From a virus, in the IMG/VR virus record IMGVR_UViG_3300034022_000487, positions 1 to 33,602 of that record: DNA of 33,602 bases; one strand, written 5' to 3'. A program made the position numbers and the translations under genes. This document shows positions 1 to 33,602 of this stretch, piece after piece; position 1 is the first letter of the stretch, and each line of letters begins with the position of its first letter. The notes beneath the pieces were generated by a model. The model saw only the letters and a list, made by a program, of their open reading frames with translations. It did no database searches and was not told the origin of the DNA.

Positions 1-552
1 TAATTCACAACCAACATTGGCATCACCTTGTCTCCAATTACTAACAAAATCTCTAGCCTCGTTTGGGGGACCGTGTGTAATCAATACGTCAGTATCGTCA
101 GGAATCATATCCCAGTATTTTTTTAATTCATCACCCAATCTAGGTAAATTAAAAGCCCAATTATAAAATTCAGGTTGCCAAGGACTACCCCAAAATTTAA
201 TTGGTCTTGAGAATTCTGAAGATTCTATGGTAAATTGACTATCTTCTAAATAAACTACATCAGATTGAGAAAGGTTTTCTTCATTCATTAAATGATAATA
301 CCAATCAAAGTCCCCTTTATGGTGAGGTTGGTGTCTATTTTCAAAAGCCCAGTCGTGGTTACCAGCGATAAAGATTTTAGAATCGAAACCTTTAACATTC
401 ATAAACCACTCAACAAATTCTTTAACCTCGTGAGGTTTACCGACGTTAGTACAATCACCCGCGTGAATTAACACATCACCTTCTGGTAATGGATTAAAAT
501 CTTCCATTATTTTGTGAAGACCGTGAGTGTCAGATATACAAACTATTCTCAT
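1..552 (-). CDS. Calcineurin-like metallophosphoesterase (3' end outside window)
   Basis: The minus-strand frame is open from an ATG at 552 to the window edge (184 codons), so the C-terminus is missing. The metal-binding motifs of the calcineurin-like phosphoesterase fold appear in order: SDTHG near residues 7-11, HAGD near 30-33, GNHD near 64-67 and THGPP near 165. The family cleaves phosphoester bonds in a two-metal site; the substrate cannot be told here. It is a soluble protein without a signal peptide. It lies just downstream of the terminator of the long ncRNA on the same strand. A TTTG / 19 bp / TATATTTT promoter match at 559-589 would start transcription about at the ATG, giving a nearly leaderless message. 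A link to the RNA-repair genes at 17.5-19.7 kb is possible but unproven. Confidence 0.88.
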   Translation of the reverse strand, partial: MRIVCISDTHGLHKIMEDFNPLPEGDVLIHAGDCTNVGKPHEVKEFVEWFMNVKGFDSKIFIAGNHDWAFENRHQPHHKGDFDWYYHLMNEENLSQSDVVYLEDSQFTIESSEFSRPIKFWGSPWQPEFYNWAFNLPRLGDELKKYWDMIPDDTDVLITHGPPNEARDFVSNWRQGDANVGCEL

Positions 553-558
553 AATAAT

Positions 559-589
559 AAAATATACATATTATTTTTGTCATTGCAAA
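559..589 (-). promoter_or_regulatory. Possible Bacteroidota-type promoter for the phosphoesterase
   Basis: On the minus strand TTTG (589-586), a 19-bp spacer and TATATTTT (566-559) resemble TTTG/TAnnTTTG, but the last base of the -7 box is not G. The -33 box would reuse the T-tract of the ncRNA terminator. The predicted start falls at about 552, the ATG itself. Confidence 0.35.
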
Positions 590-614
590 AAAAAAGTCAG
601 AATTTCTTCCGACT
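587..614 (-). terminator. Intrinsic terminator of the long ncRNA
   Basis: Reading the minus strand, AGTCGGAA and TTCTGACT form an 8-bp stem (one G-T pair) closed by a GAAA tetraloop, followed by a run of nine T (595-587). This is a textbook Rho-independent terminator and fixes the 3' end of the non-coding transcript. Confidence 0.85.
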
Positions 615-1515
615 AATCTTTTTGGGCCAAACGGTTTTAAAACGTTTCGATTCCACCACTTTGTTTTATTAAACAAAGAAAATAAAAGGGCTGAGATTAC
701 ACCATTTAACGATTGACTTTAGAGACATTATCTTTTCTTCTCTTATCCACTACCTTTTGAGTAGTACCAATCAGCGACGGTCAATTAGATTAACCAATCC
801 TTAAGTCGTTAGATACTCTTTTAATACTCATTACTCTTCGAGGTTGCCACCCCGACTAAGTCTTGCGAACTTAGAGAACTTTCTTAAAAATCACATTGGG
901 TTTGGACCCTTTGTGGCCGAGAACCCCTCTCGACTGTGTAGTCACCTGTCTCCAACGACTGACGAGCACTTTTCCTTGTTTTTAAGTTGTTAAACCATAT
1001 TAACAATTGATTGTGGTTCCGAATTTGGAAAGTAGTGGCTCGTCTGCCAGCCAAGTTATCTTTTGAACAACTCGATACTAAACTACTCTCTGTAACATCC
1101 CTGCTACCATATTTTTGGACCCCTTCAAAACCAAACCCTTGGTAGGGTTTAATTAAGGATGATAACGACACCACTCGTACTTCACCATACCTTTCGGTTT
1201 TAAGATTCCCATCATATTGAGTCACACAATTGTAAGATTGGAGATCCTACTTCTTGTAAACTAACTCTACAGATTATTCTTATTGGTGTTCCCACCTCAA
1301 CCAAACAACTCGGATTGCTTGATCATCGAACCACTTTCCCTACAGTGTTACCCTCAGTACTTAAGGTTCAACGATATTCTGTTTGCCTACTCGAGTTCCA
1401 TTGCTGAAACCGCAACCTGATTTAACCAAACCAGATCACTTTATCCCACTTTCGTGGTTTATTTTATTGACCATAGGCGGCCAATATTTTTAAATCAAAG
1501 AACTATTTCTTGTTT
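587..1515 (-). ncRNA. Long structured non-coding RNA, about 930 nt
   Basis: This stretch has no credible ORF, is richer in G+C than neighbouring genes, starts just after a strong promoter (1522-1553) and ends at an intrinsic terminator. Many helices can be seen by eye on the minus strand: ATTGGCC/GGTCAAT (1485-1466), CCAC-GAAA-GTGG (1457-1446), CTGGTTT/AAATCAG (1434-1417), GAACC/GGTTC (1369-1328), AAACCC/GGGTTT (1150-1133), CTAAGT/ACTTAG (874-856), and a long-range 7-bp helix GACGAGC/GCTCGTC (1044-1038 with 967-961) that encloses TTGTTAA/TTAACAA (1006-987). GNRA-type loops recur. Size, structure and position next to phage tRNA genes recall the large ornate phage RNAs GOLLD and ROOL, but I cannot match a consensus by eye; it could be a divergent member or a new class. 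Confidence 0.8.
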
Positions 1516-1521
1516 CTTTTA

Positions 1522-1553
1522 CAAAGATAAGAAAACTTTTTTAAAAAACAAAA
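1522..1553 (-). promoter_or_regulatory. Bacteroidota-type promoter of the long ncRNA
   Basis: The minus strand reads TTTTG (1553-1549), a 19-bp spacer and TATCTTTG (1529-1522), an exact match to the Bacteroidota sigma consensus. Transcription should begin near 1515. The 17 bases from the -7 box onward are identical to those at the promoter at 6045-6076. Confidence 0.8.
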
Positions 1554-1564
1554 TATAAATGAAA

Positions 1565-2377
1565 TTAAACTAAACTTTTTTTAAAAATATTTTTATCAAC
1601 CCTTCTTTCTGGGTAATTAAAGAAAATAGATTCATTTTCAGTTAAGGAACAAACTGTTTTATATTCGGTGGACTTAACTTCTTTAGTGTAATCGATATTT
1701 ATATGATGCTTCGTTATTTTATATATATTTTTAAAATATAGGTAGAATGTTGAAAATAAAAAACTTACATCACCTGGGTAATCTTTTAAAAAATCAAACT
1801 TACTTTCATTAAATGCTTCGGTATTTTTTTTATTATAAAAACCAAAATTTTTATTAATTAGGGACGACATATTGTCTTCAATGACTTTATCAATATCCTC
1901 AATTTTTAAAATTTTGTATCCCGCTCCAAATTTTTTATCGTATAGTAATTTTAAATCAGTTTTAATATCGATTATTTCATTTTTATAAATTTTATTTTTA
2001 CTATATAATATTTGAGAGCTTTGGGGTATATAATGAAAATCATCACATTCTTTTAAAAAAATATCATACCGATTAATATAGTTATCAATATTATGTGTGT
2101 TGGTGTTTTTTATGAGATTTAAAATATCTTGTTTATATTTATCCTCTCCATTTTTTGTCATATTGATTAGCCAATAATAAGAAGAAAAAAATCTATCTAC
2201 TGGATTTCTCACAAAAATATGAACATTATTTAAAAAATTATTAGGCTTGTTTTCTAACGATATATCAATATTTAAATGTTTAAAAAGATGAATGAATGTC
2301 ATATATAATATAGTATGCCCATTCTTATAGGGAATTATAATTGATAGGTCTTTTTCTTTTATGTTTAAAATTTCCAT
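1565..2377 (-). CDS. Sulfotransferase-like protein
   Basis: This 270-aa protein has the two PAPS-contact motifs of the sulfotransferase family. PYKNGHT near residues 16-22 fits the 5'-phosphosulfate loop. FVRNPVDRFFSSYYWL near 54-69 fits the 3'-phosphate motif, with its conserved Arg, Asn-Pro, Arg and Ser. The family moves sulfate from PAPS to a hydroxyl or amine of a sugar, peptide or small molecule. The frame stays open upstream to 2437, but that part lies inside the tRNA-like RNA, so I place the start at the ATG at 2377, 12 bp after that RNA. No promoter is seen in the gap, so it probably reads through from the tRNA array. The acceptor is unknown; modification of host surface glycans or tail glycans is a guess. 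It is very Lys/Asn/Ile-rich. Confidence 0.7.
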   Translation of the reverse strand: MEILNIKEKDLSIIIPYKNGHTILYMTFIHLFKHLNIDISLENKPNNFLNNVHIFVRNPVDRFFSSYYWLINMTKNGEDKYKQDILNLIKNTNTHNIDNYINRYDIFLKECDDFHYIPQSSQILYSKNKIYKNEIIDIKTDLKLLYDKKFGAGYKILKIEDIDKVIEDNMSSLINKNFGFYNKKNTEAFNESKFDFLKDYPGDVSFLFSTFYLYFKNIYKITKHHINIDYTKEVKSTEYKTVCSLTENESIFFNYPERRVDKNIFKKSLV

Positions 2378-2388
2378 AATAATATTTG

Positions 2389-2536
2389 CTGTAGTGGATG
2401 GACTCGAACCACCAAAGTGAGATTCAGTAAGTAACACTATGCCGGCCGGCTGGTGGTCTACCCCATATTACTTACCCATTTCTTTGTCACCGCCCCCGAG
2501 ACAGGAGGGCACGTTTGCCAGTTTCGTCACACTACA
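2389..2536 (-). tRNA. Aberrant tRNA-like RNA (anticodon-loop GTC) with a 79-nt variable arm
   Basis: A perfect 7-bp acceptor stem TGTAGTG/CACTACA joins two halves 148 nt apart. The 5' half has a canonical D arm (ACG/CGT stem, GG in the loop) and an anticodon arm CCCTC-CTGTCTC-GGGGG. The 3' half has a canonical T arm (loop TTCGAGT) and a G discriminator; CCA is not encoded. Between them lies a 79-nt variable region whose ends pair as GTGA/TCAC, then GTAAGTAA/TTACTTAC, then TATG/CATA. Type II tRNAs usually have 10-25 nt here. Position 37 of the loop is T rather than a purine, so decoding as Asp is doubtful. It may be a decayed tRNA, a decoy, or a new tRNA-like RNA. Confidence 0.65.
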
Positions 2537-2544
2537 ATTTAAAT

Positions 2545-2657
2545 AATCAATAGGGACAGTTCCTTCACTTCTGTCTTGTGTCTCCGTTGCAGTCAGCACT
2601 ATTGATTTTTGATGGATGAAAAACATCTATTCTTCTTGCGGTCTTCCATCAAAGACC
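2545..2657 (-). ncRNA. Structured spacer RNA between tRNA-Met and the tRNA-like RNA
   Basis: No ORF fits this spacer. The minus strand forms a 6-bp hairpin GGTCTT/AAGACC (2657-2640) and a 9-bp perfect stem AATCAATAG/CTATTGATT (2607-2599 with 2553-2545) that encloses GACAG/CTGTC. It may be a separate small RNA or a processing element of the tRNA transcript. Confidence 0.4.
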
Positions 2658-2671
2658 CATACTTTAAATAG

Positions 2672-2745
2672 TGGACCAGATAGGAATCGAACCTATTACC
2701 TTCACATTATGAGTGTGCCGCTCTAACCTAGTGAGCTACAAGTCC
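2672..2745 (-). tRNA. tRNA-Met(CAT) or tRNA-Ile2(CAT)
   Basis: Full 74-nt cloverleaf: acceptor GGACTTG/CTGGTCC with one T-T mismatch, D stem GCTC/GAGC, anticodon loop CTCATAA, T loop TTCGATT, discriminator A. The first pair is G-C, so it is not the initiator. CAT can be elongator Met or, if lysidine-modified, Ile for ATA codons, which are common in this phage. Confidence 0.9.
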
Positions 2746-2798
2746 ATTATCGTTTAATCTAACGATAAAATCTGATATCGTTTCTTTCAATGATTACG

Positions 2799-2872
2799 TG
2801 ATCCCGTTTGGATTCGAACCAAAGACCCACATCTTAGAAGGATGTTGCTCTATCCAACTGAGCTACGGAACC
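2799..2872 (-). tRNA. tRNA-Arg(TCT)
   Basis: Full 74-nt cloverleaf with acceptor GGTTCCG/CGGGATC, D stem GCTC/GAGC, anticodon stem ACATC/GATGT around CTTCTAA, and T stem TTTGG/CCAAA. It reads AGA, the main Arg codon of the surrounding phage genes. Confidence 0.93.
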
Positions 2873-2912
2873 AAAAATAACACTATCGTCTTTGAAAGTT
2901 TTTATTTAAATT

Positions 2913-3161
2913 TTATGCCTTACGGCTTGTTGTTATTTTACTTTCAAGTTTATCAAGTCGTGAATCCAATGTTCTATAAACATTTTGAATATCTTCTTCA
3001 CGATTTCTATTCGACCTTTCGAATTCATTACCCATTATGGTATGAATTGTTTCAATTTCTTTGTTAGTTTTATTAACCTTAACAAAGGCTATAACCGCAA
3101 CTACCGCAACTGCGATAACCACAACTATAGACATTCCTAAAATAAATGATAATATATCCAT
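2913..3161 (-). CDS. Small single-span membrane protein with coiled coil
   Basis: This 82-aa protein has one long hydrophobic helix at about residues 5-33, rich in Val, Ile and Ala. A charged heptad-like tail follows (IETIHTIMG, VYRTLDSRLDKLESK) that should form a coiled coil. The frame stays open to 3245, but the upstream part lies inside tRNA-Leu(TAA). The ATG at 3161 also has an AAGGAG ribosome-binding site at a good distance, unusual in this window, so I use it. It sits between tRNA-Leu(TAA) and tRNA-Arg in the same transcript. The function is unknown; membrane tethering or an exclusion role is possible, but nothing shows it. Confidence 0.7.
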   Translation of the reverse strand: MDILSFILGMSIVVVIAVAVVAVIAFVKVNKTNKEIETIHTIMGNEFERSNRNREEDIQNVYRTLDSRLDKLESKITTSRKA

Positions 3162-3200
3162 ATTGATTTTCTCCTTTATTTTCAAAGAACGATAGTGTTG

Positions 3201-3286
3201 TACCTGAGGAGGGACTTGAACCCACACGGACATTACTGTCCACAAGATTTTAAGTCTTGCGTGTATACCGATTTCACCACTCAGGT
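3201..3286 (-). tRNA. tRNA-Leu(TAA)
   Basis: 86-nt type II cloverleaf: acceptor ACCTGAG/CTCAGGT, anticodon stem CAAGA/TCTTG around CTTAAAA, variable arm GGACAGTAATGTCC, T loop TTCAAGT, discriminator A. It reads TTA, the dominant Leu codon here. Confidence 0.92.
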
Positions 3287-3319
3287 ATGTTTTTATTACA
3301 ATGTCAAAGAACTATAAAT

Positions 3320-3346
3320 CAAATATAACAAAAAAATATGGTATAA
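3320..3346 (-). promoter_or_regulatory. Weak promoter upstream of tRNA-Leu(TAA)
   Basis: The minus strand has TATATTTG (3327-3320), a good -7 box, about 27 bp upstream of the tRNA. At the -33 position there is only a T-run with no clear TTTG, so the call is tentative. Confidence 0.35.
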
Positions 3347-3349
3347 AAA

Positions 3350-3381
3350 AACCCCGAACATTTTTTAGTTTGTTCGGGGTT
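3350..3381 (-). terminator. Intrinsic terminator after the 3.4-4.1 kb gene pair
   Basis: An 11-bp perfect inverted repeat (AACCCCGAACA/TGTTCGGGGTT) is followed on the minus strand by seven T. It lies just past the stop of the 149-aa gene and separates that pair from tRNA-Leu(TAA). Confidence 0.88.
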
Positions 3382-3397
3382 CGATTTAACTAAAAAT

Positions 3398-3847
3398 TTA
3401 TTTTATTTTATATGATAATCCAAGTCCTAATGTTAAATCATCACCAACAACATTACCAATTGTCCATAAATTTATGACACTACTTGGTCTTAGTGGATTG
3501 TACATTATAAGAAAATTTGGTTTATTTCCATCAATTGTTGGTTGTAATCCAAACCCAACAATTGCCTTGTCTTCTTTTACTTGTCTAAGAACGCCAAACT
3601 TCATATTATCAGATACGTTTCCTGTTCTGGTATTGACACCAGGAGGAATTGTAATTCCACCGTTTGGGCCTCCTATTTCACCATAGGGAAGACCCGCATA
3701 GAATCCCCAACCCTTTTTCATAAAACCACCCGTTATATAACCATCTGATGGACCGCCTTTTCGAGTGGCAGTTATAAACCACTCTTGTCCATTTGCTACG
3801 ACTTCCACTCCCAAAAGTAACGTTAGCACTAATAAAATTTTTTTCAT
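3398..3847 (-). CDS. Exported small protein, probably outer-membrane or periplasmic
   Basis: This 149-aa protein begins with a clear signal peptide (MKKILLVLTLLLGVEVVANGQ, cleavage near residue 20). The rest is rich in Gly, aromatic residues and alternating polar/hydrophobic stretches, as in a small beta-barrel or beta-sandwich, and ends in LGLGLSYKIK. The start overlaps the end of the upstream gene by ATGA, so the two are translationally coupled. A terminator follows. I do not recognise a named family. Its export fits the envelope theme of the 6.2-17 kb block. Confidence 0.75.
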   Translation of the reverse strand: MKKILLVLTLLLGVEVVANGQEWFITATRKGGPSDGYITGGFMKKGWGFYAGLPYGEIGGPNGGITIPPGVNTRTGNVSDNMKFGVLRQVKEDKAIVGFGLQPTIDGNKPNFLIMYNPLRPSSVINLWTIGNVVGDDLTLGLGLSYKIK

Positions 3848-4146
3848 TTTTTTGATTTGGTTAAGGAATCCTCCTTAGCCCACTTATCTTTTAAATTTGC
3901 AACCTTCTCAATCTTTACAATTTTACCATTTAATTTGGTAATCTCGTCCGTGATTCCTTTGGTTTTGACGGCCCTGCTAGCGTAATTCTCATCTGTTACT
4001 TCAACCCATTCAATCTTTCTTTCAAGAGATTTAATCTCTTTTTTTATTTGATTGACTGACTTTCTTTCATCGGAAAGGCTTGGATCGATAGATGATGTTA
4101 ATGTATTAAAAAATAACATTAACGATAATGTGATTTTATCTATCAT
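3844..4146 (-). CDS. Small exported or membrane-anchored coiled-coil protein
   Basis: This 100-aa protein has a short hydrophobic N-terminus (residues 4-17) that could be a signal peptide or anchor. A Lys/Glu-rich helical region follows (about 25-100) with heptad-like spacing. A TTG / 20 bp / TATGTTTG promoter lies just upstream, and the gene overlaps the next by ATGA, so the two form a two-gene operon set inside the tRNA array. The function is not recognised. Confidence 0.7.
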   Translation of the reverse strand: MIDKITLSLMLFFNTLTSSIDPSLSDERKSVNQIKKEIKSLERKIEWVEVTDENYASRAVKTKGITDEITKLNGKIVKIEKVANLKDKWAKEDSLTKSKK

Positions 4147-4170
4147 ATATTATAAATATTAATAATATAA

Positions 4171-4202
4171 CAAACATACGAAATAAAATATTGAAAATCA
4201 AT
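4171..4202 (-). promoter_or_regulatory. Bacteroidota-type promoter of the two-gene envelope operon
   Basis: The minus strand reads ATTG (4202-4199), 20 bp, then TATGTTTG (4178-4171), 25 bp before the ATG at 4146. Confidence 0.7.
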
Positions 4203-4225
4203 ATCTTAACATAAAAAAAATATTG

Positions 4226-4297
4226 TACTCAGTACGGGATTCGAACCCGTATTACATCCGTGAAAGGGATGTGACCTAACCCTTAGTCGAACTGAGC
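4226..4297 (-). tRNA. tRNA-Glu(TTC)
   Basis: 72-nt cloverleaf: acceptor GCTCAGT/ACTGAGT with a terminal G-T pair, D stem GACT/GGTC, anticodon stem CATCC/GGATG around CTTTCAC, T stem ACGGG/CCCGT, discriminator A. Confidence 0.92.
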
Positions 4298-4299
4298 AA

Positions 4300-4534
4300 G
4301 TAATCACTCAAATGGGTATTTGTCATAATATCACAATTGTTGCACTATACTCTGGTTAATTACTCCGTCTGTATCCAACAGCTTTATGTTGGTTTATAAT
4401 TGGCTACTTTACTATAACTCACATTTTTATTTGTGATTAATTAAGAACTAACATTGCTATCAGGGTTTAAATGGTTCACAGATAAATCTGGAATCACCAC
4501 CTACTGGTTTTACAGTATCTTAGTTAATTCTTTG
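4300..4534 (-). ncRNA. Structured spacer RNA between tRNA-Ser and tRNA-Glu
   Basis: About 235 nt with no ORF longer than a few codons. The minus strand forms CCAACA/TGTTGG with a 6-nt loop (near 4388-4371), TCACA/TGTGA (near 4437-4419) and CAAAT-ACCC-ATTTG (near 4322-4309). It could be one small RNA or tRNA-processing spacers; no promoter or terminator is clear. Confidence 0.35.
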
Positions 4535-4620
4535 CGGAGAGAGTAGGATTCGAACCCACGGTACCTTTCAGTACTTCGGTTTTCAAGACCGACGCGATAG
4601 ACCAACTCTGCCATCTCTCC
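4535..4620 (-). tRNA. tRNA-Ser(TGA)
   Basis: 86-nt type II cloverleaf: acceptor GGAGAGA/TCTCTCC, anticodon stem TCGGT/ACCGA around CTTGAAA, variable arm GTACTGAAAGGTAC, T loop TTCGAAT, discriminator G. Confidence 0.93.
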
Positions 4621-4828
4621 AATTGTCCCACCTGAAGTCCCAGTGAGTGGATTTTTCTTCTGTTTTCGTATTGAAAACACGAGACGGTCTTACCCGCACA
4701 TAAAAGTCAAACATACTCGGTGGGATTGTTACCCCCATATTCCGAGACCCCCTCTTAAGGCCGTGGTAGGAGACAACCATAACATCTTGAAAGAACGTTA
4801 CCAAACTTACTGAGTACTTCTTACTCAT
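4621..4828 (-). ncRNA. Structured spacer RNA between tRNA-Asp and tRNA-Ser
   Basis: The minus strand folds into CTCGG/CCGAG (4746-4742 with 4720-4716) with an inner GGG/CCC, and a 7-bp hairpin TGTTTTC/GAAAACA (4679-4661). An 81-codon frame crosses it but runs into tRNA-Ser and uses CGG, AGG and GGG codons that neighbouring phage genes avoid. I therefore favour RNA over protein. Confidence 0.4.
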
Positions 4829-4830
4829 TG

Positions 4831-4904
4831 CGGACTGGACGAGACTCGAACTCGCGACCTCCTGCGTGACAGGCAGGCATTCTAACCAACTGAACTACCA
4901 ATCC
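4831..4904 (-). tRNA. tRNA-Asp(GTC)
   Basis: 74-nt cloverleaf: acceptor GGATTGG/CCAGTCC, anticodon stem CCTGC/GCAGG around CTGTCAC, T stem GCGAG/CTCGT, discriminator G. It is a normal GTC tRNA, in contrast to the odd GTC-loop RNA at 2389-2536. Confidence 0.93.
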
Positions 4905-4914
4905 AAAATTGATT

Positions 4915-5277
4915 CTAACTCACTTAAATTGCACCATCCGAGTCACTGCTCTGGTTGACAAAGTCCTCGTTGAGTTAGTCTCAAAAAAATTACAGGTTTT
5001 TCGCACCCGTTCGTACATCATAACAAACATATCCCTATGTCTGTGGTTACATTTTCGTCATTGGGTAATTACTCCCGACTTATAGTAACTCTACCCTCAC
5101 CGCTCTGATACCGCGAATCAAGACAGTTTTTTGGGATTTATAGACAGTGGGGTCACACCACCGTCGTCACCTGATTATCTTTTTGGAAAACAGAAGATGG
5201 GGGAGTGGACATCTGTTTTTATGATTGGCGTTTCTCGCTTATTTGCTAGCCCCGTTAAATCCCAATCAACCAATATA
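4915..5277 (-). ncRNA. Structured RNA region between the small basic ORF and tRNA-Asp
   Basis: About 360 nt with no ORF and many strong minus-strand helices: TGATTGG/CCAATCA (5268-5222), AAAACAGATG/CATC(T)TCTGTTTT (5219-5187), GACGGTGG/CCACTGTC (5165-5143), AGTTACT/AGTAATT with GGGT/ACCC below (5096-5063), ACATA-GGGA-TATGT (5040-5027), a terminator-like stem at 5010-4983, then an 8-bp long-range stem CTAACTCA/TGAGTTAG (4978-4971 with 4922-4915) just before tRNA-Asp. This density of perfect helices points to one or two functional RNAs. Confidence 0.55.
4983..5010 (-). terminator. Terminator-like hairpin inside the tRNA array
   Basis: On the minus strand ACGGGT pairs with ACCTGT (one G-T pair) across a GCGAAAA loop and is followed by A and seven T. 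It may end the 5277-4983 RNA or attenuate the downstream tRNAs. Confidence 0.5.
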
Positions 5278-5397
5278 CTATTTTCTTCTCCTTTGTCTTA
5301 AAGCCGAACCAGCAAGAGTTTTCGTAGTTCTACTCGATTTCTTACTACTTAAAGCTTTACTAGCCCTTTTTGCCACTCTTCTCGATGTTCTAGCCAT
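5278..5397 (-). CDS. 39-aa highly basic protein
   Basis: A 39-codon ORF opens with ATG 15 bp after tRNA-fMet. The product starts MARTSRRVAKRASKALSSKK, goes on through a TLAGSALRQ segment, and ends in RQRRRK. Nearly half of its residues are Arg, Lys or Ser, and the hydrophobic residues are spaced as in amphipathic helices. This suggests binding to nucleic acid or ribosomes. I recall similar short Lys/Ser proteins with a GSAL motif in phages and mobile elements, but cannot name a family. The start is well placed, and the promoter at 5497-5528 would transcribe it after tRNA-fMet. Confidence 0.6.
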   Translation of the reverse strand: MARTSRRVAKRASKALSSKKSSRTTKTLAGSALRQRRRK

Positions 5398-5412
5398 AGT
5401 CCAAAGTTTTAG

Positions 5413-5484
5413 TTGCGAGAGAGGGAATCGAACCCCCGACCTAAAGGTTATGAGCCTTCCGAGCTACCGCTGCTCTATCTCGCG
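5413..5484 (-). tRNA. Initiator tRNA-fMet(CAT)
   Basis: 72-nt cloverleaf with acceptor CGCGAGA/TCTCGCA. The first pair is a C-A mismatch, the hallmark of bacterial initiator tRNAs that allows formylation. D stem GAGC/GCTC, anticodon stem GAAGG/CCTTT around CTCATAA, T loop TTCGATT, discriminator A. The usual three G-C pairs below the anticodon loop are reduced to two, and the D loop is short. Confidence 0.85.
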
Positions 5485-5496
5485 ATGTTTGTTATA

Positions 5497-5528
5497 CAAA
5501 GATATGAAATAATTTCGAATATACAAAA
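5497..5528 (-). promoter_or_regulatory. Bacteroidota-type promoter upstream of tRNA-fMet
   Basis: The minus strand reads TTTTG (ending at 5524), an exact 19-bp spacer and TATCTTTG (5504-5497). The expected start lies a few bases before tRNA-fMet (5484). Confidence 0.75.
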
Positions 5529-5546
5529 ATATCTCAAATCTTTTTG

Positions 5547-5617
5547 TTGTCCCTCAAGGATTCGAACCTCAACTAGATGTGCCAAATACACCTGTACTAC
5601 CGTTATACCAAAGGACA
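5547..5617 (-). tRNA. tRNA-Gln(TTG)
   Basis: 71-nt cloverleaf: acceptor TGTCCTT/AGGGACA, anticodon stem GGTGT/ACATC around ATTTGGC, T loop TTCGAAT, discriminator A. It reads CAA, the preferred Gln codon here. Confidence 0.9.
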
Positions 5618-5622
5618 TTATG

Positions 5623-5702
5623 TACCCAAGGTCGGACTCGAACCGACACGTCTTTCGACACGGCTTCTAAGACCGCTGTGTATACCATTCCACCACTCGG
5701 GT
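5623..5702 (-). tRNA. tRNA-Leu(TAG)
   Basis: 80-nt type II cloverleaf: acceptor ACCCGAG/CTTGGGT, anticodon stem GCGGT/GCCGT around CTTAGAA, short variable arm, T stem GTCGG/CCGAC, discriminator A. Confidence 0.92.
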
Positions 5703-5709
5703 ATTGTCG

Positions 5710-5781
5710 CGTTGATGATAGGACTCGAACCTATAGTCGTTCGGTTAACAGCCGAAAGCTTCACCATTAAGCTACATCAAC
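5710..5781 (-). tRNA. tRNA-Asn(GTT)
   Basis: 72-nt cloverleaf: acceptor GTTGATG/CATCAAC, anticodon stem TTCGG/CCGAA around CTGTTAA, T stem ATAGG/CCTAT, discriminator G. Confidence 0.93.
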
Positions 5782-5786
5782 AACTG

Positions 5787-5859
5787 TAGAGTAGACAGGG
5801 GTCGAACCTGCACGCACTTGCTCCCAAAGCAAGGGACCTACCTATTGGTCAACTACTCT
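5787..5859 (-). tRNA. tRNA-Pro(TGG)
   Basis: 73-nt cloverleaf: acceptor AGAGTAG/CTACTCT, D stem GACC/GGTC, anticodon stem CTTGC/GCAAG around TTTGGGA, T stem GCAGG/CCTGT, discriminator A. It is the first tRNA of the array. Confidence 0.92.
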
Positions 5860-5866
5860 AAAACAA

Positions 5867-5898
5867 AAAACCTCGAGATTTTTACGTCCCGAGGTTTT
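5867..5898 (-). terminator. Intrinsic terminator before the tRNA array
   Basis: A 9-bp perfect stem AAAACCTCG/CGAGGTTTT is followed by T-rich sequence on both strands. On the minus strand it would end the short transcript from the 6045-6076 promoter, leaving an RNA of about 170 nt. Confidence 0.65.
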
Positions 5899-5921
5899 CT
5901 AATATTTTAAGTTAAATTAAA

Positions 5922-5996
5922 TTAACCGACATCAGTATCATCGAGACATATGGACATAGGTAGCTCATTCCAATTAGGTTGGTTTGAAAATGACAT
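5922..5996 (-). CDS. Possible 24-aa microprotein
   Basis: A 25-codon frame with ATG start and TAA stop fills the short unit between the 6045-6076 promoter and the 5867-5898 terminator. The peptide starts MSFSNQPNWNELP and ends in an acidic DDTDVG tail. No ribosome-binding site is seen, as is usual in Bacteroidota. It could be a real microprotein or chance coding inside a small RNA of about 170 nt. Confidence 0.35.
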   Translation of the reverse strand: MSFSNQPNWNELPMSICLDDTDVG

Positions 5997-6044
5997 TGTA
6001 TGTGTTAATTGTCTCATTGAATTTAGTTTTATCTTTTTCTTTTA

Positions 6045-6076
6045 CAAAGATACTAATAAATACGTATATAATCAAG
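6045..6076 (-). promoter_or_regulatory. Bacteroidota-type promoter of the divergent short unit
   Basis: The minus strand reads CTTG (6076-6073), 20 bp and TATCTTTG (6052-6045). The 17 nt from the -7 box onward match those at the ncRNA promoter (1513-1529). Confidence 0.7.
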
Positions 6077-6107
6077 AAAAGTTAAAATAAAATAAAAATA
6101 ACTTTTT

Positions 6108-6123
6108 AATGACGTATGTCATT
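6108..6123. promoter_or_regulatory. Inverted repeat in the divergent control region
   Basis: AATGAC-GTAT-GTCATT is a perfect 6-bp inverted repeat between the divergent minus unit and the plus-strand surface block, placed as an operator would be. No regulator is identified. Confidence 0.4.
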
Positions 6124-6130
6124 ATCTAGA

Positions 6131-6138
6131 TATTTATA
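6131..6138 (+). promoter_or_regulatory. TATTTATA box upstream of the surface block
   Basis: One of seven exact copies of this 8-mer in gene starts on the plus strand. It lies about 95 bp before the ATG at 6234. Confidence 0.4.
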
Positions 6139-6141
6139 AAT

Positions 6142-6162
6142 GGACAAAATAAATAAATGTAT
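6142..6162. repeat. 21-bp direct repeat, left copy
   Basis: GGACAAAATAAATAAATGTA plus a T recurs exactly at 17022-17042. After the exact part the two copies stay similar (CTTAAAGATAA versus CTTACGATAA). The copies bracket the whole 6.2-17.0 kb block. Confidence 0.75.
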
Positions 6163-6233
6163 TCTTAAAGATAAGTTACTCCTCACATAATGGTTTAACT
6201 GTGTTTTTAGGGTACAAACTAAACTAAAAACAA

Positions 6234-6878
6234 ATGGAAAAAGTTAGATCAATTACCCTTGCCGTTAGGGACAGATTTATTCAAGGTTTTTTGATTTTCG
6301 CAATGGTGTTTATCGTTGTGGCTTTACTTACCCAAGTAACCGCAGTGATTTTACAAGTTTCGGGAAATGAGGAAATTCTTGGTAGATGGGCAAACAATGT
6401 CGAGCACAGAATCGACGGAACATTCAAAAATGATCCAAATAACATTATGTATAACGCAGATGAACACATCTGGGTTGAAAGTGTTGTTAATAACGTAAAA
6501 ATCGGAAAACTTGCTGGTAACAGGAATTTAGAGTTTGGAGTTAAGAATATGTTGGAGGAATACCTTCAGGAGAAAAACTACGACTTAACACCAAGCGCAC
6601 CAAACAAGTTAAAGGTTGAAATCGTTTACTTAGATGTATTAACAACTAAGAAAAACATATCTGTCTTTCACAAAAACGAAGAAGAGGTTGTTATCAGAAT
6701 GAAAGGTATCCTTTATAAGGATGGTAAAAAAGAAAAAGAAATTATTGTAGAGGAGAGTTCATCTGAAATTTCAATGTCAACTCTTATTGTGGACGAAGGT
6801 GGTCAATTTAATCAAACATCGTTGAGCAATGCTCTTAAAAAGACTTGCGATAAGTTAGTTACTAAAATTTTACAATAA
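6234..6878 (+). CDS. Single-span inner-membrane protein, first gene of the surface block
   Basis: This 214-aa protein has a short basic N-terminus, one hydrophobic helix at about residues 17-41, and a long C-terminal domain expected to lie in the periplasm. That domain alternates strands and helices and ends in ALKKTCDKLVTKIL. Its build (a domain near LEFGVKNMLEEYLQEKNYDL followed by strand-rich sequence) loosely recalls the periplasmic part of CsgG-like proteins such as the one at 14615, but I cannot claim homology. The next gene starts 2 bp after its stop. A TATTTATA box lies upstream. Confidence 0.75.
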   Translation: MEKVRSITLAVRDRFIQGFLIFAMVFIVVALLTQVTAVILQVSGNEEILGRWANNVEHRIDGTFKNDPNNIMYNADEHIWVESVVNNVKIGKLAGNRNLEFGVKNMLEEYLQEKNYDLTPSAPNKLKVEIVYLDVLTTKKNISVFHKNEEEVVIRMKGILYKDGKKEKEIIVEESSSEISMSTLIVDEGGQFNQTSLSNALKKTCDKLVTKILQ

Positions 6879-6880
6879 TA

Positions 6881-8548
6881 ATGAAAAAACTATTAACACT
6901 TATTGGGATATTAACAATATCCCTTTCGTCATTTGCACAATTAACAATTAATCAAACAATTGTTAGTAAACCAACATATAAAGTTGGGGACACTATACAG
7001 GTAAAATATACAACCGCTAAGGGTTCTACAACACCTCGTTATTTTTGGTTAAGATATCAATTTAATAATAAAGCATTGGCTTACGTTAGTACCACTTGGT
7101 CTCAAGGTAGTTCAGTTCAAACGTTTTATACTACTTGGAGTAACTATAAGTTTACCCCAAATTCAACTAAACCAACCACTAGTTTATATGAACAATATCA
7201 GGCTTCCCCTTGGTCATATGTTGCAAATTCAGATTGGAATGTGGGTCAATTAACGGTTCAAAGAACGGACTCATCTATTGATGGGGATATTGCAACTCAA
7301 AAATATGTAATTAAAGATTTGGGGGCGTATACCGATATTCATAAATTAGATTTATCCTATTCATACGATGCAACTGGTGCTAACATTTCACCAATTTCAA
7401 CAACCACAGGTTTAGTATCATTAACTAACGTTATTGGAAACACGTCGCAATTTAAAGTAAGAGTATTGTTTCCAAGTGGATATGACATTACGGCTCATAG
7501 TGTTTCGTTAATACCATTAACAACCACAGGAGATGTTAACTGGACCGCACAATCAATCGCATCTAAATCTTTAGATGCAAGTGGTGAAGCGATATTCACT
7601 ACCCAGGTTAAGGTTGGGGATTCATTTGCGGTATTTGTAAATGCCGCAACTCAAAAAACATTTATGAATAATATCGTAACAGTATCTGACGCATATAAGG
7701 CGTTTTTGGGTATTTCACAAACAGATATTAGCGGTACCGCAAATTATTTTACATATCCAATATTAGAAAAGAAAATTGGTTTAATAACTAAAAACAAAAC
7801 AACTTTTAGTGAGAGTGATTCTTATTATTTATTTTCTCACGTAATGGGTGTTGATGTATCTGCGAACGCAATGATTCCATCAAACGCCGCACCTGTAAAT
7901 GGAGTGGTTAATTTTAAATGGATGACAGGGTTACTAAACCAAAGTTGGTTAGATGGTACTCCAACATATAAAACAACGGTTACCTCACCAATACAAGCTG
8001 TGGATATGGTTTATACTTGGGGTGGCGATTTGGATTATTCACATTCATCTTCACCTACTGAGATTGCAACTAGAATATCTTCTGGTAATTACGCAAATTC
8101 AGTAAACCCTGGTTCTTCCGTTGGTTCTACGAATAGAACAATGGCTTTAAATTCTACTATGTCATATACAGCACCAACATTGGAAACTGCCAAATTAAGT
8201 GTTACATCTACATTAGAAAATGGTAAAGTGGTATTAACAACCACATTAACTAAATCAGATTTAGCTGGTCTACAAGTTATTATGAATTATGATAATTCAA
8301 AATTAACATTAGATGAAGTAAAATTTGATGCGGGTAGCACTATTACCAACTTTACAACACACGATAATGGTAGATTAACATTTGGATCTATTGACCAAAC
8401 AAAAACAGCTAGAATAAAAGTTGGTATTCCTTATAAATTAATTTTTACACCAAAAACAACATTAAGTAATACTGCAGGTTTATTCTATTTTGTTTTATCT
8501 GACGCGGTTGACGCAAAGGGTAATAAAATTAACTTGATAGTTGAATAG
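6881..8548 (+). CDS. Secreted protein with dockerin-like and cohesin-like modules
   Basis: This 555-aa protein has a signal peptide (MKKLLTLIGILTISLSSFAQ, cleaved near residue 19). Strand-rich repeats follow, then a region around 264-320 (VTVSDAYKAFLGIS and SDSYYLFSHVMGV) with the helix pattern of dockerin repeats but without a full calcium loop. The last 115 residues resemble a cohesin-type beta-sandwich (LQVIMNYDNSKLTLDEVKF and later AGLFYFVLSDAVDAKG). The C-terminal half is clearly related to that of the next gene (YTWGGDLDYSHS versus VTWKGDVNLSHS). Cohesin and dockerin modules normally mediate tight protein-protein docking outside the cell. I infer an exported adhesion or scaffold protein; a virion fibre is the alternative, but a signal peptide is unusual for one. 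Confidence 0.75.
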   Translation: MKKLLTLIGILTISLSSFAQLTINQTIVSKPTYKVGDTIQVKYTTAKGSTTPRYFWLRYQFNNKALAYVSTTWSQGSSVQTFYTTWSNYKFTPNSTKPTTSLYEQYQASPWSYVANSDWNVGQLTVQRTDSSIDGDIATQKYVIKDLGAYTDIHKLDLSYSYDATGANISPISTTTGLVSLTNVIGNTSQFKVRVLFPSGYDITAHSVSLIPLTTTGDVNWTAQSIASKSLDASGEAIFTTQVKVGDSFAVFVNAATQKTFMNNIVTVSDAYKAFLGISQTDISGTANYFTYPILEKKIGLITKNKTTFSESDSYYLFSHVMGVDVSANAMIPSNAAPVNGVVNFKWMTGLLNQSWLDGTPTYKTTVTSPIQAVDMVYTWGGDLDYSHSSSPTEIATRISSGNYANSVNPGSSVGSTNRTMALNSTMSYTAPTLETAKLSVTSTLENGKVVLTTTLTKSDLAGLQVIMNYDNSKLTLDEVKFDAGSTITNFTTHDNGRLTFGSIDQTKTARIKVGIPYKLIFTPKTTLSNTAGLFYFVLSDAVDAKGNKINLIVE

Positions 8549-8550
8549 TT

Positions 8551-10842
8551 TTGAAAAAAATAATAACAATATTACTACTAACACTTTGCTCGTTTGTAAC
8601 GAATGGGCAAAGTGTTTCTGCACCAGACTCTAAGTCTTTTTTACAATCCACTAGTGCACAAGATGCTAGTGGTTTTGTTTTAAGTGGGTTTAATTCAACA
8701 GCCACACTGTTAGCGTCAATTAGTTTAGTTAATCCTCCATCAGGGACAACATTTGTATTAAACACTACAACCGGATTAACAGCGGCAAGTGGATTTACTT
8801 TAAGTGGTAATAAAACTCGTTTGGTGGTAACGGGTACAATGGCAAGTATCAATACGGCACTAACATCCCTAAAAGTAAATACAGGTTCAGTAAGAGGTAA
8901 TATTGCTTTATCGGTAGCAGCAACTATAAACCCAACGGGATATTATTACAATGGTGTAAACGGACACTTTTATAGACCAATAACAACCGGTGCAACTTAT
9001 ACGGCGGCGAGAGCGGCTTCTCTATTAACAACATTCAAAGGTCAAACTGGATATTTGGTAACAATTACTTCAGCAGATGAAGATGCATTTATTTTTGCAA
9101 ATGTACCCCAATCAAATATCTGGTTTGCATTAACGGATGAAGCAAGTGAAGCAAGATGGACAATAGATGCTGGACCTGAAAAGGGAACTTTAATTAAAAT
9201 CAACAATGGCCAATTAAATGGTAACATTTCTGGTCAATACAACAACTGGGCACCTGGTGAACCAAATGATAGTGGTAATGAGGACTACGCGGTAACCAAA
9301 TGGAATGGTTCACAATGGAATGATTTACCAAATCATTTTGCAAATCCTTATGTAATTGAATATGGAACTTGGTCTAATCCCGATGATGCAACATTTACTG
9401 AATTTTATACCAATAGTGTATCTCATTCAAATGGTGAAGTATTAACCGCTAAATTTAATTTTGACTTTGGTGGTAATGTGGATGAAACTAAATTTTCAGC
9501 AAAGGCGAACAGATATGTAAATAATCTATGGAGTACAACAACTAACACATCAAGAGCTATAAGTGGTTTAGGTAAAGTTGATTTAACAAATGATTTAGAT
9601 ACCGCAAAAGTAAGTGGTGTTGGTACTAAAGCATCAACAACGGCAGGACAAGTTGAATGGGCAATAATAAATCCATATGACGCAAATTTAGGTGGTCATC
9701 AATTGTTAATAGACGAAAGAGAATTTGATGGAACAGGAGTATCTCCAAGTGATATAACATCAGTTAAATTATTTGATATATACGATGGACCGGTTAGTAT
9801 TCATAGTGTAAGTGGGTTTTGGAAAACTTATATAATGCCCGGTAATTTGACAACTAAGATAACATCATCCACATTTCAGGCACAATTAAGATTACAAGAT
9901 GGTTGGTACGGAACAAGAGCAGAATTTACTTTCTCACCAATTCAAAGTTATAAACAACACGGAATTGATATAATTGCAAACTCACAAAGTGAGTTAAACA
10001 CATTATATAGTAGTGTTGTAACCGTAACAGATGTTTATTTAGCATTTAAGGAATTAGCTAATGGTGGATTATTTGGAAATGAAAGTGGAAATGAATTTAC
10101 AAATGGTATTCAATTTTTGAACGCGGATGTAGATGGTAATGGTATATTCAATGAAGGAGATACATATAAACTATTACAACATTTGACAGGAGTTCAACCA
10201 CTTACAGAATATTCAGCATTGACATATTTGATGAAACTTTATAGTAAATCAGATTACGATGGAATTACTAAATCTAATTGGAATACAAAATTTAATTCAA
10301 CAAGAAGTTTATTTCCGTTTAGTTTAAACACAGGTACACTTAATAATACATACAATGTAAATGTAACTTGGAAAGGTGATGTAAACCTATCTCATTCCGC
10401 ACAACAAAGTGCAACCGGTGTTGTAGGTAATTCTATTAGAACTATGAGTTTGAGTACTAATTCAGTTTCTAATCAAATTAACGCATATCTAATGGGTGAA
10501 AACATTGGAGGTAAATTAATAGTAACAATATTAGTAGACCCATTACAACAAGAGGTGGTTGGTACTCAATTCAACTTGAATTATGATAACACGTTATTAA
10601 AGTTAGAAAAGATAGAATTTACAACTAAAGGTAACCCAACCAATTTTGGAACCGATAGAGGTTCATATATAACGTTGGGTTCATTAATAACCGATGGTTC
10701 AAATACATTAGATAAAACAACAGAATATAAAATAACATTTGTACCAAAAATTGGATTAACTGGAATATTAGGGTTGACTTCAATATCAACAACTGATGCA
10801 GTTAATAAAAATGGAACACAATTAAAAGTAAAAGTAAACTAA
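8551..10842 (+). CDS. Secreted C-type lectin protein with dockerin and cohesin-like modules
   Basis: This 763-aa protein starts with TTG at 8551, forced by the stop of the previous gene 2 bp upstream and by the signal peptide MKKIITILLLTLCSFVTNGQ. Residues 25-125 look Ig-like. Residues 130-270 are a C-type lectin domain (GYLVTITSADEDAF, YNNWAPGEPNDSGNEDYA, WNDLP, PYVIEYG). EPN plus WND are the calcium and sugar-binding signatures, of mannose-type preference in characterised lectins. A dockerin-like unit lies at 487-546 with a calcium loop DVDGNGIFNEGD. The last 115 residues resemble a cohesin fold. It is likely exported and carbohydrate-binding. Its stop overlaps the next start (TAATG). It could act in receptor masking, aggregation or adhesion; no diversity-generating cassette is visible. 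Confidence 0.8.
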   Translation: MKKIITILLLTLCSFVTNGQSVSAPDSKSFLQSTSAQDASGFVLSGFNSTATLLASISLVNPPSGTTFVLNTTTGLTAASGFTLSGNKTRLVVTGTMASINTALTSLKVNTGSVRGNIALSVAATINPTGYYYNGVNGHFYRPITTGATYTAARAASLLTTFKGQTGYLVTITSADEDAFIFANVPQSNIWFALTDEASEARWTIDAGPEKGTLIKINNGQLNGNISGQYNNWAPGEPNDSGNEDYAVTKWNGSQWNDLPNHFANPYVIEYGTWSNPDDATFTEFYTNSVSHSNGEVLTAKFNFDFGGNVDETKFSAKANRYVNNLWSTTTNTSRAISGLGKVDLTNDLDTAKVSGVGTKASTTAGQVEWAIINPYDANLGGHQLLIDEREFDGTGVSPSDITSVKLFDIYDGPVSIHSVSGFWKTYIMPGNLTTKITSSTFQAQLRLQDGWYGTRAEFTFSPIQSYKQHGIDIIANSQSELNTLYSSVVTVTDVYLAFKELANGGLFGNESGNEFTNGIQFLNADVDGNGIFNEGDTYKLLQHLTGVQPLTEYSALTYLMKLYSKSDYDGITKSNWNTKFNSTRSLFPFSLNTGTLNNTYNVNVTWKGDVNLSHSAQQSATGVVGNSIRTMSLSTNSVSNQINAYLMGENIGGKLIVTILVDPLQQEVVGTQFNLNYDNTLLKLEKIEFTTKGNPTNFGTDRGSYITLGSLITDGSNTLDKTTEYKITFVPKIGLTGILGLTSISTTDAVNKNGTQLKVKVN

Positions 10843-11735
10843 TGAAAATACTAATAATAATTCTGTTACTAATTTCAACAACATTTGTTACAAACGCACA
10901 AATTGTAAAACCTGATACGTTACAATTATCACCAAAAGAATTGTTTGGAGAAAGTGATGATTGGAACGATGTGGGTATATTACAATCGTATGTTAATTTT
11001 TCAAAAGATGTTCTATCATCATCAAACCTTTCAGTTGGTATAATAGGAAAGCAAGTGTCAACCACTCTTAATTTAGGTTACAATAAATCATCTATGAATG
11101 GTCAATGGGGACATACGTTCGCGGCGTCAATAAATCCTATATGGAATTATTATGGTGTGGGTTATGGTCTTAGTAGAAACACAGAAAAAAGAACAACCAC
11201 ATTGCAAACATTCTATTCTACAGATTTTGATTTCCAAAAAGATGTTACACTATCGTTTATTGATGTGTTTAGAACTAAAAAGTTTGGAACATTTGGTTAT
11301 AGTGTAATTGCATCAAAATCTTTTTGGGGAACATATGAAGGTCAATGGGAAGGAAAATATACGGTAGATGAAAATGGTGATTTTAAAGATTTAATATATC
11401 CAATGGTACCAGCATCAAGTGAAATAAGTTATAGAGGTATGGTGATGTACACATACACATTGAAAACAAAGAGAGTAAACATATCACCACAAATATTTGC
11501 AATGAGTGATGTATATAAAGTATTTAAAGATGGTACAGAATCGGATTTATCATATATAGACGATTTCAATTTGGACTTATATTATGGAACATCTATGGAT
11601 TGGAAGATAACTAAAAGGTTCATATTAAACACTAACATCAGATATAACACAACTTGGGATAAGTTGTCAGAATCCGTAGGATATAAAAAGGCTAACCCAA
11701 TCCTATTTATGATAGGAACAAACTTTCAATTTTAA
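10842..11735 (+). CDS. Outer-membrane beta-barrel protein
   Basis: This 297-aa protein has a signal peptide (MKILIIILLLISTTFVTNAQ) and a body of alternating aromatic strands, ending in an aromatic residue (IGTNFQF) as barrel proteins usually do. Its last 80 residues match the C-terminus of the 15564 gene: PQIFAMS versus PQVFVMS, and SMDWKITKRF versus SFDYKISKRF. The two are therefore paralogs. It overlaps both neighbours by one base (TAATG), so translation is coupled with the lectin gene and the first lipoprotein. It may be the pore or anchor for the secreted proteins encoded upstream. Confidence 0.8.
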   Translation: MKILIIILLLISTTFVTNAQIVKPDTLQLSPKELFGESDDWNDVGILQSYVNFSKDVLSSSNLSVGIIGKQVSTTLNLGYNKSSMNGQWGHTFAASINPIWNYYGVGYGLSRNTEKRTTTLQTFYSTDFDFQKDVTLSFIDVFRTKKFGTFGYSVIASKSFWGTYEGQWEGKYTVDENGDFKDLIYPMVPASSEISYRGMVMYTYTLKTKRVNISPQIFAMSDVYKVFKDGTESDLSYIDDFNLDLYYGTSMDWKITKRFILNTNIRYNTTWDKLSESVGYKKANPILFMIGTNFQF

Positions 11736-12082
11736 TGAAAAAACTAATATTGATATCGTTGATTTTTTTGGTTGGGTGTACTAAACCTGAATTACCAATA
11801 CCAGAGATTAATATCAAAGAAAGGGTATTTGACGTATCCGAAAGTAGTGTAATAAATGGTCAATCTATTTACTTTGATTTACCATCCACGGGTGTTTACA
11901 CCTTAACTATGACCGATAAAGAAAGTGGACAAGTAATTAGTCGAGAAAGATTTAATGGACAAATTGGTGAAAATATAAAGAAGATTTACACAAATTCAAT
12001 ACAATCCCAATATTTATATTTAACAATAGAGGACGTTACAAAAAATGAAATAAAAAAAACAATAATAGTATTAAAAAAGTAA
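11735..12082 (+). CDS. Lipoprotein with small beta-sandwich domain
   Basis: This 115-aa protein has a type II signal peptide with lipobox LVGC (Cys15), so it should be a lipidated envelope protein. The mature part is one small beta domain (STGVYTLTMTDKESGQVISRERF, then IGENIKKIYTN). It shares that pattern with the next gene, so the two look like tandem paralogs. The domain resembles the beta-sandwich of type IX sorting domains, but it lacks the usual C-terminal ending, so sorting is unlikely. It overlaps the barrel gene by one base. Confidence 0.75.
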   Translation: MKKLILISLIFLVGCTKPELPIPEINIKERVFDVSESSVINGQSIYFDLPSTGVYTLTMTDKESGQVISRERFNGQIGENIKKIYTNSIQSQYLYLTIEDVTKNEIKKTIIVLKK

Positions 12083-12092
12083 AAAGGACAAA

Positions 12093-12464
12093 ATGAAAAA
12101 AATATTAATTGTATCGATGGGGTTGATTATTCTTGGTGGATGTACTAAGGATGATTTTGTACCTGAAGTTAAACAAATAAAACCAGAATTGGCTATTACT
12201 TCATTATCGGGTATTAAGTTAGAAACCTCATTTGTGACTTCAGAAGTTGCTATGAATGTTAAACTTGTGTCCGCAGGTACTGTAACCATTAAAATTACAG
12301 ATATATCAAATAGAGTGGTCTCTAAAGAACAGGTAGAGGTTAAATCAGGTGATAATATATTAAAAATATACACATCGGCACTACCCCCATCAGCATATAG
12401 AGTTGGTCTTTATGATTCTAATAACAATTTATTAGGAATTACAGATTTCAATAAAATTCAATAA
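12093..12464 (+). CDS. Lipoprotein, paralog of the upstream lipoprotein
   Basis: This 123-aa protein has lipobox ILGGC (Cys17). Its C-terminal half (TVTIKITDISNRVVSKEQV, then SGDNILKIYTSALPP) aligns with the preceding lipoprotein. Unusually for this window, an AAAAGGAC ribosome-binding site precedes the ATG. Its last codons (LGITDFNKI) recur as a fossil after the next gene, showing that this end was once duplicated. Confidence 0.75.
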   Translation: MKKILIVSMGLIILGGCTKDDFVPEVKQIKPELAITSLSGIKLETSFVTSEVAMNVKLVSAGTVTIKITDISNRVVSKEQVEVKSGDNILKIYTSALPPSAYRVGLYDSNNNLLGITDFNKIQ

Positions 12465-12494
12465 ATAAAATAAATAAATTAAAAAACAAATATT

Positions 12495-13178
12495 ATGGCA
12501 GACAGAAACGGAGACGGAATAGTTTATCATCGCTCAGATTGTGGAGATAACTACGTAAGATTTTATGGGTTTGGTGGAGACGGTCCTTGTTCAACGTGTG
12601 AAACGTGGGGACTTACCGATAAAGCAATAAGGTACATACACGATCATCCTGAAATAAATCATAGACTTGAAGATGTCGTGGGTGGAGAGTGGGATGATAA
12701 AGTTGTTCCAATTTTTAAAGAAGCTTATGAAGAAGTAAAAGAAGGTGTAATAGACGCATACAACTGGGCGGATGCAAATGCTTGTAATATAGGTGTAACA
12801 GCCGCAATCTCAGCAGGAATTGTTTATGCCTTCACACCAGAACCAGCAAATCCAGCGGCGGTAGCAACATCAACAACTCTATCGGTAATGGCATCAACTA
12901 TTACTAGTATGGCGGTTAAAGTTGCTGTAGTTGGAGAAATGAGTGAAATAATAAAAGATGCGTTTTTACTAATGCCATATGTTAGTGATAGTATTGACCA
13001 CACATTATTAAAAAATATAATTTCAAATTGTTTAGCTAAGAGTTTAGATTCTGCGGCGTTATGGGCAACACCAGCTGGAGTTGGTATTGCAATTGGGTCA
13101 GCATTTGCACCTGTGATAGCAGATTTAATATGTAAAAAAACTTGTCCTGAAGGATTTACTAAAGCGTTTGGTGCATAA
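12495..13178 (+). CDS. Cysteine-containing protein with hydrophobic C-terminal half
   Basis: This 227-aa protein has no signal peptide. The N-terminus carries several Cys (DCGDNY, GPCSTCETWG) that could bind metal. A helical acidic stretch follows at about 60-95. The second half has two or three long hydrophobic segments (about 98-145 and 185-217, for example ATPAGVGIAIGSAFAPVIADL), like a membrane-inserting hairpin. It is flanked by the duplicated LGITDFNKI ends, so it looks inserted between copies. Possible roles are a membrane-inserting effector or a structural membrane protein; no family is recognised. Confidence 0.65.
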   Translation: MADRNGDGIVYHRSDCGDNYVRFYGFGGDGPCSTCETWGLTDKAIRYIHDHPEINHRLEDVVGGEWDDKVVPIFKEAYEEVKEGVIDAYNWADANACNIGVTAAISAGIVYAFTPEPANPAAVATSTTLSVMASTITSMAVKVAVVGEMSEIIKDAFLLMPYVSDSIDHTLLKNIISNCLAKSLDSAALWATPAGVGIAIGSAFAPVIADLICKKTCPEGFTKAFGA

Positions 13179-13182
13179 TATA

Positions 13183-13221
13183 AAACAATTAGGAATAACA
13201 GACTTTAATAAAATAAACTAA
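13183..13221 (+). pseudogene. Remnant of a second copy of the 12093 lipoprotein C-terminus
   Basis: Codons 13183-13221 read KQLGITDFNKIN and stop, against NLLGITDFNKIQ and stop at the end of the 12093 gene. The A-rich leaders that follow both copies are also alike. No start or upstream part remains, so this is a fossil of a tandem duplication or of recombination between repeats. Confidence 0.65.
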
Positions 13222-13239
13222 AAAATTAAAAAAAATACA

Positions 13240-13548
13240 ATGTCAGAAGAAGTAGAACAATCAGAAGGAACTTGGTCAGGTTTAAAAAAGACAATAATTG
13301 GGGTTGCGGGAACATTAGTAACCGCAGGTGGAGTATGGTTATCAACACTTTTAGGTGGTGACAAAGCAGAACCCGCTCCAGTACAAGCTGCACCAGTAAT
13401 TAATATTACAAATTCACAAACTCAACAACAAGCTGCAGGTGGTGGTAAAACTGTTATCATTAAAGAAAAAGAAACAGTTAAAGAACCCGCTAAGCCCGTT
13501 AAAAAGAAAGACGGTGACGAATTTAAAGAGGAAGCACCTAAGTGGTAA
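13240..13548 (+). CDS. Small membrane protein with Pro/Lys-rich tail
   Basis: This 102-aa protein has one hydrophobic segment (about residues 17-38, IIGVAGTLVTAGGVWLSTLL). A flexible tail follows, rich in Ala, Gln, Pro and then Lys/Glu, like the spacer arms of TonB-type proteins. A charged end (KKKDGDEFKEEAPKW) follows. It carries no recognised domain. It may be a periplasm-spanning linker of the surface block. Confidence 0.65.
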   Translation: MSEEVEQSEGTWSGLKKTIIGVAGTLVTAGGVWLSTLLGGDKAEPAPVQAAPVINITNSQTQQQAAGGGKTVIIKEKETVKEPAKPVKKKDGDEFKEEAPKW

Positions 13549-13629
13549 TATATTACCAAATAGGAACGATATTATTCTTTATGGGATTAATATCATTCTT
13601 AATAAAATGTAGTTTTAAATTAAAAAAAG

Positions 13630-14259
13630 ATGAGTGAAAAACAACAACCACCAAGTGGTTTTAAGGATTTATTAAGTAATATGATGGCCAGAAGATGGTA
13701 CATCACCGCATTGGTATTGGGTGGTTTTATGTTTATAATAGGAGGAATGTTCTTCGCTATATTAAATAAATCAGCAATTGAAGGAGAATGGAAAGAACTT
13801 CTATTATTGTTATTGGGGGCATTCATTGGTAGTTATGGTAAAATCATTGACTATTGGTTTAGTGATACGGATAAGGATAAGATGTTAGTTCAAAAAATGG
13901 ACGAGGAAGATGGTACATCATTAAGCAATACCGCTGATTTACCACCAACTCCACCAAACAACACTCCAATCATACCTGAAGCGTTTCAAAACGCTATTGA
14001 AAACTCAAAAATAGAAAAGGTAAACGATACGTTTGAACAAGTACCAACCACAAAACCAAGAACAGGTATTGAAGTTGATGAAGATGGTGATGGTATAATG
14101 GATGGTATTGATTTCGATGGTGATGGTAAAATCGATATGTATTTCGCACACAGACAATGTGAACACGTTTGGGGTGACTTAGATGGTGATGGAACTGAAG
14201 AATGCTTAAAATGTGGTAAGGTTAAAGACGAAATGGCCGAAATACACATAGAAGGATAA
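13630..14259 (+). CDS. Two-span membrane protein with calcium-loop and CxxC tail
   Basis: This 209-aa protein has two hydrophobic helices near residues 25-48 and 57-73. A Pro/Asn-rich linker follows. The C-terminal region has Asp-rich loops (DEDGDGIMDGIDFDGDGKID and DLDGDGTEE), like thrombospondin type 3 or EF-hand calcium sites. Cysteines (QCEH and CLKCGK) could bind zinc. The N-terminal part recalls holin-like membrane proteins of Bacteroidota phages, but the tail is too elaborate for a simple holin. The gene precedes another holin-like ORF by 30 bp. Confidence 0.7.
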   Translation: MSEKQQPPSGFKDLLSNMMARRWYITALVLGGFMFIIGGMFFAILNKSAIEGEWKELLLLLLGAFIGSYGKIIDYWFSDTDKDKMLVQKMDEEDGTSLSNTADLPPTPPNNTPIIPEAFQNAIENSKIEKVNDTFEQVPTTKPRTGIEVDEDGDGIMDGIDFDGDGKIDMYFAHRQCEHVWGDLDGDGTEECLKCGKVKDEMAEIHIEG

Positions 14260-14289
14260 TAAACACAAAAAACACAAAAAACACAAATT

Positions 14290-14562
14290 ATGGGATTTTT
14301 AAAAGAATTATTTAACGACAGCAACACAATTAACGAAAAGTCAGTTGTGGGATTTTCATCATTTATCTGTATGGTTATCGCTTTAGCGGTTGATCTTATT
14401 ACGGGATATTTTGGAAAACCATTAGTAATCAACGAATTTATATTCAACGGATTCTTAGTAATAACACTAGGTGCCTTTGGTATTGCATCGGTTGATAAGT
14501 ACATAAATAACAAACACAACAAACCAGACGAAGAAACTGAAGAAGTTGAAAATGAAGGTTAA
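14290..14562 (+). CDS. Holin-like two-span membrane protein
   Basis: This 90-aa protein has a short amphipathic N-terminus, two hydrophobic helices (about 18-40 and 50-70) and a charged, acidic tail. Size and topology fit a small phage holin, and similar short proteins occur in Bacteroidota phages. No endolysin gene is visible in this window, so lysis is inferred from topology only. A strong terminator follows directly. Confidence 0.6.
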   Translation: MGFLKELFNDSNTINEKSVVGFSSFICMVIALAVDLITGYFGKPLVINEFIFNGFLVITLGAFGIASVDKYINNKHNKPDEETEEVENEG

Positions 14563-14589
14563 AAAAGGGGGAGTTTTACTCCCCTTTTT
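14562..14589 (+). terminator. Intrinsic terminator
   Basis: AAAAAGGGG(G)AGT and ACTCCCCTTTTT form a strong stem with a 3-nt loop and a T-tract. It overlaps the stop of the holin-like gene and splits the surface block into two transcription units. Confidence 0.85.
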
Positions 14590-14590
14590 G

Positions 14591-14598
14591 TATTTATA
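14591..14598 (+). promoter_or_regulatory. TATTTATA box before the CsgG-like gene
   Basis: An exact 8-mer (context TGTATTTATA) directly after a terminator and 16 bp before the ATG at 14615, the position of a new promoter. Confidence 0.5.
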
Positions 14599-14614
14599 AA
14601 TAAGATAAAAAATT

Positions 14615-15334
14615 ATGAAAAAAATATTAATATTATTGGTTTGTGTGTTGATTGGGTTTACCTCCAACTCCCAAACTATAGGTAAAACTCAAACAGAACA
14701 ATATAAAGCATCATTTGAAACGGCTATGGATATATCTAAATTTTTAGATTATGATGGTCCACAAATACCTATTCAAATATTAAAGGCTGGTATTTCAGAC
14801 GAGATGTATGAGATGTATCCAGAACTTAAAGAAAAACGTGTTGGTTTAGGTGTTGCAAATATTTCTATGGAATATCTTGAAAACCTAAATAGATTCAAAT
14901 TTACCGAGGATAAGACAGAAATTAAGAATAGAATGGTTAAACAATTCCAAGCATCTCAATCAGGAATTTCTGAAAATAAATTAGACGGTAGAGGTAAAAT
15001 TAATTTAGCGGAATATTTTGTAACTATCGAATGTTATGATTATTCAGTATCTGAAGATGAAACAATTAACATACAAAACGGTGTGAAAAATTTAATGGTT
15101 ACTCGTATTGGTTTACAGGTTAGATTTACAAATGCGGAAACTGGTGTTGTATTTGGAGCATCAGGATTAGGTGAGGCCAAAACAACAAGAGAATTAACGT
15201 TATTATCAGATGCAACCGTAGATGAAATGAAGTTCAATCAATCAACAATATCAATTGCAACTAAAAAAGCTTTAGATATTGCTTGTGCTAGAATATTAGA
15301 TAGAATGATTAAAAAACAAATATTTTTAAAATAA
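14615..15334 (+). CDS. CsgG-like curli-secretion family protein
   Basis: This 239-aa protein has a signal peptide (cleavage near SNSQ, residue 20) without a lipobox. The body follows the CsgG layout: an early strand (VGLGVANI), a helix with charged residues (DKTEIKNRMVKQFQAS), then INLAEYFVTIECYDYS, then MVTRIGLQVRFTNAETGVVFGASG, and a C-terminal helix (ATKKALDIACARILDRMI). CsgG forms an oligomeric secretion pore in the outer membrane. This protein is shorter than E. coli CsgG (277 aa) and lacks its lipid anchor. It starts a unit with the FeoA-like and barrel genes, each overlapping the next. A related non-pore periplasmic protein cannot be excluded. Confidence 0.65.
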   Translation: MKKILILLVCVLIGFTSNSQTIGKTQTEQYKASFETAMDISKFLDYDGPQIPIQILKAGISDEMYEMYPELKEKRVGLGVANISMEYLENLNRFKFTEDKTEIKNRMVKQFQASQSGISENKLDGRGKINLAEYFVTIECYDYSVSEDETINIQNGVKNLMVTRIGLQVRFTNAETGVVFGASGLGEAKTTRELTLLSDATVDEMKFNQSTISIATKKALDIACARILDRMIKKQIFLK

Positions 15335-15567
15335 TGTCACAAGAAGTTATAGATGTACCACAATCAATAAATTGTGAAAATTGTAATCCTTGTATTAGAC
15401 TGAGATTAATGGAATTAGGTTTTATACAGGGTCAAGAAATTGAAGTTGGTGGTGAAAAATTAGGACTTCATATTGTACATCTTTTATCCAATAATGGTAC
15501 TATTTCACAAACAATCGCACTAAGAAAAGAAGAATTAGGTAGAATCTGCCTAAAAGAAAAAAAATGA
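15334..15567 (+). CDS. FeoA-like SH3-fold protein
   Basis: This 77-aa protein has a CxxCxxC-like start (CENCNPC, residues 14-20). A FeoA-type core follows: RLRLMELGFIQGQEIEV, a middle strand, then IALRKEELGRICL. FeoA domains help iron uptake through FeoB or act as small SH3 adaptors in regulators. No feoB is seen. The gene overlaps the CsgG-like gene by one base and the barrel gene by four (ATGA), so it is made together with envelope proteins. An adaptor role is as likely as iron transport. Confidence 0.7.
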   Translation: MSQEVIDVPQSINCENCNPCIRLRLMELGFIQGQEIEVGGEKLGLHIVHLLSNNGTISQTIALRKEELGRICLKEKK

Positions 15568-16976
15568 AAAAATGTTATATCCTATTTTTATTCTTTTTAT
15601 TCCTACTATCATTTCAAAACGTAAATGGTCAGTCTGTCGTTACACAAACTTTTATTGATAAATGTAGTGGAGAAGTAAAATTTGCAACTACCACATATAT
15701 TAATGGACAGGCGGTCATAAGTTTTTATAATCAAATTAAAACATTCACACAAGCAGAAGTTAATGCTGGAGTTGCTCAAATTTGGTTATTATCCGTTAAG
15801 ACATCTTATGAAGCAATAACCTGTCCAGTGAATAATCCAGTAGTAACACAAACCGTACAACAAACAGTAAGTCAAGCTGCAGCCGCAGCAGCGGCCGCCG
15901 CCGCAAGTTCTGCAGCGTCCTCAGCCGCATCCTCGGCAGCAAGTTCTGCGGCATCTTCATCAGCATCATCCGCGGCAAGTAGTAGTGCAAGTTCTGCAGC
16001 TGCAAGTTCTGCGTCAACCCCACCAAGTACTGGGTCATCAGCACCACCAAGTGGTGGAAGTAGTAACTCGTCATCAAGTGGAAGTAGTTCATCCTCATCA
16101 AGTGGAGGATCATCTGAATCTAAAACAGAAACTAAAACTGAATCAAAATCGGAAAGTAGTTCAGAATCAAAAAGTGAATCAAAGTCAGAGAGTAAAAGTG
16201 AAGAAAAGAAAGAAGAATCTAAATCCGAATCTAAAGAAGAAAATAAGGAAGAGAAAAAATCTGACGAAAAGAAAGAAGAAAAGAAGGAAGAGAAAAAAGA
16301 AGAAAAAAAGAAACAACAAAATATGAACCCGATGCTTTTAGCGTCAGATTTAACAAGTGCACAATCTATAGATGGAAGATATAGTGTAATGTTATCTATG
16401 GGTGTAAGTAAAACATCTATGGCAGGAGATAAGTCATTTGGTGTTAGTGGAATTGTATGGTCAACATTAGATCAGTATGTTGTTTCATCAAGTTATACCA
16501 AAATGGATTTTAGTAATGGTAAATTGAATGCAATTCACTCGTATGGTGCGTCGGTAGCATATTTGAAAGGTACTTGGATGACTCTTACAACATATACATT
16601 TATAAAACCAGATCCTAAAATTGGTACCTATGGTGTTAACGTTGGCGGAATTGGTTTATTAACTGAAAATTTAGAAGGTAAACGAGATATTAGTATTTCA
16701 ACATCTTTAGTTGGTTTTTGGACTAAACCATTTCAATATAGTAAAAAATTAACATTATCCCCACAGGTTTTTGTAATGTCATCACCAATAAGTTATCAAC
16801 CATCTGTAGGTTCAACTAATATTAATAGAACTATTGGGTTTTTGATTGGTAGTAGTTTTGATTATAAAATTTCAAAACGTTTTGGTTTTAGTTTTAATTA
16901 TAAGGCAAATTTCAGTACTGATCCAGGTTCTCAATTATTACACAATTTCTTGGTTGGGTCGAGGGTAATACTTTAA
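15564..16976 (+). CDS. Outer-membrane barrel protein with Ala/Ser and Lys/Glu-rich linker
   Basis: This 470-aa protein has a signal peptide (ends near NVNGQ, residue 23) and a small N-terminal domain with two Cys (to about 95). A long low-complexity linker (about 100-250) moves from Ala/Ser through Ser/Gly to Ser/Lys/Glu and Lys/Glu. A C-terminal barrel domain (about 255-470) ends in a hydrophobic residue (VGSRVIL). The barrel is paralogous to the 10842 protein. The DNA of the linker is repetitive and locally GC-rich (GCAGC and AGTTC units), so it may vary in length by slippage. The linker could span the periplasm or extend from the surface. A terminator follows. Confidence 0.8.
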   Translation: MKKCYILFLFFLFLLSFQNVNGQSVVTQTFIDKCSGEVKFATTTYINGQAVISFYNQIKTFTQAEVNAGVAQIWLLSVKTSYEAITCPVNNPVVTQTVQQTVSQAAAAAAAAAASSAASSAASSAASSAASSSASSAASSSASSAAASSASTPPSTGSSAPPSGGSSNSSSSGSSSSSSSGGSSESKTETKTESKSESSSESKSESKSESKSEEKKEESKSESKEENKEEKKSDEKKEEKKEEKKEEKKKQQNMNPMLLASDLTSAQSIDGRYSVMLSMGVSKTSMAGDKSFGVSGIVWSTLDQYVVSSSYTKMDFSNGKLNAIHSYGASVAYLKGTWMTLTTYTFIKPDPKIGTYGVNVGGIGLLTENLEGKRDISISTSLVGFWTKPFQYSKKLTLSPQVFVMSSPISYQPSVGSTNINRTIGFLIGSSFDYKISKRFGFSFNYKANFSTDPGSQLLHNFLVGSRVIL

Positions 16977-16990
16977 TATGTTCCAAAAAT

Positions 16991-17018
16991 AAAATCCCCA
17001 GTAGAAACCGGGGATTTT
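16991..17018. terminator. Bidirectional terminator ending the surface block
   Basis: AAAATCCCC/GGGGATTTT is a 9-bp stem with a 10-nt loop and T-tracts on both sides. It serves the plus-strand block and possibly the convergent 17090 gene. Confidence 0.85.
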
Positions 17019-17021
17019 TTG

Positions 17022-17042
17022 GGACAAAATAAATAAATGTAT
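17022..17042. repeat. 21-bp direct repeat, right copy
   Basis: Exact second copy of 6142-6162, sitting just after the terminator that closes the surface block. Confidence 0.75.
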
Positions 17043-17089
17043 CTTACGATAATCTATTAATCTATAAATAAAATTATAATTAATCTAAA

Positions 17090-17422
17090 TTAAAAAGTCA
17101 AGTCTTTTTTTAAAGAAACAATTTCTGAACAAGTTTCATAGTCTTCCATATTTTCAAAATATGGCATTACGTCCCTTGTAAGGATGATAGTTTCATCTCT
17201 TTTAAAGGTAAATTCCGTATCCCAATCAAGACCCCTAATTTTAGCCGATATTTGTAGGTTAAGACTTTTTTTCCTACCGTTCTTAAATTCACCAAATAAC
17301 TCAATAATTGATTTGTAAATTTCGGTTTTGTTTTCGTCATAAAAATCTGTAAAATCGTTATACCTTCCTTCGAAAGATAGTTCTTTAAACACATTTGAAC
17401 TTTTTTTGGATTTAATTTGCAT
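17090..17422 (-). CDS. Hypothetical 110-aa protein
   Basis: A soluble, charged protein of mixed strands and helices with no signal peptide and no motif I recognise. A weak TTTG / about 18 bp / TAATTTTA promoter match lies upstream. It sits convergent to the surface block and downstream of the RNA-repair genes on the same strand, so it may be the last gene of that cassette, though 68 bp separate it from the cREC gene. Confidence 0.6.
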   Translation of the reverse strand: MQIKSKKSSNVFKELSFEGRYNDFTDFYDENKTEIYKSIIELFGEFKNGRKKSLNLQISAKIRGLDWDTEFTFKRDETIILTRDVMPYFENMEDYETCSEIVSLKKDLTF

Positions 17423-17490
17423 ATGGGTTGGTTTAGTAAGTTTATTTGGTAAAATTAGGTAAATTTATTTAACTGCAAAATTAATTTTAC

Positions 17491-17967
17491 TTATTTTTTA
17501 ATTCTTTTCCACCTCGCCTCTCGTGCCTCCGGACTCAACATAAAGACCTCCTCAATTCTATGTGGTATTTCATTTCTACCACAACTTTCAGTTAACTTAC
17601 AATTCTTCAAATAATTGTTAATATAACCCATCATATTATGACTACCAATTGGGTTTGCTGAATGTACGTATATTGGAGGTAAAGGAATGTTAATGTCCAT
17701 ACTAAGATTGACTAAAAATTTACAACAATCATATCCAGTTTTTTCTTCTATGTTTTCGTAATTGAGTTTGTAATTGTCTTTTACGTTATTATAGTATTCA
17801 ATCATTGCACTCTCACCTAAGTCGTGATCCAAAGATATCCTCCCAACGTTATCTAATCCGTGTGTTTCAATTAAAGATACAAACTGATAGTAGTCCCTGG
17901 CAACTATCCAACCATCTTCTAATGGGGTCCTTACGTCGTCTAGATATATGTTAATTTTATTGTTCAT
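17491..17967 (-). CDS. cREC-type (cyclic-phosphate processing receiver) protein
   Basis: This 158-aa protein has the receiver-like motif set of the cREC family: YLDDVRTP near residues 8-15, SLDHDLG near 46-51, GYDCCKFL near 78-85, and VHSANPIGSHNM near 101-112. The Asp pairs and the His-Ser fit the predicted active site. Comparative genomics has proposed that cREC proteins process 2',3'-cyclic phosphate ends in RNA repair. Its start overlaps the end of the RNA ligase gene by 11 bp, which strongly supports that role here. A two-component receiver is less likely, as no output domain or kinase is near. Confidence 0.75.
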   Translation of the reverse strand: MNNKINIYLDDVRTPLEDGWIVARDYYQFVSLIETHGLDNVGRISLDHDLGESAMIEYYNNVKDNYKLNYENIEEKTGYDCCKFLVNLSMDINIPLPPIYVHSANPIGSHNMMGYINNYLKNCKLTESCGRNEIPHRIEEVFMLSPEAREARWKRIKK

Positions 17968-19162
17968 TCTTAAATGGTTTTGAATATTTTGGTTTAACAG
18001 ATTTCCAGATTATTTCGTCTACTTTGGAATAATTTTTATCCCACATTGAAAATAGTATCGGTCTTAAAATTTCTTCTTGTTTCATTGCAAATTCAGCAAA
18101 TTCTTTTTTAGATGGTTCTGAGTCCTTGTCATTAAATTTACCATATCTAAAACCATCGTGTAATTTACCTGCTCGTTCTCTTAATTGAAAACATCCATAT
18201 CTTAAATCTCTAACGGTGGTTTTTACCCACTCATTAAATTCATCTGGAACTTTTTCTAGTAATTCATCAAATGGTTTATTATCTTTCAGATATTCCCATA
18301 TATCTTTATTTGATATATTTGTAATAATTCTATGTAACCTAACATATTCCTCTCCCTTAATTTTGATTCTACTAATTGGTTTAGTGTTAAATCTTAACAC
18401 ATATCCTTCATTGTCGTTTGATATATTATTTTTTAGTGATTCAATATCATCACCTAAATTATATGATTTAACAAGTTCAAACCCGCACCCACGAATTAGA
18501 CCATCACTATGTTCTAATGGCATTTCAAAATCATCAATCATAGTATGAACAATACCAAGTAAGATTAATTTTTCTTCGGGGCCGTAATTAACAACTATTC
18601 TATTTTCTGGATATATTATTTCAAATAGATATGTGTATCCAGGATGTAAAGAATCTATATTATACTTTTTTAAAATTTCAGCACCTTTAATCGCTTGTTC
18701 TGATGTGAACGATCCTCTCGAAGCAAAAACCCAATCACCTTTTGTTTTTGGGGTTGGTTCATAGTATGGGTTATCATAATCAGGTAAATTGTTTGAATCA
18801 AAGAACCTTTCCATACCAGTTTCATAGTTGTTATTAAACCATATGTTATATCTTTTTTCGTCGGTTAATTCTTCTTCATAATAAAAAAGTATACCTAACG
18901 ATCCATCCATTTTCTCATAAACTTTAAATTCACCACTAGGTGGTGAATCCATTTCTTCTAAGTTAAAGAATTTTTTAAATGGTCTCGCAACTATTTGACC
19001 TTTTGAATCGGTAACCAATCCACGACACTGCATAGTAATGTCATCCCATAGTTTTTCATATTGAACTTTTTGGGAATAATTCCAAATAGTTAAATCTTTA
19101 GTTGGGTGAGTTTGTTTTATTAACAAACCATCTGCGTAATATTTTTCTAATTTTTCTAACAC
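17957..19162 (-). CDS. rnlA: RNA ligase, T4 Rnl1 type
   Basis: This 401-aa protein carries the nucleotidyltransferase motifs in order: motif I EKMDGSLG with adenylated Lys84, CRG near 46-48, motif III YTYLFEII near 177-184, motif IV EGYVLRF near 252-258, and motif V RIKIKGEEY near 265-273. The N-terminal KYYADG and the helical C-terminal domain fit T4 Rnl1 (374 aa). It joins 5'-phosphate and 3'-hydroxyl RNA ends; T4 uses it to rejoin tRNAs cut by host anticodon nucleases. The start appears to be GTG at 19162; no in-frame ATG precedes it. It overlaps the cREC gene and follows the kinase gene. Confidence 0.9.
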   Translation of the reverse strand: MLEKLEKYYADGLLIKQTHPTKDLTIWNYSQKVQYEKLWDDITMQCRGLVTDSKGQIVARPFKKFFNLEEMDSPPSGEFKVYEKMDGSLGILFYYEEELTDEKRYNIWFNNNYETGMERFFDSNNLPDYDNPYYEPTPKTKGDWVFASRGSFTSEQAIKGAEILKKYNIDSLHPGYTYLFEIIYPENRIVVNYGPEEKLILLGIVHTMIDDFEMPLEHSDGLIRGCGFELVKSYNLGDDIESLKNNISNDNEGYVLRFNTKPISRIKIKGEEYVRLHRIITNISNKDIWEYLKDNKPFDELLEKVPDEFNEWVKTTVRDLRYGCFQLRERAGKLHDGFRYGKFNDKDSEPSKKEFAEFAMKQEEILRPILFSMWDKNYSKVDEIIWKSVKPKYSKPFKNEQ

Positions 19163-19239
19163 AACTCTTTATTAAAGGTTTGTTTCTTTTTTGGTTTGGG
19201 TGAACAGTATTAATAAACGAACTAATAAATTGACTCATT

Positions 19240-19671
19240 TTAGAGTTTAATTTCAAATCTATTTTTCATTTGTTCCAATTTTTCGTCTGGAACACTGTGG
19301 ACGTTTTTACTTTCGTGTCTATTTTCTACAATAACAGTATGTACTCTGTATTTGTATCTTTCCGCCATTTGATAGTATGTGTCCATTTCCCATTTTTCGG
19401 TGAAAGTATTTGCAATAACAATTCTAGAAATTTCTAATTTCATTCTTTCGGCACATTTTTGTTGACAATCGTTATGTGCTTGTTTTAATTTAGTTGCATC
19501 AAAATTATAATTTCCTTTATCATCCATAAAGAAATTATCCGCAGATAGTACATCGGGGGTATTAGACCCTGGACAGTGTAGAATTATATCACCTAACGAT
19601 GATTTGCCACTTCCAGGTAATCCTCTTAATAATATTAAGTCACCAGTATATTCTTTGTCCTCCATATTCAT
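19240..19671 (-). CDS. P-loop polynucleotide kinase-like protein
   Basis: This 143-aa protein has a Walker A motif GLPGSGKSS (residues 17-25), an SADNFFMDD segment near 43-51, and a later NTF...VIVEN pattern typical of AAA_33-type nucleic-acid kinases. It would phosphorylate 5'-hydroxyl RNA ends for the ligase. T4 Pnk is twice as long because of a 3'-phosphatase domain; that domain is missing here, so another enzyme, perhaps the cREC protein, must heal the 3' end. Only weak promoter signals lie upstream; it may be read through from the lipoprotein gene. Confidence 0.8.
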   Translation of the reverse strand: MNMEDKEYTGDLILLRGLPGSGKSSLGDIILHCPGSNTPDVLSADNFFMDDKGNYNFDATKLKQAHNDCQQKCAERMKLEISRIVIANTFTEKWEMDTYYQMAERYKYRVHTVIVENRHESKNVHSVPDEKLEQMKNRFEIKL

Positions 19672-19690
19672 ACTTTATTAATAAATAGAA

Positions 19691-19720
19691 ATGGGTTGGG
19701 AAAAATCTCTCCCAACCCAT
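19691..19720 (-). terminator. Hairpin between the lipoprotein and kinase genes
   Basis: An 11-bp perfect stem (ATGGGTTGGGA/TCCCAACCCAT) follows the lipoprotein stop on the minus strand. The trailing T-tract is short and broken, so it may terminate only part of the transcripts. Confidence 0.55.
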
Positions 19721-19726
19721 ATTTGG

Positions 19727-19915
19727 TTACTTAACCTCTTCTTTTTTAGAAGAGTCAGTAGGAGTTGCCACTACAGTAGAGTCAATTGCGTTAACCGCAG
19801 CTGAATCAACATTAACCGATGTTGAGTCTGTTTGTTCAGTTGTGGTAGACCCTGTACCACACGCAGTTAATGCTACAATAGCAGAAAGTGCGAAAACGAA
19901 TATATATTTCTTCAT
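19727..19915 (-). CDS. Short Ser/Thr/Asp-rich lipoprotein
   Basis: This 62-aa protein has lipobox ALTAC (Cys19) and a mature part made almost only of Thr, Ser, Asp, Val and Ala (TDSTSVNVDSAAV). Such low-complexity lipoproteins are common in Bacteroidota genomes, and this one looks host-derived. A good promoter lies upstream and a hairpin downstream. A role at the cell surface or in superinfection exclusion is possible but not shown. Confidence 0.75.
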   Translation of the reverse strand: MKKYIFVFALSAIVALTACGTGSTTTEQTDSTSVNVDSAAVNAIDSTVVATPTDSSKKEEVK

Positions 19916-19920
19916 AAGTG

Positions 19921-19952
19921 TAAATATACGAAGAAATAATGATTATACCAAA
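19921..19952 (-). promoter_or_regulatory. Bacteroidota-type promoter of the short lipoprotein
   Basis: The minus strand reads TTTG (19952-19949), 20 bp and TATATTTA (19928-19921). The last base of the -7 box is A, not G. The start would lie at the ATG or just before it. Confidence 0.55.
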
Positions 19953-19963
19953 TTTAGCAATAA

Positions 19964-19990
19964 AAAACCCCAACGATGTGTCGGGGTTTT
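19964..19990 (-). terminator. Intrinsic terminator after the Clp gene
   Basis: AAAACCCC/GGGGTTTT pairs over an 11-nt loop; the minus strand continues with six T. It lies about 115 bp past the Clp stop and just before the lipoprotein promoter. The bases 19991-20104 show no gene, only a short GTGGG/CCCAC inverted repeat. Confidence 0.8.
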
Positions 19991-20104
19991 AAGGTCTTTC
20001 GGTGGGTTCAACCCCACTTACTTATGAAAAAAAACGAAAAGGTAATCGACAAAGAGAACCTCCAAGAATATAAATATATATGCTTTATGTAAAAAGTCAA
20101 CTAT

Positions 20105-22123
20105 TTACAATAATTTTTTTACAATCGTTAGTTTTTCAGCCTTATACTTTAAAGTAATATTCTCATTTTCTTTAATATTTCCTCGTAATATTTCTTCACT
20201 TAGGAAATCTTCACATAAATTTTGAATGATACGTTTTAAAGGTCTTGCACCATATTCCTCTTGGGTGTTTAATTCATAAATTCTATCAATTACAGATTTA
20301 TCAAAAGTAATCTTATAACCCTTATCGGTTAATCTATTATTTAATTTACCAACCTCAATTTGAATAATCTTTTTAAGAGTTTCTTCGTTAAGTGCGTTAA
20401 ATAAAATAATATCATCAATACGATTTAGGAATTCAGGATTAAATTGTTGTTTTAATGCCTTTTGTATGATTGATCTTTTAACCTCAGATTTTTGTTGTTC
20501 GCTCGATACAGTGGTAAATCCAACCCCACCCCCAAAATCAGAAACACGCTTTGCTCCAACGTTAGAAGTCATAATAATGATTGTGTTGGTGAAGTTTACT
20601 TTTCTACCAAATGAATCGGTTAAATGTCCCTCATCTAAAATTTGTAATAAAATATTGAATACATCTTTATGTGCTTTCTCAATTTCATCAAATAAAATCA
20701 CAGAGAAGGGGTTATTTTTAACTTTCTCAGTCAATTGACCTCCTTCATCATATCCAACATAACCTGGAGGAGAACCAATTAGTTTTGATACATTGTGTTT
20801 TTCCATAAACTCACTCATATCAACTCGAATTATTTTTTCGGGATCACCAAACAATAACTCAGCAATTGATTTAGCTAAGAATGTTTTACCAACACCCGTG
20901 GAACCAATAAAAATAAATGAACCAATTGGTTTATTTGCTTCTTTAATACCCACACGGTTTCTTCTGATTGATTTAGAGATAGTTGCAATTGCGTCATCTT
21001 GTCCGATTACCTTAGCAGATAAAAGAGATTCCATTTTTAAAAGTTTCTCAGTTTCTTTAGAGTCTAATTTAGTAATTGGAACACCTGTCATATCTGATAT
21101 AATATTATAAACATCATCAACAGTAACTGGTGTTTTATTTTCTTTTAAACTATCTGACCATTTTTGTTTCTCATCTTCAAGTTTAGTGATTAACTTTCTT
21201 TCCTCATCCCTTAATTTTGCGGCTTGTTCATAATTTTGACTCTTAACCACTTGAATCTTTTTTTCTTTAATTTCATCAACTGATTTTTTCAATTTCTCAA
21301 TTGACTCTGGTATTCTACTACTTACTCTTTTTTCCGAACCCAATTCATCTAATACATCAATAGCTTTATCTGGAAATTGTCTATCTGTAATGTATCTATT
21401 TGAAAGTTTGACAACTGTTTCAATAACATTATCTTCATATTGTACCTTATGAAACGTTTCGTATGATGATTTAAGATTTTTTAATATCTCAATTGTTTCA
21501 GATTGATTTGGTTCCTTTAGAATGATTTTTTGAAATCTCCTTACAAGTGCCGAATCTTTTTCTAAATGTTTCTTATATTCATCAAAAGTAGTTGCTCCAA
21601 TACATTGAATCTCACCTCTTGCAAGTGCTGGTTTTAATATGTTAGCAGCATCCATTGCACCACTAGCATTTCCCGCTCCAACCATTGTATGTAATTCATC
21701 AATAAAAACCACAACGTTAGTTACTTGTTGTAACTCATTTAAAATCGCCTTAATCCTTTCTTCAAATTGTCCACGATATTTTGTACCCGCAACAAGTGAA
21801 GTTAAATCAAGGGAAACGACTCTCTTATCCAAAAGATTGGTGGGACATTCACCCTTATAAATCATTAAAGCCAATTTTTCAACTAACGCAGTTTTACCCA
21901 CACCAGCGTCTCCCACGATAACTGCATTATTTTTTTTCTTACGGGACAGAATCTGTGCAATTCTTTTCACTTCTTTATCTCGACCAATTACTGGGTCAAT
22001 TTTACCTTCTTCCGCAATCTTAGTTAGGTCCCTTGAGAAATTATCTAAAATTGGTGTTTCTGAACCTTTACGAACTTTCCTTGGGTTAGTTTGTGGTCCT
22101 TCTTCAAAAAAATCTACAGCCAT
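20105..22123 (-). CDS. ClpC-like AAA+ unfoldase without N-domain
   Basis: About 672 aa with two AAA+ modules. The first has Walker A GDAGVGKT (71-78), Walker [10 protein letters not shown] and pore motif KYRG. A UVR motif follows ([15 protein letters not shown]). The second has Walker A GSTGVGKT (about 405-412), pore motif GSPPGYVG and Walker B VILFDEIE. The UVR motif points to ClpC rather than ClpB. A VGF tripeptide near residue 534 matches the ClpP-docking loop of ClpC, so it may feed host ClpP. The usual N-terminal adaptor domain is absent. A longer frame starts at 22156, but that ATG lies upstream of the predicted transcription start; MAVDFFEEG at 22123 is the start. Confidence 0.9.
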
Positions 22124-22144
22124 ATTAATAAGTTTTATTTTGTA

Positions 22145-22176
22145 CAAATGTAACATAAATTATTCTAAAAACAAAA
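22145..22176 (-). promoter_or_regulatory. Bacteroidota-type promoter of the Clp gene
   Basis: The minus strand reads TTTTG (22176-22172), exactly 19 bp, and TACATTTG (22152-22145). The start near 22138 is 15 nt before the ATG at 22123 and settles the choice of start codon. Confidence 0.8.
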
Positions 22177-22186
22177 TTAAGACAAA

Positions 22187-22234
22187 ATGTCTAAAAAAAT
22201 GTCTAACAAATGTCTAAATGTCACTTTTAGACAT
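22187..22234. promoter_or_regulatory. Iterated ATGTCTAA operator between Clp and Hsp20
   Basis: Three direct copies of ATGTCTAA start at 22187, 22199 and 22210, about one helical turn apart, and an inverted copy TTAGACAT lies at 22227-22234. The array sits just upstream of the Clp -33 box and before the Hsp20 start, where a shared stress or phage regulator could bind. Confidence 0.65.
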
Positions 22235-22246
22235 TTGGCAAATAAA

Positions 22247-22262
22247 TTGTACAAAAGTACAA
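22247..22262. promoter_or_regulatory. Inverted repeat upstream of Hsp20
   Basis: TTGTAC-AAAA-GTACAA is a perfect 6-bp inverted repeat 14 bp before the Hsp20 ATG. A TTGTAC half-site also lies at the Clp promoter (22140-22145). Confidence 0.5.
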
Positions 22263-22275
22263 AAACAATATTATT

Positions 22276-22644
22276 ATGATAACATTATTTAAAGACCCGT
22301 TCTTCAACACATTGGATAATGTGTTTGAACAATCGAGAGTAGGAACCTCTCCACAAATAAACGTTACTAAAAACGAAATGGAGTATAAGGTTCTTATGGG
22401 TGTTCCTGGTTTAACCAAGGAAGATTTAAAAATCACCATTAAAGATGGTATAATTAAAATTTCTTATTCAAAAGAAGAAAAGAGTGAAACGTCCCACTTT
22501 GTGAATAGTTTCACCAAATCTTACTCATTACCTGATGACGTTAAAGAAAAAGATGTTGAGGGTAAGGTTGAAAATGGAATTTTAGAACTAACGTTACCGA
22601 TTGATAAAAAGAAGCCGTTAGAAAGAATTATATCTCTTAATTAA
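22276..22644 (+). CDS. Small heat-shock protein (Hsp20 family)
   Basis: This 122-aa protein is an alpha-crystallin domain from about residue 30 on, with MGVPGLTKEDLKITIKDG and the diagnostic GILELTLP near residues 105-112. An N-terminal arm of about 25 residues precedes it. Hsp20 proteins hold unfolded proteins without ATP. It is divergent from the ClpC-like gene, and the two share a repeat-rich control region, suggesting a joint phage chaperone response. A terminator follows. Confidence 0.92.
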   Translation: MITLFKDPFFNTLDNVFEQSRVGTSPQINVTKNEMEYKVLMGVPGLTKEDLKITIKDGIIKISYSKEEKSETSHFVNSFTKSYSLPDDVKEKDVEGKVENGILELTLPIDKKKPLERIISLN

Positions 22645-22650
22645 TAAAGA

Positions 22651-22672
22651 CCCCCAATTATGGGGGTTTTTT
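22651..22672 (+). terminator. Intrinsic terminator after Hsp20
   Basis: CCCCC-AATTAT-GGGGG followed by six T. Confidence 0.88.
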
Positions 22673-22684
22673 ATTATTTACCAA

Positions 22685-22692
22685 TATTTATA
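22685..22692 (+). promoter_or_regulatory. TATTTATA box before the 183-aa gene
   Basis: Lies 12 bp after the Hsp20 terminator T-tract and 17 bp before the ATG at 22710. Confidence 0.5.
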
Positions 22693-22709
22693 TAGAAATA
22701 TAGAATATT

Positions 22710-23261
22710 ATGGGAAGAATATTAAGATTGACCGAATCTGAATTAACTAAAATGATACAAGAAATGATAGACGCAAATGAAATGGCGTTATCACATCAAG
22801 ATTTCCAAACATCGGAAGATTTATCTGATTTAAGAGCGGCAATCGAATCTAACAAAATTGTAAGTGTTGCGTTTGTTAAAAAAGATGGTACCGTTAGACA
22901 TATGGCGATTAAGAAATATCTAAGTTCATATGAGTCTAGTGACAAACCAAAATCTGAAAAACAAATTAATATAGATTCAAATAACGATATGAAAACCGTT
23001 GTAGATATTAATTCATACATCAAATTAGTAAAAGGTGGTATGGAAAAAAGTGAAGCCTCGGCTAAATCATTCAGAAGAGTATTATTAGCTAATGTTTTAG
23101 GTTTCTTGGTTGGGGGTAAATTCAAAGATTTACGTCAAGAGAACAACATTCAAGAGAGATATGGAGAAGAAGTTTTCAATTCATTAACTAAATCAATGGT
23201 AAGAGCGATGGACGCTGAACAAAATCAACAAGACGCTGATTTACAGGAATGTATGAAATAA
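22710..23261 (+). CDS. Hypothetical phage protein, 183 aa
   Basis: It begins MGRILRLTESELTKMIQEM, an N-terminal helix also common in hypothetical proteins of large Bacteroidota phages. A strand pair (VSVAFVKKDGTVRHMAIKKYL, about 52-72) follows, then a basic middle and a helical C-terminus. No enzyme motif is visible. It has its own terminator and starts the late block, so a head or internal protein is possible. Confidence 0.65.
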   Translation: MGRILRLTESELTKMIQEMIDANEMALSHQDFQTSEDLSDLRAAIESNKIVSVAFVKKDGTVRHMAIKKYLSSYESSDKPKSEKQINIDSNNDMKTVVDINSYIKLVKGGMEKSEASAKSFRRVLLANVLGFLVGGKFKDLRQENNIQERYGEEVFNSLTKSMVRAMDAEQNQQDADLQECMK

Positions 23262-23287
23262 TCAAGAAATTATTGAAAATATATAGA

Positions 23288-23311
23288 CCCCTCACAAACG
23301 AGGGGTTTTTT
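23288..23311 (+). terminator. Intrinsic terminator
   Basis: CCCCTC-ACAAAC-GAGGGG followed by six T. Confidence 0.88.
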
Positions 23312-23353
23312 ATTTGATATTTATTTAGTATATTCTTATAAAAACATAAAACT

Positions 23354-23599
23354 ATGGGTATTATATCAGAATCGATTAATGGTAACTTGATTGAAGTTAC
23401 AATTAAATCATCAAACTTACAGAGTGCAACATATTTCACTGAAGAAGAGAAATTATCGGTAACTTTTAATAATGGATCTATTTATGAATACGAAAAGATT
23501 CCTTGGGCTAAGTTCACTAAATTTAGAATGGCCGAATCCCAGGGGAAGTATTTTAATCAGGAGATATCCAAAACACACAAATTTACCAAAGTAAAATGA
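23354..23599 (+). CDS. KTSC-domain protein
   Basis: This 81-aa protein fits the KTSC domain: an S-N-L-x-S-A-T-Y-like first strand (residues 20-27), LSVTFNNGSIYEYEKIPWAKFTKF, and the ending SQGKYFNQEI. KTSC domains are small, often phage-borne and sometimes fused to nucleic-acid enzymes; their role is unclear. A near-match TATTTATT lies upstream. It overlaps the next gene by ATGA. Confidence 0.8.
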   Translation: MGIISESINGNLIEVTIKSSNLQSATYFTEEEKLSVTFNNGSIYEYEKIPWAKFTKFRMAESQGKYFNQEISKTHKFTKVK

Positions 23600-24369
23600 G
23601 TTTATTTGAAGAACTAGTTGAGTACACTAAAGATGACGAAAAGATAGTTAAATCTTTTGAAACCAAAGACACTTTGTCAAATGAAATTTTTGACGAATCA
23701 AAGGATGGTTTCAAAATGAAAGAAGTCGTTAGAAAACGTTTGCTTGAGATTGCTGACGATTTTGTTGAATCTTTTGGTATTGAATTCTTTATTCACGACA
23801 TAGTATTGACTGGTTCTTTATCAAATTACAATTGGTCGGAATTTTCTGATGTCGATTTACACGTATTAATAGATATGGGTGAAATAGATGGTGATAACGA
23901 TTCACCCATTCTACAGACAATCATTAAAGAATTTTTCGATGCTAAAAAGAATGTTTGGAATGAGAAACACGACATCAAGATTAAAGGTTTTGATGTGGAA
24001 GTTTATGTTCAAGATGTGGAGGAACCGCACATTTCTTCGGGTGTTTATTCTATTTTACACGATAAGTGGGAAATTGAACCTAAAAAGGAAACACCTAACA
24101 TTGACGATAGAAAAATATTGGAGAAGGGTGAGGACTTTGCTAAGAAAATAGATCAATTGATTGATTTGGGACTTAGTAATGAAGTTTTACCTAAGATTGA
24201 ATCGTTAAGAAAAAAATTAAAACAATTCAGACAAAGTGGTTTAGAGTCGGGTGGAGAGTATTCTTATGAGAATCTAACCTTTAAATTACTTAGAAGAAAC
24301 GGATACATCGATAAGTTACTAAAACTAAAAACGGACATAACAGATAAGAAATTGTCCATAACACAATAG
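23596..24369 (+). CDS. Nucleotidyltransferase-fold protein
   Basis: This 257-aa protein carries the pol-beta nucleotidyltransferase signature LTGSLSNYNWSEFSDVDLHV: Gly73-Ser74 and Asp85/Asp87, with Glu135 in VEVYV as the probable third metal ligand. The rest is helical. The family moves a nucleotide onto protein, RNA or a small molecule; the target is unknown. It lies with head genes in the same unit. Confidence 0.75.
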   Translation: MSLFEELVEYTKDDEKIVKSFETKDTLSNEIFDESKDGFKMKEVVRKRLLEIADDFVESFGIEFFIHDIVLTGSLSNYNWSEFSDVDLHVLIDMGEIDGDNDSPILQTIIKEFFDAKKNVWNEKHDIKIKGFDVEVYVQDVEEPHISSGVYSILHDKWEIEPKKETPNIDDRKILEKGEDFAKKIDQLIDLGLSNEVLPKIESLRKKLKQFRQSGLESGGEYSYENLTFKLLRRNGYIDKLLKLKTDITDKKLSITQ

Positions 24370-24398
24370 GGAACCTTATTTTTTTCTATATATCTATG

Positions 24399-24406
24399 TA
24401 TTTATA
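24399..24406 (+). promoter_or_regulatory. TATTTATA box before the acidic protein gene
   Basis: Context TGTATTTATA, 34 bp before the ATG at 24441. Confidence 0.45.
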
Positions 24407-24440
24407 GGATAAGAATAAGTATATCTTAATTAATATCAAA

Positions 24441-25508
24441 ATGGCAGAATTTAAATCACTTGGAAGTGAGAAATTAAACGGGGATGACAAATTAAAAAGA
24501 ATCCTCGAATTAACTTACTATAAGAACGCAAATAATAACCAACAATCAAAATCAACAGAATTAGTTTCAGAAGCTAAGAATGGTGGTGGAGTATATGGTA
24601 TCGTTAGAGAAAAAGACGGATACTATGTTAAAAGAGGATTAAACGAATCGTCACTCGATTATATCGGTGGTATGTTTATGAAGAATAAAAACAAATTTTC
24701 TTCATACGCTGAAGCGTTAAAAAGACTTGAATTGGTTAAGGGTCAAGAAGAACTACAAGAAGCAACAAAATATGTTTTAAAACAAAACAAACCTCAAGAA
24801 GAGATGCCCGCTCCTGAAGCTATGGATGCACCAGCACCTGTTGCTGAACCATCTTCAGATATGCCAGCTCCTGATATGGAGGCACCTGCCGCTGAACCAT
24901 CTTCAGATATGCCAGCTCCTGATATGGAGGCTCCAGATACTGAAGTTCCATCGGACGATATGGGTGGTGAAGATATGGGTGGTGAAACAAGTTCGGAAGG
25001 AAAACCTTCTGATTATATGGCTGAAGTACAAAAATTTGCAGGTAAACTTGGTCAAGAATTAAGAGATCAAAAAGAAAAAATGGAGAGTGATGATATTAAG
25101 TATGTTCTTAATATGATTATATCCGCAGTTGATTTAGATAAACTTGAAGAAGAGGATATCGAAGAGATTTCTAAGAAATTTGAAAGAGATGAAGATTTTG
25201 GTGATGATGAGGAAATTCCAGCTGAAGAACCTGAAATGGGTGATGATGAAGAAGTTCCAACTGAAGAACCTACATCTGATGAGGATATTGATGAAGAATT
25301 ATCAATGGCGAGACTAACAGGTGAATATGAACCAATGGACGCTTTAGAATCATTTATTAATACACCCGTTGAAACTGGTGAAATTGATTTATCAAAATAT
25401 GCGGATATTGATGAAGAATCTGATGATATTCAAGAAATTGATATGGATAAAATCAAAAATGAAATTAATCAAAGTGTTGGTGAAACACTAAGCAAATATT
25501 TCAAATAA
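24441..25508 (+). CDS. Acidic protein, possible head core or scaffold component
   Basis: This 355-aa protein has a folded N-terminal part with an aromatic-rich patch (GGVYGIVREKDGYYVKRGL). A Pro/Ala/Asp/Met linker with two tandem 16-aa repeats (PSSDMPAPDMEAP) follows, then a very acidic helical C-terminal half. Low complexity, acidity and position before the terminase fit a scaffold or core protein, though no homology is visible. Confidence 0.6.
   Translation: MAEFKSLGSEKLNGDDKLKRILELTYYKNANNNQQSKSTELVSEAKNGGGVYGIVREKDGYYVKRGLNESSLDYIGGMFMKNKNKFSSYAEALKRLELVKGQEELQEATKYVLKQNKPQEEMPAPEAMDAPAPVAEPSSDMPAPDMEAPAAEPSSDMPAPDMEAPDTEVPSDDMGGEDMGGETSSEGKPSDYMAEVQKFAGKLGQELRDQKEKMESDDIKYVLNMIISAVDLDKLEEEDIEEISKKFERDEDFGDDEEIPAEEPEMGDDEEVPTEEPTSDEDIDEELSMARLTGEYEPMDALESFINTPVETGEIDLSKYADIDEESDDIQEIDMDKIKNEINQSVGETLSKYFK
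24843..24931 (+). repeat. 48-bp tandem repeat inside the acidic protein gene
   Basis: 41 bases from 24843 recur exactly from 24891, a period of 48 bp or 16 codons. The identical DNA suggests a recent duplication. Confidence 0.8.
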
Positions 25509-25509
25509 A

Positions 25510-25911
25510 ATGAATCTAATCTATGTCAATGAAATTGGTTCAGATTATAAAGGTCAAAAACAGTACGAATTTATCTTTAGTTCATCAACTGAAATTGACA
25601 TAGAGGAATGGTTTGTTATACCGGCCTCAGCAACATCTGGATCTAAATCACCTGAAATAGAATATGTGGACTTAGTTGGTCTATTAAAAAATACCGATTT
25701 AAAATTAGAATTAGTTCAAGACTCCGATTATTTCGGAGTTATTGATGCTGTAGATGGTGTAGTTGCATTGGCTTGGGAGAAATTTGATTTTGAATCTGAG
25801 TTCGATAGACTTACATTTAAGTTTGGAGAATCTTTGGAATCTGTTTCTAAAAAACTAAAACAAAGAGATTATCAATTATTAAAAGAAGAGATAAAATTCA
25901 AAGAATTATGA
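25510..25911 (+). CDS. Hypothetical 133-aa protein
   Basis: A small acidic alpha/beta protein (MNLIYVNEIGSDYKGQKQYE) with no recognised motif. It starts 1 bp after the acidic protein stop and overlaps the next gene by ATGA, so it belongs to the late head operon. Confidence 0.7.
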   Translation: MNLIYVNEIGSDYKGQKQYEFIFSSSTEIDIEEWFVIPASATSGSKSPEIEYVDLVGLLKNTDLKLELVQDSDYFGVIDAVDGVVALAWEKFDFESEFDRLTFKFGESLESVSKKLKQRDYQLLKEEIKFKEL

Positions 25912-26597
25912 AAAGAAATGAAATTATTCAATCCTTATTAAAAGAAGGATTTTCAGAAAAAACACTAGTTAATTTTAGTGATAGACAACTTGCAACATTT
26001 GCAAGTAGAATATTAGGTGAGGCAGATATAATGATATCAAAAAAAGATCCATTAGTTAATCAAAAGATTAAAGATGCTAAAGATAAAAACCAATCTATTG
26101 AAACATACGAAGAGGAAATGAAAGAAGAATTAAAGGGTAATCAGAAAAAATTGGATAAGAACCACAATGGTGAGATAGATGCTCAAGATTTCAAAATTTT
26201 AAAAGGTCAAAAAAAGAAAGATTCTAATAAAAAAGACAAAAAGGAAAATATAAAAGAGTGGGTATCTTCTGTTACTAACAAAAATTTTCATAGTTTTACA
26301 TCTAAAAATGAAATTATGGAAATGATTCAATTTAAATTACAAGAAGCTGGACCTAATGTTAAAGTAGGACACAATGGTACTCCTGAGTTTATGACTTACG
26401 AAGCTGCACCTGAACCATCTAAACCTGGTACCGATGCACCTGTTAGAGAGAAACCAACAACAAAACCTGGTAAACCAAAAAGAGAAAATCCTTTTGAACC
26501 AAAACATAATCCAAAACCAAAAGCTGAAGGAGAAGAGGGATTACCTGAATTCTTAAAGTTTGATAAATTAGGAATTAAGTTCAAAAACTCAAAATAA
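25908..26597 (+). CDS. Hypothetical late protein with EF-hand-like loop
   Basis: This 229-aa protein has a helical start, a calcium-loop-like stretch DKNHNGEIDAQD near residues 82-93, a Lys-rich segment, and a Pro/Lys/Glu-rich tail. The single loop lacks a clear partner, so calcium binding is uncertain. It may be an internal head protein. Confidence 0.65.
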   Translation: MKRNEIIQSLLKEGFSEKTLVNFSDRQLATFASRILGEADIMISKKDPLVNQKIKDAKDKNQSIETYEEEMKEELKGNQKKLDKNHNGEIDAQDFKILKGQKKKDSNKKDKKENIKEWVSSVTNKNFHSFTSKNEIMEMIQFKLQEAGPNVKVGHNGTPEFMTYEAAPEPSKPGTDAPVREKPTTKPGKPKRENPFEPKHNPKPKAEGEEGLPEFLKFDKLGIKFKNSK

Positions 26598-26599
26598 TT

Positions 26600-27919
26600 A
26601 TGTTTTCTAAGAAAAAATTGTTACATTTGATCGAACGAAATCTTATAGAGATGCCATTAGACTACGGTAACAATCCAGAAAGAATTAATCCTGATATAGC
26701 AGCAAAGCTAGCGGATAAAGAACATACATATAAAGATAACCCAGGCATTCCACAAGAAAAACCTGAAGGTTTACCTTCTAACTTTGAAGAGTTAATCGCA
26801 TCAAAACGTTTTATTGATACAGTTCAAAAGGTAAAACATTATACTGGTTTCCAAGGTAATGTTACCGACCAAAATGCGTTCGCTCAATTATCTATGGCAG
26901 CTCGTCAGAATATGATGGACATTATGCAGTTCGAAAGAACATATAAACAAGAATTAGAACAATTAGCCGTTGAATTAGTTAAGAAAGAATTGGCAATACC
27001 GGAAGGGTCATTACAATTTGACGCTCTATTAGTTGGTATTGGTGAAATAGACAATTCTGGTTTTTCACAAGAAGAAGAAAATCCAACTGATGAAGAAGTT
27101 GAAGAACAATTTGGTGTAGACTCTGAAGAAGCTGGTGAAGATATTGAACAAACTATAAACGCTTTCGATAAATTTAATGATGAAGTTGCAAAACGAAGAT
27201 TATTAAATGCATTGATTCAAGGTTCAGCAAAAAAAGGTCATTATATGTTTGAGTTAGTTAATACACGACTTGAACAAATGAGTACTGGAATTATAAGAAA
27301 GTATGGTGTGTTAATGTCAATTAACGACTTACTTTATTGGATATACCCTGATGATGCATTAATGAGTGCGGGTCAAGGAGGTGGTTTTGCGGGTAAAGAA
27401 GAACTTGATACCGAAACTAACCCACCAACTGTTAAAGCAAGAGGTGTATTTTTCCCTGTATTAGTTCACGAATTAATTAAAGGAACAATGGAGGTTTTGG
27501 CAACTCAAGGTTTACCTGATGATCCAAAATCAGCCGAAATGGTTATGAATAAAACCGACACTTTACCTGCAGAAATGTGGGACGTTAGATTCGGTCCAGT
27601 TATCTGGGAAAAATTCATCGAATCCTATCCTGATAAATTATTTGAAGACGATAAGAAGCATTTGGCAAATTATTTAATATCAAGATTTTCATCATTAACT
27701 ACCGAAGAATTTTTTAAACTTACAAAGTTAATAATGAGAGGTGATAGATTAGGTAAAGAGATTATCGCAAGAATGGTTCAAGACATTGAAGAATCATTAA
27801 GAAATGAGGATTGGGAGGAAGAAGAATATAATATGGAATATGGTGACGAAGGTGGAGACGGGGATAATTTAGATGATTTACTTGGATCTCTTGGGATAAG
27901 GTTACCTGAAGACGAATAA
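26600..27919 (+). CDS. Hypothetical late structural protein, 439 aa
   Basis: A largely helical protein with a short basic start (MFSKKKLLHLIERNL), an acidic middle (about 160-195) and an acidic tail (EEEEYNMEYGDEGGDGDN). It precedes the terminase gene, the position of small terminase in some T4-like phages, but it is far larger than a usual small terminase (T4 gp16 is 164 aa), so I do not assign that. A strong terminator follows. Confidence 0.65.
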   Translation: MFSKKKLLHLIERNLIEMPLDYGNNPERINPDIAAKLADKEHTYKDNPGIPQEKPEGLPSNFEELIASKRFIDTVQKVKHYTGFQGNVTDQNAFAQLSMAARQNMMDIMQFERTYKQELEQLAVELVKKELAIPEGSLQFDALLVGIGEIDNSGFSQEEENPTDEEVEEQFGVDSEEAGEDIEQTINAFDKFNDEVAKRRLLNALIQGSAKKGHYMFELVNTRLEQMSTGIIRKYGVLMSINDLLYWIYPDDALMSAGQGGGFAGKEELDTETNPPTVKARGVFFPVLVHELIKGTMEVLATQGLPDDPKSAEMVMNKTDTLPAEMWDVRFGPVIWEKFIESYPDKLFEDDKKHLANYLISRFSSLTTEEFFKLTKLIMRGDRLGKEIIARMVQDIEESLRNEDWEEEEYNMEYGDEGGDGDNLDDLLGSLGIRLPEDE

Positions 27920-27922
27920 TAC

Positions 27923-27950
27923 AAAGGTGGTAAGTTTTACCACCTTTTTT
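27923..27950 (+). terminator. Intrinsic terminator before the terminase gene
   Basis: AAAGGTGGTAA/TTACCACCTTT, an 11-bp stem with a 3-nt loop, then a T-tract. Confidence 0.9.
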
Positions 27951-27952
27951 TG

Positions 27953-27960
27953 TATTTATA
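27953..27960 (+). promoter_or_regulatory. TATTTATA box before the terminase gene
   Basis: Context TGTATTTATA, directly after the terminator and only 3 bp before the ATG at 27964. If it is a -10 box, the message would start at or after this ATG. Confidence 0.4.
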
Positions 27961-27963
27961 TAT

Positions 27964-29739
27964 ATGAATAGTAGAGCAGAACAATTATTAGAATACGCAA
28001 AAATTATAAAGGACACTCCTTATGCACTGAGAACCTATCTACAAACGTATGATAACACTCAGAAGAAGTATGTACCTATGGATTTATTTCCTGACCAAAT
28101 ACAATTGATTCAGGACTACGAAGACTACAACGAAAATATCACTAAAAAATATAGACAAGCGGGGGTAACAACAGTAACCGCGGCTTGGTTATCAAAAAAG
28201 TTACAGTTAGCAAAACCTGAGAATCCTGAAAGAATTCTTATCATTGCAAACAAACGTGATACAGCAATTGAGATGGCTAATAAAGTTAGACACTTCATTG
28301 ACCAATGGCCTGAATGGATAAATGTTGGGTTTTCGCCCGATAAGAACTCAGAAAGTAGATTTAGATTAAATAACGGTTCAGAAGTTAAAGCGGTTGCAAC
28401 ATCTGCGGATGCTCTTCGTGGTTTTACACCAACTGTACTTGTTTTTGATGAGGCGGCTTATATCGAAGCTGGTGATGATTTTTGGGCAGCATCTATGGCA
28501 TCCCTATCAACGGGTGGTAAGATTATTCTTATCTCAACTCCAAATGGATATGACCAAATTTACTATGGTGTTTATGACCAAGCTTTAAGAGGTATCAATG
28601 ACTTCCATATAACCGATTTAAGGTGGTTTAAAGACCCAAGATATACCAAAGACTTAAGATGGGTTAAATGTAGTGACATATGTCATTATATGTTGAATAG
28701 GGAACAATATAACGATGATGAAGTTGTTCTTAATGACTTCGATATGAGTAACTACCGAGAATTAGAAGAACAAGGTTATAAACCGTTCTCTTCTTGGTTT
28801 GAATCAATGTCTAAGAAATTTAAATACGATAGACGTAAGATTGCTCAGGAGTTAGAATGTGACTTTTTAGGTTCTGGAGATGGAGTTATTCCTGGAGACA
28901 TTCAAGAAAATATTGCCAAGAATATGATTAGAGTTCCGATTGAAAAGTATATGCAAGGAACGTTTTGGCAATGGAAAGAACCAATTAATGGTCATAGATA
29001 CATTATGGGTGTTGACGTTAGTAGGGGTGATAGTGAGGATTTTTCATCAATTAACATTATAGATTTTGACGATAGAGAACAGGTTGCCGAATATATTGGT
29101 AAAATACCACCCGATGATTTAGCTTCGGTAGCTTATAAATGGGGGATATTATACGGTAACGCCTTTATAGTAATTGATATTACGGGAGGTATGGGGGTTG
29201 CAACATCAAGAAAATTACAAGAATTAAATTATAAAAACCTTTATATTGATGGGATTAATACTCAGAATATTTGGGAGTATAATAAAAAGGCGTTAGATAA
29301 GATTCCTGGGTTAAACTTCAACAATAAAAGAACTCAAATTGTTGCAGCGTTTGAAGAAGCGTTAAGAAAGGGGTTTTTAGTTAGGTCAAATAGATTATTA
29401 AACGAACTTAATACATTTGTTTATATGAATGGAAGACCAGACCATATGAAAGGTTCTCACGATGATGCCATTATGAGTCTATCAATGGCCCTATATTCAG
29501 GTGATATTTGTTTTAATCAACTTGAAAAAACAGAAAACGCCAACAAAGCAATGTTAGAGTCTTGGACTATGTCAGAAAGAACATATGAGGTTAATAAAAC
29601 ACACTATTCATATGGTACATCTTTAGACCCGATCGGGGCGATGGCCACCGACCCAAGTTTTTTCCATAAGGATAATCCCCATAACGTACCAAAAGATATG
29701 TACAAAGAGTTCTCTTGGTTGTTCGGAAAAAGTAAATAA
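27964..29739 (+). CDS. Terminase large subunit (T4 gp17 type)
   Basis: This 591-aa protein is the DNA-packaging motor. The ATPase part has an adenine-motif region, a Walker A-like RQAGVTT at 64-70, and Walker B TVLVFDEAAYIE near 156-167 with STPNG as coupling motif. The C-terminal nuclease has MGVDVSRGDSED near 348-359, VIDITGGMG, and SHDDAIMSL near 498-506, giving the Asp cluster for two metals. The Walker A lacks the usual GK[ST] lysine (GVTT), a deviant form also found in other phage terminases, where a basic residue earlier in the loop serves. The portal gene follows. Confidence 0.95.
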   Translation: MNSRAEQLLEYAKIIKDTPYALRTYLQTYDNTQKKYVPMDLFPDQIQLIQDYEDYNENITKKYRQAGVTTVTAAWLSKKLQLAKPENPERILIIANKRDTAIEMANKVRHFIDQWPEWINVGFSPDKNSESRFRLNNGSEVKAVATSADALRGFTPTVLVFDEAAYIEAGDDFWAASMASLSTGGKIILISTPNGYDQIYYGVYDQALRGINDFHITDLRWFKDPRYTKDLRWVKCSDICHYMLNREQYNDDEVVLNDFDMSNYRELEEQGYKPFSSWFESMSKKFKYDRRKIAQELECDFLGSGDGVIPGDIQENIAKNMIRVPIEKYMQGTFWQWKEPINGHRYIMGVDVSRGDSEDFSSINIIDFDDREQVAEYIGKIPPDDLASVAYKWGILYGNAFIVIDITGGMGVATSRKLQELNYKNLYIDGINTQNIWEYNKKALDKIPGLNFNNKRTQIVAAFEEALRKGFLVRSNRLLNELNTFVYMNGRPDHMKGSHDDAIMSLSMALYSGDICFNQLEKTENANKAMLESWTMSERTYEVNKTHYSYGTSLDPIGAMATDPSFFHKDNPHNVPKDMYKEFSWLFGKSK

Positions 29740-29781
29740 CATTTCCTAATTAAATAAAAAGGTTTATATTATAAAGAAAAC

Positions 29782-29789
29782 TATTTATA
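29782..29789 (+). promoter_or_regulatory. TATTTATA box before the portal gene
   Basis: 4 bp before the ATG at 29794, the same tight spacing as at the terminase gene. Confidence 0.4.
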
Positions 29790-29793
29790 TACG

Positions 29794-31611
29794 ATGGCAG
29801 AGAATAATAACACAGTCTTTCAGAAATTAACAAGGATGTTCGGTTACCCTAATCAGGTAAAAAAAGACCAGATACCTTCATTTAATTTCTCTAAAGACCA
29901 AATACTAAACACGGACAATAGAGAAGAGTACGAAAAGGCAATGTTGCAAGCTCAACAAAGTCAATACGTTGCAGATAAGTGGTCTAAATTAGATCAATCT
30001 CTATATAACCAATCGGTTTATTATGAACCAAATAGATTGGCCGCAACATATGATTATGAATCTATGGAGTTTACTCCAGAAATTTCAGCGGCGTTAGACA
30101 TCTACGCAGAAGAATCTACAACACTTTCAGAAAAGGGTGAAATATTAACAATCTTTTCTGAATCGGATAGAGTTAAAACAATATTAGAAGATTTATTTAT
30201 CAACAAATTAGATGTAAACACTAACCTACAAATGTGGGCTAGAGGTTTATGTAAGTATGGTGATGATTTTGTGTATTTAAAAATTGATCCTGAAAAAGGT
30301 ATCATTGGTGTACAACAATTACCAAACATTGAAATAGAAAGAATTGAAGGGTCGGCATCTAAAAACCCAGGGCAAATGTCAGATGCTAAGTTACCAACAA
30401 GAGAACTACGTTTTACTTGGAAAAATAAAGATATGGAATTCCAAGCTTGGGAGATTGCTCACTTTAGATTATTAGGTGACGATAGAAAACTTCCTTATGG
30501 AACATCTATGTTAGATAAGATTAGAAGAATTTGGAAACAACTATTACTTGCTGAAGATGCTATGTTAATCTATAGAACTTCAAGAGCACCTGAAAGACGT
30601 GTATTCAAAGTATTTGTAGGTAATATGGATGATAAAGATATTGAACCATATGTACAACGTGTAGCAAGTAAATTTAAAAGAGATGCTATTGCTGATCCAC
30701 GTAATGGTAATGTCGATATGAGATATAACCAAATGGCCGTAGATCAGGATTATTTTATTCCTGTACGTGATCCCGCACAAACAAGTCCGATTGAAACATT
30801 ACCTGGAGCACAAAACTTAGGTGAAATTGCGGATATTGAATATATTCAAAAGAAACTATTAGCCGCGTTACGTATTCCAAAAGCGTTCTTAGGATTTGAA
30901 GAAGTTGTAGGTGAAGGTAAAACTTTAGCATTGATGGATATTCGTTTTGCTAGAACAATTAATAGAATTCAAAAATCATTAATTCAAGAATTAAATAAAA
31001 TTGCTTTAGTTCATTTATACCTTATGGGTTTAGAAGATGAATTAAATAATTTTACATTATCATTAACGAACCCATCGGCACAATCTGATTTATTACGTAT
31101 AGAACAATGGAAAGAAAAGGTTACTCTTTATAAAGACGCAACCTCAGATCAATCACAAGTTGGTATCTTACCTGTTTCACATACTTGGGCTAAAAAGAAC
31201 ATACTTGGATTTAGTGATTCTGAAGTTATTCTTGATTTACAACAACAACGTTTAGAAAGAGCAATGGGATTTGAATTAACAAATACCCAAAATGTAATTA
31301 AACGTTCAGGAGTATTTGATGAAGTGGATTCTAAATATGGTATTCCAGAAGAGGAAAGAAAGGCGGCTGAAGCTGCGGGAGCAGCTGGTGAAGCTCCTGC
31401 GGGAGGTGGAATGGATATGGGTGGAGGTGCTCCACCACCAGCTGATACAGGAGGAGAAGCGCCTCTTAGTGAATCAAAATCTAAGAAATCAAAAATATTA
31501 GGGATGTTAGGTGACGAAAGTTTATCAATTAATGATTTATTTGATATGGATAAGGCGAAACGTAATATTTATGAAATAGAAACAAAAATAAAAGACATAT
31601 TAAACGACTAA
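29794..31611 (+). CDS. Portal protein (T4 gp20 type)
   Basis: This 605-aa protein follows the large terminase, as in T4. It matches the portal pattern: an N-terminal YDYESMEFTPEISAALDIYAEEST region, QMWARGLCKYGDDFVYLKID, then a clip/stem region with RRIWKQLLLAEDAMLIYRTSRAPERRVF, which is the most conserved T4-like portal stretch. A Gly/Ala/Pro-rich segment near residues 525-555 precedes a short helical C-terminus. It forms the dodecameric DNA gate at the head vertex. Confidence 0.93.
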   Translation: MAENNNTVFQKLTRMFGYPNQVKKDQIPSFNFSKDQILNTDNREEYEKAMLQAQQSQYVADKWSKLDQSLYNQSVYYEPNRLAATYDYESMEFTPEISAALDIYAEESTTLSEKGEILTIFSESDRVKTILEDLFINKLDVNTNLQMWARGLCKYGDDFVYLKIDPEKGIIGVQQLPNIEIERIEGSASKNPGQMSDAKLPTRELRFTWKNKDMEFQAWEIAHFRLLGDDRKLPYGTSMLDKIRRIWKQLLLAEDAMLIYRTSRAPERRVFKVFVGNMDDKDIEPYVQRVASKFKRDAIADPRNGNVDMRYNQMAVDQDYFIPVRDPAQTSPIETLPGAQNLGEIADIEYIQKKLLAALRIPKAFLGFEEVVGEGKTLALMDIRFARTINRIQKSLIQELNKIALVHLYLMGLEDELNNFTLSLTNPSAQSDLLRIEQWKEKVTLYKDATSDQSQVGILPVSHTWAKKNILGFSDSEVILDLQQQRLERAMGFELTNTQNVIKRSGVFDEVDSKYGIPEEERKAAEAAGAAGEAPAGGGMDMGGGAPPPADTGGEAPLSESKSKKSKILGMLGDESLSINDLFDMDKAKRNIYEIETKIKDILND

Positions 31612-31613
31612 CA

Positions 31614-32360
31614 ATGAACAAATTCGGGGAATTAAAATCCAAAATGTTGACAAAATTAACTGAGTCTTATTCTAAAGAAAATAAGACTGAAGTTAAAGAT
31701 ATATTACAAACAATTAAAGAAAACAAAGCATTTAAAGAAATGTATTTGTTTTATGAAGAAATTGAGAACAAATACTTTGATGACAAAGAGATTGCAAAAT
31801 TATATGTTGAGGGTTTAAATACGTATTTTGGTCAACCAATGGGTAATTGGAACGATTTAAATGTGTTTTGTGAATCATTAAACAAAAAATTGGGTTTGGT
31901 TGAAATCACATCAAATGAATTATATGAATCTTTAGATGTCTTATCTGAAAAAGATTCATTATCAAATATTGAAAAGAAGGTTATTGCAAAAAAGAAATTA
32001 GTAGAACATTTAACAACAAAGAAAGAAGTAAACGAATCTAAACAAGTGACTTACTCTCAAAATGAAAATTTACTGCACGCAGTATTAGCTAATAATTTTA
32101 ACGTATTATACAGTAACAATTTAAACGAATTTCAACAAACAGAATTAAAAACTATTCTTTCAATTTCAAATGAAGATTTAGTTTCTAAAACTACAGAATT
32201 AAAAGAATCCATTCTTAATAGAGTTGGTTCACTTTTAAGTGAATCTAATGACAATGACTTAACTACTAAATTAAGTAAAGTAAAGGATGAGGTTCAAGAT
32301 ATGGGTTTATCCAAATATAATTATTATCGACTTACTCAACTTAAAAATGGTCTTGTTTAA
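31614..32360 (+). CDS. Hypothetical protein after portal, possible prohead core protein
   Basis: This 248-aa protein is mostly helical and rich in Lys, Glu, Asn and Leu. It starts 2 bp after the portal stop. In T4 the small core proteins gp67 and gp68 lie between portal and protease, so position suggests a core role; no sequence similarity is claimed. Its last codons lie inside a bidirectional terminator. Confidence 0.6.
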   Translation: MNKFGELKSKMLTKLTESYSKENKTEVKDILQTIKENKAFKEMYLFYEEIENKYFDDKEIAKLYVEGLNTYFGQPMGNWNDLNVFCESLNKKLGLVEITSNELYESLDVLSEKDSLSNIEKKVIAKKKLVEHLTTKKEVNESKQVTYSQNENLLHAVLANNFNVLYSNNLNEFQQTELKTILSISNEDLVSKTTELKESILNRVGSLLSESNDNDLTTKLSKVKDEVQDMGLSKYNYYRLTQLKNGLV

Positions 32361-32374
32361 TCAAGACCATTTTT
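32343..32374. terminator. Bidirectional terminator overlapping two convergent stops
   Basis: A 13-bp perfect stem AAAAATGGTCTTG/CAAGACCATTTTT with loop TTTAAT. The stop of the 31614 gene (32360) and that of the bS21 gene (32357) both lie in or next to the loop. Confidence 0.9.
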
Positions 32375-32548
32375 AATTTGTTGAATATACGTCGCCTTTA
32401 AACGTTGAGTTCTTTTTACAACGGAGGGTTTAACAAATTCTTGTCTTTCTCTTAACTCTTGAATTTGTTTGGTATTACGTACCTTGTTTTTATACAGCTT
32501 TAGAGCTCCCTCGATTCCCTTATTACTGTCTACTTTAATATATAACAT
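32357..32548 (-). CDS. rpsU: Ribosomal protein bS21 homolog
   Basis: This 63-aa basic protein fits bS21: MLYIKVDSNKGIEGALKLYK, a central IQELRERQEFVKPSVVKRTQ, and a C-terminal helix. The FVKPSVVKR stretch is typical of Bacteroidota bS21 rather than proteobacterial forms. bS21 sits near the 16S 3' end; in Flavobacterium it helps cover the anti-Shine-Dalgarno sequence. A phage copy could replace the host protein and shift mRNA choice. It is the only minus-strand gene in the late region and has a strong host-type promoter. Confidence 0.9.
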   Translation of the reverse strand: MLYIKVDSNKGIEGALKLYKNKVRNTKQIQELRERQEFVKPSVVKRTQRLKATYIQQIKNGLD

Positions 32549-32564
32549 ATCTATAATTATATCA

Positions 32565-32596
32565 CAAATATACTAAATGTTTTTTGGTATTTCAAA
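32565..32596 (-). promoter_or_regulatory. Bacteroidota-type promoter of bS21
   Basis: The minus strand reads TTTG (32596-32593), 20 bp and TATATTTG (32572-32565). The start near 32558 leaves a leader of about 10 nt before the ATG at 32548. Confidence 0.75.
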
Positions 32597-32614
32597 TATT
32601 TTAGTTTATATTTT
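32583..32614 (+). promoter_or_regulatory. Possible promoter of the 141-aa gene
   Basis: TTTG (32583-32586), 20 bp and TATATTTT (32607-32614) on the plus strand, with an imperfect last base. It overlaps the divergent bS21 promoter. Confidence 0.35.
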
Positions 32615-32650
32615 TTTAACACCATAAATAAAAATAATATGAAAATATAA

Positions 32651-33076
32651 ATGAAAACAGGAAAGTATATCTCCCTTGGAGAATACAATGAAGTAAAAAT
32701 AGGATACGGAACCGTAGACTTTAAAAACTTAAAAACAATTTACTTAAAACTAAATGCTTGGGTAGAACCAAATAACGATACCGATGATTTTGATTATCTG
32801 ATTAATAAAACTAGAAGGGGAATTAAAGAAATAATTTATAATTTAAAAAATGAAAATTTCAAACCTCAATCTATTGTAGATTTAGATATTAGAACAAAGG
32901 GTATAAAATTAAATAAAAGGTCATTTATGAACCTTGAGGTTACATTATATGTAGATAATTTCTTCGATGTTAAGTCTAAACACATTAAATTATCAGTTAA
33001 AGAGATTATAAAATCCATCATTGACGATAGGTTATGTAATAAAAATCTCTTTAACTTCTACAAAAACAAGAAATAA
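32651..33076 (+). CDS. Hypothetical 141-aa protein
   Basis: An alpha/beta protein rich in Lys, Asn and Ile (VDFKNLKTIYLKLNAWVEP, SFMNLEVTLYVDNFFDV) with no recognised motif. It lies between portal and protease genes, so a head-assembly role is possible. Confidence 0.65.
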   Translation: MKTGKYISLGEYNEVKIGYGTVDFKNLKTIYLKLNAWVEPNNDTDDFDYLINKTRRGIKEIIYNLKNENFKPQSIVDLDIRTKGIKLNKRSFMNLEVTLYVDNFFDVKSKHIKLSVKEIIKSIIDDRLCNKNLFNFYKNKK

Positions 33077-33090
33077 CTTATATATCGTTG

Positions 33091-33098
33091 TATTTATA
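33091..33098 (+). promoter_or_regulatory. TATTTATA box before the protease gene
   Basis: Context TGTATTTATA, 19 bp before the ATG at 33118, a spacing that fits a T4-like late promoter. Confidence 0.5.
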
Positions 33099-33117
33099 GT
33101 ATTAATAGAAACTATAA

Positions 33118-33602
33118 ATGAAGATATTAGGTCCTAATGAGACGGGGAGAGGAATATTAATCGAATACGATGCTGGACACGTTTCCCCCGAAGACAACAA
33201 AAAAATTATATCGGAGATGAAGGATATGGACTTTTCACAAGACCTTATCCTTTATGCCGTTTTGCAAAAATACGATACACCCAACAAAAACGGGAGAATC
33301 TATCCCGAAGTCATTCTTAAGAGAGAAGACCAAAAATATCAACAACTTATTAAAAAAGGTGGAGCCCTTAACGAATTAAACCACCCATCCTCATCACTTA
33401 TTGATTTAGATAGAGTTTCACACTCTATTCTTGAGACTTGGTGGGAAGGAAAAATGTTAATGGGTAAAATAAAATTATTCACTTCTCCAGGTTGGAGAAA
33501 GATGGGTATTGTATCTACTAAAGGAGACCAAGCTGCGATGTTAATTATGAACGGAGCAACTCTTGGTATATCTTCTCGTGGGGTGGGATCATTAAAGAAC
33601 GT
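33118..33602 (+). CDS. Prohead protease, T4 gp21 type (3' end outside window)
   Basis: 161 codons are visible before the window ends. The herpesvirus-type prohead protease pattern is clear: LYAVLQKYDTPNKNGRIYP near 45-63, ELNHPSSSLIDLDRVSH near 86-102 with catalytic His89, and TLGISSRGVGS near 148-158 with the catalytic Ser at 152 or 153. It cleaves scaffold and capsid proteins during head maturation. Portal, small genes, protease is the T4 order, so capsid genes probably follow. Confidence 0.93.
   Translation, partial: MKILGPNETGRGILIEYDAGHVSPEDNKKIISEMKDMDFSQDLILYAVLQKYDTPNKNGRIYPEVILKREDQKYQQLIKKGGALNELNHPSSSLIDLDRVSHSILETWWEGKMLMGKIKLFTSPGWRKMGIVSTKGDQAAMLIMNGATLGISSRGVGSLKN

Follow-up and report, generated by a model that had tools for sequence, protein, structure and literature searches.

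Near one end of the virus record IMGVR_UViG_3300034022_000487 (33,602 bases, which we call the window) lies a stretch that an earlier note, made from the sequence alone, took for a large phage non-coding RNA of the GOLLD or ROOL sort beside tRNAs, perhaps a divergent member or a new class. Which RNA does this locus encode, and what might it do for the phage? Cryo-EM of GOLLD env-38 revealed a closed, hollow 14-mer cage with D7 symmetry (Kretsch et al. 2025, PMC12286853), in which the caps are built from the 5' domains and the rings from the 3' domains, with a disordered linker inside (PMC12286853). ROOL, a large phage RNA found near tRNAs, forms an 8-mer nanocage (PMC12286853).

Results

Family assignment and relatives

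The Rfam GOLLD model (RF02032) matches positions 688-1090 of the minus strand from end to end (model positions 1-416 of 416); its score of 312.4 bits (E 7.6e-89) is roughly double the curated gathering score of 150 bits, whereas ROOL gave no match at its gathering score in the window, nor any up to E 1 in 540-6000. Thus, of the two families to which the earlier note had pointed, GOLLD itself was recovered and ROOL was not; the full Rfam match upholds the GOLLD assignment and leaves neither the divergent member nor the new class standing. Judged from its sequence, the RNA at 587-1515 (minus strand) is an ordinary full-length GOLLD, a known class, neither notably divergent nor new, and no structural departure from GOLLD was seen in it. 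The features of the locus are as follows.

587-1515, minus strand: GOLLD RNA, whole transcript of 929 nt, placed by Rfam, full-length homologs and the fold, with its start set by the promoter
1522-1553, minus strand: promoter TTTTG-19-TATCTTTG (-33/-7), an exact motif found at the corresponding position in 10 of 99 relatives
1092-1497, minus strand: 5' domain, with 124 pairs in the consensus, of which 91 show compensatory change, and 95% of cells paired
688-1090, minus strand: 3' domain, the extent of the Rfam model, with 120 pairs in the consensus and 93% of cells paired
969-1027, minus strand: variable linker in the 3' domain, 49-71 nt in relatives
659-678, minus strand: additional 3' hairpin beyond the GOLLD core, seen in the fold, with hairpins at the same place in close relatives
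587-614, minus strand: intrinsic terminator AGTCGGAA-GAAA-TTCTGACT with a T-run, from sequence and fold

The Rfam model describes the 3' domain only and the 5' half is without a model, which speaks for a new class of large RNA, or a relative of ROOL, that merely resembles GOLLD. We regard this reading as extremely improbable and rejected it: the GOLLD match is full length, ROOL is unmatched, and a covarying 5' half is common to about 100 GOLLD loci. In the window, about 425 nt lie 5' of the 3' domain and the total exceeds 800 nt, as would befit a GOLLD, whose less conserved 5' domain measures about 420 nt; this 5' part is common to 61 non-redundant loci and covaries in them.

Scanning IMG/VR viral contigs with a motif of the 3' domain yielded at least 120 further loci, in which the nucleotides set by the motif (within about 750-713) cannot vary, having been prescribed by the search. 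By a profile search, 102 sequences (the listed loci and the window) align across both domains, and 61 of them are non-redundant; the closest relatives among the matches listed share 90-91% identity. In an annotated phage collection, relatives were found only in LR745206 (634 kb) and LR756502 (642 kb), two uncultured huge phages in which Rfam GOLLD scores 287 and 275 bits. Bacterial and archaeal genomes were searched with a clade-specific DNA pattern, and the two matches, in Ancylomarina and a WOR-3 MAG, were rejected; neither carries an Rfam GOLLD, and they are thus about the number expected by chance.

Promoter, terminator and coding potential

Both ends that the earlier note had assigned to the RNA are present, the promoter at 1553-1522 and the GAAA-capped terminator at 614-587, and both lie on the minus strand, the note having named no strand. 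We take the promoter to be of the Bacteroidota type. Its motif occurs four times in the AT-rich window against 2.75 expected; a window-wide host signal was therefore rejected, the count being not above chance and the motif conserved only at the GOLLD position. At that position it is found in 10 of 99 relatives (among the matches listed), compared with 0.05% of shuffled upstream regions. The RNA is also unusually stable, with a folding-energy z of -5.5, and not one of 20 shuffles reaches its stability.

A protein-coding or decayed gene region in place of a functional RNA, for which a single 113-aa mechanical ORF (884-1225, minus strand) can be adduced, has virtually no chance of being correct and was rejected, as this frame is open in 1 of the 61 non-redundant sequences, namely the window, lengths across the region vary among relatives regardless of multiples of three, and covariation is strong. 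The stretch of about 930 nt is therefore free of a credible ORF, as first described, and a conserved protein frame, which was looked for, is absent among the 61 sequences.

Consensus fold and loop contacts

The helices noticed at first sight, at least eight and one of them long-range, are present in a consensus of 39 helices and 244 pairs drawn from the 61 non-redundant sequences, with standard pairs in 94% of cells. Compensatory (double) changes occur in 172 of the 244 pairs, nearly all 39 helices show some, and the covariation among homologs by which the RNA was to be judged is thus borne out. When the letters of the 3' partners were dealt anew, 77-81% of cells were paired and compensatory cells fell to about a quarter to a third; when partners were slid by 1-3 columns, 37-44% were paired, a comparison in which the structure is favoured over the slid versions because it was derived from the alignment on which it is scored. 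The 3' half of the consensus is in accord with the structure given by Rfam.

Across the same 61 sequences, mutual information pointed to five further helices beyond the nested structure, of the loop-loop or pseudoknot kind, which nearly all sequences can form despite changes; they are listed here with a hairpin whose loop is self-complementary.

1385-1478, minus strand: loop helix within the 5' domain, 1478-1473 with 1390-1385; 61 of 61 pair over six positions, with covariation
1019-1313, minus strand: loop helix 1313-1310 with 1022-1019, joining the 5' to the 3' domain; 61 of 61 over four positions, with covariation
961-1044, minus strand: pseudoknot 1044-1038 with 967-961, closing the linker; 60-61 of 61 pair over seven positions
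773-946, minus strand: pseudoknot 946-941 with 778-773; 61 of 61 pair over six positions, with covariation
904-975, minus strand: contact 975-974 with 905-904; 61 of 61 pair, and 974-905 is G-C in 38 and C-G in 23
859-871, minus strand: hairpin with self-complementary loop CGCAA; the loop reads CGCAA in 49, GUCGA in 8 and UGCAA in 3

Matched by position, the contact 975-974/905-904 would be the L20-J13/15 kissing contact, which cryo-EM places between chains (PMC12286853). Hairpin 871-859, with helix numbers again matched by position, would sit at the self-kissing bridge B8 (loop L21a), and its switch from CGCAA to GUCGA amounts to the GC/CG change given by Kretsch et al. for this bridge (PMC12286853). 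Some GOLLDs are reported to carry a tRNA within the linker; this was also sought, and rejected, as none of the 61 sequences has one.

Phage and gene neighbourhood

The window carries a T4-like portal gene (E 1.4e-75), along with a T4-type terminase, an RNA ligase and a ClpA/B-like protease; its portal is most similar to those of a Microcystis phage (42% identity) and Flavobacterium phages (37%). The phage is an uncultured T4-like phage, and promoter type and portal relatives together make a Bacteroidota host likely, not proven. Elsewhere in the window, 8551-10842 (plus strand) encodes a 763-aa protein in which Pfam recognises a C-type-lectin-like domain (PF00059, E 3.4e-05) and which may serve in receptor binding.

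Eleven tRNAs lie at 2671-5859 on the strand of GOLLD (minus). Among the non-redundant matches listed, 30 of 61 relatives have tRNAs in the examined flanks and 31 of 61 have none there. Directly upstream of GOLLD, a GH19 endolysin is found in 18 and an M23 peptidase in 14 of the 60 non-redundant loci listed, which suggests late, lysis-linked GOLLD expression; 15 of the 60 have a ClpA-like protease no more than 5 kb away (loci L002-L121). A constant partner gene was rejected, the commonest neighbour family occurring in a third of the loci listed. The neighbouring genes would perhaps fit a translation-related cargo.

A tRNA-like RNA beside GOLLD

2389-2536, minus strand: tRNA-like RNA with covarying acceptor stem, D-, anticodon-like and T-arms and a large, conserved and covarying variable arm of about 75 nt with a palindromic tip

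This RNA matched nothing in Rfam and was not called by ARAGORN; no description of it was found in the open-access literature, and it is apparently undescribed. Relatives occur at loci L006, L075, L081, L100, L101, L120 and L122-L225, and the variable-arm pattern was found in 110 viral-contig stretches and in no bacterial or archaeal genome. The acceptor stem is kept in 40 of 40 aligned sequences, with compensatory changes at six of its seven positions; in a separate search it was perfect in 90 of 111 copies, and the remaining 21 lack the strict T-arm motif on which that search insisted.

In 65 of 66 unique sequences the variable arm is tipped by a perfect palindrome 8 or 10 nt long, of which a dozen kinds occur; shuffling leads one to expect about 5%. 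Retention of a palindrome through changes of its sequence would be expected if two identical molecules paired with each other, though a short hairpin would account for part of it. In the anticodon-like loop GUC is invariant and the preceding base varies, which speaks against ordinary decoding. A GUC:GAC pseudoknot is possible and was not adopted, as its paired positions do not vary. GOLLD occurs in 21 of 50 records with the tRNA-like RNA, and the tRNA-like RNA in 3 of 50 GOLLD records, so the two share phage lineages and neither depends on the other.

Several further elements were observed nearby or in related phages. A 290-aa ORF (1565-2437, minus strand) between GOLLD and the tRNA-like RNA has no Pfam match and is mostly missing in close relatives. 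The spacer between tRNA-Met and the tRNA-like RNA (2541-2668, minus strand) holds the long inverted repeats TTTGATGGA/TCCATCAAA and AATCAATAG/CTATTGATT and is partly conserved in L081 and L100. Additional aberrant tRNA-like RNAs occur in GOLLD-carrying and related phages (L231:1501-1601, plus strand; L232:1501-1634, plus strand; L236:1501-1637, minus strand; also L049, L079 and L240-L244), with acceptors of the TAGTCAAG/CTTGACTA type and a core GGTTATAGCA..GTGGGTAA..CTATAATGGCA..CCCGTG; ARAGORN calls none of them as a tRNA.

Discussion

The window RNA belongs to the GOLLD family, its fold is supported by covariation, and its contact sites are conserved. Because fold and contact sites are conserved, the same cage assembly is the best explanation, and the locus is very probably a complete GOLLD of an uncultured T4-like phage, transcribed from its own minus-strand promoter, whose chains would form the 14-mer cage expected from the published GOLLD structure. 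The promoter would drive synthesis of the RNA, and each chain would fold into 5' and 3' domains tied together by the loop contacts. Kissing loops and A-minor contacts could then join fourteen such chains into a hollow cage that encloses the variable linker, and this cage may serve late in infection, until lysis, as a container for translation-related RNA (tRNAs, tRNA-like RNAs or ribosomes).

The purpose of such a cage is a separate matter. With rather low confidence, we name as the most likely role a container in which translation-related RNA is held, protected or sequestered. For it stand the tRNAs on the strand of GOLLD, those flanking 30 of 61 relatives, and the endolysin or peptidase genes directly upstream in relatives; siting by tRNAs recurs in the window and in published GOLLDs, and a ribosome pull-down is mentioned for GOLLD in the literature. 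The cargo idea is weakened by the half of the relatives without a nearby tRNA, by the tRNA-free linkers and by the GOLLD of a Lactobacillus brevis prophage, which accumulates in lytic infection and is dispensable for phage production (PMC7567579). These same observations, together with the lack of a constant partner gene, favour a cage whose role lies apart from tRNAs and ribosomes, enclosing its own linker only or acting as a surface scaffold or decoy for a protein, with the tRNAs as mere neighbours in a non-coding stretch; the repeated siting by tRNAs and the ribosome pull-down argue against it, and we consider this account about evenly balanced between right and wrong. That GOLLD works with the neighbouring tRNA-like RNA, self-paired through its palindrome, as cargo or partner of the cage, seems very unlikely, and the tRNA-like RNA deserves a study of its own.

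As a GOLLD, the locus extends the known examples by one of full length, from a phage lineage that is T4-like and probably infects Bacteroidota, and the 61-sequence set tests the 5' domain, which lies outside the Rfam model, as well as the loop contacts, by near-perfect covariation. Testable leads on the role of GOLLD come from its surroundings, namely the tRNAs, the unusual tRNA-like RNA and, in relatives, genes for lysis.

ROOL, likewise a large phage RNA sited near tRNAs, also builds a nanocage but differs from the window RNA in sequence and secondary structure. The GOLLDs of LR745206 and LR756502 share 69-75% identity with the window RNA over parts of the molecule, and their genomes are much larger. 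With known GOLLD RNA (RF02032; env-38) the window RNA has in common the full-length model match, the length, two domains and a variable linker, covarying loop contacts, a self-complementary loop with the GC/CG switch and a location near phage tRNAs, whereas a linker without a tRNA, the extra hairpin before the terminator, the Bacteroidota-type promoter and the T4-like phage are its own and concern details only.

Follow-up and report, generated by a model that had tools for sequence, protein, structure and literature searches.

Late phage infection is thought to be devoted to the making of virions and to lysis. The closest precedents for the locus described here are the curli genes of pelagiphages and the cargo of the type IX secretion system (T9SS) that some phages encode. 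Curli (type VIII) operons containing csgG and csgF are found in pelagimyophages and in phage Melnitz (PMC7029224, PMC9004378), and the operon of HTVC008M encodes, among others, CsgG/F and a protein with PA14 and curlin repeats. The literature searches made for this analysis turned up no description of a comparable phage trait.

The window analysed is the whole stretch of 33,602 nucleotides of IMG/VR virus record IMGVR_UViG_3300034022_000487. A first-pass annotation, made from the letters alone, had described thirteen consecutive envelope genes at positions 6234-16976; the open reading frames were checked and their coordinates agree. A simple hydropathy/lipobox rule assigns a signal peptide, lipobox or membrane span to 12 of the 13 proteins, against 3 of 23 in the rest of the window (Fisher p = 4e-6), which confirms the envelope-gene block; only the 77-aa FeoA-like protein encoded at 15334 has none of these. 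The features are as follows.

6131..6138, plus strand: late-promoter motif TATTTATA, 103 nt upstream of A
6234..6878, plus strand: A, 214 aa, N-terminal membrane span and periplasmic domain
6881..8548, plus strand: B, 555-aa secreted scaffold with signal peptide and C-terminal cohesin-like domain
8551..10842, plus strand: C, 763-aa secreted protein with signal peptide
10842..11735, plus strand: D, 297-aa outer-membrane barrel, paralogue of N, accessory (20/81 loci)
11735..12082, plus strand: E, 115-aa lipoprotein with a domain like the T9SS C-terminal domain (CTD), lipobox CTKPEL, lacking the surface-export signal
12093..12464, plus strand: F, 123-aa lipoprotein, CTD-like domain, lipobox CTKDDF bearing the surface-export signal C-x-K-(D/E)2
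12495..13178, plus strand: G, 227 aa, hydrophobic segments, accessory (8/81 loci)
13240..13548, plus strand: H, 102 aa, one weak membrane span and a Pro/Lys/Glu-rich tail, core
13630..14259, plus strand: I, 209-aa membrane protein with EF-hand-like loop, semi-core
14290..14562, plus strand: J, 90 aa, two spans
14563..14589, plus strand: intrinsic terminator separating the A-J operon from the K-N operon
14591..14598, plus strand: late-promoter motif TATTTATA, 24 nt upstream of K and abutting the terminator
14615..15334, plus strand: K, 239 aa, signal peptide, CsgG/PelC-type fold, core
15334..15567, plus strand: M, 77-aa soluble FeoA-like domain (Pfam FeoA 5.7e-5), accessory (5/81 loci)
15564..16976, plus strand: N, 470 aa, signal peptide and predicted C-terminal 12-strand barrel, core

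We propose, with a probability of roughly 45%, that these genes encode a late apparatus in the envelope of infected Bacteroidetes that displays a lectin-bearing scaffold on the cell surface. The broader statement that the phage encodes an envelope or surface module, already made in the first-pass annotation, is well supported: the cassette is conserved, its linkage is obligate, relatives have T9SS sorting signals, and signals of surface lipoproteins as well as late-promoter motifs are present. The purposes suggested at that time (adhesion, aggregation, exclusion, particle capture) would be possible uses of such a module.

Conservation elsewhere, on which that annotation had made its reading depend, was found: the cassette is conserved in T4-like phages of Bacteroidetes, and its carriers are hundreds of aquatic Bacteroidetes viruses. 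K has 482 relatives in IMG/VR, and across the 162 loci compared H, K, barrel N, the K-paralogue A (family present in 119) and lectin/cohesin scaffolds co-recur with differing backbones and flanking genes. Not every one of the thirteen genes is core: G, M and D are accessory, and J is homologous to a gene of the lysis cassette of Flavobacterium phage immuto, the only isolate that has the module. The cohesin protein and K are linked in 39 of 39 testable loci (reciprocal searches: 31/31 plus 8/8), the 31/31 being those for B. Between the window and immuto K is 50% identical (immuto gp17), against 28% for terminase and 37% for portal; this comparison is used in place of a ranking in which K came out first in conservation among the neighbours, which was biased because the loci had been chosen on K. 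Among the sequences searched the K family is confined almost exclusively to phage contigs. A search of 84,980 cellular species genomes returned K on two MAG contigs only, one (L165) with an endolysin and the full cassette, which looks like a phage contig, and one (L164) with several cassette genes; a bacterial origin of K was rejected on these grounds. The PHROGs search gave nothing useful for the module proteins.

The late-promoter motif precedes cassette genes and virion genes alike. Within the window TATTTATA stands 11-42 nt upstream of terminase, portal, protease and other structural genes; terL, portal, protease and K all lie behind it, and the terminator-abutting copy before K is mirrored before terminase at 27953. 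In immuto, 24 of 30 TATTTATA sites lie 5-60 nt upstream of a gene, and the genes behind the motif include terL, portal, sheath, tube, hub, tape measure, the lysis cassette and the module head gp13. Judged from this motif, the cassette is probably expressed late. The T4 late motif TATAAATA showed no enrichment before most module genes, the enriched word being its reverse complement TATTTATA. Host-type TAnnTTTG promoters were likewise discarded, as they mark ClpB and other flanking genes and not K, N, B or the lectin/cohesin heads; they occur in some excess before H (11/91) and the E/F lipoproteins (9/56).

Late-promoter motifs would also be expected of virion proteins, and lectin domains are common in phage fibres, so the products might be fibres or a decoration acquired at lysis. 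We regard this location as highly improbable and rejected the virion-fibre reading on account of the signal peptides, lipoproteins and T9SS sorting domains: signal peptides, lipoproteins and barrels are unsuited to a tail assembled in the cytoplasm, and none of the terminase, portal and protease genes of the window has a signal peptide, lipobox or span by the same hydropathy/lipobox rule.

The neighbourhood of the cassette brings lysis into consideration. Endolysin families lie near it in 54 of 95 long loci (phrog_181 lysis match 1e-70), and J is homologous to immuto gp192 (tblastn 43.8%, E=1e-19), which directly precedes the endolysin and annotated holin of that phage; I and J are shaped like holins, I by hydropathy only. 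The close linkage to endolysin and holin-like genes suits lysis equally. With the late-promoter motifs upstream and the lysis role that the authors of the Melnitz study proposed for phage CsgG (PMC9004378), one may picture K, N, H, I and J as an outer-membrane rupture system, substituting for a spanin or pore, while the lectin/cohesin proteins loosen LPS or the surface layer. We consider this unlikely, though a live rival to display, since large T9SS-sorted lectin scaffolds would be costly and needless for rupture, no spanin-type match rose above chance level in the PHROGs search of module proteins, and the lysis cassette of immuto lies apart, about 30 kb from the module, and has a late-promoter motif to itself; the core H-K-N-A-scaffold set of the module there contains no lysis gene. 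H ends in a C-terminal Trp in 138 of 138 full-length homologues.

The presumed export components are K, A and N. The AF2 model of K (pLDDT 75.6) matches CsgG in Foldseek (4uv2, E=4e-6, probability 1.00, TM about 0.4-0.5) and PelC (1e-5), but PF03783 gave no Pfam match to K at E<=1, while a control pelagiphage CsgG matches at 5e-53; the label CsgG-like, given in the first-pass annotation, appears from the model to be a matter of fold and not of family membership. PDB sequences yielded nothing relevant, whether searched with K itself or with profiles of K and N. In CsgG two membrane hairpins from each subunit build a 36-strand pore. The K model has one long hairpin (134-153/156-173) and a weakly modelled second region; as it does not display the pair of CsgG hairpins, it does not establish a pore. 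The N-terminal Cys of CsgG is lipidated, and a lipobox-like Cys occurs in only about 30 of 162 K homologues. A is paralogous to K (hhalign 95%, E=3e-8) and has a weak YajG/Lipoprotein_16 match (Pfam PF03923 E=0.0012). N is predicted by AF2 to consist of a small alpha/beta domain, an Ala/Ser helix, a Ser/Glu/Lys linker and the 12-strand barrel (barrel pLDDT 70-87), and is paralogous to D, as had been claimed (profile comparison 96%, E = 4e-9). Its best PDB fold match in Foldseek is FapF (2.9e-7), with NanC and NalP autotransporter-type barrels close behind, so that the fold resembles FapF/autotransporter 12-strand barrels without sequence homology. A PorP/SprF or other T9SS barrel identity for D and N was dismissed, there being no NCBIfam match.

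CsgG and FapF are both known amyloid exporters, and these fold matches raise the question of whether K and N export an aggregating subunit, found among the secreted proteins, in the manner of curli or Fap. This seems to us very unlikely: domain searches found no curlin repeat, Fap subunit or CsgE or CsgF partner among the module proteins, the secreted proteins are multidomain cohesin/lectin proteins, and the FapF match is hardly above those of generic small barrels such as NanC.

The case for lectin display is carried by the scaffolds. C has a C-type lectin at residues 165-268, which upholds the lectin of the first-pass annotation (Pfam Lectin_C 3.4e-5, above cut-off), and a predicted C-terminal cohesin at residues 651-736 (Pfam Cohesin 0.0042). 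The cohesin match to PF00963 clears the cut-off of 24.1 bits well in relatives, at 34.6 and 36.8, but is weak in the window, where C scores 17.7, below it; the cohesin-like domain of B was assigned by position and similarity to C. Dockerins had been claimed for both proteins: C has the dockerin-like Ca2+ loop NADVDGNGIFNEGDTY, but B has no recognisable loop. The motif is common in relatives: the dockerin-like loop DVNNDGxxTISDxY is present in 53 of 67, and most lectin proteins show one clear DxNxDGxxxxSD loop, where dockerin type I (PF00404) has two calcium-binding F-hand repeats; the Pfam matches are weak. Lectin_C occurs in 41 of 48 lectin proteins, the others having LamG, GEVED or PA14.

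Glycan-binding domains, surface sorting signals, the late-promoter motif and the swapping of head domains between clades (C-lectin, LamG, GEVED, PA14) would also fit a lectin that covers host glycans late, excluding rivals or keeping progeny from sticking to debris. We rate this masking role as unlikely, though it too is a live rival, in that late expression would be late for exclusion, and conservation in window-clade C is highest in its N-terminal and lectin parts (0.76 vs 0.51-0.65 elsewhere), unlike a domain chasing variable receptors; in 28 homologues the lectin part scores 0.757 against 0.583 for the cohesin.

Surface delivery appears to differ by clade. A T9SS type A sorting domain (TIGR04183/PF18962) ends 24 of 55 representative scaffolds, of immuto type (best E 1.6e-12); Pfam and NCBIfam searches found no T9SS C-terminal sorting domain in B or C of the window, where CTD-like similarity is limited to the separate lipoproteins E and F. 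Both lipoproteins were borne out by their lipobox sequences, CTKPEL (E) and CTKDDF (F), and F matches DUF3244 (4.9e-5) and Por_Secre_tail (0.035) in Pfam. Surface lipoproteins of Bacteroidetes carry an export signal (LES), C-x-K-(D/E)2, after the lipidated Cys (PMC5080379), and 16 of 30 homologues of F have it, as against 1 of 30 for E. The scaffold sorting domain occurs in 66 loci, CTD-like/surface-type lipoprotein partners in 48, and both together in none. This split tracks clades and therefore does not represent many independent events.

For the display of a lectin-bearing scaffold we infer the following assembly, docking, purpose and window-clade export route. Late in infection the phage late promoter TATTTATA would switch on the cassette alongside structural and lysis genes, and Sec would export the module proteins. 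N would span the outer membrane with its 12-strand barrel. Beside it K, joined by A, may form a CsgG/PelC-like ring or chaperone, periplasmic or in the outer membrane. In immuto-type phages the sorting domain would direct the cohesin/dockerin scaffolds out through the T9SS of the host; B and C of window-type phages, including the CTD-less lectin, might cross the outer membrane with the help of N/K and of the surface-type lipoprotein F, together with E. The lectin subunit would dock on the scaffold through its dockerin-like loop and bind a conserved glycan, which most likely belongs to nearby host cells or particles; virions would in this way be freed beside new hosts. The scaffold on the dying cell would probably serve adhesion or capture. 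Against display, cells infected by Melnitz, a csgG/csgF carrier, were not seen to clump (PMC9004378). More tentatively still, the module may be a clade-wide lectin-display organelle, with its own phage-only CsgG-fold/FapF-like exporter and a cohesin-dockerin scaffold making use of the host T9SS as well, tethering the lysing cell to the next hosts.

A common aquatic phage group retains about six to twelve envelope genes behind a late-promoter motif. If adhesion or capture is what the cell surface is remodelled for, infection would alter aggregation and carbon flux of aquatic Bacteroidetes; immuto and Flavobacterium sp. LMO8, an isolated phage-host pair, make direct tests possible. The module also places the unexplained pelagiphage curli genes within a broader pattern.

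Like the pelagiphage curli operons, the module belongs to T4-like aquatic phages and includes a predicted CsgG-fold outer-membrane component, which in HTVC008M adjoins a glycan-binding PA14 and curlin-repeat protein. Unlike them, it has no CsgF or curlin repeats, and its K resembles phage CsgG neither in sequence nor in profile (K and A profiles matched none of the HTVC008M proteins); it has instead the predicted 12-strand barrel protein, cohesin/dockerin scaffolds, C-type lectins and T9SS signals. The Cryophage T9SS cargo (PMC7468147) likewise comprises phage proteins that bear a type A sorting domain and presumably leave by the secretion system of the host, but as single variable genes (endoglucanase, GH39, PA14) and not a conserved multi-gene module. 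FapF, the Pseudomonas amyloid exporter (PMC5557850), may share with N, as predicted, a 12-strand barrel, an N-terminal helical region and a long disordered linker, but identity is about 10%, N has an extra N-terminal alpha/beta domain, and no domain of the fap partners (FapB/C/E, C39 protease FapD) was found in module proteins. The PelC/CsgG/GNA1162 ring-lipoprotein superfamily has the fold of K, whereas K mostly lacks the lipobox Cys and its family is almost only in phage contigs. As in cellulosomes, the surface-sorted scaffold has putative cohesins and its partners have dockerin-like loops that may bind them; unlike cellulosomes, the module is phage-encoded and would display lectins instead of enzymes.

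According to the first-pass annotation, the module at 6234-16976 holds 13 plus-strand genes, all for envelope-type proteins. All 13 open reading frames are present (lettered A to N in order), and a simple hydropathy/lipobox rule supports the envelope character of 12, against 3 of the 23 other genes in the window (p = 4e-6); the call fails for M (15334-15567), which is soluble and FeoA-like. M, 77 aa long, sits between K and N in a few phages. The two barrels, D and N, were rightly called paralogous (profile comparison 96%, E = 4e-9), and A is likewise a paralogue of K (95%, E = 3e-8). The proposed lectin has a Pfam match above the cut-off in the window, and cohesin is clear in the relatives, although protein C of the window itself stays under the Pfam cut-off.

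One IMG/VR scan with the window K as query gave 482 relatives, and a second with gp17, the K homologue of Flavobacterium phage vB_FspM_immuto (NC_055915; immuto below), gave 113 matches. The comparison took the best 80 of each scan, together with immuto and the window, and clustered every open reading frame around K, the anchor present in 162/162 loci. This neighbourhood comparison showed that the set is conserved in other phages. N follows K in essentially all 162 loci, as two subfamilies of 81 loci each that unite at profile level (96%), while the small membrane protein H occurs in 142 loci and A in 119. Two orders recur: A-B-C-(D)-E-F-(G)-H-I-J-K-N in the window type, and [lectin]-cohesin scaffold-H-K-(I)-N-A-[lectin] in the immuto type; the flanking genes differ between the groups, which marks the module as a unit of its own. 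The immuto scaffold consists of two genes, gp14 and gp15, which are linked by fusion since their counterparts form a single gene in other phages (cohesin-dockerin-cohesin-sorting domain). When the search was reversed and started from the cohesin proteins, K turned up in 31/31 and 8/8 loci with sufficient sequence. Among 50,697 phage records K occurred in immuto only (four records), and among 84,980 cellular species in two MAG contigs only, L165 with the full cassette and an endolysin, and L164 with several cassette genes.

In 21 of the 95 long loci, a DNA/RNA non-specific endonuclease with a signal peptide is encoded next to the module, for example:
L135, 12520-13107: DNA/RNA non-specific endonuclease with signal peptide
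L002, 9935-10513: DNA/RNA non-specific endonuclease with signal peptide
It may break down host DNA at lysis or later.

The window, a virus record that is linear and 33.6 kb long, is assigned to T4-like phages by its terminase, portal and prohead protease genes:
27964: TerL
29794: portal
33118: prohead protease
2671-5859, minus strand: eleven tRNAs
Microcystis phage Mel-JY01 and immuto are among the top matches for TerL, at about 28-30% identity; between the window and immuto, identity is 50% for K, 37% for portal and 28% for terminase. Immuto was reportedly described by Hoetzinger et al. in 2021. Beside the tRNA cluster, a 290-aa protein (1565-2437, minus strand) contains a stretch, FVRNPVDRFFSSYYW, that looks sulfotransferase-like by eye, and its gene is a possible candidate for glycan modification.

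In immuto, TATTTATA has 30 coding-strand sites, 24 of them 5-60 nt upstream of an annotated gene, the highest such fraction among 220 A/T-only octamers with at least 8 occurrences (median 0.27). Among the genes so preceded are terL, portal, tail sheath, tail tube, baseplate hub and tape measure, as well as the endolysin/holin cassette and, at the module head, gp13. The window has the motif 24 nt upstream of K, 103 nt upstream of A, and upstream of terL, portal, protease and a putative scaffold gene; its sites outside the module include:
24399: TATTTATA
27953: TATTTATA
29782: TATTTATA
33091: TATTTATA
A hairpin terminator directly adjoins the motif upstream of K and again upstream of terL; the host-type motif TAnnTTTG, by contrast, marks flanking genes such as ClpB. 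TATTTATA, the reverse complement of TATAAATA, the late promoter of T4, looks like a late-promoter core of these phages, and from its distribution we infer that the module is transcribed together with the structural and lysis genes. Two more small genes between the tRNAs (3398-4146, minus strand), with signal-peptide-like N-termini, have a TATTTATA site beside them at 4158; both have homologues close to K on L164.

A type A sorting domain of the type IX secretion system (T9SS; NCBIfam) was found in 24 of 55 representative scaffolds, all of the immuto type (best 1.6e-12), and was absent from the window-type scaffolds in the same search. Window-type loci carry lipoproteins, either E/F or their relatives in family 17, with a domain similar to the sorting domain (for E/F, hhalign 84%, E = 8e-6; Pfam DUF3244, 4.9e-5). 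Among the 115 loci with sufficient upstream sequence, 66 have the sorting domain, 48 the lipoprotein, none both and one neither. The surface export signal C-x-K-(D/E)2, the form shown to be optimal in Capnocytophaga (PMC5080379), is present in 16/30 F and 1/30 E proteins; a further lipoprotein of these phages (19727, CGTGSTTT) lacks it.

Lectin-type proteins carry a C-type lectin in 41 of 48 cases and LamG, GEVED or PA14 in the rest; dockerin-like loops (DVNNDGxxTISDxY) occur in 53 of 67 lectin proteins. Conservation within window-type C proteins is highest in the N-terminal and lectin parts (0.76, against 0.65 for dockerin and 0.58 for cohesin), so the ligand seems to be stable.

The K model (AlphaFold2, pLDDT 75.6, pTM 0.71) matched CsgG best in Foldseek (4e-6), followed by PelC, GNA1162 and FlgT; the CsgG likeness noticed at first reading is thus borne out in the predicted fold but not in sequence. 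In the N model, an alpha/beta domain, an Ala/Ser helix and a disordered linker lead up to a 12-stranded barrel (residues 257-469, pLDDT about 70-87); the best match of N was FapF, likewise without sequence support, with NanC and autotransporter barrels close behind. As modelled, the core pair K/N resembles components of two amyloid exporters already known, the match of N being unspecific. Trp is the last residue of H in all 138 full-length homologues (window copy 13240-13548), which suggests a C-terminal docking peptide.

The safest statement is that in hundreds of related phages a module behind a late-promoter motif is predicted to put a glycan-binding cohesin/dockerin assembly into and onto the envelope of infected Bacteroidetes. 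No description of cohesin/dockerin/lectin modules in such phages was found in the open-licence literature searched; phage-encoded T9SS cargo has one earlier notice, in Cryophage (PMC7468147). As purpose we favour adhesion or capture of neighbours at lysis, the main rivals being that the module masks receptors or that it aids lysis. A lysis role was proposed for the related case of Melnitz, where no clumping was seen (PMC9004378), and 'sibling capture' was proposed for the pelagiphage curli operon by its describers (PMC7029224). The module has a telling parallel in that operon (CsgF, CsgG) of Pelagibacter phage HTVC008M; K has no sequence relation to it. Like the module, the operon encodes a glycan-binding protein:
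L169, 10638-11963: hypothetical protein with a PA14 domain and curlin repeats
With its glycan-binding head, this protein is a candidate for a missing subunit of the curli.
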